64,000 bases of DNA, taken from contig CACKRJ010000002.1 of NCBI GenBank assembly GCA_902602595.1, positions 62,001 to 126,000 of the forward strand, written 5' to 3'. Origin of the DNA: an uncultured SAR86 cluster bacterium. GTDB taxonomy: Bacteria; Pseudomonadota; Gammaproteobacteria; Magnimaribacterales; D2472. The position numbers and the translations under genes were made by a program. The notes beneath the pieces are model-generated. The model worked only from the letters and a program-made list of their open reading frames with translations, had not been told where the DNA came from and searched no databases. Below are positions 1-64,000 of the stretch, piece by piece; position 1 is the stretch's first letter; each line of letters starts with the position of its first letter.

Positions 1-527
1 ATATGTGTTTTAAAATCGTCTATTTCCTTTTGAACTAATGGTTTTTCCTTATCACTAGCCTCATCTAGCTGCCTAAATAAACCTCCAAGTTCCCTGGCAT
101 CAGCTTGTCTTAAGAACGTATAAAGTTCTTTTATAAGTGCTGCAACTGAAGTTTTTTCGTGCATAGACTGATCTGGAAGGGGTCCAAATTCAGATCGTAA
201 TGCAGCAACCATCCAGCCTGAAAGATAAAGGTATCTCTTATCAGTCGTACCAAAGTGTTTTTTAATTGAAATTAATTTTTGTTGGCCAATAAAACCATGC
301 CAGCATCCTAATGATTGTGTGTAAGCTGATGAATCTTTATCGTATTCATCCATATCCTTTCTCATCAATGATGCTGTATATTTAGCAATATCAATTCCTG
401 ATTTAAACTGATTTTGCAGTCTCATCCTAGCTGCATACTCTGGATTTATAGAATCCCAGCTAGATTCAGAAAATTTTGGAATCTTATTTAACTTATCTAC
501 TTCAGATGTAAAGTTTGTTTTTGACAT
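1..527 (-). CDS. aceA: Isocitrate lyase (large, Pseudomonas-type), N-terminal part, truncated by window edge
   Basis: Manual minus-strand translation from CAT at 525-527: MSKTNFTSEVDKLNKIPKFSESSWDSINPEYAARMRLQNQFKSGIDIAKYTASLMRKDMDEYDKDSSAYTQSLGCWHGFIGQQKLISIKKHFG...YLYLSGWMVAALRSEFGPLPDQSMHEKTSVAALIKELYTFLRQADARELGGLFRQLDEA; resembles remembered AceA sequences. Confidence 0.9.
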   Translation of the reverse strand, partial: MSKTNFTSEVDKLNKIPKFSESSWDSINPEYAARMRLQNQFKSGIDIAKYTASLMRKDMDEYDKDSSAYTQSLGCWHGFIGQQKLISIKKHFGTTDKRYLYLSGWMVAALRSEFGPLPDQSMHEKTSVAALIKELYTFLRQADARELGGLFRQLDEASDKEKPLVQKEIDDFKTH

Positions 528-644
528 TATAGCCCCCCATGTATCAATGTAGTGAATTTGAATTTAAATACTATTAATTGTCAATATTATTTATAAATTC
601 TATATTAATAGTATTTTAAGAGATAAAATTTTGTAGTTAAACTA

Positions 645-2003
645 CTAAAATTTATTTTTTGCTAGTATTGAGGCAATACCAGTGTAATTATGAGGCGTAA
701 GTTTTCTTAATTTATTTTTTGAAGTTTTTGAGATTTTTAGTGAATCAACTATTTCTAAATATGAATGTTTATTAAGATTTTGTCCTCTGGTTAAATTTTT
801 AATTTCTTCATAGGCATTTTCATAGCCCTCTAACTTCATAACTATCTGCAATCCTTCAGCGAGTACTTGCCAATTATCTGAAAGCTCTGATGCAGTTTTT
901 ATTCTATTAGGTTGAATTTTATTTAAGCCTTGTATGCAGGAAATAATTCCTAAATAGCTATACCCAAAACCTATACCAATATTTCGTAAAACAGTTGAAT
1001 CAGATAAATCTCTTTGTAATCTAGATTTTGATAATTTTTCCGCAAAGAAACCCATCAAAGAATTTGAAATTCCCATGTTTCCTTCAGAATTTTCAAAATC
1101 AATTGGGTTTACTTTGTGAGGCATAGTAGAGGATCCAACTTCACCATCTTTAAGTTTTAATTTAAAAATATCATTAGAGATGTATGCCCAAAAATCTTGA
1201 TTCATATCGATCAAAATATTATTAATTCTTTGAATGCATTGACAAATTTCCGCTATTCCATCGTGTGGTTCAATTTGTGTTGTTACAGGATTTTGTTCAA
1301 CTTGATATGATGAAATAAACTTTTTAGTCTTTGATGCCCAGTTAATGCTTGGATCAGCCAAATATAAAGTATGGTAGTTACCTGTAGCACCACTAAATTT
1401 AGCTAAAGTTCTTATCCTTTTTAGTATTTCTTTTTGTCGAATTAGTCTTTGATGAAAGACTTTTATTTCTTTTCCAAGAGTAGATGGAGACGCAGCTTGC
1501 CCATGAGTTCTGGCAAGCATGGATATTGATGACCATGATTTAGATTTTAAATTTAATATTTTAATGAGGGAGTCAAATTTTTTAATATATATATCTTTAG
1601 CATCTCTAAGTAATACACCATATGTTAATGAATTAATGTCTTCACTAGTTAATGCAAAATGGACTAAATGTTCGTATTTTTTTAAATTAGAATATTTCTT
1701 CATTTCTTCTCTAATAAAATATTCAACAGCTTTAACATCATGATTAGTCTTTGATTCAATTTTTTTAATCCTTTTGCTTGATTTTTCATCAAAATTATTT
1801 TTGATTGCTAAAAGATTTTTTTTTGCAGCTATAGTTAGCGGCTGGAACTTTTTACCGCATTGAGTGGTTAAAAAAATTATCCAATCAATCTCAATTTTAA
1901 ATCGAGTTTTATTTAGATTGGATTCTGAAAAATTCTTTGCTAATTTAACAATTTTTTGATTGTAGCGATTATCTAGTGGAGAGATTTGATCTTGATTTTT
2001 CAT
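645..2003 (-). CDS. purB: Adenylosuccinate lyase; start taken at MKNQDQISPLDNRY rather than the longer ORF start
   Basis: PLDNRY N-terminus, SEDIN, ARTHGQAASPSTLGKE, GSSTMPHKVNPIDFENSEGN signature. Confidence 0.95.
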   Translation of the reverse strand: MKNQDQISPLDNRYNQKIVKLAKNFSESNLNKTRFKIEIDWIIFLTTQCGKKFQPLTIAAKKNLLAIKNNFDEKSSKRIKKIESKTNHDVKAVEYFIREEMKKYSNLKKYEHLVHFALTSEDINSLTYGVLLRDAKDIYIKKFDSLIKILNLKSKSWSSISMLARTHGQAASPSTLGKEIKVFHQRLIRQKEILKRIRTLAKFSGATGNYHTLYLADPSINWASKTKKFISSYQVEQNPVTTQIEPHDGIAEICQCIQRINNILIDMNQDFWAYISNDIFKLKLKDGEVGSSTMPHKVNPIDFENSEGNMGISNSLMGFFAEKLSKSRLQRDLSDSTVLRNIGIGFGYSYLGIISCIQGLNKIQPNRIKTASELSDNWQVLAEGLQIVMKLEGYENAYEEIKNLTRGQNLNKHSYLEIVDSLKISKTSKNKLRKLTPHNYTGIASILAKNKF

Positions 2004-2017
2004 TGAGCTAATTATAG

Positions 2018-3109
2018 CTAGTCTTTTAAAGCTTTTGCTATTATGCCCCCACCTAAACATTGATTATTTTTATATAGCACAGCTGATTGTCCTGGCGCTA
2101 TTGCTCTGATGTTTTCTGAGAACAATACTTTTACTCCATCATCTAAAAAGTGTGCAATACACTCTATCGGCTTTCCTCTGTGTCGAACTTGTACATGACA
2201 ACTAAGTTTTTTTGGATTTTTAGTTGGATTAATCCATTTCATTTTTTCCATAATTAATCCGCTACTCATTAATAAATTATTAAATTCTCCCTGGCATACA
2301 TAAATTTCATTTAGTTCAATATTTTTATCGTAAACGTACCATGGCAACTCGGGTTTATTTTTAACGCCACCAACATTTAACCCTTGTCTTTGGCCTTGAG
2401 TAAAAAGAATTGCTCCTGGATGTTTTCCAACGATGTTACCTTCAGAATCTTTTATATTTCCATTTTTAAACTTTATAAATCTTTTAAGAAAATCTTTTAA
2501 ATTTCTTTCTCCAACAAAACAAATACCGACAGAATCTTTTTTATCATGATTTATAAAATTATTACTTTCAGCGATTTCTCTAACTTCACTCTTAGTTAAT
2601 CCTTCTAGAGGAAATAAACATTTAGCAAAATCTTTGCCACTAACTTCATGAAGAAAATATGTTTGATCTTTATTTAAATCTTTTGATCTCATTAAAAGAG
2701 TTTTATTATTTTTGCGTACAATTTTTGCATAGTGGCCGGTTGCTATGTGGTCAGCTCCAATTTTAATCGCATAATCTAAAAATGATTTGAACTTAATTTC
2801 TCTATTACACAAAATATCAGGATTTGGTGTTCTTCCTTTTTCATGCTCTGAAAGAAATTCTTTAAATACTCTATCCCAATATTCATCACTAAAATTTGCT
2901 TTATGCAATGGAATATTTAATTGATCACAAACTTTAGATGCATCATTAAAATCAAGCTCTGATGTGCAAACTTCTCCCGGTTCATTTTGCCAATTTTGCA
3001 TAAATAAACCTTGGACGTTATAACCTTCTTTTTGTAATAAATAAGCTGCAACAGACGAGTCAACACCACCTGACATACCAACAACAACTGTTTTATTTAT
3101 ATTTGCCAT
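2018..3109 (-). CDS. mnmA: tRNA-specific 2-thiouridylase
   Basis: VVVGMSGGVDSSVAAYLL PP-loop, NPDILCNREIKF, ATGHYA, GICFVGERN. Confidence 0.95.
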   Translation of the reverse strand: MANINKTVVVGMSGGVDSSVAAYLLQKEGYNVQGLFMQNWQNEPGEVCTSELDFNDASKVCDQLNIPLHKANFSDEYWDRVFKEFLSEHEKGRTPNPDILCNREIKFKSFLDYAIKIGADHIATGHYAKIVRKNNKTLLMRSKDLNKDQTYFLHEVSGKDFAKCLFPLEGLTKSEVREIAESNNFINHDKKDSVGICFVGERNLKDFLKRFIKFKNGNIKDSEGNIVGKHPGAILFTQGQRQGLNVGGVKNKPELPWYVYDKNIELNEIYVCQGEFNNLLMSSGLIMEKMKWINPTKNPKKLSCHVQVRHRGKPIECIAHFLDDGVKVLFSENIRAIAPGQSAVLYKNNQCLGGGIIAKALKD

Positions 3110-3198
3110 ATTTTATTTATAAACCTTAATTTAAGAGGTTTTTTTAGAGTATAATTCATCCAAATTTTACAATATAAAACCGTTTCAAAGAGGATAAC

Positions 3199-4452
3199 AT
3201 GGCTTATAAACATATTAAGATCCCCAAAGAAGGCTCAAAAATTACATTAAAAGATGGGTTGCTTCAAGTCCCTGATAATCCAATTATTCCTTTTATAGAA
3301 GGTGATGGCATCGGAATTGATATTACGCCAGCTATGATTGATGTTGTAGATAATGCTGTAGAGACGGCATATAAAGGAGATAAAAAAATAGCATGGATGG
3401 AGGTTTTTTGTGGCGAAAAATCAACACAGGTATATGATGCGGATACATGGTTACCTGATGAAACCATTGAAGCGTTAAAAGAGTATATCGTCAGCATCAA
3501 AGGACCATTAACAACTCCTGTTGGAGGCGGAATCAGATCATTAAATGTCTCATTGCGTCAGATTCTAGATCTTTATGTGTGTTTAAGACCAATTAGATAT
3601 TTTGCAGGTGTTCCAAGTCCAGTAAAAAATCCTTCTCATGTTGACATGGTAATTTTTAGAGAGAATTCCGAAGACATATATGCTGGTGTAGAGTTTGAAG
3701 CTGGCTCCAAAGAGTCAGATGCTATGGTAAAAGTTCTACAAGAACAATTTAACGTAACTCAAATTCGTTTTCCTTCTGAAGTCGGCCTGGGTGTAAAACC
3801 TATATCGAAGCAGGGGACAGAAAGACTAGTAAAACAAGCCCTTGATTATGCAATCAAAAATGATAGATCGTCTGTAACACTTGTTCACAAGGGAAATATT
3901 ATGAAGTTTACTGAGGGAGCATTTAGAGATTGGGGATATGAGTTAAGCATGAATTCATACCATGGAGAACTATTAGATGGCGGCCCATGGGTTACAGTCA
4001 AGAATCCGAATACTAATAAAAATATCATAGTCAAAGATGTAATTTGTGATGCCTTTCTTCAACAAATCCTTACTAGGCCTAAAGAGTATGATGTTATAGC
4101 AACAATGAACTTGAATGGTGATTATGTTTCAGATGCGCTTGCGGCTTGTGTTGGAGGTATCGGTATTGCTCCTGGAGCAAATATTGGAGATGACTCTGCA
4201 TTATTTGAGGCAACACATGGTACTGCACCAAAATATGCTGGTCAGGATAAAGTTAATCCAGGCTCGTTAATTTTGTCAGCCGAAATGATGTTAAGGCATA
4301 TGGGTTGGACTGAAGCAGCTGACCTTATTATTTCATCAATGGAAGCTGCAATTACAGATAAAATGGTTACTTACGATTTTGAGAGACTCATGGATGGCGC
4401 AAATTTAGTTTCTTGTTCAGGCTTTGCAAAGGAAATGATTAAAAGAATGTGA
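3199..4452 (+). CDS. icd: NADP-dependent isocitrate dehydrogenase
   Basis: [86 protein letters not shown]. Confidence 0.96.
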
Positions 4453-4460
4453 GGATTTAT

Positions 4461-4799
4461 ATGTCTTCAGAATCTTCTAGCGGTTCCAATGGTTCAGGTG
4501 ATTTAGGTACCCTTGTCTTAGAGGGAAGACCGGAATTAAAAGAACCTCCATTGTATCAAGTTGTCCTGCTTAATGATGACTTCACACCTATGGAATTTGT
4601 TGTTTACATTCTTCAATCAATTTTTGGTTATGATCACGAAAGATCTACCCAAATTATGCTTGCCGTTCATACAAAAGGAAAGGGAGTTTGTGGTATATTT
4701 CCTAAAGAGATTGCAGAAATGAAATCTCATGAAATCAATGAAATGGCAAAAGCTCATGAGCATCCTCTTATAAGTGAAATAGAGCCGTTAACAGATTAA
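4461..4799 (+). CDS. clpS: ATP-dependent Clp protease adaptor ClpS
   Basis: PPLYQVVLLNDDFTPMEFVVYIL...MLAVHTKGKGVCGIFPKEIAE; immediately upstream of clpA. Confidence 0.95.
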   Translation: MSSESSSGSNGSGDLGTLVLEGRPELKEPPLYQVVLLNDDFTPMEFVVYILQSIFGYDHERSTQIMLAVHTKGKGVCGIFPKEIAEMKSHEINEMAKAHEHPLISEIEPLTD

Positions 4800-7054
4800 T
4801 GTTTAGCAAAGAATTAGAACAATCAATAGCAAATTTATTCGATCAGGCTCAAGATCAGAATCTTGAGTACCTCACCATTGAGCATCTTCTATTGATGCTT
4901 ATCGCTGATTTTGAAGTCCGGCAAGCGCTTGAGATAAATGATGTAAATATACCAACTTTAAGAGAAAATCTAGAAGAGCATGTAAGAGATAACACTCCTA
5001 CTAAATCTGATACAAAAAAGCCAGTTCAACCTACATTAGGTTTTCAAAGAGTTCTTCAAAGAGCTGTTTTTCATGTTCAGTCTTCTGGTAAGGGAATTGT
5101 AAAACCAATTAATTTATTAGTTGCAATTTTTTCTGAAAAAGAATCTCATTCAGTATTTCTTCTTTCAAAACAAGGAATTGGAAGATTAGATATTGTTTCC
5201 TATATATCTCATGGAAAACCAAAGGAAGCTTCTTCTGAATCCGAATCAACTCCATTGGATGATGTTAATGAACAAGAACCATCTCTACAAAGTAACGAAT
5301 TAGAATTTCTAATTGATTTAAATAATTTAGCCGAAATTAATAAAGTAGACCAGCTGGTAGGGCGTACAGATGAAGTAGATCGAATAATACAAATCCTAGC
5401 TAGAAGAACCAAAAATAACCCATTATTAGTCGGGGAATCTGGTGTTGGTAAAACTGCAATAGCTGAGGGTTTAGCGCACTTAATAAATTCAAAAGATACT
5501 CCTGAATTTCTACATGAATCAAAATTGTATTCTTTAGATATAGGGGCATTAATTGCTGGAACTAAATACAGGGGGGATTTCGAAAAAAGACTCAAATCGG
5601 TACTAAAATTTTTAGATGAACAAAATAATCCAATTTTATTTATCGATGAAATTCATACAATTATTGGTGCTGGATCAGCGTCTGGCGGAAGCCTGGATGT
5701 TTCTAATCTTTTGAAACCTGCATTAGGCAAAGGAAAACTCAGATGTATTGGTTCAACAACTTTTCAAGAATATAGAGGTGTTTTTAATCAGAATCAGGCG
5801 TTATCTAGAAGATTTCAAAAAATTGATGTGCTAGAGCCATCTGTGGATGAGTGCATACAAATCCTCGATGGTTTGAAAAGTAATTATGAATCTCATCATA
5901 ATGTTAAATACTCGAGTGAATCAATAAATTCAGCTGTTGTATTATCTAAGCGATTTCTAAATGACAGATTTTTGCCAGATAAAGCTATTGATTTAATAGA
6001 TGAAACAGGCGCTTTATTAAACATATCTAGATCTAATTCTAAAAAAATAACCGTAAAACAGGTACATATTGAAAAAACTATATCTAAGATTTCTAAAATT
6101 CCTGAACAAACTATCTCTAATCAGGAATCAATAAATCTTCAGAAATTAGAATCAGACTTAAAAACTGTTATTTTTGGGCAAGATCAAGCTATTAAGAGCC
6201 TAGTTAATGCGATTAAATTATCTAGAGCAGGGCTCAGAGATGACAATAAAACCATAGGTTCTTTCTTATTTGCTGGCCCTACTGGAGTTGGTAAAACTGA
6301 AATCACCACTCAATTGGCCAATATTATGGGTATTGAACTTGTAAGATTTGATATGTCTGAGTATATGGAAAGGCATACTGTATCAAGATTAATCGGAGCA
6401 CCTCCTGGATATGTTGGATTTGATCAAGGTGGCCTTTTAACTGAAGCAGTTGTTCAAAATCCACATTGCGTACTTTTGCTTGATGAAATAGAAAAGGCCC
6501 ACCCAGATATATTTAATTTATTACTTCAGATTATGGATTCGGGAGTTTTAACTGATAATAATGGTCGTAAAGCAGATTTTAGAAACGTCATTGTTGTGAT
6601 GACAACAAATGCTGGCGCTGATTTGTTAGAAAAGAAGAGTATTGGATTTAGTGATCAATCTAATGAATCTGATGCATTATTATCACTTAAGAAATTATTT
6701 TCACCAGAATTTAGAAATAGATTGGATGAGATTATTCAGTTCAATTATCTACCAATGAAGGTTATCTTATCCATTGTTGATAAATTTCTTACTAAGCTTC
6801 AAGCACAGCTTGATGCAAGAAATGTTGAACTAATCTATTCCAAAAAAGTTTTAAACTGGATTGCTGAAAATGGTTATAACAAAGAAATGGGAGCAAGACC
6901 CATGGAAAGGTTTATTACAAATAACATCAAGAAACCCTTAGTTGATAAGGTATTATTTGGAGAGCTTAGTAAGGGCGGTCAAATTAAAGTTGATCTAGTT
7001 GCGAACGAAGTGAAATTTAGCGCTAAAAAGAAAACTGCAAAATCTAAGGCTTAA
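4799..7054 (+). CDS. clpA: ATP-dependent Clp protease ATP-binding subunit ClpA
   Basis: Two AAA+ modules (GESGVGKTAIAEGLA, GPTGVGKTEITTQLA), Clp N domain. Confidence 0.96.
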   Translation: MFSKELEQSIANLFDQAQDQNLEYLTIEHLLLMLIADFEVRQALEINDVNIPTLRENLEEHVRDNTPTKSDTKKPVQPTLGFQRVLQRAVFHVQSSGKGIVKPINLLVAIFSEKESHSVFLLSKQGIGRLDIVSYISHGKPKEASSESESTPLDDVNEQEPSLQSNELEFLIDLNNLAEINKVDQLVGRTDEVDRIIQILARRTKNNPLLVGESGVGKTAIAEGLAHLINSKDTPEFLHESKLYSLDIGALIAGTKYRGDFEKRLKSVLKFLDEQNNPILFIDEIHTIIGAGSASGGSLDVSNLLKPALGKGKLRCIGSTTFQEYRGVFNQNQALSRRFQKIDVLEPSVDECIQILDGLKSNYESHHNVKYSSESINSAVVLSKRFLNDRFLPDKAIDLIDETGALLNISRSNSKKITVKQVHIEKTISKISKIPEQTISNQESINLQKLESDLKTVIFGQDQAIKSLVNAIKLSRAGLRDDNKTIGSFLFAGPTGVGKTEITTQLANIMGIELVRFDMSEYMERHTVSRLIGAPPGYVGFDQGGLLTEAVVQNPHCVLLLDEIEKAHPDIFNLLLQIMDSGVLTDNNGRKADFRNVIVVMTTNAGADLLEKKSIGFSDQSNESDALLSLKKLFSPEFRNRLDEIIQFNYLPMKVILSIVDKFLTKLQAQLDARNVELIYSKKVLNWIAENGYNKEMGARPMERFITNNIKKPLVDKVLFGELSKGGQIKVDLVANEVKFSAKKKTAKSKA

Positions 7055-7055
7055 C

Positions 7056-7274
7056 TTAACGTCCTCTGAATGTAATTCTGCCTTTTGTTAGATCGTAAGG
7101 AGTCATCTCAACTTTAACCTTATCTCCAGTTAAGATCCTGATGTAATGCTTTCGCATTTTCCCTGAAATATGAGCTTCAATTATATGATCGTTTTCTAAT
7201 TTAACTTTAAAAGTAGTATTAGGAAGAGTTTCTATTACTTCTCCTTCAAATTCTAAATTGTCTTCTTTTGCCAT
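7056..7274 (-). CDS. infA: Translation initiation factor IF-1
   Basis: 72 aa; [72 protein letters not shown]. Confidence 0.97.
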
Positions 7275-7317
7275 ATGTCCATTTTACACTAAAATAAATA
7301 ATTAAAAGGAGAAAATT

Positions 7318-7629
7318 ATGTCAGATAATATAAGCGTATATATGGTAGTCAATTTAACGATACATGATAAAGATGAATATCGGATATATGAAAAAGGCTT
7401 CTTTTCATATCTAAAAAAACATAATGGGACCTTTATAACATATGACGATAATCGTCAGATTCTTGAGGGAGTAGAGCCTCTTCCAGGAAGAACAATTATA
7501 TTTTCCTTTCCAACAGAAGAAGATGCTGATAACTGGTGGGCAGATGAGGGATACCAAGAGTTAAGCAAGCATAGAAGGGCAGCAACAGAAATCACACTTC
7601 AACGTGTTAAAGGATTACCACCAAGGTAA
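7318..7629 (+). CDS. DUF1330-like small protein
   Basis: 103 aa; GTFITYDDNRQILEG...PGRTIIFSFPTEEDADNWWADEGYQEL is DUF1330-like; RBS aaaggag upstream. Confidence 0.75.
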   Translation: MSDNISVYMVVNLTIHDKDEYRIYEKGFFSYLKKHNGTFITYDDNRQILEGVEPLPGRTIIFSFPTEEDADNWWADEGYQELSKHRRAATEITLQRVKGLPPR

Positions 7630-7633
7630 TAAA

Positions 7634-8488
7634 GTGAAAAAATTTATTAGTGTAAATGGTAAAAAAATTGCCTACATAGATGAGGGAATGGGAGATGCTA
7701 TTGTTTTTATTCACGGGAATCCAACATCTTCATATTTATGGAGAAATATAGCACCTAATTTTAATAAGTCATTTAGAGTAATTGTTCCAGATCTAATAGG
7801 AATGGGAGATTCAGAAAAGCTTGAGGGTATTGATAATCCCGGATACAGCTTTAATGGTCAATATGAGTATTTGGAAGGATTTTTCAAAAAATTAGATCTT
7901 GGAAACAAAATACATCTTGTAATACATGATTGGGGTTGTGGCCTTGGATTAAAGTATGCGAGATTGCATTCAGATAGTATTTCTTCAATAACTTTTATGG
8001 AGGGAGTTACTGTTCCGTTAACTTGGGATCAATGGCCTGAGGCTGGCATAAAAATTTTTAAACTTTTTAGATCAGATGCAGGTGAAGAATTAATTCTAGA
8101 TAAAAATTTCTTTGTAGAAAGAATTTTATTTAATGATCCAATTAACCCAATGTCTGAAGAAACAAAAAAAGAATATTTGAGACCATTTACGCAACAAGGT
8201 GAAGATAGACGACCAACATTAACATTTCCAAGAAATATACCGTTTAACAAAGAGCCATTTGATACTCACAATGAGATAAAGATGAATTCAGAATTTCATA
8301 ACACCTCTAATATTCCAAAATTATTTATTAATGCTGATCCTGGATTCTTGTTAGTTGGTTCTCAAAGAGACGAAGTAAGAGCATGGGCAAACCTAAAAGA
8401 AGTTGTAGTAAAAGGCAATCATTTCATTCAAGAAGACTCTCCAGAAGAGATAACGGCTTATATTAAGGATTTTATATCGGAATTATAG
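7634..8488 (+). CDS. Haloalkane dehalogenase-family alpha/beta hydrolase (HLD-II-like); likely GTG start
   Basis: HGNPTSSYLWRNI, VIHDWGCGLGLKYA (nucleophile Asp), FMEGV, KGNHFIQEDSPEEI (catalytic His). Confidence 0.82.
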   Translation: MKKFISVNGKKIAYIDEGMGDAIVFIHGNPTSSYLWRNIAPNFNKSFRVIVPDLIGMGDSEKLEGIDNPGYSFNGQYEYLEGFFKKLDLGNKIHLVIHDWGCGLGLKYARLHSDSISSITFMEGVTVPLTWDQWPEAGIKIFKLFRSDAGEELILDKNFFVERILFNDPINPMSEETKKEYLRPFTQQGEDRRPTLTFPRNIPFNKEPFDTHNEIKMNSEFHNTSNIPKLFINADPGFLLVGSQRDEVRAWANLKEVVVKGNHFIQEDSPEEITAYIKDFISEL

Positions 8489-8614
8489 GTATATATTATT
8501 TAACATAATATATATTATGCGAAGTTATATCTTCTATATAGGTGTGATAATGCATCCCTAGCCCGCTAATACATAATAGGAAGGATCTTATATTTAAATT
8601 AATATTGGAAAAGA

Positions 8615-9028
8615 CTACTGTTCTAAGCTTGTTCTAGTACATTTCAGGACTTGAAGATCTTCCACTTCCTCTAATAATAACTTAAGTTCTCTATACTCAT
8701 TTAACTCTCTTGGAGTTTCAGATGATTTAAAGCCGAAGAAGTTTTCCCCAATTTCAGGATTTTGAGTACCTATACCTGCAAACATATTTGCATTTGATTT
8801 AGTTTTCCCAGTTAGAAGTCTATCTGCAATATCATCAATTAAAGTGGATATCTGAATCCTAGTTTCATTAAGTTGCTTACAGTTTAATATTTTTGGGTTT
8901 ACCTTTGCGAAATGACGATCAGCTAATACTTTTTCATCATAAGTCCACCTAGGTATAGCACAGCTGGATGTAATAAGTGAAAGAACGAATAAGCTAATAA
9001 AGCTTTTATTAAAAAAATTTATATACAT
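8615..9028 (-). CDS. Hypothetical lipoprotein
   Basis: N-terminal hydrophobic segment with lipobox-like LITSSCA; no recognised domain. Confidence 0.5.
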   Translation of the reverse strand: MYINFFNKSFISLFVLSLITSSCAIPRWTYDEKVLADRHFAKVNPKILNCKQLNETRIQISTLIDDIADRLLTGKTKSNANMFAGIGTQNPEIGENFFGFKSSETPRELNEYRELKLLLEEVEDLQVLKCTRTSLEQ

Positions 9029-9211
9029 TTATTTATTATCCCTATTCTTTATTATAAGTGTGACAATTTATCATAATATATACAAATATTGTAGTTATGT
9101 GTGCAATTTAAGTATTAAGTTAGTACTATTTTATCAGGATAACAATGTTAAAATCAGTATCTGAGCAAGAAGCTAAGATAGTCAAGATAATGATGAATTG
9201 AACAACTCTAA

Positions 9212-10336
9212 CTATAAAATATCTTCTTTACTAATAACTTTTTGGTCCATGGTAAATCCTTTAGGATTATCATTAATAAAATCAATTATAAGCTGGGCAC
9301 ATTCAGGACCAGCCTCTTCTTGTAAAAAATGTCCAGGTCCGCTAATTACAACCTCTTGAGCGGATGGAATTCTTTTTAACATTGAAACCATTCTGGGGTT
9401 ATTACCCGTGACAGGATCATTATCACTATTTGCAATTAGAAATGGCTTATGCCATTTTTCAAAAACGTTTCTATAAGCTATTTCATTTTTTCTTAACTCG
9501 CTAGGAATTAAATATGGAAAAATTTGCGGGCCAGCTTTATACGTAGCATTGGGATATGGTGCTTCATACCCTGCTCTTTCTAAGTCAGTTACATTACCTA
9601 GGGTTTGCATGATCCCTCCAACATCTATGTTATCTGTATATCTTGAATACCTAATCCACCCTGTAAATCCATCACCTCCGATAAATTCTTCCCATGTGGC
9701 TGGTCCTTGAAACCAAATACCTAATTTAAACAGCGGATAACTAATAAAAGACATTAGATCTCTAAAAAATCCTCTTCCAGGAGCTATTAAGCTTGTATTG
9801 GATGCAATAATTCTTGAGAACCTATCAGGTTCTTCTGCTATGACTCTGAGGCCAACTAAACCACCCCAATCATGAACATGAGCAGTAATATTATATAGAT
9901 CTAGTTCTACTATTAATTGAGTCATTTTATCTACATGCATTTGATGAGAATAATTCTCTATTGAGATATATTTATCAGATTTCCCAAATCCAACCATATC
10001 AGGTGCTATTACTCTATAACCTGCCTCAGTAAGAGTGGGAATCATTTTTCTAAATAAATAGCTCCAAGTAGGCTCACCATGCAGTAAATATATAATTTCT
10101 CCATCATCAGGCCCTTCATCTAAATAATGAATGCGTGTGTCACCAATAGTTAAATAATTTGCTTTAAATGGATAATCTATAATGTTGTTGAAACGTTCAA
10201 CTGGTGTTCTAAGAACTCCAGGTGCAACTAAATTGAATCTATCATAATCAACATCAACATCAACATTTCTTAAAAAGAAAAATATTCCAACAGTAATTAC
10301 TACTAGGATAAATATTATTGATATAAGTTTTTTCAT
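9212..10336 (-). CDS. Haloalkane dehalogenase-like alpha/beta hydrolase (HLD-I-like) with N-terminal membrane anchor
   Basis: HGEPTWSYLFRKMIPTL, APDMVGFGKSDKY, VHDWGGLVGLRVI, GPGHFLQEEAG; N-term KKLISIIFILVVITVGIFFFL. Confidence 0.8.
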   Translation of the reverse strand: MKKLISIIFILVVITVGIFFFLRNVDVDVDYDRFNLVAPGVLRTPVERFNNIIDYPFKANYLTIGDTRIHYLDEGPDDGEIIYLLHGEPTWSYLFRKMIPTLTEAGYRVIAPDMVGFGKSDKYISIENYSHQMHVDKMTQLIVELDLYNITAHVHDWGGLVGLRVIAEEPDRFSRIIASNTSLIAPGRGFFRDLMSFISYPLFKLGIWFQGPATWEEFIGGDGFTGWIRYSRYTDNIDVGGIMQTLGNVTDLERAGYEAPYPNATYKAGPQIFPYLIPSELRKNEIAYRNVFEKWHKPFLIANSDNDPVTGNNPRMVSMLKRIPSAQEVVISGPGHFLQEEAGPECAQLIIDFINDNPKGFTMDQKVISKEDIL

Positions 10337-10415
10337 AAAATTTTATCTCATTAAGTCTACGATATTTAAAGAGATATGTATTATCATCTTAATAAATAAT
10401 ATTAAAACTATTTAT

Positions 10416-13271
10416 ATGAATATCAAAAATTTACTTACATTTGCATTTATATTTTCTACTGTTTTAAATAGTGAAACCTTAACTAAACCTACCTCATACT
10501 CTAAGGATTTATACACGGCTAAAATTCTATCAAGCACTTATATTGACTCAATTGATCATCCAGATAAATTTTTAGATTTTAATTACGGAGATAGAGTAGC
10601 CAATCCTTCACAAATATCTAATGCAATTTTAAATTGGTCTAAGCAGTCAAATAAAATAAAGGTTATTGAGTATGCAAGATCGCATGAAAACCGACCCCTT
10701 TATGCTCTCTTTATCTCATCACCAGATAATATTAATAATCTTGACCAAATAAAAGAAAATATTTCTCAACTATCTGATGCAAGAAAAATAAATGATCGCG
10801 AAGCAAATTCCATTATTGACTCATTACCTGCAATAGCATGGATGGCATATTCTATACATGGAAATGAAACATCTGGAGCAGATGCTGCTTTAGGAGTTAT
10901 TTATCATCTTATTGCAAGCAATGATCCTGAAATTGAGGATTTACTTAACAAGATGGTAATTATTATTGACCCTATGATGAATCCTGATGGCAGAGATAGA
11001 TTTGCAAAGTCATTGGAGCAATACCGAGGCACTGCTCCAAATTATGATGATCAATCGCTATTACATACTGGAGATTGGCCATATGGAAGGACAAATCATT
11101 ATTACTTTGATTTAAATAGAGACTGGTTTTACTTAACTCAACCAGAAACACAAGGCAGAGTACAATTGATTAATAAATGGAGACCTCAGATTCTTGTTGA
11201 TGGCCATGAGATGGGTGCACAAGATACTTTCATGACAGGACCTCCAAGAGAACCTATTAATAAAAACATAGATGAAGATCTCATTAAATGGGGAAATGTA
11301 TTTGCAAAAGATCAGGCTGAAGCATTCGATAAAAAAAATTGGCGTTTTTATACTGGAGAGTGGCACGAAGATCTTTATCCAGGATACTCTTTTTATGTTC
11401 AATTCCGTGGCAGTCTTGGAATACTATATGAGCAATCACGAATGTCAGAGGATGGGGTAAGAAGACCTGAGGGAACCATTCAATCTTATAAGGAATCAGT
11501 TCATCATCAATTTGTAAGCACTATTGAAAATCTTAATACTTTAAAAGTTAATACAAAGGCTATGTACAAAGATTATTGGGACGGTCGAAAATACAATATT
11601 TCTAAAGATAGTAAATATGCTAATCAAACTTTTGTTGTCTTACCATCTAAAAATCATGGACGCTTAAATTCATTAGTTGATAAATTAAAGGCACAAGATA
11701 TAGAGGTATTTAAAAATACTAAAACTTTGCTGGTAGACAAAGCACTAAATCAATTGGGTGATATTGAAGCAAATTATGAAATACCTGAAGGCAGTTTAAT
11801 TATTCCAAATAGACAACCTGAGGCGCCTCTAATAAAAGCAATATTAGAATTTGATGCAGAAATTGATGAATCTGTTCTTATAGAAGAACGACAAGAAAAC
11901 CTGAGAGATGGTTCTTCTATCATGTATGACACAACTGCATTCAATTTTACAATGATGTATGGATTGCCAGCTGTAACTGCTTTAGAGCATATTGATAAAA
12001 ATCTTGTTAATTGGGAACCCTCCTCTACAAATATTGAGATAAATAACAATGCAATAATATGGGCAGTTGATGGCACTGATGATAGATCGGTTACATTTGC
12101 AGCCAGATTACTTGAAGAAGATGTGCAAGTCCGAATTATTGATAAAGAATCAATACTTTCAGCTCACAAGTTATCTCGAGGAAGTGTTGCTGTTATTGCT
12201 ATGGATAACCCAAAGTATGAAAATTTAACTACAAAAATAAAAGATATATCTAATGATCTCAATATATCTGTTCATTCAATAGAATCTGGTTTTGGACCAG
12301 AAGGATTGCCTGACTGGGGTGGTAGGCATTTTAGATTGTTAAAAAAACCTCAGATTGCCATTTTGGGACATGGTGAATACAACTCTTATGATGTTGGAGT
12401 TAGTTGGTGGTCATTAGACCATCATCTTGGAATTAGACACAGCCTTGTAAATGGCTCTTTTGCTGGATATGCAGACTTGAGACGTTATAACACACTGATT
12501 CTTCCGAGCGGATACCAAGATATGAATTCTAATGAATTGGAAAACTTATCAGAATGGATAAGAAATGGCGGTACCTTGATTGCGCATAACAGGTCAACAA
12601 GATTTTTGTCTTCAAATGATGGTCTAGGCAATACAAAACAAATTCAAAATATATTTGAAAATGTTAATGAGTATAAATTAGATCTTTTGAGAGAAATAAT
12701 GGCTTTAAATGATCAGATTGATAAAGATAAAATTAATAGTAATAGTGTCGATAATTTAATCGATTACCCATGGGAACTCAATGTAACAGAAATGTCCCAA
12801 GAAGAATTTGAGATGAGAGATGAATGGCAATCAATTTTTATGCCATCTGGTTCATTTGTAGCAGGAAGAACTGATCAAAAACATTGGTTAACATTTGGTA
12901 GTCCGGAGATATTGCCCGTACTGTATTCAAATTACCCAGTCTTAATGACGGGAAATAATGTAGAAGCAGCTGTAAGAATTGGTGCGCTTGTTCCTAACTT
13001 AAATTCAGATAAATCAAAACAAATTAATTGGTCTCTCATTCCACCACAAAAAGATATAAAAGTAAGAATGAGTGGTTTAGTTTGGCCAGAAGCTGCACAG
13101 AGAGTGGCTAATTCAGCATATGTAACAAGAGAAGAAATAGGGAAAGGACAAGTAATTTTATTTTCTGGTGAGCCAAACTTTAGAGGTTCGACCAGAGGAA
13201 CAAATAGAATCTGGCTTAATGCCGTAATATATGGTTCAGGTCTGGGTACAAATCCCTTAGTAAATCCCTAA
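10416..13271 (+). CDS. Secreted M14-family zinc carboxypeptidase-like protein
   Basis: Signal peptide; SIHGNETSGADAAL (HxxE), IIDPMMNPDGRDRF, DGHEMG; 951 aa. Confidence 0.85.
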   Translation: MNIKNLLTFAFIFSTVLNSETLTKPTSYSKDLYTAKILSSTYIDSIDHPDKFLDFNYGDRVANPSQISNAILNWSKQSNKIKVIEYARSHENRPLYALFISSPDNINNLDQIKENISQLSDARKINDREANSIIDSLPAIAWMAYSIHGNETSGADAALGVIYHLIASNDPEIEDLLNKMVIIIDPMMNPDGRDRFAKSLEQYRGTAPNYDDQSLLHTGDWPYGRTNHYYFDLNRDWFYLTQPETQGRVQLINKWRPQILVDGHEMGAQDTFMTGPPREPINKNIDEDLIKWGNVFAKDQAEAFDKKNWRFYTGEWHEDLYPGYSFYVQFRGSLGILYEQSRMSEDGVRRPEGTIQSYKESVHHQFVSTIENLNTLKVNTKAMYKDYWDGRKYNISKDSKYANQTFVVLPSKNHGRLNSLVDKLKAQDIEVFKNTKTLLVDKALNQLGDIEANYEIPEGSLIIPNRQPEAPLIKAILEFDAEIDESVLIEERQENLRDGSSIMYDTTAFNFTMMYGLPAVTALEHIDKNLVNWEPSSTNIEINNNAIIWAVDGTDDRSVTFAARLLEEDVQVRIIDKESILSAHKLSRGSVAVIAMDNPKYENLTTKIKDISNDLNISVHSIESGFGPEGLPDWGGRHFRLLKKPQIAILGHGEYNSYDVGVSWWSLDHHLGIRHSLVNGSFAGYADLRRYNTLILPSGYQDMNSNELENLSEWIRNGGTLIAHNRSTRFLSSNDGLGNTKQIQNIFENVNEYKLDLLREIMALNDQIDKDKINSNSVDNLIDYPWELNVTEMSQEEFEMRDEWQSIFMPSGSFVAGRTDQKHWLTFGSPEILPVLYSNYPVLMTGNNVEAAVRIGALVPNLNSDKSKQINWSLIPPQKDIKVRMSGLVWPEAAQRVANSAYVTREEIGKGQVILFSGEPNFRGSTRGTNRIWLNAVIYGSGLGTNPLVNP

Positions 13272-13283
13272 CTTTTTAAAGTG

Positions 13284-15032
13284 TTATGGATTTCTTAAAT
13301 TATCAACCATTTGATTAACACTATCAGGTGGTTTTTTAAATAAATAACATACACTGAATGAAACAATAAAGTTGATCATCATTCCTATAAAGCCAAATCC
13401 CTCTGGAGATATTCCTAAAAACCAATTTTCTGCAGAATTTAAATTAGTGTTAACAAATTTAAAATTAATTATATAAATTGATGTGACAGCTAACCCAGCA
13501 AGCATTCCAGCTATAGCTCCCTCTTTATTCAACCTTTTATAAAAAATACCCATAAATAATGCAGGAAAAATTGTTGCTGCAGCTAAACCAAAAGCAAAAG
13601 CCACAACTTGAGCAACAAAACCTGGTGGATAAATACCGAAAAGCCCAGCTATAAATATAGCAACTGCGGCAGAACATCGAGCATAAAATAGCTCTTGTTT
13701 TTCAGTAATCGATGGCATAAAAGTCTTTTTTAGCAAATCATGTGAAACTGAAGCTGAAATAACTAACAATAATCCTGCTGCAGTTGATAATGCTGCAGCT
13801 AACGCTCCGGCAGCAACCAAAGCTATAACCCAGGCTGGTAATTTAGCTATTTCAGGATTCGCTAAAACCATAATATCTCTATCGATGTAAACCTCATTTG
13901 TATTAGTCATATCTGGTTTATTATCTAAACCTCTTTCTCCAGAAGAACCTCTATTATTATTAAATCTTGGTTTAACTTCATTCAATGCATTGCCAGCAGA
14001 GTATTGAATTAAACCATCATTATTTTTATCATTCCAAGCTATCAGACCAATATTTTCCCAATTTTTAAACCAGCCTGGAGCCTCTTGATAGCTTACTTCC
14101 TGAACTGAATCAATAAAATTCATTCTTGCAAAAGCCGAAACTGCTGGAGCTGTTGAATATAAAATAGCTATAAATATTAATGCATAACCAGCAGATTTTC
14201 TTGCATCGCTAACGTTTGGCACGGTAAAGAATCGTACAATGACATGTGGAAGCCCTGCAGTACCAAACATCAATGCAGCGGTTATGCAAAAAATATCAAT
14301 ATTAGTTTTACTATTTTCTGTATATGCATTAAATCCAAGCTCGCTTGTAACTGTGTCTAATTTATCTAATAAATAAACTTCACTATTTATAAGAGTATCG
14401 CCAAAACCTAACTGAGGAATAGGATTCCCTGTCATTAAAATAGAGATAAATATGGCTGGAACTAAATAAGCAAAAATTAAGACGCAGTATTGAGCAACTT
14501 GTGTATAAGTGATGCCCTTCATGCCGCCAAGTACTGCATAAAAAAAGACAATGCACATACCAATAACCACGCCTAAATTAATATCAACTTCTAAGAACCT
14601 AGAAAAAACAATACCAACCCCTCTCATTTGCCCAGCTACATAGGTAAATGAGATAAATATTAGACATATTACTGCAACTAATCTTGCTGCATTTGAATAG
14701 TACCTCGTACCAATAAAATCTGGAACAGTGTATTGACCAAATTTTCTTAAGTAAGGAGCAAGTAATAAAGCTAATAAGACATATCCACCAGTCCAACCCA
14801 TTAAATAAACTGATCCATCTTTACCAAGGAATGCTATTAAACCAGCCATTGAAATAAATGAAGCAGCAGACATCCAATCTGCAGCAGTTGCCATACCATT
14901 AGCAATAGGATGAACGCCCTTACCTGCTATATAAAAATCATTTGTTGATGATGCACGTGACCAGATAGCAATCCCAATATATAAGGCAAAAGAAATACCT
15001 ACAAAGAAATACGTAAGAGACTTTACATCCAT
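13284..15032 (-). CDS. Sodium/solute symporter (SSS family, acetate-permease-like)
   Basis: FYIAGKGVHPIANGMATAADWMSAASFISMAGLIAFLG, many TM segments, SSS core; paired with a DUF4212-like protein. Confidence 0.88.
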   Translation of the reverse strand: MDVKSLTYFFVGISFALYIGIAIWSRASSTNDFYIAGKGVHPIANGMATAADWMSAASFISMAGLIAFLGKDGSVYLMGWTGGYVLLALLLAPYLRKFGQYTVPDFIGTRYYSNAARLVAVICLIFISFTYVAGQMRGVGIVFSRFLEVDINLGVVIGMCIVFFYAVLGGMKGITYTQVAQYCVLIFAYLVPAIFISILMTGNPIPQLGFGDTLINSEVYLLDKLDTVTSELGFNAYTENSKTNIDIFCITAALMFGTAGLPHVIVRFFTVPNVSDARKSAGYALIFIAILYSTAPAVSAFARMNFIDSVQEVSYQEAPGWFKNWENIGLIAWNDKNNDGLIQYSAGNALNEVKPRFNNNRGSSGERGLDNKPDMTNTNEVYIDRDIMVLANPEIAKLPAWVIALVAAGALAAALSTAAGLLLVISASVSHDLLKKTFMPSITEKQELFYARCSAAVAIFIAGLFGIYPPGFVAQVVAFAFGLAAATIFPALFMGIFYKRLNKEGAIAGMLAGLAVTSIYIINFKFVNTNLNSAENWFLGISPEGFGFIGMMINFIVSFSVCYLFKKPPDSVNQMVDNLRNP

Positions 15033-15036
15033 TCTT

Positions 15037-15291
15037 TTAGAGTTCTTCTTTGGATTTATTTTTATATTTTTTATCTAATTTATTCATTAAATATATGTAT
15101 ATAAAAATTAACAAAACAAAAAAATAAATACTTCCTTGTTGAGCAAACCAAAAACCAATTTTAAATCCGCCTATTTGAAATTGATCAAGAAAATCAGACC
15201 ATATAATCCCAAATCCAAATGAAACAAGAAACCATATGCTCAATAAGATTGAGATAATCTGAAGGTTTGATCGCCAATATTGTTTATGCAT
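15037..15291 (-). CDS. DUF4212-like small membrane protein, symporter partner
   Basis: 84 aa, two TMs, WRSNLQIISILLSIWFLVSFGFGIIWSDFLDQFQIGGFKIGFWFAQQGSIYFFV, directly upstream of the SSS symporter. Confidence 0.8.
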   Translation of the reverse strand: MHKQYWRSNLQIISILLSIWFLVSFGFGIIWSDFLDQFQIGGFKIGFWFAQQGSIYFFVLLIFIYIYLMNKLDKKYKNKSKEEL

Positions 15292-15310
15292 TAATTAATT
15301 ATAACTATTA

Positions 15311-15345
15311 AAAAAAGAAACCCGCATATGCGGGTTTCTTTTTAG
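15311..15345 (-). terminator. Rho-independent terminator downstream of the 15358-15894 gene
   Basis: aaagaaacccgcatatgcgggtttctttttt: near-perfect GC-rich hairpin flanked by A and T runs. Confidence 0.88.
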
Positions 15346-15357
15346 AGAACTTTTAAA

Positions 15358-15894
15358 TTAGTAAACTCTCTTGATCATTGAATGTTGAATTTGCAATTCG
15401 CCATCTAGATGTAACGTTGCATCAACCCGAACATTATCCTCAGAATTAAAAGTCCAACCCATAGTTTTTACAAAATTATGGTGTTCTGGATGATATCCAG
15501 GCCTAGGATCAGATTTAAGTTGAATTGAATTATCATCCATTGATTCAACTGTAAACATTGGCTCAGTCCCTAAAGCACAATAATGCTTTATAACCAACTC
15601 TCCATCTTTATCAGAATAAGTGGTGAACATTTCAACGCCATCCTCAATCAATGTTTCAACAATAGAATTGCCATTTGAAACAAGTCTAAATTCTGAAGAT
15701 GTATCAACTACTGCACCTGATTGTTGATATAACTTACCTTCCCACTTGCCAAGCATTTTTTTCATCTTTACAAAAGCTGGACTTTGTTTAATTTCACCCA
15801 TGCTGACATCACCAATGTATGTTTCTTCAGCATTTGTATTTATTACTATTGAAGATAGCAATAATGTTGAAAATAATATATTTGAAAATTTCAT
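15358..15894 (-). CDS. Secreted hypothetical protein, DUF1579-like fold suspected
   Basis: Signal peptide; MLGKWEGKLYQQSGAVVDTSSEFRLVSNGNSIVETL. Confidence 0.5.
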   Translation of the reverse strand: MKFSNILFSTLLLSSIVINTNAEETYIGDVSMGEIKQSPAFVKMKKMLGKWEGKLYQQSGAVVDTSSEFRLVSNGNSIVETLIEDGVEMFTTYSDKDGELVIKHYCALGTEPMFTVESMDDNSIQLKSDPRPGYHPEHHNFVKTMGWTFNSEDNVRVDATLHLDGELQIQHSMIKRVY

Positions 15895-15942
15895 ATTTAA
15901 CTCCTTAAAGAATACATTCTAACTTAGTTAAATCTATGTCGT

Positions 15943-17091
15943 CTATGATGGCGGTTTTTCTAAAATATGAATACCACAAGCACTTCCCAGTCCAATAACA
16001 TGAGCTAGACCAATTGTAGGATCTTTAATTTGTCTTTGACCAGCTTCACCTCTTAATTGAGTGCAAATTTCATATAGATTCGCTACTCCTGTTGCCCCGG
16101 TAGGATGACCTTTTGCTAACAAACCTCCAGATAAATTAACTGGAAGTTTTCCATCAATATCAAAATAACCCTCATCAACCAACGTACCAGCATCTTCGTC
16201 TTTACATAGTCCTAGGTTACCGTAATGAAGCATTTCAGCAGATGCAAAGCAATCATGCAATTCAACCAAATCAAGATCTTCAGGACCTATACCAGCCATA
16301 TCATATGCATTTTTAACAGCGTTTCTTGTCAAGGTATTAACATTAGGCATAACTAAGTTTCTTTCATCATATGGGTCACTTGTTAATGCTGATGCCTTAA
16401 CTTTTATAGCTCTTTTTAAACCTAGAGATCTAGCTTTTTTTTCAGAGACTAAAACAGCTGCTGCCGAACCATCTACATTAGCAGAACACATTAATTTAGT
16501 ATTTGGATAAGCTATCATTTCTGAGTTCATGACTTCATCAAGCGGGGTTTCAATTTGATATCTAGATTTAGGATTCATTGTTGAATGATGATGATTTTTA
16601 ACAGATATTTTGGCAAATTGCTCAAAAGTTGTTCCGTATAATCTCGCATGCTCCATTCCAGCTTCAGCAAAAACAGCTGGCATAGTTAGAGATCCCAAAA
16701 GACCTTCAGTAGGAATTCCTGTATCCGATGATTCTCCTCCAAGTAATCCAGTGCCCATCTTTTCGACACCAGATACTAATACTGTGTCATATAATCCAGC
16801 TTTAATAGACATCCAGCCTTCTCTAAAAGCTGTTGCGCCTGTTGCGCATGCATTTGTACAATTAACAATAGGAATACCTGTTTGCCCGACTAATTGAAGA
16901 GTCTTTTGACCAACCATCCTATTAACTTCTTTAATGTTTCCACAGTAAAAGGCTTGCATGTCACCCATTGTTAAATTTGCATCATCTAATGCAAGCAAGA
17001 TTGACTCAGCTGCAAGCTCAGGAACACTCTTGTTTGGAAATCTACCGAATTTGATCATGTCAATTCCGATTATGTAAACATCATTATTCAT
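15943..17091 (-). CDS. Thiolase-family acetyl-CoA acetyltransferase / SCP2-type thiolase
   Basis: NCTNACATGATAFREG, LHDCFASAEMLHY, VNLSGGLLAKGHPTGATGVA. Confidence 0.85.
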   Translation of the reverse strand: MNNDVYIIGIDMIKFGRFPNKSVPELAAESILLALDDANLTMGDMQAFYCGNIKEVNRMVGQKTLQLVGQTGIPIVNCTNACATGATAFREGWMSIKAGLYDTVLVSGVEKMGTGLLGGESSDTGIPTEGLLGSLTMPAVFAEAGMEHARLYGTTFEQFAKISVKNHHHSTMNPKSRYQIETPLDEVMNSEMIAYPNTKLMCSANVDGSAAAVLVSEKKARSLGLKRAIKVKASALTSDPYDERNLVMPNVNTLTRNAVKNAYDMAGIGPEDLDLVELHDCFASAEMLHYGNLGLCKDEDAGTLVDEGYFDIDGKLPVNLSGGLLAKGHPTGATGVANLYEICTQLRGEAGQRQIKDPTIGLAHVIGLGSACGIHILEKPPS

Positions 17092-17093
17092 AA

Positions 17094-20000
17094 TTATTCA
17101 CTTGCAGCCATTGGAAATTTATTAACTATATTAATATTATTTCCATAAAATTCATTCAAATATTTCTCTTTAAGTATTTTAGTTGTTTCAATATTTTTCT
17201 CTTTAACTACGTCGTACCCTTTAATTTGTTCTGGCAAGGATGCAATTTTAATTGCAATTTCATAATTATCTATAGAGATATTATCTAAAATTTTTAAAAT
17301 TATATTTTCATATTCAATAATTAAATCTCTTTCAATTTTTCTGTGCTTAGAAAAACCAAATATATCAAAAATAGTTCCTCGCAAGAATTTAAAGTGTTTT
17401 AAGACCTTAAATATATAAAATGTAAATGAAGGCAACTTACGTTTTGGGTATTTTCCAGTGCTTTTATTTCTTCCACCTAAAACTGGTGGAGCAAGCGAGT
17501 ATTCAATTTTGTAATTTCCCTCTAATTTATCATCTAAGTATTCTCTAATTTCATTTCCTGTATGTAATCTTGCTACCTCATATTCATCTTTGTATGACAT
17601 CAATTTAAAAAAATATTTTGCAGCAGCTATAGATAAATCGTCTTTATCATTAGGGATTGATTTATCTTTTGAAATAATTTTATTTACAAATGTATTATAT
17701 CTATTTGCATATTTCGAATCTTGATAGCTTGTTAAAAATTTAGTTCTATCTCTAACGATTGATTCTAATGTTTCAATTTCTTCATTTTGCAAGATATCAT
17801 TTTGAGAGAATGCAACATTTTCAACTTTCTTTATATCTATTGCAGCTAATCTTCCCCAATAAATACTTTCTTTATTCATTTTTATTGAGACCCCATTAAG
17901 TTCTATGGCTCTCTCAATAGCTCTTAATGAAATAGGAAATAATCCTTTTTGTATTGCATAGCCTACTAAAAACAAATTAGCGCCAATAGCATTGCCTATA
18001 AGAGATGAAGATAATTTAGTTGCATTTATAAAATGTATTAATTCTTCAGATCCAGCATCTTTTAGGCCCTTTATCATGCGCGCTGAAGATAGATCTAAGC
18101 TTGGATCACTTGCAAATGAACTAGTTGGTGCTACATGGTTATTGATTACCATATTGGTTCTATTTGGACTAATTTTTGACATAGCCTCAATACCCGTCGT
18201 TACAACAATATCGCATCCAATAATTAAATCAGCAGATCCAGACGCAATTCTTGTTGCATGCAATTCGCTTGGTGAGTTGGAAACTCTAAGATGGCTTGTT
18301 ACGGGACCATTTCTTTGGGCTAGACCAGCAACATCTAATGTTGATGATCCTTTGCCCTCTAGGTGAGCAGCAGTACCTAGAATTGCTCCAAGGGTAATAA
18401 CACCAGAGCCGCCTATGCCTGTAATTAATATATTAAATGGTTTATGGATTTCTGCTGTAGTAGGTTCTGGTAATTTAAATTCCCTGTAATCATGAGAATT
18501 TTCTAGAGAATTAGATTTTTTCCTTAATGTTCCACCAGTAATTGTCAAAAAGCTTGGACAATAGCCTTTAGTGCATGAAAAATCTTTATTACAAGCTGAT
18601 TGATTGATTTGTCTTTTTCTACCAAATCTAGTTTCAAGTGGTTCAATAGCTATGCAATTTGATTCGACGCCACAATCACCACAGCCCTCACAAACTAGAG
18701 GATTAATAAAAATCTTTTTATTGGGCTCCTCGACTAAACCTCTTTTTCTCCTTCTTCTTAATTCAGTTGCACAATACTGATCATAAAGAATAACTGTAAC
18801 TCCTTTAATTTCTCTAAGGCTCTTTTGCACTTCATCTAGTTTGTCTCTTTGAAATACCTCTACACCAGGAGCGAATGTAGCATTTTTAGGATACTTATCT
18901 GGATAATCAGTGACAACAACAACTTTTTTTGCACCCTCAGCATGAACTTGCCAAGTTAAGTCATCAATTCTAACCTTTCCAGTAATTTCTTGGCCACCTG
19001 TCATAGCAATAGCATCATTAACTAATATTTTATATGTAATATTTGCACCCGAGGCAACAGCTGATCTTAAGGCGAGTATACCTGAATGATAATATGTTCC
19101 ATCACCTAAATTTTGAAAAATATGATCAGTCTCAGTAAAGGGAGCAATTCCAGTCCACATAACCCCCTCGCCACCCATCTGACCTAAGTTGTATGTATGT
19201 CTTTCAGGCATAAACGTAGCCATTCCGTGACATCCAATTCCACCAAATGCAAAACTGTCTTCTGGAACTTTTGTAGATGTATTGTGAGGGCAACCTGCAC
19301 AAAAGCTTGGCAATCTAAAAAGATTTGATGCGGGAGATTGATTAATTGATTGGAGAAACTCTTCAATCTCTTTAACTTTTTGTGTTAAATCAATATTTAA
19401 AGAAAGATTTGAAATTCTTTTAGCAATAATTAGCGCTACTAAGCTTGGTGATAGTTCTCCTTCACCAGGCACCAAATAATCTCCATTCTCATCTTTCTTA
19501 CCAACAATCATGGGTCTATTTTTATTGTTATATAGATATTTTATTAATTGGTCCTCAACAATTGGTCTTTTCTCTTCAATTACTAGTAATTCCTTATGGC
19601 CTTTTGAAAAATCTAATATTTTTTTATCATCAAGAGGCCAAACCATTCCTACTTTAAAAAGAGAAATACCGATTTTTCTACATACTTCATCATCAAGACC
19701 TAATTCATCTAAGGCTTGTCTTACATCTAAGTAAGCTTTACCACTAGTAACAATTCCTAGCTTTTTTTTATCTTTAAAAATAACTTTATCTATAGAATTT
19801 GCTCTAGCAAAAGCTTGAGCGGCTGGTAAACGTGTTTTATATAACCTTGGTTCAGATGCAGCAGGAGCAAAACCCCATTGAATATGAATATTCTCATCGC
19901 CTATTGGATCATCTTTTGGTATAACCGGTTTAAATCTATCTAAACTAATATCCACGGACGCAGCACTCTCAACTGTATCAGTTACGCATTTAAATCCAAC

Positions 20001-20822
20001 CCAACAACCAGAATATCTCGACATAGCAAATCCAAGAACACCAAAATCTAAATAATCTTGAACTGTTGATGGATTTAGAATAGGCATTCCAAAATGAATA
20101 AATGCATGATCGCTTTGATGTGCAGTAGTAGAAGATTTTGCACCATGATCATCACCGGCTAATGCTAATACACCTCCATATTTTGAAGTTCCAGCATAAT
20201 TTCCGTGTTTTAGAGCATCACCTGATCTATCTACACCTGGCCCTTTTCCGTACCAAATTCCAAAAACTCCATCGTATTTAGGCTTTTCTACTAGTGTTGT
20301 TTGTTGAGTTCCATGCAGTGCTGTTGCAGCCAAATCTTCATTAATTCCAGGCTGAAAAACAATTTCGTTTTCATCTAAAAAATCTGATGCTTGATTAAGA
20401 GCATGGTCATATCCACCTAAAGGTGATCCAGTGTAACCAGAAATATAACAAGCTGTATTAATACCATTATCTTGATCAATTTTTCTCTGTATTATTGGAA
20501 GCCTTACTAAGGCCTGAGTTCCAGTTAAAAAGACTCGACCCTTATCTAATGAGTATTTATCAGTTAATTTGTAATTAGTGTTTAGTTCTTTTGGAATACT
20601 TTTAATTTTATCTAAAGAGGAAGAAATTTGATGTTTTTTTTGACGATCCCATTCCAGCACAAGTGATATTGCCTTGCTATGATCCTCTGTATCTAATGAT
20701 TTACGATAATATTTACCGTTAATTCTCAAACACCCGTAATATCTTGGACTATCTTTTCTTAAATAAATAGATATACCTTTGGAAATGTTCCAGCTTTTTG
20801 ATTGTCCCTTCATACAATACAC
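17094..20822 (-). CDS. Indolepyruvate ferredoxin oxidoreductase (fused) with ~82-aa atypical N-terminal extension
   Basis: GRVFLTGTQALVRLPIIQR, YISGYTGSPLGGYD, SFCAGCPHNTSTKVPE, GGIGCHGMATFMPERH, CEGCGDCGVESNC, GIGGSGVITLGAILG; extension precedes the usual start region. Confidence 0.9.
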   Translation of the reverse strand: MYCMKGQSKSWNISKGISIYLRKDSPRYYGCLRINGKYYRKSLDTEDHSKAISLVLEWDRQKKHQISSSLDKIKSIPKELNTNYKLTDKYSLDKGRVFLTGTQALVRLPIIQRKIDQDNGINTACYISGYTGSPLGGYDHALNQASDFLDENEIVFQPGINEDLAATALHGTQQTTLVEKPKYDGVFGIWYGKGPGVDRSGDALKHGNYAGTSKYGGVLALAGDDHGAKSSTTAHQSDHAFIHFGMPILNPSTVQDYLDFGVLGFAMSRYSGCWVGFKCVTDTVESAASVDISLDRFKPVIPKDDPIGDENIHIQWGFAPAASEPRLYKTRLPAAQAFARANSIDKVIFKDKKKLGIVTSGKAYLDVRQALDELGLDDEVCRKIGISLFKVGMVWPLDDKKILDFSKGHKELLVIEEKRPIVEDQLIKYLYNNKNRPMIVGKKDENGDYLVPGEGELSPSLVALIIAKRISNLSLNIDLTQKVKEIEEFLQSINQSPASNLFRLPSFCAGCPHNTSTKVPEDSFAFGGIGCHGMATFMPERHTYNLGQMGGEGVMWTGIAPFTETDHIFQNLGDGTYYHSGILALRSAVASGANITYKILVNDAIAMTGGQEITGKVRIDDLTWQVHAEGAKKVVVVTDYPDKYPKNATFAPGVEVFQRDKLDEVQKSLREIKGVTVILYDQYCATELRRRRKRGLVEEPNKKIFINPLVCEGCGDCGVESNCIAIEPLETRFGRKRQINQSACNKDFSCTKGYCPSFLTITGGTLRKKSNSLENSHDYREFKLPEPTTAEIHKPFNILITGIGGSGVITLGAILGTAAHLEGKGSSTLDVAGLAQRNGPVTSHLRVSNSPSELHATRIASGSADLIIGCDIVVTTGIEAMSKISPNRTNMVINNHVAPTSSFASDPSLDLSSARMIKGLKDAGSEELIHFINATKLSSSLIGNAIGANLFLVGYAIQKGLFPISLRAIERAIELNGVSIKMNKESIYWGRLAAIDIKKVENVAFSQNDILQNEEIETLESIVRDRTKFLTSYQDSKYANRYNTFVNKIISKDKSIPNDKDDLSIAAAKYFFKLMSYKDEYEVARLHTGNEIREYLDDKLEGNYKIEYSLAPPVLGGRNKSTGKYPKRKLPSFTFYIFKVLKHFKFLRGTIFDIFGFSKHRKIERDLIIEYENIILKILDNISIDNYEIAIKIASLPEQIKGYDVVKEKNIETTKILKEKYLNEFYGNNINIVNKFPMAASE

Positions 20823-20914
20823 AGTATATATAAGAAAAAGAACTGTGTATATATTTAAGTTTTTTTAATAGACTGTGTATATTAGTAAATAAGGAATATC
20901 GGTTTTTGTGTATA
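20816..20914. repeat. Iterated TGTGTAT(A) motif: one inverted and three direct copies
   Basis: aatacacagt 20816-20825 (inverted), actgtgtata 20842-20851 and 20872-20881, tgtgtata 20907-20914. Confidence 0.75.
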
Positions 20915-20921
20915 TAGAAGT

Positions 20922-21329
20922 TTAAGTTGATTGCATTAATTCTATCAAATTTCCGTCAGGATCTTGAATTAAAGCAACTATTACACCTGGACGAATAGAC
21001 ATGCCAGGATTAATGACTTTTATATTATTTTCATTACAGATATTAATTATTTCATCTAAATTACTTAAGTTGATTGTGATATATCTAATTCCATCTGAAG
21101 TAGAAAAATCACCAATTGGATTTTTATTTGACGGCTTTTTGTCAAGGACTAATACTTTAATAAAGCCAACACCATAAGAAAATTTGTTTACAGTGCCTAA
21201 ACCTGGAAATGGAATCTGTGCTTCATTAGTAAATCCTAATATATTTTTATAAAAATTAAGCATTGAATCTTTGTTTGAGGTAACTATACCTATATCAATA
21301 GCTTTTGATGTAAAGTTAATTCTTTCCAT
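20922..21329 (-). CDS. VOC-family (glyoxalase/dioxygenase superfamily) protein
   Basis: FYKNILGFTNEA...VIVALIQDPDGNLIELMQ. Confidence 0.8.
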   Translation of the reverse strand: MERINFTSKAIDIGIVTSNKDSMLNFYKNILGFTNEAQIPFPGLGTVNKFSYGVGFIKVLVLDKKPSNKNPIGDFSTSDGIRYITINLSNLDEIINICNENNIKVINPGMSIRPGVIVALIQDPDGNLIELMQST

Positions 21330-22308
21330 GATCTGCATTTTCTTCTATTTCAGCGCTAACCTCAGCTATTGAATCCATAATTCCTTGATGACCCCAAATA
21401 TCTCCTTCTACAAATTGTTTAGGTATCCATTTATCGTCATCATGTATATTTAAAGTATCAGCACCGATTTCTATATCCCAGCCATTGGGTCCTTTAATAT
21501 AGACACTTGTAGTTAAATCATTAATATGCTTTCCCAATGTAGAACTTATTGGGATATTTGCATTATTAATCCTATCTAATGCCCTACCAACGCTATCAAT
21601 TGAATCGACCTGAAACATAATATGATGCATTCCATTGGCTTCACCAAATTTTGATAAGGCCATACTATGGTGTCTAGGATTGCAACGCATGAACCAAGCA
21701 CCGTCTCCTCCTTCAAAACTAATGTAATCCGTTAATTTAAAACCAAGGATTTTTGTATAGAAATCATAAGTTTGCTCTCTATTTGCAGTAAGAATCATTA
21801 AATGCCCTAATCCGAGATGTCCAGCTACAAAAGTTTGATTTGGAATTGGAGATTGAAATTTATAATCTAATGTAGGCTCATAATATATTTCAATTGGGTT
21901 ACCTGAGGGATCACTAAATTTAATTAAGCCGCCTACCCCTCTTGACTTAGCGTCTTCATCAGAGCCGTCAAGCACATCAATTTTATTATCTTGTAAGTAT
22001 TTTTTTGCTTCTTCAAGCTTTATTACATTATCAACTTCAAAGCCAATGTATAAAATACCATGATTATTATCATCTTGATGGATGCCAATTCGCCATTGAT
22101 ACTCATCTAGCTTTAAATAGACAGATCCATCATCTGCAATCCCTTTTCCACCACTAGCGATCTCAAAATTTGGATCCTGTGGAAAGCCCCAGCTCTCTCC
22201 TGGAACTGCGCGGGCAGGCATCATACCTATAATTTCTGTGCCAAATTTAAGCCATTCCTGTGGATCTTTTGCACCAAAACCAATATACCCTAAGGACTTA
22301 ATTTCCAT
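21316..22308 (-). CDS. Two-domain type I extradiol dioxygenase-like (BphC/HsaC-type VOC) protein
   Basis: Two VOC repeats; LGLGHLMILT (His), GMHHIMFQV (His), GWDIEIG (Glu) match the 2-His-1-Glu pattern. Confidence 0.82.
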   Translation of the reverse strand: MEIKSLGYIGFGAKDPQEWLKFGTEIIGMMPARAVPGESWGFPQDPNFEIASGGKGIADDGSVYLKLDEYQWRIGIHQDDNNHGILYIGFEVDNVIKLEEAKKYLQDNKIDVLDGSDEDAKSRGVGGLIKFSDPSGNPIEIYYEPTLDYKFQSPIPNQTFVAGHLGLGHLMILTANREQTYDFYTKILGFKLTDYISFEGGDGAWFMRCNPRHHSMALSKFGEANGMHHIMFQVDSIDSVGRALDRINNANIPISSTLGKHINDLTTSVYIKGPNGWDIEIGADTLNIHDDDKWIPKQFVEGDIWGHQGIMDSIAEVSAEIEENADHGKN

Positions 22309-22338
22309 GATTTTTTACTCCCTTAAATCATCACCTAT

Positions 22339-23058
22339 TTACAAGTGTTTTAATAAGTTTCTTTCGTTATTTATAGCATTTTGTACATTTTCTTCCAAAT
22401 TTAGTTGAAATGCTTTTTTTGCTGCGATTAAAGCATTAATTTTAATATCATCAAATGATGAGGAAATATTAGAGACAGTATCTTCTAGTAAATCATTTTC
22501 AACGACTTGGTTGACTAATCCAATATCCTTTGCCTCAGTAGCAGATAATTTAGCGTTAGTTAATATTATTTCTTTAGCTTTATTTTTACCTACTAGTAAA
22601 GGTAAATAATAAGTGCTAGCTAAACCGGGCAAAATACCAAGCTTGATAAATGGAAATGATATAGATGAGTTAATTGTGGCAACCCTGATATCGAAAGGCA
22701 GAACCATAGTTATTCCTATCCCTACACATGAACCATGAAGCCCAGCTATTAGTACTTTGGTAGATTGAGACAGTTCTAATACAAAAGATTTTATAAACTC
22801 ATCCTCACCAATTTTTAAACCAGATTTACTGAGCTTATTTCCAATTAAATATTCTTTATCTGCTCCAGCGCAAAAAGACTTACCGTTACCAAAAATACTG
22901 ATAACTTTAATAGCGTTATCAGCATTTACTTTTCTGAATGCATCAATTATTTCATCACCCATATCAGGTGTATAAGCATTAAGTTTCTCAGGCCTATCTA
23001 GATAAATCTTTGCTAAGGAATTATCAATTATTAATTTAATATTCTCGTAATTATTCAT
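22339..23058 (-). CDS. Enoyl-CoA hydratase/isomerase family protein
   Basis: LDRPEKLNAYTPDM, GKSFCAGADKEYL, LHGSCVGIGITMVLPFDIRVA, FPFIKLGILPGLAST; start chosen at MNNYENIK. Confidence 0.85.
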   Translation of the reverse strand: MNNYENIKLIIDNSLAKIYLDRPEKLNAYTPDMGDEIIDAFRKVNADNAIKVISIFGNGKSFCAGADKEYLIGNKLSKSGLKIGEDEFIKSFVLELSQSTKVLIAGLHGSCVGIGITMVLPFDIRVATINSSISFPFIKLGILPGLASTYYLPLLVGKNKAKEIILTNAKLSATEAKDIGLVNQVVENDLLEDTVSNISSSFDDIKINALIAAKKAFQLNLEENVQNAINNERNLLKHL

Positions 23059-23845
23059 TATTTTTATAAGGCGCCCAATTAGGAGATCTTTTTTCAATAA
23101 ATGCCTTTGTTCCCTCTTTAAAGTCTGCATGAGTTTGCTGTTCTGTGATTATGTCCCATGCATTATTTAGAGCTTGTGTAAGACCAGTTTCAGTAGAATC
23201 CCAAATAGCTTTTTTAGTTTTAGCTAATGCTGATGGTGAATGAATCTTAATTTTATTAGCTATTTCAATCGCCCTATTCATTAAGTTACTTTCTTTAACT
23301 ATTTCACTGATTAAGCCAATATTTTTTGCTTCAACTGCATCAATTCTTTCAGACCCTCCCATTAGAGACATTCTTAAAACTCTCTCAAATGGAATCTTCC
23401 TGCTAAGACTTACGGGTTCTAAGCCAGCAACCATTCCAACTTTTACATGAGTATCAAAAAATGTTGATTTCTCTGTAGCAATCACAATATCGCTATCCGC
23501 TATAAAATGCAGACCTCCACCACAGGCCATTCCACTTACTGCGCAGATTACCGGTTTCCAAATTTTGTTTTGTAATGAAGTCCATTTAATTGATTCAATT
23601 GTTGATTTTCCAATATCACCATCCATATCAGGCAAATCATCTAAATCAGCACCGGCACAAAATGACTTGGTCCCATGATTAGATAAAATCGCAACAATTG
23701 CAGAATTATCCTCATTAAAAAGTTTCCATGCTTTGGGTAATTCATTTGACATAGTCGAATTTACAGCATTTAAGTGCTCTGGTCTGTTTAGTAAAATGCT
23801 GGCAATACCATCTTTTACTTCATAATCAATCGTTGAAAATTTCAA
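23051..23845 (-). CDS. Enoyl-CoA hydratase/isomerase family protein
   Basis: LNRPEHLNAVNSTM, SFCAGADLDDLP, VSGMACGGGLHFIADSDIVIA. Confidence 0.87.
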   Translation of the reverse strand: MKFSTIDYEVKDGIASILLNRPEHLNAVNSTMSNELPKAWKLFNEDNSAIVAILSNHGTKSFCAGADLDDLPDMDGDIGKSTIESIKWTSLQNKIWKPVICAVSGMACGGGLHFIADSDIVIATEKSTFFDTHVKVGMVAGLEPVSLSRKIPFERVLRMSLMGGSERIDAVEAKNIGLISEIVKESNLMNRAIEIANKIKIHSPSALAKTKKAIWDSTETGLTQALNNAWDIITEQQTHADFKEGTKAFIEKRSPNWAPYKNNE

Positions 23846-24974
23846 ATGGCACCTCTGAGTTAGTTAAAAAAAATTTTTTTTCTATTTGATTTTCAAGATA
23901 AGGCTCATCCCACATATAATTTTGTAGATGTTTGGCTCTTTTAAAAAATAATTGTGGATCAGCTTCAACAGTAAAGCCCATGCCACCATAAATTTGAATA
24001 GTGGTTGCTGCTATTTCTCTGAATGACCTACAAGCTTGAAGTTTTGACAATGCAGATAATGATGAAATATCCTTTTTTTCATCAAATGACCAAGCCGCTT
24101 GATATGTCATCAATTTATTAGCCTCAACTTCAACATATCCATCTGCTAAATAATGTGCAATAGATTGAAAAGAACCAATTTTTTGACCAAATGCTTCTCT
24201 CTCAAGAGAATAGTCTCTACCAATATATAAAGACCTTTCAGAACCACCTGATGCTTCTGCTGCAATCAGTATTTGACTTAGGGAAGCAATTTCTTCCCAA
24301 ATCTCCCAGAAATTTGATTTTTGCATTAGATTATCTTTATCAATCTCAACTTTCTTAAAAATTACCTCATATAAACTTGTTTTAGCATGGTTCTCTTGGT
24401 AATTAAAAGTTAACCCTGGATGATCTGTATCAATTATTGCAGCACCAATATTAGAACTATCTCTAAATAAAATAATAATTTTATTAGCTTGAGAAGCATA
24501 TGGAACCATGTGTTTTTTACCAGTAACATAATATTTATTGCTTTTTTTAGTAAGTGTTAAGTTAATACCCTCTTTATAGAATGAAGAGCCTTCTTCCAAC
24601 CAAGCCAATGAGGCTATTAATTCACCAGAAGCTATCCCAGTAAGAATTTCTTTCTTTTGTTTGCTTGTGCCTAATTTATTTATTAAAGATGCACATATAA
24701 CTGAACTTACCAAATGGGGTGATAAAGACAAAGCACGGCCAAATTCTTCATAAACAATTACTTGGTCTAGCAAACCCATTTCTGATCCTCCAAATTTAGT
24801 AGGTATATTAATTCCGGTTAACCCAAGGTTTTTTAATTGTGCCCAGAATTGATCAGAGTAGCCTTTTTTTGTATCTTCAATATCTCTTAAAGTCTTTAAA
24901 TCAGAATTATCAATACATATTTTTTCAATAGTATTTCTAAGCAATATTTGTTCTTCTGAAAATTGAAGTTCCAC
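23826..24974 (-). CDS. Acyl-CoA dehydrogenase family protein
   Basis: FGGSEMGLLDQVIVYEEFGRAL, YSLEREAFGQKIGSFQSIAHYLAD, TIQIYGGMGFT. Confidence 0.87.
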   Translation of the reverse strand: MELQFSEEQILLRNTIEKICIDNSDLKTLRDIEDTKKGYSDQFWAQLKNLGLTGINIPTKFGGSEMGLLDQVIVYEEFGRALSLSPHLVSSVICASLINKLGTSKQKKEILTGIASGELIASLAWLEEGSSFYKEGINLTLTKKSNKYYVTGKKHMVPYASQANKIIILFRDSSNIGAAIIDTDHPGLTFNYQENHAKTSLYEVIFKKVEIDKDNLMQKSNFWEIWEEIASLSQILIAAEASGGSERSLYIGRDYSLEREAFGQKIGSFQSIAHYLADGYVEVEANKLMTYQAAWSFDEKKDISSLSALSKLQACRSFREIAATTIQIYGGMGFTVEADPQLFFKRAKHLQNYMWDEPYLENQIEKKFFLTNSEVPFEIFND

Positions 24975-25048
24975 TTATATCTAATTATTATTTCTAAATA
25001 AGACTTTTATATTAAACTTTGGGTATTTGTAAGGCAATAAATAGAAAT

Positions 25049-25489
25049 ATGAATAATGATGTAACTGAAATTAAAGATAAGCTTATTGCTTATGCAAATT
25101 CATTAGATACTAGGAAATGGAGTATTTTAAAAGATATTTTCCATAAAGAAGCTACAGCTGAATATGGCGATGATTCAATTGGTATTAAATTTAATTCATC
25201 ATCTAGAGATGAGATTATTAAAATGTGTCAATCAAATTTAAATGGATGTGGATTTACACAACATTTATTAGGAAATTTTAAAATAGAAATTAATAAAAAT
25301 TCAGCAACAAGCCAATGCTATGTTAGGGTTTATCATATAGGCCAAAAGCCTAATGAAAAAGAATTTTATGAGATGTTTGGTGAATATATTGATGAGTGGA
25401 AAAACATCAATAATTCATGGTGTATCATTCATAGAAAACTCAAAGTTAATTACGAAAGAGGTAATAGAGATAAAGTTTTAGCTCCATAA
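25049..25489 (+). CDS. SnoaL/NTF2-like protein
   Basis: IKDKLIAYANSLDTRKWSILKDIFHKEATAEYGD; NTF2-like pattern; start MNNDVTE. Confidence 0.65.
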   Translation: MNNDVTEIKDKLIAYANSLDTRKWSILKDIFHKEATAEYGDDSIGIKFNSSSRDEIIKMCQSNLNGCGFTQHLLGNFKIEINKNSATSQCYVRVYHIGQKPNEKEFYEMFGEYIDEWKNINNSWCIIHRKLKVNYERGNRDKVLAP

Positions 25490-25491
25490 AT

Positions 25492-26679
25492 ATGAATTTT
25501 AATTTTACTAAAGAAGAAGAATTGTTTGTTGAAGAAGTTAAAAACTTCATCAAAGAAGAAAAGAAGAAATCTAATGCAGACGATGTATTTGCTCCAAATA
25601 GAGAAGCAGATGCTCAAACCAAAATAGACAGCCCTGCTAGAAGAGAGTTTATGAAAATACTTTCATCAAAAGGCTATCTAGGCATGTCATGGCCAAAAGA
25701 ATATGGCGGTAAAGAAAAACCTGGAATTTATGATTATATTTTAAATGAAGAATTATGCAGAGTTGGAGCACCTTCTCCAGGCAAAGGCGTTGGATCAATA
25801 GGACAAACAATAATTCATCATGGGTCTAACAGAATAAAAGATGAATTTTTACCTCAAATTTTAGCTGGTGAAATTGATTTTGCATTGGGCTATAGCGAAC
25901 CAGGTGCAGGGTCAGATTTAGCCTCTTTAAAACTAAAAGCTGAAAAAAAGGATGGTGGCTGGTTGATTAATGGTCAAAAAATCTGGACTTCATCTGCTCA
26001 TGTCGCAGATTGGTATTGGTTGGCAGCAAGAACGGATCCAGAAGCCCCTAAGCATAAAGGAATAAGCGTGTTTTTAGTTAAAATGGATGATCCAGGTATT
26101 GAAGTACATCCAATTGAAACTGTTGGAGAGCATGCAACAAATAGTGTTTTTTTAACTGATGTTTTCATTGCTGATGAATATGTTATTGGAGATGTTAATA
26201 ACGGCTGGAAATATATTTGTGAAGCATTAAATTACGAACGATTTACTTTCTATACCATTGCACCTTTAGAGCAAAAATTTAAAGAGCTGGTTGAACTTAT
26301 CAATAAATTATCAAGAGATGGAACTCCATTGAATAAAATCCCTGAAATACGCAAGAAAATTATATATCTTTATGCAGATGTCCAAAAAGCCAAAGTTCTC
26401 CAAAGAAAAGTACTATCTGTTGCCATTCAAGATGAAGTACCTCAAACAGAAGCAGCTGTTTTTAAACTATTCAGTACAAAACTACATCAAAAATTAGCTA
26501 ATGAGGCAATGGATATATTAGGTAGAGAAGGTCTTTTTAGAAAGGAGTGTCAAGATTCACATGCTAATGGAAAATGGGAATGGTCATACCGCAGTACATT
26601 GGTAGATACTATTGGAGCTGGAACAACAGAAATTCAAAAAAATACAATAGCTAAAAAATCTTTAAATCTTCCTTTGTAA
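25492..26679 (+). CDS. Acyl-CoA dehydrogenase family protein
   Basis: YGGKEKPGIYDYILNEELCRVGAPSPG, FALGYSEPGAGSDLASL, DTIGAGTTEIQKNTIAKKSL. Confidence 0.9.
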   Translation: MNFNFTKEEELFVEEVKNFIKEEKKKSNADDVFAPNREADAQTKIDSPARREFMKILSSKGYLGMSWPKEYGGKEKPGIYDYILNEELCRVGAPSPGKGVGSIGQTIIHHGSNRIKDEFLPQILAGEIDFALGYSEPGAGSDLASLKLKAEKKDGGWLINGQKIWTSSAHVADWYWLAARTDPEAPKHKGISVFLVKMDDPGIEVHPIETVGEHATNSVFLTDVFIADEYVIGDVNNGWKYICEALNYERFTFYTIAPLEQKFKELVELINKLSRDGTPLNKIPEIRKKIIYLYADVQKAKVLQRKVLSVAIQDEVPQTEAAVFKLFSTKLHQKLANEAMDILGREGLFRKECQDSHANGKWEWSYRSTLVDTIGAGTTEIQKNTIAKKSLNLPL

Positions 26680-26685
26680 ATAATA

Positions 26686-27189
26686 ATGCAAGCTGAATTG
26701 CCTAAAGAAATAACAAAACTAATTGGCAAAATATCATTTGAAGATTCGAGCCCTATTTTAGTTCAAAAAGGGCTTTGGCAAAACTTTTGTTCAGCTATTG
26801 AAGATAGTAATCCTATTTATTGGAATGAATCAGAAGCCATTAAACATGCTAACGAGTTAATAGCCCACCCAGCATTACTACCTTCATGGACTCATGATTT
26901 TGAATGGCATCCTAATCGAAAAAAAGTTCTGCCCATGCAACTTCATTTCCATTTAAAAGAAGTTTTAAATTTACCACTTGGAATAGTTACAGAAGTTGAA
27001 ATTGAATACTATGAGCCTATTAAAAATGGTGATGAAATTAGCTCTAATCAAAAATTATTAAGTATTTCTGAACCGGTAACAACTAAACTTGGAAATGGAA
27101 GATATTGGGTTATAGAAGTTACCTATTTTAACCAAAGGGAAATTATTGTAGGAAAACAAAACATGCATTTTTTAGGTTATAAAAAATGA
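26686..27189 (+). CDS. MaoC-like hot-dog protein, putatively non-catalytic half (ChsH2 N-domain-like)
   Basis: AIEDSNPIYWNESEAIKHANELIAHPALLPSW; Tyr where the D-x4-H motif has His. Confidence 0.72.
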   Translation: MQAELPKEITKLIGKISFEDSSPILVQKGLWQNFCSAIEDSNPIYWNESEAIKHANELIAHPALLPSWTHDFEWHPNRKKVLPMQLHFHLKEVLNLPLGIVTEVEIEYYEPIKNGDEISSNQKLLSISEPVTTKLGNGRYWVIEVTYFNQREIIVGKQNMHFLGYKK

Positions 27190-27671
27190 GTTCTAATATT
27201 ACTTTACCTATTAGTAAATTTGTTACATCAGTGAAAAATATACAGGCTGGTGCTATTTATAGTCGAGATTGGGCCCCGCTTCATTCAGATCAAGACTGGG
27301 CTATTAATAAAGGCAATTTACCAAACATAATTATGAATAATTACACATTAAATGGTTTGGTAATAAAGTATGTTACTGATCTTTATGGAGATGCGACAAG
27401 GATTGGCAAAGTTAGTTTCAAGATTAAAAAACCTATATGCCCAAACGAAACATTAGAATTTCATGGATCTATAATTAGTGAAGATAAGGTTTCAGAGGAA
27501 TTATCATTCTTAAATATCAATTTAGATATAAAAATATCTGATCAAATTGTTTCATCTGCAAAAATTATTACAGGGGTTAATTTAACTGAAAAAAAATTAA
27601 ATTCTCCATGGAAGATAGATTCTAAAACATGGAAATCTTACATAGATGAAGTGACAACCAAAAAATCTTAA
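27186..27671 (+). CDS. MaoC-like enoyl-CoA hydratase (ChsH1-like)
   Basis: AIYSRDWAPLHSDQDWAINKG contains D-x4-H hydratase-2 motif; overlaps previous gene by 4 nt. Confidence 0.72.
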   Translation: MSSNITLPISKFVTSVKNIQAGAIYSRDWAPLHSDQDWAINKGNLPNIIMNNYTLNGLVIKYVTDLYGDATRIGKVSFKIKKPICPNETLEFHGSIISEDKVSEELSFLNINLDIKISDQIVSSAKIITGVNLTEKKLNSPWKIDSKTWKSYIDEVTTKKS

Positions 27672-27761
27672 TCGTAATTTTTCTGTATCTTTAGAAATTG
27701 CAAAGTATTAATATATACCGACAGACTTTCCTTAGTAAGTTTTCTGATTGATGACACCACT

Positions 27762-28955
27762 TTAAAACTTAATCGGCATATTTCTATAGCCCTGTAAAAA
27801 TTCACCGAATGTTCTTACCATTTCATTATGTTGAAGTGAGTATTCAGGAATGGCTTTAAATATTTCTTCTAAAATGACCCTGCCTTCTAATCTTGCTAAG
27901 TGCTGACCCAAACATTTATGTGGACCATGCCCAAAACTGATAGTTCGCTTGGGAGTAGTTCTGGTAATATTAAATTTATCAGGATTATCGAATTCTCTCT
28001 CATCTCTTCCAGCCGATTGATACAAAAAAATTACAGAGTCACCTTTTTTCATCTTTTTACCATGTAATTCCATATCTTTATTTAGTTTTCTACCTAAAAT
28101 GTTAGTAGGATGATCAAACCTAACCGTCTCTTCGAAAGCTGCAGGTATTAATGACGGATCATTTTTTAAAATCTCTTGTTGATCTGGATTTTGATCAAGA
28201 TAATAAAATAAGTTTGCAATCGTATAAGGAACCGTATCAGCGCCAGTAATTATCAACATACTTGTGTTTCCCATAATCTGCTCATCTGACATCCACAAGC
28301 CCTCTCTTACTTGTTTTGTGATCCATGAATTTATATGAGTAGGAGAAGGAGGTGTATCTTTTCTCCATTCAGATGCTAGCTGCAACATTAGACCCATGCA
28401 CTGGCCAAATGCTTCTTGACCTCTAGGAGTAACACCCATGACATCAGGATCTCTCTCATAAAAAATATCAATCAATTCTCTTGCTTTTAAAGCTATATCT
28501 CTTTCCAAACCTATCATGTCGGTAATGGTGAATAATGAGACCTTTCTTGCAATTTCATGAACATCAATCTCACCTTTTTTTAAACCTGGCTCAAGTTCTT
28601 TTATTGTTAGTTGTCTAATTTTATCCTCAAGCTCTGAAACTGAAGATTGAGTATATCTATCGGCAATAGTATTTCTGTAATCTCTGTGGTCTGCACCATC
28701 ATTTGTCGGGATTGAGATATGACCCGGACCAGAATCATCGCCCAATAGTAATGGGGGTGGAGAAGTTCCCTCAATAGATGTGTAGTCTTTATATGATCCT
28801 AAGTGAGCATTCCATATGTCTTCAAATCTACTTAGTGCCCATGCCCCACCAAAATCTTCCATACAGTGAACAGGATCATTATCTCTAAGATCTTTGTAGA
28901 TATTCCAAGAATCGTCCCAAAAATCTTTTGAATATGGATTGTAATTAATTTTCAT
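27762..28955 (-). CDS. Cytochrome P450
   Basis: ITGADTVPYTIANLF I-helix, EETVRFDHPT (ExxR), FGHGPHKCLGQHLARLEGRVILEEI heme-binding. Confidence 0.95.
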   Translation of the reverse strand: MKINYNPYSKDFWDDSWNIYKDLRDNDPVHCMEDFGGAWALSRFEDIWNAHLGSYKDYTSIEGTSPPPLLLGDDSGPGHISIPTNDGADHRDYRNTIADRYTQSSVSELEDKIRQLTIKELEPGLKKGEIDVHEIARKVSLFTITDMIGLERDIALKARELIDIFYERDPDVMGVTPRGQEAFGQCMGLMLQLASEWRKDTPPSPTHINSWITKQVREGLWMSDEQIMGNTSMLIITGADTVPYTIANLFYYLDQNPDQQEILKNDPSLIPAAFEETVRFDHPTNILGRKLNKDMELHGKKMKKGDSVIFLYQSAGRDEREFDNPDKFNITRTTPKRTISFGHGPHKCLGQHLARLEGRVILEEIFKAIPEYSLQHNEMVRTFGEFLQGYRNMPIKF

Positions 28956-28988
28956 ATCACCACTCCCCTTGATGTAATTAAATATTAA

Positions 28989-29402
28989 TTATTCTCTTAC
29001 CCAATAAGGTAAAGATATTTCATTGTTAATTTTTTTAAATCTAACAGTTAATTTATCACCTATCTTAATGGAATCTATATCTGAGTTAGATTTTATTTCT
29101 CCAATAATTCTTATATTTTTATATTCAATTAATTCAACCAAACCAACTACATATGGAGATTGTTTTTCAAATACTGGTAGAAGTGGTGGTCTAGGAACTA
29201 CAAATGACCAAAGAATTGCATCACCCGAAACAATATTCCACTCATGGTTAATAGACTGACATTTAGGGCACATATGTCTAGGAGGAAATCTTGGTGCTTT
29301 ACAATCAGCACAATGCTGAATGCTTAATTTATGTTTTGAAGAATTTTCCCAATAGGATTTATCAAAATCTTCAATGCCGGGAATTGGAATAGATTTAATC
29401 AT
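28989..29402 (-). CDS. DUF35/OB-fold zinc-ribbon acyl-CoA-associated protein
   Basis: CADCKAPRFPPRHMCPKCQS zinc ribbon + OB-fold tail; adjacent to thiolase-fold gene. Confidence 0.85.
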   Translation of the reverse strand: MIKSIPIPGIEDFDKSYWENSSKHKLSIQHCADCKAPRFPPRHMCPKCQSINHEWNIVSGDAILWSFVVPRPPLLPVFEKQSPYVVGLVELIEYKNIRIIGEIKSNSDIDSIKIGDKLTVRFKKINNEISLPYWVRE

Positions 29403-30551
29403 TTATTCACCCTTTAATAATACTGCTGCATTTGGAGTTGCATCGCAAGTTGTTACCAAAGCCAATTTAGCATTTTTAATTTGTACATTAGCCAAGCCAC
29501 GAATTTGTTTAACTCCCTCAGTAACTAAATTCATCCCATGAAGATAAACCTCTGAGAGGCTTCCTCCTGAGGTATTCACAGGAAGGCCACCATCAACATC
29601 AATCAAACCTTCATTAATTAACTTCAATGCCTCACCCTTTGGACAAAAATCATATGCTTCCAGAGAAAATGGAATCATTGGGGAAAATGCATCATATATT
29701 TGAGCAACATCAACATCTTTAGGGGAATAATCAGATAAGCTCCATAAATTAGAGGCTGTTACATATGAAGAGCTTTCAAGGGGATCGTCGCTATGATAGT
29801 GAGTCATTAGCTGATGATCTCTACTCATTCCTTGTGAATATGAGTGAATGATAGCTGGTATATTATTTAGACTTTCGGCCATTTTTACACTTGTAATAAC
29901 AATCGCAATTGCGCCATCACTCTCTAGACAATTATCAAATAAACAAAGAGGATCTGAAATCATTCTAGCATTCATATAATCACTTAAACTAAGGGATTTG
30001 TTATGCATTAGAGCACGTTCGTTGGAGTTGGCGTACTTTCTTAAAGCAATAGATACACTTGCAAGATCTTTTCTATCATAATTATATTGATGCATATATC
30101 TTCTCATTAGCATAGAAGATTCATCGACTGGCCTAACCAAACCCGATGGTCTAGACCATTTCCAATGATCAAAGATTTGTTCATTTGTATGAGACCACAT
30201 TCTAGAACTAGGATCGCCTCTTTTACGTGATCTCCAAACAACTCCTACATTGGCTACCCCTGAGGCAATTGCCATAGCAACTTGACCAATAGCAGCACAA
30301 CTTGCCCCACCTCCATAGGGCGCTTGACTCCAATAGGTTAAATTTCCAAAACCTAAATTTCTTGCAATCTCAAATTCAGGTGTCTCCTCATAGGTAAAAC
30401 TGCCTAATGCATCAACTTGATCAGGATTAATACCAGCATCATCCAACGCAATTTTAATTGCTTTACAGGCAAGGTTTAGTTCTGTTGAATCAATTGATTT
30501 TGAGAATTCGGTTTCCCCAATTCCCACTATTGCTGTTTGATCTTTCAGCAT
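29403..30551 (-). CDS. Thiolase-superfamily lipid-transfer protein, Ltp2-like aldolase candidate
   Basis: YGGGASCAAIGQVAMAIASG, YDAFSPMIPFSLEAYDFCPKGEAL, LPVNTSGGSLSEVYLHGMNLVTEGVKQIRG; lacks the GHPxG motif. Confidence 0.82.
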   Translation of the reverse strand: MLKDQTAIVGIGETEFSKSIDSTELNLACKAIKIALDDAGINPDQVDALGSFTYEETPEFEIARNLGFGNLTYWSQAPYGGGASCAAIGQVAMAIASGVANVGVVWRSRKRGDPSSRMWSHTNEQIFDHWKWSRPSGLVRPVDESSMLMRRYMHQYNYDRKDLASVSIALRKYANSNERALMHNKSLSLSDYMNARMISDPLCLFDNCLESDGAIAIVITSVKMAESLNNIPAIIHSYSQGMSRDHQLMTHYHSDDPLESSSYVTASNLWSLSDYSPKDVDVAQIYDAFSPMIPFSLEAYDFCPKGEALKLINEGLIDVDGGLPVNTSGGSLSEVYLHGMNLVTEGVKQIRGLANVQIKNAKLALVTTCDATPNAAVLLKGE

Positions 30552-30557
30552 AAATAA

Positions 30558-31724
30558 CTATTTAGGTAAATTTAATCTATTGGCAATATTATTTTTTTGA
30601 ATTGCAGATGAGCCACCTAATATCGGCATAGCTAACATATCACGAACATATCTTTCCATATCAAAGTCTCTAACATATCCATAAGCACCTAATATTCTTT
30701 GACATGTTAAAACTATTTCTAAGGCTGTTTCAGTTACAAAGAGTTTTGACATTGACATTTCAACTGTAGCTGTAACATTTTGATCAGCAAGCCATGCGCC
30801 TTGATATGTCATTAATCTACATGCCTCTAGTTTTGTTTTAACTTCAGCAAGCATATGTCTTACAGATTGGTTATGGCATATAGGTTTACCAAATTGAATT
30901 CTTTCTTGCGAATATTGCCACGCATCATCAACAGCTGCTCTTGCAATACCTAATGCCATTGCTGAGACCTCAATTTTCTCTACATCTAAGCCTGTGCTTA
31001 CAATCTTGCTCCATCCATTATTCCAACCCTCTTCTCCTCCTATTACATTATCAAAAGGTATTTTTACATCATTAAAAGTTACATCACAGGTGCCTCCAAC
31101 ACCCTTTTGTCCAAGAGTTTGTTGGGGTTCTATTATTATTCCATCAGATTTAGGGGGTATTAATACTAAAGAAAGATTTCTGTATCTATCTTCCTCTGGC
31201 CCAGATTTAACAATTGTATAAATATAGTCTGTAACATTTGGTCCAGAGCACCACCGTTTAGTTCCATTGATCACAACTTTATCGCCATCTCTAACAGCTT
31301 TAGTTTTAACACTAGCTACATCTGCTCCAACATCAGGTTCACTAATTCCATATGAGAATAACAGATTACCTTTTGCAACTTCTGGAAGAAATTTTTGTTT
31401 TTGCTCTTCACTAGCAACTTCAGAAATGTTCAGTCCTGCATAACATGCACAAAAAATATACCCTGAAGCAATACCAAGGCTTCTAGTGCATAGCTCTTCA
31501 ATTGTAGCTATTGTTGCCATTACGTCTCTGCCTGAGCCGCCATATTCTGAAGGAACCGTTACGGAGGTAACTCCTAATTCACATAATTTATCAAAAACAT
31601 CTCTTGGAAAATAATCATCCTTATCCCATTGATTCACTTTATCTCTAGGCATTTCCTTTTCAATAAATTGCCTAAGAGTATGTCTTAACATAGTGATATG
31701 TTCTGGCTCTTGAAATGCATTCAT
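30558..31724 (-). CDS. Acyl-CoA dehydrogenase family protein
   Basis: YGGSGRDVMATIATIEELC, SYGISEPDVGADVASVKTKA, QRILGAYGYVRDFDMERYVRDM. Confidence 0.9.
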   Translation of the reverse strand: MNAFQEPEHITMLRHTLRQFIEKEMPRDKVNQWDKDDYFPRDVFDKLCELGVTSVTVPSEYGGSGRDVMATIATIEELCTRSLGIASGYIFCACYAGLNISEVASEEQKQKFLPEVAKGNLLFSYGISEPDVGADVASVKTKAVRDGDKVVINGTKRWCSGPNVTDYIYTIVKSGPEEDRYRNLSLVLIPPKSDGIIIEPQQTLGQKGVGGTCDVTFNDVKIPFDNVIGGEEGWNNGWSKIVSTGLDVEKIEVSAMALGIARAAVDDAWQYSQERIQFGKPICHNQSVRHMLAEVKTKLEACRLMTYQGAWLADQNVTATVEMSMSKLFVTETALEIVLTCQRILGAYGYVRDFDMERYVRDMLAMPILGGSSAIQKNNIANRLNLPK

Positions 31725-32425
31725 GTTTCTTGAATGCCTAGATTTGCATGAATTACAGAACCATTAACAACAGAATTATTTGCGCAGAAAAATAATGTCT
31801 TAGCTATTTCCTCTGAAGTAATTAATCTATTTTCACTTAAAGTAGAAGCCATAACTTTTAAGGCTTCCTGATTACCTTGGACATATTCAACCAACATTTC
31901 TGTTTCAGTGGCTCCTGGACATATACATGCTGTATGAATAAATCTTCCAAATAAGTCCTGACATGTACTTCTCATGAGACCTATCATCCCATGTTTTGTC
32001 ATTACGTATGATGACATATGTGGAACTGCTTTTTCAGATAAGGTTGAGCCTACATAGAGAATCGATGAACCTTTATTCATGAATGGAATAGTAATTTTAT
32101 TTAAAATTGAAGGACTCACTAAGTTAACTTCTATTACCTCTCTTAAGTCATTATTGTTAAATGATTCAACTGTGTCACTTTGCATCTTACTTGCATTATG
32201 TATGAGGCAAATTTTATCAGCTGATGAAAGGAGGTCTTTAAAATTTGATTCTAATGATTTTTGCCAATTTGAAGTCGATAAATCAACCTCAAAATGTATT
32301 GCTTTATCTAAATTTATACTTGATCTTGAAAGATTAATAATTTCAAAACCATCATCTTTAAAAATTTTTGCTGTAGCAAATCCTATTCCACTGCTTCCAC
32401 CAGTAATAATAAGAAATTTTTTCAA
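31721..32425 (-). CDS. Short-chain dehydrogenase/reductase; likely TTG start
   Basis: IITGGSSGIGFATAKIF, NAS, SSYVMTKHGMIGLM (Y-x3-K), CPGATETEM; TTG at 32423-32425 after GGTGG-like RBS. Confidence 0.82.
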   Translation of the reverse strand: MKKFLIITGGSSGIGFATAKIFKDDGFEIINLSRSSINLDKAIHFEVDLSTSNWQKSLESNFKDLLSSADKICLIHNASKMQSDTVESFNNNDLREVIEVNLVSPSILNKITIPFMNKGSSILYVGSTLSEKAVPHMSSYVMTKHGMIGLMRSTCQDLFGRFIHTACICPGATETEMLVEYVQGNQEALKVMASTLSENRLITSEEIAKTLFFCANNSVVNGSVIHANLGIQET

Positions 32426-32438
32426 AGAACCACCTTGA

Positions 32439-33233
32439 TTATTTTTGTTTAAATTTAGGAGTTTCTTTTTTTGCAAAGGCTTCTAGTGCAATTTTATGAT
32501 CTTCCATTAATTGAGTAACATTTTCAAAAGCTGCTGCTCTATCTATTATTGAATTAGCCATAACTTTCAAACCAGCGTTAATAGAAGTTTTAGTCCAGCG
32601 AATAGAATATTTAGCTCCATCACGAAGCTTTTCAGCTAAAGCTTGGACTTCTTGATCAATTTTATCCTCTTCAATGACTTCTGCGATAAGTCCCATACTA
32701 AGCGCATCACCTGCTTTAATCATCTCACCCGTTAAAAGGTACTTCTTAGCTCGTGCGAAACCTATAAGCTGTGGCCATATAACACAACCACCATCACCTG
32801 CAACTAGTCCAACTGAGACATGAGGATCTGCAAATTTTGATCTTGGGGTAGCATATACAAAATCACAAAAAAGAGCCAAAGAACAACCTAGACCAACAGC
32901 TGGGCCATTTACTTTGGCAATAATTGGTTTCTCCATATCCAACATGGCATTTTGAATCTTTCTATCATGATTTATATGATATGCAGTTGCTACAGGATCG
33001 CCATGAACTCCCAGTAACCATTTTAAATCCCCGCCGGCACAAAATGATTTGCCTGCTCCTGTAAGAATAACGATATCAACCTCATCATCATATTCAGCAT
33101 CAATGAATATAGTTGAAAAATCAGCATGTAGTTGCTCATTAACAGCATTCATATCATTTGGGCGATTGATAGTAATGGTTAAAATCTTATTTTCTTTAGT
33201 TATTTTAAGTTCTTTATATTTTGAATAATCCAT
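32439..33233 (-). CDS. Enoyl-CoA hydratase family protein
   Basis: INRPNDMNAVNEQL, GKSFCAGGDLKWL, VNGPAVGLGCSLALFCDFVYATPRSKFADPHVSVGLVAGDGG. Confidence 0.9.
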   Translation of the reverse strand: MDYSKYKELKITKENKILTITINRPNDMNAVNEQLHADFSTIFIDAEYDDEVDIVILTGAGKSFCAGGDLKWLLGVHGDPVATAYHINHDRKIQNAMLDMEKPIIAKVNGPAVGLGCSLALFCDFVYATPRSKFADPHVSVGLVAGDGGCVIWPQLIGFARAKKYLLTGEMIKAGDALSMGLIAEVIEEDKIDQEVQALAEKLRDGAKYSIRWTKTSINAGLKVMANSIIDRAAAFENVTQLMEDHKIALEAFAKKETPKFKQK

Positions 33234-33265
33234 AAAATTAATTATAAACAGCTTCGTAGAAATTA

Positions 33266-34879
33266 CTAATCAAGATTTAAATCCTGAATGTATTTCTCTT
33301 GTAATTTGTATTTTTGTATTTTTCCTGACGGAGTTATTGGAAAAGAATCAACAAAAAAAATGTATTTTGGAACCTTCCATCTTGATATTCTCTCTTTACA
33401 CCAGTTTCGTAGCTCATCAGGGTTATTTAGTTTTGTTGCATCTACCCTAGCAACTGCGCAGCATTCCTCATCATATTTTTTATCGGGAAGGCCAATAACA
33501 GCTACCTCTAATACTCCGGGATGTTCAAGTAAGTAATTTTCTATCTCTATTGGATAAAGATTTTCTCCTCCTCGAATTATCATCTCTTTTGCTCGCCCAA
33601 CTATATTTATATAACCCTCTTCATTCATAGTAGCCAGATCTCCAGTTGGAAACCAACCATCATCATTTATTCCAGAGCTTCCATCAGGTAAATTACCATA
33701 TCCTTTCATAAGCCCAGGACCTTTATATAGCAATTCACCTGGCGTATTATTTTCAACAATTTCATTATTTTTATCTACAACTCTCAAGGAAACGCCTGGT
33801 AGTGCAAGTCCAGCAATGGCTTTTAATTCAGGAGGATCACTTGGAAGTGCAGTAGAAGTTAATCCACATGTTTCTGTCATACCATAGCCATTGATAACAT
33901 CTGCTTCAAACTCTTCAGAGAATTTTTTTAAAAGCTCAAGTGGTGGATTGGATCCGCCTACTATTAGGCATTTTAAACTGCTCAAATCATATTCATGAAA
34001 ATTGGGAACTTCTAACATTGCTGTTAATAAAACAGGAGCTCCTATAAATACTGAGCATTTTTCATTTTGAAGGATATTTAGTGTGACATCTGGTTTAAAA
34101 ATATATAAAGGTAACGAAACAGCTCCGGTTGCTGCGGCTCCTAGTGTCATACAAGCTGAGCCACCTATATGAAAGAGTGGAAAACCGTGACAAACTCTTT
34201 GATTTGATTTTATTTGCCAACGGACATGGCTATTTTTTGAAGATGTAATTAATGCTTGATGGGTCATCTGAGCAGCCTTTGGTAGTCCAGTTGTCCCAGA
34301 GGTATACTGAATCATAAAAATATCATTTGGATCAACTATTGGCAGTGAAGAATTTGAGGCTTCCCCTTTTTTTATAAGACTTTTTAAACCCTCATTAAAT
34401 GAATAGCTGTGCTTTAGAGATGAAATTTTATTTCTTATTGTATTGATTACATCTAGACATTTAATATCGCCTATAGCTTCAGCATGAACTATGGCTACTG
34501 CCGAAACTGTATTTAAAGCAAAAATTAATTCTTGTTCTTTGTAAAGTGGGTTTAAAGTGACGATTCGCAGACCTGCTTTAGCCAAAGCATATTCAGTAAG
34601 AATCCATTCAGGATGGTTGGGACCCCATACACCAACTGTATCGCCTTGATTAAATCCAGCATCAATAAAAGCTTTAGCAAGATTAGTAGACATTTCATTA
34701 AGATGTTTATAAGTCCATCTAACATCTTCAACATCAGGTTGATTTGAATAAACTAATGCTTCAGTTTCTGGAAATTTTGCAGCAGTTGATTCAATGAGTT
34801 CACCTAAGCTAATAGACATAAGTTCAGAATCATCTAAATGGTCAACCCATTCAGATAAATTTAAATTTGGTTTAGACAT
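33266..34879 (-). CDS. AMP-binding acyl-CoA ligase
   Basis: IQYTSGTTGLPKAAQMTH, NGYGMTETCGLT, GDLATMNEEGYINIVGRAKEMIIRGGENLYPIEIE, PSGKIQKYKL. Confidence 0.93.
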   Translation of the reverse strand: MSKPNLNLSEWVDHLDDSELMSISLGELIESTAAKFPETEALVYSNQPDVEDVRWTYKHLNEMSTNLAKAFIDAGFNQGDTVGVWGPNHPEWILTEYALAKAGLRIVTLNPLYKEQELIFALNTVSAVAIVHAEAIGDIKCLDVINTIRNKISSLKHSYSFNEGLKSLIKKGEASNSSLPIVDPNDIFMIQYTSGTTGLPKAAQMTHQALITSSKNSHVRWQIKSNQRVCHGFPLFHIGGSACMTLGAAATGAVSLPLYIFKPDVTLNILQNEKCSVFIGAPVLLTAMLEVPNFHEYDLSSLKCLIVGGSNPPLELLKKFSEEFEADVINGYGMTETCGLTSTALPSDPPELKAIAGLALPGVSLRVVDKNNEIVENNTPGELLYKGPGLMKGYGNLPDGSSGINDDGWFPTGDLATMNEEGYINIVGRAKEMIIRGGENLYPIEIENYLLEHPGVLEVAVIGLPDKKYDEECCAVARVDATKLNNPDELRNWCKERISRWKVPKYIFFVDSFPITPSGKIQKYKLQEKYIQDLNLD

Positions 34880-34883
34880 TAAT

Positions 34884-35174
34884 TTATGTTCCTCCGGGAA
34901 TTATAAATATTTCAGATCTGCCACCTGAATTTCTTAAATCTTTTAAAGGTTTATATTTTGGATCTTCATACCATTGTTGTGCAGAAGATAAATCAGGAAA
35001 TTCTAAAAGAACATATGCTGAAGGTTGCTTATTGCCTTCTCGCATATCAGGTTTAACTCCAGATGCTAGATATTTACCACCATGCTCATTTATTAATCTA
35101 GCTGTGGCAGGATAATATTCCTCATACCATTCCCAATTATTAATGTATAACAAACCTAAAACATAAGCCTTCAT
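34884..35174 (-). CDS. DUF1330-like protein
   Basis: HGGKYLASG...VLLEFPDLSSAQQWYEDPKYKPLKDLR. Confidence 0.82.
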   Translation of the reverse strand: MKAYVLGLLYINNWEWYEEYYPATARLINEHGGKYLASGVKPDMREGNKQPSAYVLLEFPDLSSAQQWYEDPKYKPLKDLRNSGGRSEIFIIPGGT

Positions 35175-35243
35175 TTGATGCCCCTATTCAGATTAGTTAA
35201 TATAAAATCAACTAATATTCAATTTTTAAACATAAAAACAAAT

Positions 35244-35666
35244 ATGTCCAATCAGAATAAAGATATTTATACAGCTGCATCCTATGTCAAAAGAGATGCC
35301 AAAGATAACTTTTATCTATCAGGATTAAAGTGCATTAAATGCAATGCAATTTTTTTAGACCAAAGAACTGTCTGTGCAAATTGCTTTTCAAAAAATCAAT
35401 TTAATGAAATTAAATTATCAAATACTGGTACCTTATATTCTTATTCAATTGTCCATAGATCATTTCCAGGAATAGAAGTTCCGTATGTTTCAGCAATTGT
35501 TGATCTGGATGGAGGTGGGACAGTTAAAGGAAATTTAATTAATATTGAGTCTAAGCCCTCAAAAATAAAATTTGATATGAAAGTTAAAACTGTCTTTAAG
35601 GATGCCTTGGGAAGAAAGGATAAAGAAGGAAACTCATATGTAAGTTATTTTTTTGAGCCACTTTAA
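35244..35666 (+). CDS. DUF35/OB-fold zinc-ribbon protein
   Basis: CIKCNAIFLDQRTVCANCFSKNQ; GTLYSYSIVHRSFPGIEVPYVSAIVDLDGG. Confidence 0.82.
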   Translation: MSNQNKDIYTAASYVKRDAKDNFYLSGLKCIKCNAIFLDQRTVCANCFSKNQFNEIKLSNTGTLYSYSIVHRSFPGIEVPYVSAIVDLDGGGTVKGNLINIESKPSKIKFDMKVKTVFKDALGRKDKEGNSYVSYFFEPL

Positions 35667-35677
35667 CTTATATGAAG

Positions 35678-36694
35678 TTATAAGGTTGAAGGACCAATAG
35701 CAACCGGTCTAATCGATGATGCTGAGCTTCCCTTAACCATTAAGGGTAATATCATTACACATGATATATCCACCGCATCATCTGATAATTTTTTAAGATT
35801 AAAATTTTCAAGCGTATGGATACCGGCCTGAGTTAAAAAATAATGATGAACAGGAAATGCCATATTTGCAGGTGTCCCCTCTGGAGCAGGGATAGGATTA
35901 TTTGGATCAGATAAAGCATCTACAAACGGAGTATCTAAACCAACAGCGACAACTTTTTTCGATGCGAGATATTCAGCTAATGAGTATGAAATACCCGGAG
36001 CCATTGAGTAATATAGTTTTAGTTCATCAGGATCCTGATAGTTATCACTCCAACCTGTATAAATCAGTACAACATCTCCTGGCAATATACCTCTAGATTT
36101 TAAAGTTGATGATTCAATTGATTTTTTAATATCGTTAATAGACACATATTCACCAGCCGACATAGACTCTCCATCATAAGCATATTTCTTTACATTAATT
36201 AATATTGCAGTAGTGATGATAGGAGGAACAGTTTCCATGCCAAGTTTTAGTAATGGCGATTCATTTGTTGGCTTTACCTCATTACCTTTCAAGCCACCAA
36301 AAAAAGTTACCTTTGATATGTCTAATTCACTTTCTCCATCCCAGGGTTCATCTAAATGACCAAAATGCCCCAATGCATCCATTTGCGTACCTTGATTCCC
36401 GTCATTAACATTCTCATTCAATACATCCATAGTAAAAATTTGAACAGTGTTGGGCATTGCAGATGCTGGCAAGAATTTTGGTTCATACTCACCTGCAAAT
36501 GGTGATAAAGGCATAGATTTAGTTCTTAAGTATGATAATTCATAGCTCTCTGATTTAGGGTTAGAAATTAGATCTGAGCATCTTGACCATGTTTCAGGAC
36601 CTAAGAAGTTTGTCATTCCTCTTTGAGAAGACAGTTCTGATGAATATAGACTTGTTGAATAAAGAAGGGTTATTAATAAAGTAAATTTTAACAT
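35678..36694 (-). CDS. Cyclase-family (kynurenine formamidase-like) protein, secreted
   Basis: Signal peptide; GTQMDALGHFGHLDEP resembles the cyclase-family HxGTHxD motif; GDVVLIYTGWSD. Confidence 0.75.
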   Translation of the reverse strand: MLKFTLLITLLYSTSLYSSELSSQRGMTNFLGPETWSRCSDLISNPKSESYELSYLRTKSMPLSPFAGEYEPKFLPASAMPNTVQIFTMDVLNENVNDGNQGTQMDALGHFGHLDEPWDGESELDISKVTFFGGLKGNEVKPTNESPLLKLGMETVPPIITTAILINVKKYAYDGESMSAGEYVSINDIKKSIESSTLKSRGILPGDVVLIYTGWSDNYQDPDELKLYYSMAPGISYSLAEYLASKKVVAVGLDTPFVDALSDPNNPIPAPEGTPANMAFPVHHYFLTQAGIHTLENFNLKKLSDDAVDISCVMILPLMVKGSSASSIRPVAIGPSTL

Positions 36695-36696
36695 GC

Positions 36697-38364
36697 TTAA
36701 TAAATTATAGATGATTTAAGCTCAACATCTGACATCTGCCAGATTTCTTGATGTTTTATTAATGCTTCATTAGATAATTCGTTATTATCTAGAGCTTCAT
36801 AGGCTTTGTAGAGTCCATAGTATGACCAACCATTCCTCGGATAATCTTTTAAATCTTGATTAAAAACACTTACTGCTTCTTCAAAATCTTTGTTAAGTAA
36901 TAAAGCATGTCCCAATGATTGTCTAGTTGGGTAGTACCAAAATTCAGGCTCTCTATATGGCAGAGCATCTTGCGTTTCTACAGCAATCTTAAAATGCATG
37001 ATTGATGCATCTATATTCATATTGGCTAATTCAATTTGACCCATCGCAAGATGATTTGCAATTTCAAGCAATTTATCTGATGGCTGCCCAGCTTTTATGA
37101 TAACTTTAATCTCCGGAGAATCCTTTAGCGGTAATATTTTTACTTGTTCTTTTATTGCGTTCTCAATATCGCCTGTAGATGCAAATGCAATACTTCTAGC
37201 ATAGTGATACAAGCCTAAAGAAAATTTGAATTCCTCTATCGGTTTCTCATATGCCAGAATTTCATCCCATTTAGCAAATCTTACATACGAAAGCAGAGGG
37301 ATAGTATGAAAGAACTCTAAAAATGGAATTTGTTTAATTTGCTCTATGCGAACATATTTAGAAACTTTCAATGCTGATTCTATTGATAGCTCACTTCGAC
37401 CTTCCATAGTTGATGCAGCCCATAAAAAATGAATATTATGAGGATAATACAGGGCAGGATAGAAGCCTTGAGCATTACATTGAGCAATATAATCTTCATC
37501 AACTTTTGCAGCTTCGATATTTACAAGTGATGCATCATGATATCTTCCTATTCGCCAATAAATGTGAGCAGGCATATGAACAAGATGCCCTGCTCCAGGA
37601 ACTAGTTTTCCTAGTCGATCAGCAGGGCCTTCAGCCCTGCCTGGATTTGAAGAAGCCTCCACAGCATGAATATATAAATGTATAGCAAGAGGATGGTTTG
37701 GATTTTTTGCTAATACATTCTCAAGGCTATCAATGACTTTAATAGTATCTGGTTTTGGATCACCGTCTTCAGCCCAGTAATTCCAGGGCATTGTATTCAT
37801 CAAAGCTTCAGCAAACAATGATGCTGCATCATTATCATCTGGAAAGTTCTTTGACAATTTTTCCATTGCATTTGCATATGCGATATCTAAAGGGTCTCGA
37901 TTTGATTTTGGATTTCCATCATATCTGGATGATAAAGCTGATATGTATGCCTGCTCTTTTTTAGAGACTGTTTTGGATAATGAAATAGCTTTATTAATTG
38001 CGTTAAATGCTGCGATTCTGTTTTCAGGAGCCATGATAACTTTTCCATCACTATTTACGTTTATATTTGGTCCCAATGCTAATGCTTCACCCCAATAGCA
38101 CATTGCACAATTTGGATCTAAGTTTTGTGCTGCTTTAAAACTCCTTATAGATTCAGCATGATTAAATGCAAATGCCATAATCATTCCTTGATCAAAATAT
38201 TTTTGGACTCCTTCAACTGACGTGGTAATCGGGTGAGAATGATCACCAAGACCGGCAAGTAATGGCGCCCCAGCCTTGTTAATAAAACTATTATTTGAAT
38301 CGCTTGAACAAGCTGTGATGAGGATAATAAAAATAAACGTTTTAAGATTAATAGTATTTTTCAT
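36697..38364 (-). CDS. TPR-repeat lipoprotein
   Basis: Lipobox-like LITACSS; repeated helical segments (ALDPNCAMCYWGEAL, HLVHMPAHIYWRIGRYHDA). Confidence 0.75.
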   Translation of the reverse strand: MKNTINLKTFIFIILITACSSDSNNSFINKAGAPLLAGLGDHSHPITTSVEGVQKYFDQGMIMAFAFNHAESIRSFKAAQNLDPNCAMCYWGEALALGPNINVNSDGKVIMAPENRIAAFNAINKAISLSKTVSKKEQAYISALSSRYDGNPKSNRDPLDIAYANAMEKLSKNFPDDNDAASLFAEALMNTMPWNYWAEDGDPKPDTIKVIDSLENVLAKNPNHPLAIHLYIHAVEASSNPGRAEGPADRLGKLVPGAGHLVHMPAHIYWRIGRYHDASLVNIEAAKVDEDYIAQCNAQGFYPALYYPHNIHFLWAASTMEGRSELSIESALKVSKYVRIEQIKQIPFLEFFHTIPLLSYVRFAKWDEILAYEKPIEEFKFSLGLYHYARSIAFASTGDIENAIKEQVKILPLKDSPEIKVIIKAGQPSDKLLEIANHLAMGQIELANMNIDASIMHFKIAVETQDALPYREPEFWYYPTRQSLGHALLLNKDFEEAVSVFNQDLKDYPRNGWSYYGLYKAYEALDNNELSNEALIKHQEIWQMSDVELKSSIIY

Positions 38365-38461
38365 AATTGATTCCTAAAATAATAAAGCATACAAAGCTTC
38401 GTGAAAGTATGCTAGATATTAAAACTTTCTAAATTTATTTTTTAGTGTAATATTTAAACAT

Positions 38462-38477
38462 ACCTCAATCATGAGGT
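38462..38477 (+). promoter_or_regulatory. 5'UTR inverted repeat upstream of 38498-38899
   Basis: ACCTCA-ATCA-TGAGGT, 6-bp perfect arms, just upstream of RBS taggag. Confidence 0.4.
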
Positions 38478-38497
38478 GTCACGTTTAGGAGAAATAT

Positions 38498-38899
38498 ATG
38501 GAATCAGAAATTTGGGCATCGTTACATACAGCAAGAATAGCTAACGCAGCATTTTTTATATCAACTATGGTATCTATTTGGATTGCAGCTCGTTTTTCAT
38601 CAGTTGCAGCTGAAAAAGGCTTAAATATGGTTGGTAAAATCATTTGTTCATTATTTGCACTGGGTGTATTTATGGGTAACTGGACTATTGGATCGACAGT
38701 AATGTCAACGTATTCCGGTTTTGGAAAAGCATTCGAAATGCTTGGTGAGACAGGTGTGGAATTATCACCAATGGCACTTGGATATATAGAATATTTTGGA
38801 ACTGAAGCAACAGGTATGCCTAATCCTATAATGATGTTAGTTGGTGTAACTGGCTTATTAATAGCCCTAGCTCCACTTTGGTTTAATCCAGCAGATTAA
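38498..38899 (+). CDS. Small integral membrane protein of unknown function
   Basis: 133 aa, several TM segments, strong RBS, own terminator. Confidence 0.75.
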   Translation: MESEIWASLHTARIANAAFFISTMVSIWIAARFSSVAAEKGLNMVGKIICSLFALGVFMGNWTIGSTVMSTYSGFGKAFEMLGETGVELSPMALGYIEYFGTEATGMPNPIMMLVGVTGLLIALAPLWFNPAD

Positions 38900-38913
38900 T
38901 ATTTAAATTTATT

Positions 38914-38943
38914 AAAAAAGCCTGCTTATTGCAGGCTTTTTTT
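38914..38943. terminator. Rho-independent terminator, probably bidirectional
   Basis: aaaaaagcctgcttattgcaggctttttt between convergent genes. Confidence 0.9.
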
Positions 38944-39826
38944 ATGAATTGAATAACTTAATCAAACTTGATGTATCAAGGTTACCATGATCATGACTAG
39001 ATAATTTTTGATAATTTTTAAGAACAGCTTTTGAAGTTTTTAAATTCAGATTATTGAAATTTGCTTGTTTTAATGCAATTCGAAGATCCTTAATCATTAG
39101 ATCTACAGCAAAACCAAAATCAAAATTATTATCAACCATAGTTTTGAATCGGTTATCCATCTGCCAGGACTGAGCCGCACCTCCAGAAATTGCCTCAAAT
39201 ACTTTGTTCATATTTAAATTTGAAGTTTTTCCAAGAATAATAGCTTCTGATAAGCCTTGCAAAAGACCCGCAATACATAATTGATTCACCATCTTTGTTA
39301 ATTGGCCATGACCACTAGGTCCTACTTTAATAGTAGATTTTGAATAAGAGCTCATTAATTTTTTTAAAATTTTAATTTTTCTATCAGGGCCCCCAATCAT
39401 TATTGATAGATTGCCTTTGATTGCTCCAATCTCTCCTCCGCTTACTGGAGCATCAAAATAAGAAAGATTATTCGAGCTAAAATAGTTATTCAAAGAAACT
39501 GTTTTTATGAGCTCTAATGATGTTGTAGAGTGATCCAGAATAAAACCATTAGGTTTAACATTTTCAATAAATTTCTTTTTTAATAAAATATTAAGAATTG
39601 ATGCGTCATCCTTTAGGCATAAAATAAGGCCATTAAAATTTATTCCTGAACACTTATCTTTAATAAATTCTTGTCCCTTGTAATCAAATAACCATTTTTT
39701 TGAGACATGTCTTGATCTATTAAAAATAAATAAATCTATATCTTTCAATTTTGATAGATGCCCAGCCATCGAGTAGCCCATCGTACCTAATCCAACAAAT
39801 AAATACTTTGGCTTTAATTTAGACAT
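38942..39826 (-). CDS. 3-hydroxyisobutyrate dehydrogenase-family NAD(P)-dependent oxidoreductase
   Basis: FVGLGTMGYSMAGHL, FDAPVSGGEIGAIKGNLSIMIGG, GPSGHGQLTKMVNQL. Confidence 0.88.
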   Translation of the reverse strand: MSKLKPKYLFVGLGTMGYSMAGHLSKLKDIDLFIFNRSRHVSKKWLFDYKGQEFIKDKCSGINFNGLILCLKDDASILNILLKKKFIENVKPNGFILDHSTTSLELIKTVSLNNYFSSNNLSYFDAPVSGGEIGAIKGNLSIMIGGPDRKIKILKKLMSSYSKSTIKVGPSGHGQLTKMVNQLCIAGLLQGLSEAIILGKTSNLNMNKVFEAISGGAAQSWQMDNRFKTMVDNNFDFGFAVDLMIKDLRIALKQANFNNLNLKTSKAVLKNYQKLSSHDHGNLDTSSLIKLFNS

Positions 39827-39910
39827 TAAATTTATTTTATCTTATTTCATTCAATAAAAATAATTTAATGTTTTATTGTTTTAACATGCTAATACATATA
39901 AAATCAACGA

Positions 39911-40168
39911 ATGAAATTATCAACAGCACTAAAAAAATTAAATTCTGTTAAAGATATAGAAAATTTTTTAAAGGATCTTTGCACACCAACAGAAATTAAG
40001 GCAATGCAAGAAAGATGGGAAGTTGCACAACTCTTATATAAAGGAGATTCAACTTATAGAGAAATCGCATCTAAGCTTAATACCTCCACTGCTACTGTTA
40101 CCAGAGTTGCTAGATTTTTATTTAAAGAATCTAACAAAGGATATTTAAGTCTACTAAAGAAGGATTGA
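39911..40168 (+). CDS. YerC/TrpR-like DNA-binding regulator
   Basis: FLKDLCTPTEIKAMQERWEVAQLLYKGDSTYREIASKLNTSTATVTRVARFL; heads his cluster. Confidence 0.85.
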   Translation: MKLSTALKKLNSVKDIENFLKDLCTPTEIKAMQERWEVAQLLYKGDSTYREIASKLNTSTATVTRVARFLFKESNKGYLSLLKKD

Positions 40169-40171
40169 TCA

Positions 40172-41038
40172 ATGACTAAAAAAATTACTATTGCTATTCA
40201 GCGCAAAGGCAGACTATTTGATAGTAGTAAGGATTTATTAATTAAATCTGGAATCAATTTTTCAACTAGCGGTGATAAATTATTAGCTAGATCCTCAAAT
40301 ATGAATATAGATATATTGCTAGTAAGAGATGATGATATACCCTCTTTAGTATCAAAGGGAGTAGCTGATCTGGGGATTGTTGGTCAGAATGTATTGGCTG
40401 AACAAGTTGCATCAAACAAAAAAATTACAGCTAAATCAGTTTTAAATTTAGGATTTTCTAAATGCAGGCTAGCGTTTGCTAAACCAATGAATTCAAAACT
40501 AAGATCATTAACAAATAAAATTATTGCCACCTCTTATCCAAGTTTAGTAAAAAAATTCTTGAAAACTAACAATATTAGCGCTGAAGTAATTAAAATTAAT
40601 GGCTCTGTTGAACTTACCCCCTATATAGGAATTGCTGATTGCATTTGCGATCTTGTTTCATCTGGGGCAACTCTTGATGCAAATAATTTAATTGAGTTCA
40701 AAACTTTAATGGATTCGGAAGCAGTTCTTATCGCTTCCATATCATATGTAAAGATTAAAGAAAAAAGTATTCTTGATTTAATTAAAAGATTTGAAGGTGT
40801 TATTAATGCTGCTGAAAGTAAATATGTAATGCTAAATGCGGAAACAAAATCAATCGATAAAATATGTAAATTGCTTCCAGGTGCTGACTCACCAACCATT
40901 ATTCCATTACAACAACAAGATAAGGTTGCAATTCATGCACTTTGCAGCGAGCCTGTTTTTTGGGAGACGATGGAAAAACTTAAATCCAATGGTGCATCTT
41001 CAATCTTAGTTATGCCTGTTGAAAAAATTCTGAATTAA
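40172..41038 (+). CDS. hisG: ATP phosphoribosyltransferase, long form
   Basis: IAIQRKGRLFDSSKDLL, GVADLGIVGQNVL, C-terminal domain ending GASSILVMPVEKIL. Confidence 0.93.
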   Translation: MTKKITIAIQRKGRLFDSSKDLLIKSGINFSTSGDKLLARSSNMNIDILLVRDDDIPSLVSKGVADLGIVGQNVLAEQVASNKKITAKSVLNLGFSKCRLAFAKPMNSKLRSLTNKIIATSYPSLVKKFLKTNNISAEVIKINGSVELTPYIGIADCICDLVSSGATLDANNLIEFKTLMDSEAVLIASISYVKIKEKSILDLIKRFEGVINAAESKYVMLNAETKSIDKICKLLPGADSPTIIPLQQQDKVAIHALCSEPVFWETMEKLKSNGASSILVMPVEKILN

Positions 41039-42910
41039 ATGAAACTAATCAATCGATCAAAATCTAATTCTTCCATTAACTGGCAATCAAGTGTTAATGA
41101 TATACAGGACGTTGAAAAGACTGTTCTAAGATATAAAGAATTAGTTATAAAAAATGGAACTAAAGCCTTTAATTGCATAAATGAAGAATTAAATCTTCCT
41201 AAAATTACATCATTTAAAGTAAGAACATCGGAAATTAATAGTGCCGAGAATTCAATTTCAGATGATTTAAAACAAGCAATATTAAATTCTGCCAACAATA
41301 TCAAAATAATTTGTGAAAATGAAAAAAAGAGTTTAGTTTCATCTTCCATAGAAACTACTAAAGGAATATCCATTTGGAAAGAATTCAGGCCAATTGAATC
41401 TGTCGGAATTTATGTTCCAGGAGGAACAGCTCCATTAATTTCATCATTCTTAATGCAAATAATTCCAGCTTCCATTGCTGGGTGTAAAAATATAATAGTT
41501 TGCACTCCCCCATCTTCGTCAGGATCGATAGCTCCAGAAATATTATGGATAGCAAAAATATTTGGCATTTCGTCTATATACAAGGTTGGTGGTTCTCAAG
41601 CTATATTTGCGATGGCATATGGAACAACAGTCATTCCAAAAGTAGATAAGATATTTGGACCTGGAAATGCCTATGTAAACGCCGCAAAAAAAATATGTTC
41701 TGAGGATGTAGCTATTGATTTACCTGCTGGACCAAGCGAGGTCATGGTTGTATCAAACGATATTTCTAAGGTTAATCTAATAGCAGCTGATGTTCTGTCT
41801 CAACTTGAACATGATTTAGCAGCTAGAGCTTTTGTTCTTTCAAAAAATTTAACCTTATTAAATAGTGTAAAAAAAGAAGTTAAAAACCAACTTGCTTCAC
41901 TTTCTAGACAAAATATCCTCAAAGAAAGTTTATCCAACTTAATGCTTATTAAATATAAGTCATTCAATGACTGTATTAATTTAATAAATGAATGTGCTCC
42001 TGAACATTTAATACTGCTGGATGATGATTATGCTCTTCCATTAGCAAAAATTAATAATGCTGGATCTATTTTTTGTGGTTCCTTGAGCCCTGAATCTTTT
42101 GGTGATTATTCTTCTGGAACAAATCATGTTCTACCAACCAATGGTATGGCAAAAGTTTTTTCTGGTTTAGGTATTAGAGACTTTGGTAAACAGATAAGTG
42201 TTCAAACTGCTTCGTCTGAAGGATTTTTAAATATTAAAGACACCGTAATTTCTATGGCAAATGCTGAAAATCTTGATGCCCATGTAAAAGCTGTAAAAAT
42301 TAGAGAGAATCTTGCAAACCAAAAATCTCGTTCAAGAATATCTACAGAAATCAGAAAAACAAATGAGACATCTATATACATAAATCTAAATCTAGATGGA
42401 ACAGGAAAATATAATATTAATACTGGCATTGATTATCTCGATCATTTACTGGAGCAATTCTCTAAACATGGCTCCATAGATTTAAATATTACTTGCCTTG
42501 GAGATCTAGAAATAGATGAACATCATTCAATTGAAGACGTTGCTATTACTTTGGGATCTGCAATAAATAAAGCTCTTCAAGATAGAAATGGAATTTCTAG
42601 ATATGCATCTAATGAAACTTTGGTTATGGATGAAGTGAAATGTAATGTCAGTATTGATTTATGTACCAGAAGATTTCTTAAGTTTAAGTGCTCTGAATTA
42701 AGGGAGATGGTTGGAGATTTTCCAACCGAAATGTTTGAACATTTTTTTGTCTCACTAATAAATGCTGCCGCCTTTACTTGTCATATTGAAACTGATGGAA
42801 AAAACTCTCATCACCTACTTGAAGCAACATTCAAAACATTTGCTAGATGTCTTAGATCTGCAATTGTTGTTGAATCAAATGAGGTTGTATCAACTAAAGG
42901 GTTGATGTGA
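41039..42910 (+). CDS. hisD-hisB: Histidinol dehydrogenase fused to imidazoleglycerol-phosphate dehydratase
   Basis: N-part FRPIESVGIYVPGGTAPLISS, IFGPGNAYVNAAK, DLPAGPSEVMVVS; C-part NLDGTGKYNINTGIDYLDHLLEQFSKHG, DEHHSIEDVAITLG, HLLEATFKTFARCLRSA. Confidence 0.93.
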   Translation: MKLINRSKSNSSINWQSSVNDIQDVEKTVLRYKELVIKNGTKAFNCINEELNLPKITSFKVRTSEINSAENSISDDLKQAILNSANNIKIICENEKKSLVSSSIETTKGISIWKEFRPIESVGIYVPGGTAPLISSFLMQIIPASIAGCKNIIVCTPPSSSGSIAPEILWIAKIFGISSIYKVGGSQAIFAMAYGTTVIPKVDKIFGPGNAYVNAAKKICSEDVAIDLPAGPSEVMVVSNDISKVNLIAADVLSQLEHDLAARAFVLSKNLTLLNSVKKEVKNQLASLSRQNILKESLSNLMLIKYKSFNDCINLINECAPEHLILLDDDYALPLAKINNAGSIFCGSLSPESFGDYSSGTNHVLPTNGMAKVFSGLGIRDFGKQISVQTASSEGFLNIKDTVISMANAENLDAHVKAVKIRENLANQKSRSRISTEIRKTNETSIYINLNLDGTGKYNINTGIDYLDHLLEQFSKHGSIDLNITCLGDLEIDEHHSIEDVAITLGSAINKALQDRNGISRYASNETLVMDEVKCNVSIDLCTRRFLKFKCSELREMVGDFPTEMFEHFFVSLINAAAFTCHIETDGKNSHHLLEATFKTFARCLRSAIVVESNEVVSTKGLM

Positions 42911-43488
42911 CTGTTGCAATTATTGACAGCGGAGGTTCGAATCTTCGCTCTGTAGCTAAAGCAATTGATAGATTGAATAAATCGTATGTTATTACTGATA
43001 TTGCGGATGAAATTATGAAAGCTTCATTTGTAATTCTGCCAGGCGTTGGATCTGCTAAAAATGTTATGAGTGAACTCAAAAAAAAGAATCTCGTTGATGT
43101 TATAAATAATTTAAAGCAACCAGTATTAGGTATCTGTATCGGAATGCAGATTTTATTCGAATATTCTGCAGAGGGTAATACCAAGTGTTTAGGATTGATT
43201 AAAGGAGACATTCAAAAATTTGATGAATCAACAGATTTAAAAGTTCCTCAAATGGGATGGAATAAAGTTACGTTTTCAGATCAAAGACTAAAAAAATTTA
43301 ATAACTATTATTACTTTGCAAATAGTTACTATTCCAGCATCCAAAAACATACAACTGCAACATCAGAGTATGGAGAAATATTTACTTCAGTTGTAGAAAA
43401 AAATAATTTCTTAGGATGTCAATTTCATCCTGAAAAGTCATCAGATGCTGGTGAATTTTTTTTGCAATATTTTTTTCAAAAATCATGA
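42907..43488 (+). CDS. hisH: Imidazole glycerol phosphate synthase glutamine amidotransferase subunit
   Basis: IIDSGGSNLRSVAKAI, LPGVGSAKNVM, VLGICIGMQILFEYS, GCQFHPEKS. Confidence 0.94.
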   Translation: MTVAIIDSGGSNLRSVAKAIDRLNKSYVITDIADEIMKASFVILPGVGSAKNVMSELKKKNLVDVINNLKQPVLGICIGMQILFEYSAEGNTKCLGLIKGDIQKFDESTDLKVPQMGWNKVTFSDQRLKKFNNYYYFANSYYSSIQKHTTATSEYGEIFTSVVEKNNFLGCQFHPEKSSDAGEFFLQYFFQKS

Positions 43489-44204
43489 AGATTTTTCCAG
43501 CAATTGATTTAAAGAACGGATCTTGTGTACGTCTACTAAAGGGAGATTTTAATAATCTGACTGAATATAATAAAGATCCGATTGATCAAGCAAAAATTTT
43601 CTTAGAAAATGATTTTGATTTTCTTCATGTGGTTGATCTCGATGGAGCTCAAACAGGCAATCAATCAAATGTTTCTGTTATCAAAGAATTATTGAAAATT
43701 CCCAATCTTAAGATACAAGTTGGAGGTGGCATAAGAACGATTGATGATGCTCTAAATGCAATAGATATGGGAGTCTCGAGAATCATAATTGGAACATCAA
43801 TATTTAAAAAAGGTTTTTTAGCTGAAATTAAAAAAAAATTTAATCCGGAACAAATTATTTTAGCAATAGATTTCATAGAGACTAATGGAATTCCATATAT
43901 TTATACTCATGGATGGCAAGATAATACCAATATCAATCTATTTGACTTTATGTCTGATAATTCTTACTTTAAAAACTTTCTTGCTACAGATATTTCTCTG
44001 GATGGCGTAATGCAGGGTCCAAGCTTCAAAACATACGAGAAAATTTTAGCAAAGAATCCTTCAATTAATCTAATAGCATCTGGAGGCATCACTTCAATTA
44101 ATGATTTATCTGAATTAAAACGTATCAAAATTAAGGAATCCATAGTTGGTAAAGCTATCTATGAAAAACAAATATCTTTATCTGAATTAAATAATGATTA
44201 CTAG
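43485..44204 (+). CDS. hisA: ProFAR isomerase
   Basis: IFPAIDLKNGSCVRLLKGDF, LHVVDLDGAQTG, QVGGGIRTIDDAL, SGGITSINDL. Confidence 0.94.
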   Translation: MKIFPAIDLKNGSCVRLLKGDFNNLTEYNKDPIDQAKIFLENDFDFLHVVDLDGAQTGNQSNVSVIKELLKIPNLKIQVGGGIRTIDDALNAIDMGVSRIIIGTSIFKKGFLAEIKKKFNPEQIILAIDFIETNGIPYIYTHGWQDNTNINLFDFMSDNSYFKNFLATDISLDGVMQGPSFKTYEKILAKNPSINLIASGGITSINDLSELKRIKIKESIVGKAIYEKQISLSELNNDY

Positions 44205-44962
44205 AAGAATAATACCCTGCTTAGATGTGAGAGATGGCAAGGTCGTTAAAGGAGTTCAGTTCAAAAAATCATAAAATTGTCGGCTCTATAGTTGATTTAG
44301 CAAAAAAATATTCAAAAGAAGGTGCAGACGAGCTAGTTTTTTATGATATTAGTGCGAGTACAGTTGGAGCAACAGTGAAGAAAGAATGGGTTTCTAAAAT
44401 TTCTGATGTAATTAATATTCCTTTTTGTGTTGCTGGAGGAATTAAATCAATTGACGATGCAAGATCAATTCTAAATTTAGGCGCAGACAAAATATCAATT
44501 AATACCCCTGCCCTAGAAAATCCAAAATTGATAAATCAACTTAGTAAAGAATTTGGATCCCAGTGTGTGGTTATAGGTATGGATATAAAGACTGTTAATA
44601 ATAAAGACTATCTTTTTGCTAAGACTGGCAGCGAGACTACCGCCCATTCAACAGGCATTAATGCAATGGAATGGATTAAGAAGGTTCAAGACCTTGGCGC
44701 TGGAGAGGTTGTAATAAATTCAATGAATAAAGACGGTATGAGGAATGGATATGACCTTAAGTTACTTAAAAAACTTAGCAGTGTTTGTAATTTACCAATG
44801 ATTGCATCAGGAGGTGCTGGTTCCAAAGAAGATTTTATTAATGTGTTTAAAGAAACAAATATAGATGGTGCGTTAGCAGCAAGCATATTTCATAGTGGTG
44901 AATATTCAATTTCTCAAATCAAATCTTCTTTATTAGAAAAAAAAATTAACATAAGGATCTAA
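44194..44962 (+). pseudogene. hisF: Imidazole glycerol phosphate synthase cyclase subunit, reading frame broken by one nucleotide at 44263-44268
   Basis: Frame 1 from ATG 44194: MITRRIIPCLDVRDGKVVKGVQFKKS*; next frame: NHKIVGSIVDLAKKYSKEGADELVFYDISAS...; removing one A of the A6 run restores VQFKNHKIVG. Confidence 0.9.
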
Positions 44963-44964
44963 AT

Positions 44965-45555
44965 ATGATTAAACTCGACTGGAAAAAGGTAAATGGTCTT
45001 ATCCCTGCTATTATCCAAGATCATCAATCACTTCAAGTTTTAATGCTTGGATATATGAATGAAGAAGCTTTGAAAATTAGTCAATCATCCGGATTGGCAA
45101 CATTCTTTAGCAGAACAAGGAAATGCATTTGGACAAAAGGCGAAACCTCAGGAAATAAATTAGAAATCAAAAAAATTTTTCATGACTGCGATAATGATAC
45201 GCTCTTGATTCTTGCAAAAAATAAAGGACCAACGTGTCATCTTGGAAGAAATTCTTGTTTTCTTGATGCTCCTTCATCAATAAATGTAATTAAAAATCTT
45301 GAGGAAACCATAGATCTTCGAATTAAAGAAGCAAATTTGTCATCTTATACATATCAGCTCTTTAAGGATGGAATTAAAGAAATAGCAAAAAAAGTTACCG
45401 AGGAAGCAGGAGAAGTATCAATTGCTGCTGTAACAAAAGATGGAAGAGTTATCAGCGAATCTGCTGATTTAATATATCACTTATTAGTCATGCTAAGAAC
45501 ACAAAACCTCAATTATAGTGATGTACTTGATGAGCTTGAGCTGAGATCTAAATAA
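44965..45555 (+). CDS. hisI: Bifunctional phosphoribosyl-AMP cyclohydrolase / phosphoribosyl-ATP diphosphatase
   Basis: PAIIQDHQSLQVLMLGYMNEEAL, FSRTRKCIWTKGETSGN, GPTCHLGRNSCF, KKVTEEAGEVSIAAV. Confidence 0.95.
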   Translation: MIKLDWKKVNGLIPAIIQDHQSLQVLMLGYMNEEALKISQSSGLATFFSRTRKCIWTKGETSGNKLEIKKIFHDCDNDTLLILAKNKGPTCHLGRNSCFLDAPSSINVIKNLEETIDLRIKEANLSSYTYQLFKDGIKEIAKKVTEEAGEVSIAAVTKDGRVISESADLIYHLLVMLRTQNLNYSDVLDELELRSK

Positions 45556-45557
45556 TA

Positions 45558-47222
45558 TTACTTTTCAACTACGTAATTATCTACTTGCTCTCTCATTTCT
45601 TTTCTTAATAAAAACATGGCAAATAAATTTGGAATTGTAACAAGTGCAACCACCACATAAGCTATATTCCATATAACAGTAGTATCAATAATTGCTGCGG
45701 CTATAAAACAAAGAACATATAGCATTCGATACCATGGAACAGCAGTTTCTCCAAAAATATATGCTGTTGACCTATCACCATAGTAGGACCAGGCAATGGC
45801 TGTGGAAAATGCGAATAAAAGCAGTCCAATAGCTACTATATATTCTCCATATAGCCCCAAAACACCTGAGCCAAAAGCTTTAGAGGTAAGTTCTGCAGAA
45901 TGAATTAGAGATTTTCCTTTAACCTGAATTGAATTATCAGAAATTACACCATCATTAATTTCAATTGTTCCATCATATAAAATATTTTGTTTATAAAATC
46001 TAACATCTTCAGCAATAGAATTGTTATGAAAGATTGTTATTCCACCTTGTTCTAATTCACCACTGATGATGTCTAAATCTCCAGAGAAGTTTTCTACGGC
46101 CGAAGTATTATTAGTAAACTTTCTTGCATCAAGGATATATTTACCAAGCTCTTCAACATCATTCACATTAGACTCATTGTATTCACCAACAAAAATTGCC
46201 ATGGAAGATCTTTCAAATGTATTTTCATATTTTTGAGTCCATGCTCCGCTAGATAAGATAACAAGAGCTGTTACGCTGCAGACTACAATAGTGTCTATAA
46301 ACGGTTCTAGAATTGAGACCATTCCTTGCTCTATTGAGTGCTCAGTTTTAGCAGAAGCGTGGGCAATGGGTGAAGAGCCTTGTCCAGCTTCATTTGAATA
46401 GAGTCCTCTTGCAACACCCAGCTTTAAACTCATAGCAAAACTAGCACCAAGAAAACCACCAACCGCTGCTGATCCTGAGAATACTTGCGAAAATATAGAG
46501 TTAAAAGAAGGGATAATATTATGATAATTCTCTACTACTACAATTAAAGCCCCTCCGAAATAGATAACCGCCATTATTGGTACTAATCTACTTGCAATTT
46601 TTGCAATTCTTTTAATTCCGCCTGAAATAATTAACCACAACATGATTCCCAAAATTAAACCAGTAGCTAGTTTTGGAATGCTAAATGCTGAATCAAGGAC
46701 CCCTGCTATGTTATTGATTTGAGGCATATTACCTGATCCAATAGCACAGATCATCATTAGAGCTGCAAATAGAACTCCTGCAGATCTCATATTGAAACTT
46801 TTCTCTATGTAATACATTGGTCCGCCTGATATAGAACCATCAGACAATGTAGTTCTATATTTATGAGCTAATGTAACCTCAACAAATTTGGTAGTCATTC
46901 CAAAAATAGCAGTGATCCACATCCAAAAAATAGCTGCTGGACCTCCAATCCATATTGCAAGTGCAACTCCTCCAATATTACCAGTACCAACAGCGCCTGA
47001 CATGGCTGTTGTAAGAGCTTCAAATGGAGAGGTTTCTCCTTTTGTATCCTCTTTTTCGTATTTACCAGTAACTATTCTCCATCCATGAGCAAAGAATCTA
47101 AATTGAGGGAATCCTAGATAACAGGTAAAAAAGATTCCTATGCCTATTAAAAAAGCTGGAAACCACCAAGATCCACTTAGATATCCATCCAAAAGTAGTA
47201 AAAACTCATTAAATGCAACCAT
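45558..47222 (-). CDS. Alanine/glycine:cation symporter (AGCS) family with extra loop insert
   Basis: FEALTTAMSGAVGTGNIGGVALAI, SLKLGVARGLYSNEAGQGSSPIAHASAKTEHSIEQGM. Confidence 0.9.
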   Translation of the reverse strand: MVAFNEFLLLLDGYLSGSWWFPAFLIGIGIFFTCYLGFPQFRFFAHGWRIVTGKYEKEDTKGETSPFEALTTAMSGAVGTGNIGGVALAIWIGGPAAIFWMWITAIFGMTTKFVEVTLAHKYRTTLSDGSISGGPMYYIEKSFNMRSAGVLFAALMMICAIGSGNMPQINNIAGVLDSAFSIPKLATGLILGIMLWLIISGGIKRIAKIASRLVPIMAVIYFGGALIVVVENYHNIIPSFNSIFSQVFSGSAAVGGFLGASFAMSLKLGVARGLYSNEAGQGSSPIAHASAKTEHSIEQGMVSILEPFIDTIVVCSVTALVILSSGAWTQKYENTFERSSMAIFVGEYNESNVNDVEELGKYILDARKFTNNTSAVENFSGDLDIISGELEQGGITIFHNNSIAEDVRFYKQNILYDGTIEINDGVISDNSIQVKGKSLIHSAELTSKAFGSGVLGLYGEYIVAIGLLLFAFSTAIAWSYYGDRSTAYIFGETAVPWYRMLYVLCFIAAAIIDTTVIWNIAYVVVALVTIPNLFAMFLLRKEMREQVDNYVVEK

Positions 47223-47231
47223 TTTAATTCC

Positions 47232-47465
47232 TTATTTCTCTATCCATTCAATCATGTCTGTATAACCACCAATTAGATCATCATCAACAAATATTTGTGG
47301 CATTGTCCTAGCATTAGGATTTCTAGTCATTAACACATCAAAAACTTCAGGGATTTCTGCGTTATATTCTTTATATGGAATATCGTTTTGATTGAAGTAG
47401 TCTTTTGCTTTATCACAAAAGACACAATTTGATTTAGAATATATTTCTACGTTTTTTAACATCAT
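47232..47465 (-). CDS. Glutaredoxin (GrxC-like), CVFC active site
   Basis: VEIYSKSNCVFCDKAKDYF, NARTMPQIFVDDDLIGGYTDM. Confidence 0.9.
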   Translation of the reverse strand: MMLKNVEIYSKSNCVFCDKAKDYFNQNDIPYKEYNAEIPEVFDVLMTRNPNARTMPQIFVDDDLIGGYTDMIEWIEK

Positions 47466-47480
47466 AGGATTATAAGCTAA

Positions 47481-48245
47481 ATGTCATTATTTAATTTAAA
47501 AAATAAATCATTTTTAATTACAGGATCATCAAAAGGAATTGGAAAATCAATCGCTTTTCATGCAGCAATGCATGGAGCTAAGGTAATCATTTCAAGCAGA
47601 AAGATTGATGCATGCAAGGAAACTGCAGATGAAATAAATAAGCAAGTTGGATCAGAGCTAGCTTACCCAATTGCTGGAAATATTGCTCATGAATCAGAAT
47701 TAATTAATCTAGTAGATGAAACCAATAAGCTCCTTGGGAAGATTGATGTACTAATTTGTAATGCTGCAACAAACCCATTTATGGGCTCGATGTCTGATAT
47801 TCCCTCAGATGCTTTTGATAAGGTAATGAATAACAACATTAAAGCAAATCATATATTGACTAATTTAGTGACACCTCAAATGATTGAGCGTAAAGATGGT
47901 GTAATAATTATTATCTCTAGCGTTGGTGGCACCAAAGGTAATAACCTAATTGGCACATATAACCTGAGTAAGGCGGCTGACATACAAATGGTAAAAAATA
48001 TTGCTGTGGGATATGGACATCACAACATAAGAGCCAATAGTATTGCTCCAGGGCTTATTAGAACTGATTTTGCTAGAGGATTATGGGAGAATCCTGCCAT
48101 TCTTGAGCAATATACAAGTACACATCCTATGAAAAGAATTGGTGAGCCTGATGAAGTCGCTGGTGCAGCAATAATGTTAGCCTCTGATGCAGGAAAGTAT
48201 ATAAATGGTCAAACTATTATCGTTGACGGTGGAGCAACTGCTTAG
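47481..48245 (+). CDS. SDR-family oxidoreductase
   Basis: LITGSSKGIGKSIAFHA, CNAATNP, YNLSKAADIQM, ANSIAPGLIRTDF, INGQTIIVDGG. Confidence 0.9.
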   Translation: MSLFNLKNKSFLITGSSKGIGKSIAFHAAMHGAKVIISSRKIDACKETADEINKQVGSELAYPIAGNIAHESELINLVDETNKLLGKIDVLICNAATNPFMGSMSDIPSDAFDKVMNNNIKANHILTNLVTPQMIERKDGVIIIISSVGGTKGNNLIGTYNLSKAADIQMVKNIAVGYGHHNIRANSIAPGLIRTDFARGLWENPAILEQYTSTHPMKRIGEPDEVAGAAIMLASDAGKYINGQTIIVDGGATA

Positions 48246-49234
48246 CTAAAAAGATTTTTAATTTTGTAAAAAAAATTATTAAGACCAATCTGTTCATTTA
48301 AAGAAGGAACTTTATTAAGTTGGTGTTTATAATCAACTAATTCTTCAATTAAATCTGATGCTTGCGCAGCGTCAAAGTCAATATTTTCTATGGATGTAAT
48401 GATTGGGTGAGATTTATAAAAATCTTGATTAATGCCGATACATGTCTTTAAAAAAAGAATAATGGAATTAATTTTTTCATCAAATGAAATGTTTATTTCT
48501 TTGTAAAATTTCATTAAATCAGGCGTAGTAGTAACTCCAAGACAATATGAATTAAGATTTTGAGAAATATCCAAATATTGGCCTGCCAAATCATTCTCAA
48601 TGAGATACTCAATTTCTAAAGGTGTAGAGTCAGGTGCAAAATTTAATGTTGAAAAATCAATGTAGCCCTGCTCTGAGATCCATTGATCAATATCAACAGT
48701 ATCCGGATTTTTGATTGAAATTAAACTTGATCGACTGTAAATAGTAGATAAAAAATATTTGCGTTTATTTGAAACGATAAATATATGTTTATTTTCCGGC
48801 AATTCCTCCAAAGTTTTTAAAAGTGCGTTTTGAGAGTTAATGTTCATAGAATGCGCATCGAAAAGTACCCCAATTCTTTTTTCAGATACTGAATTAGTCA
48901 TGGCGATAAATTCATTCAACGCTCTTACCCCTTCAATTTTTTTAGAAGTTAAGGCGTCTTTCTTCGCCTTGGAATAGGTATGTAGCACACTAGAGCATGA
49001 GTCCTGGCTCAAGAAACAGAAATCAGGATGCGATCCAGCTAAAAAATAATTGCAGGAATTACATACGCCACAGGGTGCAGAATCCTCAGAGCATAATAAT
49101 TTTTGAGCAAAATATTTGGCAAGTTGTTTTTTAGCTAAGCCTGATTCCCCTTCAATAATTGTTGAGGATGGAAATTTAATCTTTTGATGAGCTTTTATAG
49201 GATCATTAAGCCAAGGAAATCTTTCAACACTCAT
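48242..49234 (-). CDS. holB: DNA polymerase III delta' subunit
   Basis: CGVCNSCNYFLAGSHPDF, SQNALLKTLEELPENKHIFIVSN; linked to tmk. Confidence 0.88.
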   Translation of the reverse strand: MSVERFPWLNDPIKAHQKIKFPSSTIIEGESGLAKKQLAKYFAQKLLCSEDSAPCGVCNSCNYFLAGSHPDFCFLSQDSCSSVLHTYSKAKKDALTSKKIEGVRALNEFIAMTNSVSEKRIGVLFDAHSMNINSQNALLKTLEELPENKHIFIVSNKRKYFLSTIYSRSSLISIKNPDTVDIDQWISEQGYIDFSTLNFAPDSTPLEIEYLIENDLAGQYLDISQNLNSYCLGVTTTPDLMKFYKEINISFDEKINSIILFLKTCIGINQDFYKSHPIITSIENIDFDAAQASDLIEELVDYKHQLNKVPSLNEQIGLNNFFYKIKNLFS

Positions 49235-49235
49235 G

Positions 49236-49829
49236 CTAAATTAAACGCTCTACTAAAAGTTTAGTTTGTTGGCTGATGCACTCAATAGACTCAGATGCAT
49301 CCACTATTTCAACTTCGCTCCTCTCTTTAGCTAATTGCTGATAACCCTTTCGAACATTTTCAAAAAAGTTAATTCCTGAAGACTCAATTCTATCTATAAC
49401 ATCGTTAGTTTTTCTTTTAAAGCCAGCTTTGACATCCAAGTCATATATTATTGTTAAATCAGGAGTTGGGCAGTTAACACCATTTATCAAAACATTAATT
49501 AAATCAAGTGAAAGTTTTCGGCCGTAGCCCTGGTATGCAATAGAAGCATGGTAATATCTATCGCACAAAATAAAGTCTTCTCTAGAATCAATTAAATGTT
49601 CTTTAATCATCTCAGATCTTGCTGCAAACATTAGTAATAATTCTGTATGAGCAGATATATCTGAATCCTTAGATAAAAGTAATTCTCTAATTTTTTCACC
49701 TAAAATAGTGGATCCAGGTTCTCTGAGAAGTTTAGTAGAAAAACCTTTCGTTTTTAGCCAATCCAAGACTAAGTTAATTTGAGTTGATTTGCCTGCCCCC
49801 TCTATTCCTTCAAACGTTATTAGTTTCAT
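49236..49829 (-). CDS. tmk: Thymidylate kinase
   Basis: ITFEGIEGAGKSTQINLVLDWL, LREPGST, CDRYYHASIAYQGYGR. Confidence 0.96.
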   Translation of the reverse strand: MKLITFEGIEGAGKSTQINLVLDWLKTKGFSTKLLREPGSTILGEKIRELLLSKDSDISAHTELLLMFAARSEMIKEHLIDSREDFILCDRYYHASIAYQGYGRKLSLDLINVLINGVNCPTPDLTIIYDLDVKAGFKRKTNDVIDRIESSGINFFENVRKGYQQLAKERSEVEIVDASESIECISQQTKLLVERLI

Positions 49830-49832
49830 TGT

Positions 49833-50825
49833 CTAATTAAGCTGATATTTTTCTACAGCTTCAAGATGCTGTTTGTAAGTTTTTGAAAATTGATGAGTTC
49901 CATCACCTTTAGCTACGAAATATAGATAATCATTTTTCATACCCAATATTACTGCTTCCAAAGTTGATTGGCTAATCGTTGATATTGGAGTAGGTGGTAG
50001 TGCTGAAATTTGGTATGTATTGTATGGGTTATTCTTATCTCTTAGATTTGCTTTTGTGATATCACCATTAAAATCCGGCATTAAACCATAGATAATTGTT
50101 GGATCTGCCTGTAACTTCATCCCAATAGAGATTCTATGCAGAAAGACTCCAGCTATAATAGATTTTTCATCCTCGTTGCCTGCTTCTTTCTCAACTATAG
50201 AGGCTAAAATTAAAGCATCAGACAAAGTTGCTAATGGTAATTTAGGCTCTTTCTCTTCCCATAAATTAAGTGAAAATTTTAAAAATTCATCTTGTGATCG
50301 TTGTAAAATTTCAGATAATGAATCGGAGTGTTTATAAAAATAAGTATCTGGTTTTAATGTCCCTTCTATAAAATCATATCGACCCTCTAAACATTTAAAG
50401 TTATTACAATCATTTTTTAAATTTGATTCTAAAAGAATTTTTTTAATTTCAAATTGGTTTTTTCCTGCAGGAATTTCTAACTTAAATATAACTACATCGC
50501 CATTATTTATGGAGACTATAAATTTTTTCCACGATTTATTTTTTAGATGATAATAGCCAGCTTGAGCCAACTTAATATCATTAACTTTTAGATAAACCTT
50601 TAATAAAAATTTTTGCACGGGATGTAATGGAAAATCTTCCAGAATTGAATTAAAGGATGCTCCCTCTTTCACACTATAAAATTCAAGATCATCAGTAACC
50701 CTAGAGTGAGAATATGACTCAGATGATCCTATTAAAACAATTATAGGTATAACTATAGAAAGAATTAATAAAGAAATATTAGATATTTTTGAAGACAAGT
50801 GTAGAGTTAGTTCCTCCAAACCCAA
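49833..50825 (-). CDS. mltG: Endolytic transglycosylase MltG (YceG-like); true start possibly further downstream
   Basis: LILASIVEKEAGNEDEKSIIAGVFLHRISIGMKLQADPTIIYGL, NPYNTYQISALPPTPISTISQSTLEAV. Confidence 0.92.
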   Translation of the reverse strand: MGLEELTLHLSSKISNISLLILSIVIPIIVLIGSSESYSHSRVTDDLEFYSVKEGASFNSILEDFPLHPVQKFLLKVYLKVNDIKLAQAGYYHLKNKSWKKFIVSINNGDVVIFKLEIPAGKNQFEIKKILLESNLKNDCNNFKCLEGRYDFIEGTLKPDTYFYKHSDSLSEILQRSQDEFLKFSLNLWEEKEPKLPLATLSDALILASIVEKEAGNEDEKSIIAGVFLHRISIGMKLQADPTIIYGLMPDFNGDITKANLRDKNNPYNTYQISALPPTPISTISQSTLEAVILGMKNDYLYFVAKGDGTHQFSKTYKQHLEAVEKYQLN

Positions 50826-52011
50826 AAGAATTATTCATGGCAACAGATACTTTTTTTTCATTTGAAACTAAGGGTGTGTAATTCAAATCACAAAGGGGAT
50901 CAGGATTATCTAGGTTGATTGTTGGAGGTATGATGCCATCATTAATAGCCATAATACAAAAAATAGATTCAATTGCGCCAGCTGCTCCAAGTGTATGCCC
51001 AGTCATAGATTTTGTTGAACTAATTTGAGGTACAAAGTCACCAAACACAGATTTTAGAGCAAGAGTTTCAGCTACATCTCCAAGCGGTGTTGATGTTCCA
51101 TGAGCATTTATATAATCAACGTCTGATAAATTAATTTCAGCATCATTAATTGCATTAGACATTGCCAAAGCAGCCCCTTTTCCATCATCAGGTGGTGCTG
51201 TCATGTGATGGGCATCTGAACTCATTCCAAAACCAATAATTTCTGCATGGATTGTTGCTCCACGAGCTTTAGCATGATCAAAATCTTCAAGCACAATTGA
51301 CCCAGCACCATCAGAAAGAACGAATCCATCTCTATCCATATCCCATGGTCTACTAGCTGCTTCAGGATCTGAATTCATTGAAAGAGCTCTAGCAGCTATA
51401 AATCCTGCAATCGAAAGTGGTGTCGAAGCCATTTCTGCGCCTCCAGCTATCATTACATCTGCTTCACCACATGCAATAGATCGTGCTGCAGTCCCAATAC
51501 AGTGGTTTCCAGTAGAACAAGCTGTTACAACAGAGCTATTAGGTCCCATAAATCCATGTTTAATAGACACAAGACCAGAAATCATATTAACGATAGATCC
51601 TGGAACAAAAAATGGAGAAACTTTCTTGTAACCTCTTTCAGCTAACAAAACTTTATTTTTTTCAATTGTATCTATACCGCCAATACCTGCTCCAAAATTA
51701 ACACCAACTCTTGTTAAATCAAGATTTGATTCTAGAATTCCGGAATTTAATATGGATTGATTAGCCGCGATGATTCCATATTGAATAAAGGGATCGATTC
51801 TTCTTACTTCTTTGGAATCAAGGAAGTCTTCTGGTTGAAAATTCTTTAATCTACCACCGATTTTTACAGGATTATTTTCTAACCCTATATCAACATTAGT
51901 AATGCCACTTTTACCCTCAATACATGATTGCCATGCATCTTTAACAGTATTGCCTATTGGTGAAAGGATACCTAAACCAGTAACTACAACTCTTCTGTGT
52001 AGTTGCTTCAT
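50779..52011 (-). CDS. fabF: Beta-ketoacyl-ACP synthase II
   Basis: VVTGLGILSPIGNTV, VVTACSTGNHCIGTAARSIACGEADVMIAGGAE, NAHGTSTPLGDVAE, NNSFGFGGTN. Confidence 0.96.
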   Translation of the reverse strand: MKQLHRRVVVTGLGILSPIGNTVKDAWQSCIEGKSGITNVDIGLENNPVKIGGRLKNFQPEDFLDSKEVRRIDPFIQYGIIAANQSILNSGILESNLDLTRVGVNFGAGIGGIDTIEKNKVLLAERGYKKVSPFFVPGSIVNMISGLVSIKHGFMGPNSSVVTACSTGNHCIGTAARSIACGEADVMIAGGAEMASTPLSIAGFIAARALSMNSDPEAASRPWDMDRDGFVLSDGAGSIVLEDFDHAKARGATIHAEIIGFGMSSDAHHMTAPPDDGKGAALAMSNAINDAEINLSDVDYINAHGTSTPLGDVAETLALKSVFGDFVPQISSTKSMTGHTLGAAGAIESIFCIMAINDGIIPPTINLDNPDPLCDLNYTPLVSNEKKVSVAMNNSFGFGGTNSTLVFKNI

Positions 52012-52022
52012 TTAGGAAATTG

Positions 52023-52253
52023 TTAGCTGTTTGAATTTATGTAATTTACAGCTTCTTGAACGGTTGAAATCTTTTCAGCTTCTTCGTCAGCAATTTCAAG
52101 CTCAAACTCTTCTTCAAGAGCCATAACTAGTTCTACTGTATCAAGTGAGTCAGCACCAAGATCATCAACAAATGATGAGTCATTTTGTACCTCATCATCT
52201 CCAACACCTAGTTGCTCACAAACAATTTTTCTTACTCTTTCTTCGATACTCAC
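52023..52253 (-). CDS. acpP: Acyl carrier protein
   Basis: [25 protein letters not shown]. Confidence 0.97.
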
Positions 52254-52315
52254 GCTGCATCCTCCGTTTAAAAAAATCTATTCTACAACATTTCCGACAA
52301 AAACTAATAAAATCA

Positions 52316-53038
52316 TTAGCTCATGTATAGTCCACCATCAACAGATATTGTTTGACCAGTAATGTAATTACCCTTATCAGAAGCTAAAAATAAGGCTAAA
52401 TCAGCAATATTTTGGGGATTGCCCATTTTGTTAGCTGGAATTTGATTTAAGATGCCATTTAATTCATCTCCCTTAAAGTGACTAGTCATATCTGTTTCTA
52501 TGAAACCAGGAGCAATACAATTAACTGTTATATTTCTTGCTGCCACCTCTTTTGCTAAAGCTCTAGTGAAACCACCAAGACCTGCTTTGCTTGCAGAATA
52601 ATTTACTTGACCAGCATTACCCATTAATCCTGCAACACTAGATATGTTAATAATTGCACCAGAACGGTTCTTGACCATATATTTAATAAATAATTTAGTC
52701 ATATTGAAAACACTAGTAAGATTTGCATTAATCACCTCATCCCAATCTTCGTTCTTCATTCTAAGGAAAAGTTGATCTTTCGTTATTCCTGCATTATTTA
52801 TAAGAATGTTTGGAACTTTATCATCATCTATTAAATCTTTTATACAAGCTGAAATTTGGTCTCTGTTTGTAACATCTAATGCAATGTGCAAGCAGTCTTT
52901 AGAACTCAACGCATCATTAAGCGCAAACTTTGATCGAGATGTCCCGATAACAAAATAACCATCATGCAAGAAAGATTTGGCTATTTCTAATCCAATTCCT
53001 CTAGAGGCACCTGTAATAAAAACTATTTTTTTATCCAT
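52316..53038 (-). CDS. fabG: 3-oxoacyl-ACP reductase
   Basis: FITGASRGIGLEIAKSF, NNAGITKDQLFLRM, YSASKAGLGGFTRALAKEVAARNITVNCIAPGFIETDM; next to acpP/fabD. Confidence 0.95.
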   Translation of the reverse strand: MDKKIVFITGASRGIGLEIAKSFLHDGYFVIGTSRSKFALNDALSSKDCLHIALDVTNRDQISACIKDLIDDDKVPNILINNAGITKDQLFLRMKNEDWDEVINANLTSVFNMTKLFIKYMVKNRSGAIINISSVAGLMGNAGQVNYSASKAGLGGFTRALAKEVAARNITVNCIAPGFIETDMTSHFKGDELNGILNQIPANKMGNPQNIADLALFLASDKGNYITGQTISVDGGLYMS

Positions 53039-53969
53039 AATTATTTATCTTCTCATAAAACTCCTCATCGGAAGTAGAATAATAATTATCAAGCTTATTT
53101 GCTTTAAATAAACCTGACAAAACTTTACCGGGGCCGCATTCAATTATTGGTAAATTCTTTGTTGAGATAAAGTTACATGTCTCCACCCATCTAACAGGTG
53201 AATATAATTGAGAGACCAAAAGAGGCGGAATATCTTGAGGTAATGATACTGAATCCACAGATACATTATGAATAATTTGAGTATCTGGCATATTAAATTG
53301 AATATCATTTAGGTTTTGTTGAAATTGATTTGCTGCATCCTTCATAAGCATGCTGTGCGAAGCAATGCTAACCTTGAGTTTAATTGACCGCTTTGCGCCT
53401 TTGGAGGTGCATAATTCTTGCGCTCTTTCAACCGCATCATTATGCCCTGAAATTACAGTTTGATTGGGAGAATTTAAATTCGCACATTGAACATGTGAAT
53501 CAGGGCCATTAGATGCAGTTACACATATCTCAGCAATAATATTTTGTTCCAAACCCATAATTGCTGACATAGAGCCATTTGGAGCTAACTCCATCAATTC
53601 ACCTCGTCTTCTAACTAACTTCAAAGCTTCCATTATTGAAATTGAGTTGCTAGCAACTAAAGCTGCATATTCCCCTAATGAATGACCGGCTAAATAAGTT
53701 GGAGTTATATTAATTGAATTAATTAGTTTATTAAAATGAAGATATGAGCAAAGAAGTAAAAGAGGTTGAGTAATTGAAGTTAGATTTATTAATTCTTCAG
53801 GACCCTCTTCAATTAACTTAAAAGCATCGTGAGATATCAAATCACTGCAGCATTCAATGGCATGTGAAAATTCTTTAGAAAGCGCTATGTCCATGATGCC
53901 ACCATCAGACAACATGGATAGGTGTTGTGACCCCTGGCCTGGAAATGCTAAAAAAGCAGAAAAAGACAT
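53031..53969 (-). CDS. fabD: Malonyl-CoA:ACP transacylase
   Basis: AFPGQGSQHLSML, LAGHSLGEYAALVAS, IECGPGKVLSGL. Confidence 0.95.
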   Translation of the reverse strand: MSFSAFLAFPGQGSQHLSMLSDGGIMDIALSKEFSHAIECCSDLISHDAFKLIEEGPEELINLTSITQPLLLLCSYLHFNKLINSINITPTYLAGHSLGEYAALVASNSISIMEALKLVRRRGELMELAPNGSMSAIMGLEQNIIAEICVTASNGPDSHVQCANLNSPNQTVISGHNDAVERAQELCTSKGAKRSIKLKVSIASHSMLMKDAANQFQQNLNDIQFNMPDTQIIHNVSVDSVSLPQDIPPLLVSQLYSPVRWVETCNFISTKNLPIIECGPGKVLSGLFKANKLDNYYSTSDEEFYEKINNYG

Positions 53970-53971
53970 GG

Positions 53972-54184
53972 TTAGTCTTGAGCTTCGCTGTCCTCTACTT
54001 CCTTGATTGGTTTTCTCAGATCCTTAATTAAACGTCCCTTGTAAAAGCCGTCTGCAGTCATCTGATGACGAAGATGTCTTTCTCCAGAAACTGAATCAGT
54101 TGAAAGAGTAAGATCTGATAGATGATCATGAGATCTGATCATTCCACGTTTTGATCTAGTTTTTTTACTTTTTTGTACTGCCAT
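53972..54184 (-). CDS. rpmF: 50S ribosomal protein L32
   Basis: [22 protein letters not shown]... N-terminus typical of L32. Confidence 0.93.
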
Positions 54185-54219
54185 AATATTTTAAAAAAAA
54201 TGCATCCTATCAGATTAAA

Positions 54220-55161
54220 TCACGATTTAATAGTTAAATTGTCTAGCTGAGATAAAAGTATATCAAATTCATTATTTTTTGGAGCTTCGTACTTTATAGT
54301 TTTACCTTTGAGATCTTCAAAAGTAATAGATGCTGCGTGTAATGCAAGTCGATTAATTGATGTTTCTTTTGCAATATATTTATTTAAATTAAATAATCCA
54401 TATTTTTTATCATTCACTATTGGATGATTGAGATTTGCGCTCTGAACTCGAATTTGATGCATTCTACCAGTGCTAATTAGAATCTCAACGTGAGTAAATG
54501 AGTTAAATTTTTTTAGGATTTTAAAATTTGAAACAGCTTTTTTTCCATCCAATGATTCATGTACTTTGTGATGATGTTCTTTTGTTGAAACATCAATGTT
54601 TGTTTTAATTTCAATATCTTTTTTTAAAACTCCTATTAAAATTGCCTCATAAATCTTTGTAACTTTATTAGTTTTGAGTTGATTATGAAAATGTCTTAAA
54701 AATTTTTTATTTTTTGAAATTAATAGACAGCCAGAGGTAGATTTATCTATACGATGGCAAAGATCAATTTCTAGCAAGGGAAATGTAGCTCTGGCAATAT
54801 CAATCAAGCCAAATTGATTATTTGTTCCAGAATGAACGCTTAGTTCAGGATCTTTATTTACAATAATATAGTCATCATTTTGATCAATGATTGATAAATT
54901 GAATTCTCTAACTCTTGAAGGTGGAATCTTTAAATCAGATTCGTCATTTTTAAAATCAATTAAATATGGTGGGATCCTTATTTCATCATTTAGCTGCAAT
55001 TTGTGTGCTGGCTTGATTCGACCCGAGTTAACCCTAATCTCACCCTTGCGAATCATGTTATAAATTTTTGATTTAGGAAGAGATCTATAGATAGTAAATA
55101 AATAGTTATCAATACGCCTGCCTGCGTGATCCTTATCTATTTTTAGGTTTTTATCACTCAT
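54220..55161 (-). CDS. rluC: 23S rRNA pseudouridine synthase RluC-like
   Basis: S4-like N-term, LCHRIDKSTSGCLLISKN, GRMHQIRVQSANLNHPIVNDKKYG; divergent from rne. Confidence 0.9.
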   Translation of the reverse strand: MSDKNLKIDKDHAGRRIDNYLFTIYRSLPKSKIYNMIRKGEIRVNSGRIKPAHKLQLNDEIRIPPYLIDFKNDESDLKIPPSRVREFNLSIIDQNDDYIIVNKDPELSVHSGTNNQFGLIDIARATFPLLEIDLCHRIDKSTSGCLLISKNKKFLRHFHNQLKTNKVTKIYEAILIGVLKKDIEIKTNIDVSTKEHHHKVHESLDGKKAVSNFKILKKFNSFTHVEILISTGRMHQIRVQSANLNHPIVNDKKYGLFNLNKYIAKETSINRLALHAASITFEDLKGKTIKYEAPKNNEFDILLSQLDNLTIKS

Positions 55162-55251
55162 TAAGGTAGAATACTCGAAATCGGTAGTTTATATGTTAAA
55201 ACTACAAGTATAAAAAGCTTATTGAGATATATAATAAGCACTAATAAAAGT

Positions 55252-55430
55252 ATGCTGCAGTGCAGCATGATAAGAGAAAGTAAACAAAGCACAAGGGTGC
55301 TAAAAGAATAAAACAAGTTTTTAAACCTCCATATAGAATAATGGAATAAGTTAAAAGAGCTCCAAAGGATAAGACTCTATTAACTCTCAAAGCACTAGTG
55401 CTATTTACTTTCTCTGTATCGGAGAAAAAA
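55252..55430 (+). promoter_or_regulatory. rne leader with multiple inverted repeats
   Basis: ATGCTGCA-G-TGCAGCAT 55252-55268; AGCACTAGTGCT 55391-55402; TCTC...GAGA just before the ATG. Confidence 0.5.
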
Positions 55431-57473
55431 ATGAAAAGAATTCTAATTAATTGCTCATATTCAGATGAGCTTCGTGTGGCTTTGGTCGATGGCGCTAAAC
55501 TATTCGACTTAGACAACGAGTTTAATGCCCAGTCCCTATTAAAAGGAAGTATATTCAAAGCAACTGTTTCAAGAGTTGAAACAAGTTTAGATGCAGCTTT
55601 TATTAATTTTGGAAGTGAAAGGCATGGTTTTTTACCATTAAAAGAATTATCAAATGAATATTTTACCAAGGATGCTGATGGAAAAAAGAAATGTACACTC
55701 AAGGAAGGTGACGAAATCCTCATTCAAGTTTTAAAAGAAGAACGAGGAACTAAAGGTGCTGCCCTATCCAACCAAATCTCACTAGCAGGAAGATTTATAG
55801 TTTTAATTCCAAATTCTGAAAAATCTGGCGGTGTATCAAGAAGGATTTCAGGGGAGGAAAGAGATGAAATTAAAAATACTTTAAATGCGTTACAAATTCC
55901 TGATGGCATGAGTGTAATTGTTAGAACTGCAGGACTAGGTAGATCTACTGAGGAATTAAAATGGGATTTAGATTATTTAATGAATCTATGGGGGCAAATA
56001 AAATCCTCTATCACAGACGCTCCAAGCCCTAGTTTAATTTATAAAGATGATAAATTAATTTTAAGAGTATTTAGGGATTATTTTAGAGATGACATAGAAG
56101 AAATTCTAATAGACGATGAATCTGTTCATTCAGAAGCATTGGATTTTGCAAAGTCGGTTATACCAGATCATGCTGATAAAGTTATTTACTATAATGAAGA
56201 TATTCCTTTATTTAATCGTTATCAGATAGAAAACCAAATAGAATTAGCTTTTCAAAGAGAAATATCATTGCCCTCTGGTGGATCTATAGTAATAGATCCT
56301 ACTGAAGCAATGGTTTCAATAGATGTTAATTCGGCACGCTCTACGAAGGGAAAAGATATAGAATCTACCGCTTTTGCTACAAACATGGAGGCAGCTAAAG
56401 AGGTTGCTCGACAGCTTAGATTGAGAGATTTAGGTGGCCTTATAGTGATTGATTTTATTGATATGCAGGATGAAAAACATCAACAAAAAGTTGAAAATAC
56501 TTTTAGATCAATGGTTCAATCTGACAGAGCCAGAATACAGATAGCTGGAATATCTAGATTTGGATTATTGGAGTTATCAAGGCAACGACTAAGACCATCA
56601 TTAGATGAAATATATGATATTCAACACGTACAAATACGCGGAACTCGCTCTTTAGGCCAATCAATTTTAAGAATAATTGGTGAAGATGCCGCCAAAGAAA
56701 ATACTGGTGAAATACATGTATATGTTCCAGCAGATGTTTCAAGCTACTTATTGAATGAAAAAAGAAGGGATATTATTGCGATAGAGAATAGCTATCAAGT
56801 AAATATTTTAGTAATAGCTGATCCATATAAATCTAGGCCATATTATAAAGTTGCAAGAGTTAAGGCTATCGCTGGAAAAAAACCATTTTCATATGATATG
56901 ACTCCAAATAGTCCAGAACCATCTATGGATTGGCGAGATGTAAATTCAAATAAAAAATCATTAAAGCCCTTGGTTGCTGTGTCTGTTCCTCCAAGAATGC
57001 CGAAGAAAAAAAATAAAAAAGGCTTATTTTCATTTCTTAAATCTATTTTCACTTTTTCTATTTTTAAATCTAAAAAGAAAAAGACACCTAAAAATAAAAG
57101 ATCAAGAAATTATAAAAAAGGTCAACCTAGGACCAATAGAAACACTAGGATTAATAAAAACCAAAAAAATCGAGGCAGAAAACAAAATAATAAAACTCAG
57201 GATAATAACTCAACAAGAAGTCAACCAAAAAAATCTTCAAAACCAGTTGTAATACCTCCAAAGAAAAATACACAGGCAGATAAAAAAGTTACCAAAGCAA
57301 ACAATGTTAATGCTGCTAATACAGATAAAGATGGTAATAAATCAAATATTGAAGCTTCAACATCTACCTCGCCAGCACCAACTCCTGCGCCTACGCCAGC
57401 ACCAACTCCTGCGCCTACGCCAGCAACTAAACCTACTAGAGCTTTAAACGATCCTCGATATAAGAGCGAATGA
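55431..57473 (+). CDS. rne: Ribonuclease E
   Basis: MKRILINCSYSDELRVALVDGAKLFDLD, S1 domain AAFINFGSERHGFLPL, IDVNSARSTKGKDIESTAFATNMEAAKEVARQLRLRDLGGLIVIDFIDM. Confidence 0.95.
   Translation: MKRILINCSYSDELRVALVDGAKLFDLDNEFNAQSLLKGSIFKATVSRVETSLDAAFINFGSERHGFLPLKELSNEYFTKDADGKKKCTLKEGDEILIQVLKEERGTKGAALSNQISLAGRFIVLIPNSEKSGGVSRRISGEERDEIKNTLNALQIPDGMSVIVRTAGLGRSTEELKWDLDYLMNLWGQIKSSITDAPSPSLIYKDDKLILRVFRDYFRDDIEEILIDDESVHSEALDFAKSVIPDHADKVIYYNEDIPLFNRYQIENQIELAFQREISLPSGGSIVIDPTEAMVSIDVNSARSTKGKDIESTAFATNMEAAKEVARQLRLRDLGGLIVIDFIDMQDEKHQQKVENTFRSMVQSDRARIQIAGISRFGLLELSRQRLRPSLDEIYDIQHVQIRGTRSLGQSILRIIGEDAAKENTGEIHVYVPADVSSYLLNEKRRDIIAIENSYQVNILVIADPYKSRPYYKVARVKAIAGKKPFSYDMTPNSPEPSMDWRDVNSNKKSLKPLVAVSVPPRMPKKKNKKGLFSFLKSIFTFSIFKSKKKKTPKNKRSRNYKKGQPRTNRNTRINKNQKNRGRKQNNKTQDNNSTRSQPKKSSKPVVIPPKKNTQADKKVTKANNVNAANTDKDGNKSNIEASTSTSPAPTPAPTPAPTPAPTPATKPTRALNDPRYKSE
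57371..57427 (+). repeat. 24-bp direct tandem repeat (about 2.3 copies) encoding APTPAPTP in RNase E tail
   Basis: gccagcaccaactcctgcgcctac at 57371-57394 and 57395-57418, then partial gccagcaac. Confidence 0.95.
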
Positions 57474-58263
57474 GCTGACCAGAAATTGATGCATCAGGTG
57501 GAATAATTGGCAATTCATTTATATTAAACCACCTAGCATCTTCGAGCTCATTATCGTTTAACGCTATATTTCCTGATTTGTATTTGCAAAAGTAACCCAG
57601 CATTAACTGAGCTGGAAAAGGCCACGACTGGGATGAGTAATATTTAATATCTGAAACTTTAACATTCACCTCCTCTTTTACTTCACGGATTAATGCTTCT
57701 TCAGCATTTTCACCAGCTTCAATAAAACCAGCAAGGGTGCTATACATATTAGGTGGGAAGATTTTACTTCTTCCTAACAATATTTGATCCTCATCATGTA
57801 TCAAAGTAATAATGCACGGAGATATTGTGGGGTATTTTGGGCTAGAATTACACTTACACTCAAAAGCACCCTCCTTGTCATTGTACAAATTGCTTTTTCC
57901 ACAAATGCTACAAAAGCTACTGCTGGTAATCCATGTTTGAAGAATCGATGCGCGTGAGGCTAGCAAGAAACTAGATTGATCTAGGAAGCCTAATATTTGT
58001 CTTAAATCAACAAAGTTTGTTAATTCAGGATTCATAAACAGACCTAAAATATTTTCATCTTTATTGACATTTACAACATAAAAATAGCAACCATCTATTA
58101 AAGCTATTGATAGAAATGGTTTTGTTAGATTTTTTAAATTTAAATCTTTTGGGGCAAAACTGTAAGTATTTTCGCTTTGATCGTATAAAATCTTACTTTC
58201 ACAAAATATAATTAATTTAGAATCTTCTTTGAATGATTCATGGAGTTCTCTTATTAATTTCAT
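57436..58263 (-). CDS. nudC: NADH pyrophosphatase
   Basis: [22 protein letters not shown] zinc ribbon, [23 protein letters not shown] Nudix box, [14 protein letters not shown]. Confidence 0.93.
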
Positions 58264-58281
58264 GTGAATTGGGATTTAAAT

Positions 58282-59793
58282 ATGATAAATAGCTTATATA
58301 AAATGTTTTTAGGTGATTCGCCTGATTGGTACAAAAATACCATCATAGCTTTTTTAGCAATTAATCCTATTACTTTATTAATTTTAAACTCCATGGACTT
58401 AAATGGTAATTTCATCGTTGGCTGGATGATTTTACTAGAATTCATCTTTACGCTTGCCCTTGCTCTAAAATGCTACCCTCTTCAACCAGGAGGATTGATC
58501 GCAATACAAGCATTATTTCTTGAATTAACTAATCCCTATTCCTTGCTGCATGAAATTGAACATAATCTTGAGGTTATTTTATTACTGGTATTTATGGTTG
58601 CTGGCATTTATTTTATGAAAAATTTAATGTTAACAATTTTCACAAAACTACTTCTTACGATTCAATCAAAAACAAAATTATCATTAATGTTTTGTTTTGT
58701 TTCAGCTTTCTTATCAGCATTTTTGGATGCCCTAACTGTAACTGCTGTCTTGATAGCTGTTGCGGTTGGTTTCTATAGAATATTTCATCTCGCAAATTCT
58801 GGATTAGATTTCTCTACCTCAGCTCATGATTATCAAGATGATAGCTCCCTATCTGAAGTTGGCATTGAAGATTTAGAGAGCTTCAAGGCCTTCCTTAGAG
58901 ACTTAATTATGCATGGTGTAGTTGGAACAGCACTAGGTGGTGTGTGCACAATCGTTGGGGAGCCCCAAAACCTACTTATTGCTAATGTTGCTGGTTGGGA
59001 ATTTATTGAATTCATGATTAAGATGGCACCAATTACTGTTCCAGTTTTTATAGCTGGAATGATTACTTGCTTTGCAATTGAAAGACTGCATATCTGTGGT
59101 TTTGGTAATCAGTTACCTACTAGAATTAAAAATATATTTCATGATTTTAACGATTATGAGATCTCTCAAAGTACCGATGAGAGTAAATTAGAGCTTTATA
59201 TCGAAATGCTTGTTGGTATTTTCTTGGTGATAGCTTTGGCACTTCATTTAGCAGCAGTCGGAATCATAGGTTTGGGTGTGATTATTCTTTTAACAGCATT
59301 CAAAGGTATTACCCATGAACATGATCTAGGAGATGCATTCAAGGAGGCGCTTCCCTTCACAGCATTACTAGTTGTTTTCTTTGGTGTTGTAAGCGTTATA
59401 GCAGATCAAGAATTATTTACTCCGATTATTACCTTTGTATTGGCTCAAGAAGCTAGCAGTCAAGCTCCAATATTTTTTGTAGCTAATGGTGTCTTATCAG
59501 CAATAAGTGATAATGTATTTGTTGCAACAATTTATATAAATGAAATTAAAGATGCTTTAGATACGAATGTTATTTCTAGAGAGCAATTTGATAAACTAGC
59601 AATAGCCATTAACACCGGAACAAATATTCCAAGTATAGCTACACCTAATGGTCAGGCGGCATTTTTATTTCTTCTTACATCATCTTTAGCTCCGCTTATA
59701 AATCTCTCATATATGAGAATGGTTTTGATGGCCCTTCCATATACTATTGTTTTAAGTATTGTTGGTTTTATATCAGTGGTTATCAATTTATAG
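58282..59793 (+). CDS. nhaB: Na+/H+ antiporter NhaB
   Basis: [69 protein letters not shown]. Confidence 0.92.
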
Positions 59794-59797
59794 TTAA

Positions 59798-60760
59798 ATG
59801 TCACTAAGTCATAAATTCTGCATTGCTCCAATGATGCAATGCACCGATATACATGATCGATTCTTATTTCGCTTGATAACAAAAAAAGCTTTTTTATACA
59901 CAGAAATGGTTACCACAGGAGCAATTATTCATGGCGGATGCCTAGATCAATTAAACTTTAATAATGAAATAGAGCATCCAGTTGCAGTGCAACTCGGTGG
60001 ATCTGACCCTAATGAACTAGCTGAGTGCTCAAAAATATGCAGCTCTCTTGGGTACGATGAAATTAATTTAAATATAGGCTGTCCATCTGAAAGAGTTCAA
60101 AAAGGTTCATTCGGAGCCTGCCTAATGCAAGAGCCAGAACTTGTAAAAGATTGTATTGAAGCTATGCAAGAAGTTACATCAACGCCAATTACTGTAAAAT
60201 GCAGAATAGGTGTTAACGATAGAGATGATATAGATTTTTTAAATAATTTTGTATCAAAGATAATAAAATCCAAACTCAAAACAATCATTGTGCATGCAAG
60301 GGTGGCAATTTTGAAAGGCCTTACACCAAGACAAAATAGACAAATTCCTCCATTAAAATATGAAAATGTTTATCAGCTTAAAAAAGAATTCCCAGAATTG
60401 GAAATTGTAATCAATGGTGGAATTAAAGATATAGACGATTCTATAAAACATTTAGAACAAGTTGATGGTGTGATGCTTGGTCGAAGCCCATATGACAATC
60501 CAATGATTGTTAGTAATGTCGATTCTATAATTTTTAATGAAATAGATATTGGAGAGGATAGAAAGTCTATACTGAGTAAATATTTACAATATTGCTTATT
60601 ACAAGCTGATTTAGGATATCCTCTTTCGAGAACTCTTAAACATGTCTTTGGATTAAATCGCGGATTAAAGAATGCTAAGGCATTTAGATCACTAATTCTT
60701 GAAACTATCCAAAAGAATAATTTAGAAGTAACTCAACAAGATCTAATATCAATGGTGTAA
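59798..60760 (+). CDS. dusA: tRNA-dihydrouridine(20/20a) synthase DusA
   Basis: CIAPMMQCTDIHDRFLFR, AVQLGGSDPNELAECSKI, INLNIGCPSERVQKGSFGACLM, IVHARVAILKGLTPRQNRQIPPL. Confidence 0.94.
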   Translation: MSLSHKFCIAPMMQCTDIHDRFLFRLITKKAFLYTEMVTTGAIIHGGCLDQLNFNNEIEHPVAVQLGGSDPNELAECSKICSSLGYDEINLNIGCPSERVQKGSFGACLMQEPELVKDCIEAMQEVTSTPITVKCRIGVNDRDDIDFLNNFVSKIIKSKLKTIIVHARVAILKGLTPRQNRQIPPLKYENVYQLKKEFPELEIVINGGIKDIDDSIKHLEQVDGVMLGRSPYDNPMIVSNVDSIIFNEIDIGEDRKSILSKYLQYCLLQADLGYPLSRTLKHVFGLNRGLKNAKAFRSLILETIQKNNLEVTQQDLISMV

Positions 60761-60763
60761 AGC

Positions 60764-61471
60764 CTAATCAAGTAAAAAATCATCCATATCATCAACAAAA
60801 TCATCTTGCTGATCTTCTCCATTACTTGATTCAAAAGCTTGGTATTGCATATATGAGTCTCTTATAAATGAATATCTATCGCCTATAATTAATGTTTCAA
60901 CCTCTAGATATCGTGCACGGGTCTCTAAGGCATCAAGGGCTGTAACCCCGATCCTCACATCAGTCTCTTCGATTGCAAATGTACCACTTAATACTGAGCT
61001 AACACTTCTGCCTGCTAAGCCCCGTGGTGTAGAAGGTCCATATAAAGGAATCATTAAAAATGGTCCTGAGCCGATACCCCATGATCCTAATGTTTGACCA
61101 AAATCTTCATCATGTCTCTCTAAACCAAAACGTGAACCAACATCAATAAACCCACCCAATCCTATAGTAGAATTAATTAGAAATCGAGAAAAATCATTTA
61201 TTGCAAGGATAGGTCTGCCTTGTAATAATTGATTGGCAGTATTATCAAGCTCATTTAAATTTCTAAAAAAATTACTAAGTCCAATTTCTACAAAATCAGG
61301 GGCAATCGATGTATATACTTCAGCCGTTGGTTTGGCAAAATTATCATCAAGGAATTCATTAAAAGCCCAAATTTTTCTATTGTAATCTTCAAATGGATCT
61401 TCTGTGGAATAAGTATTTAAGCTTATAGAAACCATTATGTAGATTAAGATAAGTTTTTTGTATTTCATCAT
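60764..61471 (-). CDS. mlaA: MlaA/VacJ-family lipid asymmetry protein
   Basis: EDPFEDYNRKIWAFNEFLDD, FSRFLINSTIGLGGFIDV, GSGPFLMIPLYGPSTPRGLAG. Confidence 0.9.
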   Translation of the reverse strand: MMKYKKLILIYIMVSISLNTYSTEDPFEDYNRKIWAFNEFLDDNFAKPTAEVYTSIAPDFVEIGLSNFFRNLNELDNTANQLLQGRPILAINDFSRFLINSTIGLGGFIDVGSRFGLERHDEDFGQTLGSWGIGSGPFLMIPLYGPSTPRGLAGRSVSSVLSGTFAIEETDVRIGVTALDALETRARYLEVETLIIGDRYSFIRDSYMQYQAFESSNGEDQQDDFVDDMDDFLLD

Positions 61472-62184
61472 GTAACCTTGATAAGCTCATTATAGAGGGG
61501 CTCGAAAAAACTAGATAATTTATTTGGATTAAAATTTGCTAAATCTTTAGTTCTTGGGATAGAGCCTAAAACCTTCAATCCAATTTCATTTTCAAGATTG
61601 ATTTCAGGGAAGTCAAAAACTTCATCATCAGAGTTTGGATAGATTGAATAAGACATATTATCAACAAGTCCAATTATTGGTATTTTAAGTTTTTCAAACA
61701 TTATTTTTGATTTAATGGTGTCTTGAACAGCTAATTTACTTTGAGAGGTTACCAAAAGAACATTATTAGGCTTAATCTCTGATGCTACTGTTAAATATGC
61801 ATCACCGGTGCCTGGAGGCATATCGATAAATAAATAATCTAGATTGCCCCATTGTGTTAACTTTTTGAGTTGCTTAATTGCACCACTTAGCATAGGCCCT
61901 CTCCACATTGCAGCTTTATTTTTTTCAAGAATAAATCCCATGCTATTTAAAAAAATATTATTCACTTCAATAGGCATAAAGAATTTTTGTCCATCTATAG
62001 TTTGAACCTCTGGCTTGGAATTAATGATGTTAAAAAGAATATGCTGATTGGGTCCATAGATATCTGCATCAAGGATCCCAACTTTGAAATCTTTTGCAAA
62101 ATAAGAGGCTAAATTTGCGCAAATAGTTGATTTGCCAACTCCACCTTTTGCTGAGGCTACAGCAATTATTTGTTTGATGCCCAT
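61468..62184 (-). CDS. Mrp/NBP35-type Fe-S P-loop ATPase (short form)
   Basis: VASAKGGVGKSTICANLASYFA, LDADIYGPNQ, FIDMPPGTGDAYLTV; divergent from metG. Confidence 0.88.
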   Translation of the reverse strand: MGIKQIIAVASAKGGVGKSTICANLASYFAKDFKVGILDADIYGPNQHILFNIINSKPEVQTIDGQKFFMPIEVNNIFLNSMGFILEKNKAAMWRGPMLSGAIKQLKKLTQWGNLDYLFIDMPPGTGDAYLTVASEIKPNNVLLVTSQSKLAVQDTIKSKIMFEKLKIPIIGLVDNMSYSIYPNSDDEVFDFPEINLENEIGLKVLGSIPRTKDLANFNPNKLSSFFEPLYNELIKVT

Positions 62185-62221
62185 TGATATAATGTTTTGA
62201 CTTATAATACTCGATTAGTAG

Positions 62222-64000
62222 ATAAATTGGGTCTCTGAAATTAATAAAACAAGAAAAATAATCGTTACAAATGCTCTTCCATATGCAAATGGTGATATTC
62301 ATGTTGGCCATATCTTAGAGCATATTCAGACAGATATTTGGTCTCGATTTATGAGGTTAATGGATAATGAGGTTTTAACCTTTTGTGCTGACGATGCGCA
62401 TGGAGCACCAATAATGATGAGGGCTGATGAATTAGGTATCGAACCAACTGCATTTATAGATGAAATTAATAAAAATCACCAACTATCATTAGCTAAATTT
62501 GGCATTGAATATACTAATTATTACTCAACTCATTCAAAAGAAAATGAAAAACTAGTTTCAGAAATTTACCTCGATGCTAAATCTTCAGGATATATTTATA
62601 AAAAAGAAATTGAGCAATGTTTTGATGAAGAAAGACAAATGTTCCTGGCGGACAGATATGTTATTGGTGATTGCCCTAAATGTTCAGCAAAAAATCAGTA
62701 TGGAGACGGGTGCGAGGAATGCGGAGCAACCTACTCTGCTACAGAAATCGTCAATCCAAAATCATCTCTATCTGGCACTTCGCCAATCACAAAAACTTCT
62801 GAGCATATATTTTTTGATCTAGAAAAGGCAAAAGATGATCTAGTAAATTTCCTTGATAAATCATCAATACAAAAACCAATACTTGGAAAATTATCAGAAT
62901 GGCTTGATGGTGATTTAAAAAGCTGGGATATTTCAAGGGATGCGCCATACTTTGGATTTAAAGTACCTGATGAAACTGAAAAATATTTTTATGTTTGGGT
63001 TGATGCGCCTATTGGATATATGGCTTCTGCTATAAATTGGGCCAATAAAAACTCTCAATCACTAGAAAACTTATGGGGTAAAAATTCAGATTACGAGATA
63101 CATCATTTTATTGGTAAGGATATTGTATATTTTCATGGATTATTCTGGCCTGCTCTACTAATGGAATCAAAATATAAACTTCCAGACAGCATTCATGTAC
63201 ATGGTTTTTTGACTATAAATGGAGAAAAAATGTCTAAGTCAAAAGGCACTTTTATTACGGCTGATCAATTTGCAGACTTATGTGATCCTGAATTATTGAG
63301 ATATTATTTTGCAAGTAAATTAAACTCTAAAATTGAGGACTTAGATTTAAATCTTGAAGATTTAGCTCAAAAAATTAATTCAGATTTAGTTGGTAAATTT
63401 TCAAATATTTTTAGTCGTTCAGCGCCTTTTATCTCAAAAAATAATAATTCTCTTGGTGAGGAAATACACAAAGATCATTTATTGCATTGCAACAAAAATA
63501 TTGAAAAAATATTACAACATTTTGAAAATAAGGAGTTCTCCAAAGCAATAAAGTTAATCATGGAGATTGCAGATGATACTAATAAATTTATTAACGAGCA
63601 TGCTCCTTGGAAGCTTGATCAACCTGAAGCACTTACCGTGGCAACTACAGCTATTAATGTTTTTAAAAACTTATGTATCTTGCTCTCACCTGTAACACCA
63701 AACCTGTGTAAGAAAATGTTGTTAATGTTAAAGATTGATAATCAAAATAAAGAAAATCTAGAAACTGAATTAATTAATGTTGAGATAGATGAATTTGAAA
63801 CCATTCTCTCAAGAATTAAGCCAATAAATATCCAAGATTTAAATAAAAAGGAAAAAAAAATGAACGAAGTAGATAATAATATCATTCAGATAGATGACTT
63901 TATGAAAGTTGATCTAAGAGTTGCTAAAGTTGAAGAAGCTTCACATGTTGAAGGAGCAGATAAATTACTTGCTATAAAGTTAAACTTAGGTGATTTGGGT
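62222..64000 (+). CDS. metG: Methionyl-tRNA synthetase, truncated by window edge; open frame coordinates, start codon unclear
   Basis: Manual translation ...EINKTRKIIVTNALPYANGDIHVGHILEHIQTDIW, CPKCSAKNQYGDGCEECGATYS, HVHGFLTINGEKMSKSKGTFI (KMSKS). Confidence 0.9.
   Translation, partial: MNWVSEINKTRKIIVTNALPYANGDIHVGHILEHIQTDIWSRFMRLMDNEVLTFCADDAHGAPIMMRADELGIEPTAFIDEINKNHQLSLAKFGIEYTNYYSTHSKENEKLVSEIYLDAKSSGYIYKKEIEQCFDEERQMFLADRYVIGDCPKCSAKNQYGDGCEECGATYSATEIVNPKSSLSGTSPITKTSEHIFFDLEKAKDDLVNFLDKSSIQKPILGKLSEWLDGDLKSWDISRDAPYFGFKVPDETEKYFYVWVDAPIGYMASAINWANKNSQSLENLWGKNSDYEIHHFIGKDIVYFHGLFWPALLMESKYKLPDSIHVHGFLTINGEKMSKSKGTFITADQFADLCDPELLRYYFASKLNSKIEDLDLNLEDLAQKINSDLVGKFSNIFSRSAPFISKNNNSLGEEIHKDHLLHCNKNIEKILQHFENKEFSKAIKLIMEIADDTNKFINEHAPWKLDQPEALTVATTAINVFKNLCILLSPVTPNLCKKMLLMLKIDNQNKENLETELINVEIDEFETILSRIKPINIQDLNKKEKKMNEVDNNIIQIDDFMKVDLRVAKVEEASHVEGADKLLAIKLNLGDLG

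Follow-up and report, generated by a model that had tools for sequence, protein, structure and literature searches.

A putative catabolic island of the estrogen-degradation (edc/oec) kind in a SAR86 gammaproteobacterium

What would a SAR86 gammaproteobacterium do with genes resembling the igr operon of M. tuberculosis (cyp125-fadE28-fadE29-chsH2-chsH1-ltp2)? In the 64,000-nucleotide stretch analysed here (the window), a preliminary description had noticed two ACADs, a MaoC pair, a P450, a DUF35 protein, a thiolase-fold protein, and an acyl-CoA ligase, and had read them as a sterol or isoprenoid side-chain degradation module in a non-actinobacterial context. All of these open reading frames exist where they had been placed, domain searches return the domains assigned to them (for the MaoC pair, whose reading frames overlap by 4 bp, FAS1_DH_region at 32.6 bits and MaoC_dehydratas at 29.5 bits), and the host is indeed not an actinobacterium. 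The claim of an igr-like functional inventory likewise holds at the level of best solved relatives: Ltp2 for the aldolase (6ok1_A, E 3e-79), 9myr_B (from a structure that we take to be CtSal) and 6ok1_B for DUF35, ChsH1/ChsH2 for the MaoC pair through weak matches, and the steroid ACAD subunit Tcur3483 (6wy8_B) for ACAD a; ACAD b has generic ACADs as its nearest matches and reaches 98 bits with Tcur3481 in the PDB comparison. DUF35 and MaoC were also correctly described as lying apart, i.e., as separate genes on opposite strands with no fused ChsH2.

These genes form part of a larger block (Table 1), which additionally holds a third ACAD, two crotonases (22339 and 23051), a VOC-family protein, an extradiol dioxygenase, and an indolepyruvate-type 2-oxoacid:ferredoxin oxidoreductase (IOR). 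In a syntenic SAR86 genome (G080), both flanks are present in order (35678 cyclase, 88%; 13284 symporter, 87%; 10416 peptidase, 92%) and the island stretch is missing. The island is present in 7 of 200 SAR86-order genomes; other SAR86 genomes (L007-L010) show the same gene arrangement, which is therefore not due to chance. The G+C content of the island (33.5%) equals that of the flanks, so no transfer is visible from composition. The third ACAD, crotonase 3, and the ligase were considered as unrelated neighbours; this was rejected because all three fall within its bounds, and counterparts of them are present close to other edc-like clusters.

Table 1. Coordinates in the window of the SAR86 island and its genes, with supporting observations
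Feature	Position	Strand	Observations
Whole island	15943..35666 (about 15.9-35.7 kb; 19.7 kb)	.	Outer bounds inferred from syntenic SAR86 genome without island
SCP2-type thiolase	15943..17091	-	Thiolase_C_1 127 bits; probable partner of DUF35b
IOR, EdcC-like	17094..20822	-	NCBIfam PRK13030 1545 bits, match beginning at residue 79; true start probably ~75 codons inside ORF
VOC-family protein, counterpart of EGO55_13575	20922..21338	-	Glyoxalase domain; reciprocal best hit in edc clusters
Extradiol dioxygenase, EdcB/OecC-like	21316..22308	-	51% to MH-B5; likely metal ligands H169, H229, E280
Crotonase 1	22339..23130	-	Start uncertain; ORF overlaps next gene by 80 bp
Crotonase 2	23051..23845	-	51% to MH-B5
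ACAD b subunit	23826..24974	-	Usual catalytic Glu position missing; putative FadE28-like partner
SnoaL_4 / NTF2-like small protein	25019..25489	+	Domain match
ACAD a subunit	25492..26679	+	Best PDB match 6wy8_B, 238 bits; 55% to MH-B5; tree; Glu249 in NYERF motif presumably the base, from ACAD family knowledge
MaoC1, ChsH2-MaoC-like	26686..27189	+	MaoC-type domain; looks catalytically inert
MaoC2, ChsH1-like	27186..27671	+	Hydratase dyad D28/H33
Cytochrome P450, edc/EdcA-type clade	27762..28955	-	Haem Cys348; tree
Stand-alone DUF35	28989..29402	-	zf-ChsH2 + OB_ChsH2_C; zinc ribbon C31, C34, C45, C48 + OB fold
Ltp2-like retro-aldolase, thiolase fold	29403..30551	-	Thiolase_C_1; Y286-D-A-F and Y336 conserved
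Third ACAD	30558..31724	-	60% to MH-B5 protein near its estrogen cluster
SDR dehydrogenase	31721..32476	-	42-45% to SDRs of marine edc-like clusters
Crotonase 3	32439..33233	-	67% to MH-B5, where counterpart adjoins ligase counterpart
Acyl-CoA ligase	33266..34879	-	47% to MH-B5
DUF35b, second DUF35/OB protein	35175..35666	+	OB_ChsH2_C 58.6 bits; 47% to Hyphomonas protein beside 15943-type thiolase

Across the block, reciprocal best hits link the SAR86 genes to the estrogen clusters of Croceicoccus (Altererythrobacter) estronivorus MH-B5 and Novosphingobium ES2-1, both of which degrade estrogens (PMC7793797, PMC8281962); the aldolase and IOR are 62% and 55% identical to their MH-B5 counterparts, with further identities given in Table 1. 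An EdcA-type P450, an EdcB-type dioxygenase, and an EdcC-type IOR are all present, as are an edc-type Ltp2-like aldolase, a stand-alone DUF35, a MaoC pair, and two ACADs. Together with the VOC, two crotonases, and the recurring sub-orders LTP-DUF35-P450, ACADa-MaoC1-MaoC2, and IOR-VOC-EDO, these are held in common with the edc/oec clusters of the aerobic 4,5-seco estrogen pathway (Novosphingobium/Caenibius tardaugens, MH-B5, ES2-1, and oec cluster II of Sphingomonas KC8). In ES2-1, an NTF2-family gene likewise adjoins the MaoC pair, and edc clusters normally keep MaoC and DUF35 as stand-alone genes (PMC7793797). MaoC/DUF35 separation also occurs in at least one Rhodococcus plasmid locus. The island differs from edc/oec in its SAR86 host, in its extra ACAD, crotonase, SDR, and ligase, and in an SCP2-type thiolase and DUF35b pair that stands in place of the edc thiolase; the thiolase shares 63% identity with a Hyphomonas thiolase that adjoins a DUF35b homologue, but only 32% with the edc-cluster thiolase in ES2-1. 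No EdcT-like TonB receptor, TetR (edcR) regulator, or HMG-CoA-synthase-like gene was seen within the island. These three are accessory features, and cluster make-up varies among estrogen degraders. The IOR by itself is weak evidence, since its general homologues reach 45-48% identity. For the block as a whole, gene content, gene order, and homology, together with a downstream HIP pathway in the genome (see below), make it quite probable that SAR86 carries a catabolic island of the edc/oec (4,5-seco estrogen-degradation) kind.

By the same comparison, the substrate of this island may be of the estrogen type. Estrogens are scarce in the open ocean, and the natural substrate may therefore differ. 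One reading holds that the same chemistry acts on another phenolic compound, either a natural marine A-ring-aromatic steroid or some other polycyclic phenol; it overlaps the edc/oec explanation, the substrate being the sole difference. The open-ocean host speaks for it, as does the replacement of the edc thiolase and HMG-CoA-synthase-like gene by the thiolase/DUF35b pair, along with the divergence of the P450 and MaoC, the parts of the island most removed from proven estrogen-cluster enzymes (the P450 has only 30-34% identity to those of MH-B5 and ES2-1). We consider this reading rather unlikely, however, as two features point to true steroids: (i) the same genome encodes a C/D-ring (HIP) pathway outside the island, on contig C1 (FadD3 681 bits against a cut-off of 657; IpdA 56%; EchA20 64%), and (ii) KshA occurs in 6 of the 7 island genomes versus 1 of the 193 other SAR86-order genomes, a contrast whose p value is inflated by kinship among the genomes.

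Co-occurrence with KshA would also suit a dioxygenase of the 9,10-seco androgen pathway (HsaC/TesB role) within a general steroid-nucleus cluster, and the HsaC and BphC models both match the island enzyme. Such model scores were rejected as a discriminator; they cannot tell edc dioxygenases from HsaC. A 9,10-seco role is nonetheless very doubtful: the C/D-ring locus has a separate HsaC-like gene of its own (C1 33446-34360, HsaC 252 bits), the island dioxygenase bears a ~20-residue insertion that is common to edc dioxygenases and missing from HsaC-like ones, its identity is 46-51% to the former versus 36% to the latter, and no part for an IOR is known in 9,10-seco degradation.

The trees return us to the edc/oec assignment and bear directly on the side-chain role proposed at the outset. 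The SAR86 aldolase, ACADa, ACADb, MaoC1, and P450 all group with edc genes and fall apart from both the igr genes and ES2-1's own side-chain module; the trees of MaoC2 and IOR give a less clear answer, with the IOR placed among edc proteins at moderate support (84/80). A single clade of SAR86 and igr-type aldolases was rejected (AU test, p-AU 4e-86). The P450 groups at 100/100 with those of MH-B5, ES2-1, and Prescottella equi DSSKP-R-001, leaving outside CYP125, which is represented by one sequence only, an inferred ancestor; the best plasmid hits of the P450 come from ES2-1 and P. equi DSSKP-R-001, two strains reported to degrade estrogens. CYP125 as the top PDB phmmer hit was rejected as a guide to function, and does not discriminate because the same hit comes up for the P450 in the estrogen cluster of MH-B5. 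Every edc-clade aldolase carries a YDAF motif, versus YDHF in igr-type Ltp2; the SAR86 aldolase has YDAF and the second catalytic Tyr. The NCBIfam model PRK07855 matches igr-type and edc aldolases alike (707, 660, 525, and 478 bits, the last being the SAR86 protein, against a cut-off of 469). In the Shy/Sal bile-acid side-chain module of Proteobacteria, a thiolase-fold aldolase also works with a DUF35 domain, and the Sal aldolase has YDCY and a Gln where the second Tyr would be (PMC12329534); the SAR86 aldolase scores 87 bits against the Sal-annotated chain 9myr_A, versus 270 for Ltp2. An igr-type module in which a CYP125-like P450 begins the oxidation of a sterol or bile-acid side chain and the final C3 unit is cut off at C17 would fit the best PDB matches (CYP125 ancestor included), the above-cut-off PRK07855 score, and the annotation of side-chain and cyp125 genes in SAR86 (PMC11582366), but is highly improbable in view of the separate aldolase clade, the YDAF motif, the unfused ChsH2 parts, the P450 position, and the presence in the same block of a dioxygenase and an IOR, which have no role in side-chain removal.

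Orthology, synteny, trees, and active-site signature thus place the block in the edc kind, and phylogeny, which the preliminary description had named as a refuting test, goes against the igr pathway claim and leaves the mechanistic claim in place. Sequence comparison supports a mechanism based on a two-subunit ACAD, a two-subunit MaoC hydratase, and a retro-aldolase of DUF35 and a thiolase-fold protein. The likeness of the island to the tuberculosis genes for the cholesterol side chain comes from a shared type of C-C cleaving enzyme set: an ACAD heteromer, a MaoC pair, DUF35, and an Ltp2-like protein (complexes predicted from sequence in SAR86), likely following the same dehydrogenate-hydrate-retro-aldol logic. 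It departs from igr in the clades of its aldolase, ACADs, MaoC1, and P450, in its aldolase motif, in a DUF35 unfused from MaoC, and in the ring-cleavage genes alongside.

Homology, orthology, synteny, and conservation of active-site residues suggest the following scheme: (i) the P450 would hydroxylate C4 of a phenolic A-ring steroid, e.g., estrone; (ii) the extradiol dioxygenase would cut ring A between C4 and C5; (iii) the oxidoreductase would convert the meta-cleavage product to a CoA ester by oxidative decarboxylation; (iv) crotonases, SDR, ACAD, and thiolase, as putatively assigned, would trim back the arm derived from ring A and open up ring B; (v) the igr-like set (ACAD a/b, MaoC1/2, and DUF35 with the Ltp2-like aldolase) would take the last two-carbon CoA arm off a ring carbon, through dehydrogenation, hydration to a tertiary alcohol, and retro-aldol cleavage, leaving the ring ketone of HIP; and (vi) HIP would be degraded by FadD3/IpdAB-type enzymes, the genes for which are on another contig. 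Steps (i) to (iii) were shown by others for edcA, edcB, and edcC (PMC7793797), and SAR86 would carry them out by homology. By analogy with igr at C17, step (v) may take place at C9-C10.

A 2024 SAR86 genome study covers steroids, not estrogens (PMC11582366), and a 2025 review of estrogen degradation makes no mention of SAR86 (PMC12507874); new here are an island of edc type in SAR86 and an aldolase signature by which an orphan step becomes testable. PRK07855 merges the Ltp2-like enzymes of ring and side-chain degradation; the YDAF/YDHF split helps to separate the two, and suggests a role, open to experiment, for a set of orphan genes in estrogen degradation. Tentatively, and as an idea that we hold somewhat short of likely, YDAF aldolases may form a distinct subfamily performing the orphan C-C cleavage step of the 4,5-seco pathway that yields HIP from the ring-B remnant, i.e., the side-chain chemistry of igr put to use on the steroid nucleus, with some SAR86 lineages using it on a natural marine phenolic steroid, not a vertebrate estrogen. 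Ultimately, SAR86 ranks with the most abundant bacteria of the surface ocean, and a 4,5-seco island in this group, if true, would widen the range of aromatic-steroid breakdown from isolates of sewage and soil to streamlined plankton, and would lead one to ask which phenolic steroid is on offer in the sea.

The gene block around the thiolase-fold aldolase is, by sequence comparison, an island of the edc (4,5-seco estrogen-degradation) kind, ordinary as a kind but unexpected in a SAR86 host. In the preliminary description, part of it was taken for an igr-like sterol or isoprenoid side-chain module; all open reading frames named there are present with the domains assigned, but the block exceeds that extent. 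It runs on past the ACAD gene at 23826, whose strand also carries two crotonases, a BphC/HsaC-type extradiol dioxygenase, a VOC protein, a large indolepyruvate ferredoxin oxidoreductase (IOR), and then a thiolase; the majority of genes in the block overlap or are a few bp apart. Another SAR86 genome (G080) lacks 15943-35666 yet keeps neighbours from both flanks in order, thus bounding the island at ~19.7 kb. The same gene order recurs in SAR86 assemblies (thiolase-fold protein at 95% and 85% identity) and in one 74% relative, which assigns the window to SAR86. Across 200 genomes of the SAR86 order, dioxygenase and aldolase are found in the identical seven, and the trait is thus patchy. The thiolase and DUF35/OB genes at opposite island edges resemble an adjacent Hyphomonas gene pair (63% and 47%), and probably encode one two-subunit thiolase.

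Features of the island, its flanks, and related loci (plain coordinates, window positions; C, contigs of the window's genome; L, retrieved loci)
Feature	Location	Remark
Peptidase	10416	flank; 92% identity to G080
Symporter	13284	flank; 87% identity to G080
Thiolase	15943-17091	island edge
IOR	17094-20822	
VOC protein	20922-21338	
Dioxygenase	21316-22308	
ACADb	23826-24974	
ACADa	25492-26679	
MaoC1	26686-27189	
MaoC2	27186-27671	
P450	27762-28955	
DUF35	28989-29402	
Aldolase	29403-30551	thiolase-fold, Ltp2-like
DUF35/OB	35175-35666	island edge
Cyclase	35678	flank; 88% identity to G080
ACAD pairs	C2 41598-43918, 50033-52368 (L086)	~30 kb from island
C/D-ring (HIP) locus	C1 13809-34360 (L106-L107)	FadD3, IpdA, IpdB, IpdC, EchA20, FadE30-like; HsaC-, HsaD-, HsaE-like
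HsaA-, KshA-, KstD-like	C11 7643-11613 (L109)	side by side

Phylogeny separates the island from igr-type modules. The SAR86 aldolase falls inside a 15-member edc-type clade (support 100/100), the other clade holding igr-type proteins (Nocardia, Nonomuraea) and a side-chain copy from Novosphingobium ES2-1; forcing SAR86 and igr-type aldolases together costs 207 log-likelihood units (p-AU 4e-86). Trees of ACADa, ACADb, and MaoC1 show the same split, MaoC2 less clearly. The P450 joins those of Croceicoccus (Altererythrobacter) estronivorus MH-B5, ES2-1, and Prescottella equi DSSKP-R-001 (100/100), the CYP125 ancestor lying outside. For the IOR, placement among edc IORs has support of just 84/80.

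In TcLtp2, the YDHF motif supplies the base (Tyr) and an oxyanion hole (His), with Tyr344 acting as acid (PMC12329534). Igr-type aldolases carry YDHF; SAR86 and every edc-clade aldolase have YDAF and retain the second Tyr. Since YDAF also occurs in two Myxococcota/deltaproteobacterial proteins (L021, L022) on the igr side, the motif by itself cannot define the edc clade. MaoC2 retains the D-x4-H dyad, MaoC1 is similar to the inert ChsH2 half, and DUF35 keeps four zinc-ribbon cysteines. The dioxygenase retains H169, H229, and E280, likely metal ligands, and shares with edc dioxygenases a ~20-residue insertion missing from HsaC-like ones.

The N. tardaugens edc cluster comprises a P450 (edcA), chsH2-like gene, lipid-transfer protein, crotonases, thiolase, HMG-CoA-synthase-like gene, and dehydrogenases, with a second operon of dioxygenase (edcB), VOC protein, IOR (edcC), ACAD, two MaoC hydratases, and TonB receptor (PMC7793797). 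Aldolase matches include the MH-B5 record NZ_JRQQ01000001.1 (62%), named as an estrogen cluster (PMC7793797); the top plasmid match is ES2-1, which degrades estradiol (PMC8281962) and bears the full set on plasmid p3. Reciprocal best hits tie the SAR86 genes to both clusters and to similar ones in Halioglobus BC5_1, Haliea, Spongiibacter, and Sphingomonas colocasiae. Substrate is the main uncertainty of the edc reading, because P450 identity to proven-cluster enzymes is ~30-34% and the island shows no transporter or regulator and lacks one edc gene. One SAR86 genome has, next to its edc-type P450, an inserted second P450 that is only distantly related (23% identity; L009 12748-13989). Halioglobus BC5_1 (L014, L065, L066) carries its edc-like cluster under a name matching BC51, a sponge isolate with reported growth on cholesterol (PMC5790920); the two traits may coexist.

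Steroid degradation in SAR86 was predicted earlier, estrogens not included (PMC4810484, PMC11582366). The window's genome (1.35 Mb, 82.8% complete; window at C2 62001-126000) encodes a C/D-ring locus whose FadD3 scores 681 bits, above cut-off. IpdA and IpdC homologues occur in 10/10 SAR86 genomes tested, whether or not they carry the island. A strong KshA match marks 6/7 island genomes versus 1/193 others (Fisher p 6e-10, with independence overstated as the genomes are related). The two additional adjacent ACAD pairs are possibly steroid side-chain dehydrogenases.

The MaoC/DUF35 split singled out in the preliminary description is present, but is the normal state of edc clusters, fusion being typical of side-chain modules. 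ES2-1 carries both forms on one plasmid: on p3, a P450 and edc-type dioxygenase adjoin a side-chain module whose MaoC and DUF35 are fused and whose aldolase has YDHF (L083 18025-26929), and the edc set there is split, so that nature offers a direct comparison of the two. Splitting need not abolish function, since a Comamonas mutant expressing the halves separately retained hydratase and aldolase activity (PMC12502768).

EdcA, EdcB, and EdcC have been shown to perform 4-hydroxylation, 4,5-cleavage, and oxidative decarboxylation to a CoA ester (PMC7793797); later steps to HIP, an aldolase step among them, are proposals only (PMC7793797, PMC12507874). Trimming of ring A and opening of ring B would leave a two-carbon CoA arm on ring-C carbon C9. 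The arm's beta carbon would be a tertiary ring carbon, which, like C17 of igr substrates, could not undergo the usual oxidation to a ketone followed by thiolysis. ACADa/b would dehydrogenate the arm, MaoC1/2 hydrate it, and the aldolase-DUF35 pair cleave it by retro-aldol reaction, splitting off acetyl-CoA and leaving HIP's ketone at C9. If true, removal of the C9 arm would explain why estrogen clusters contain an igr-like set.
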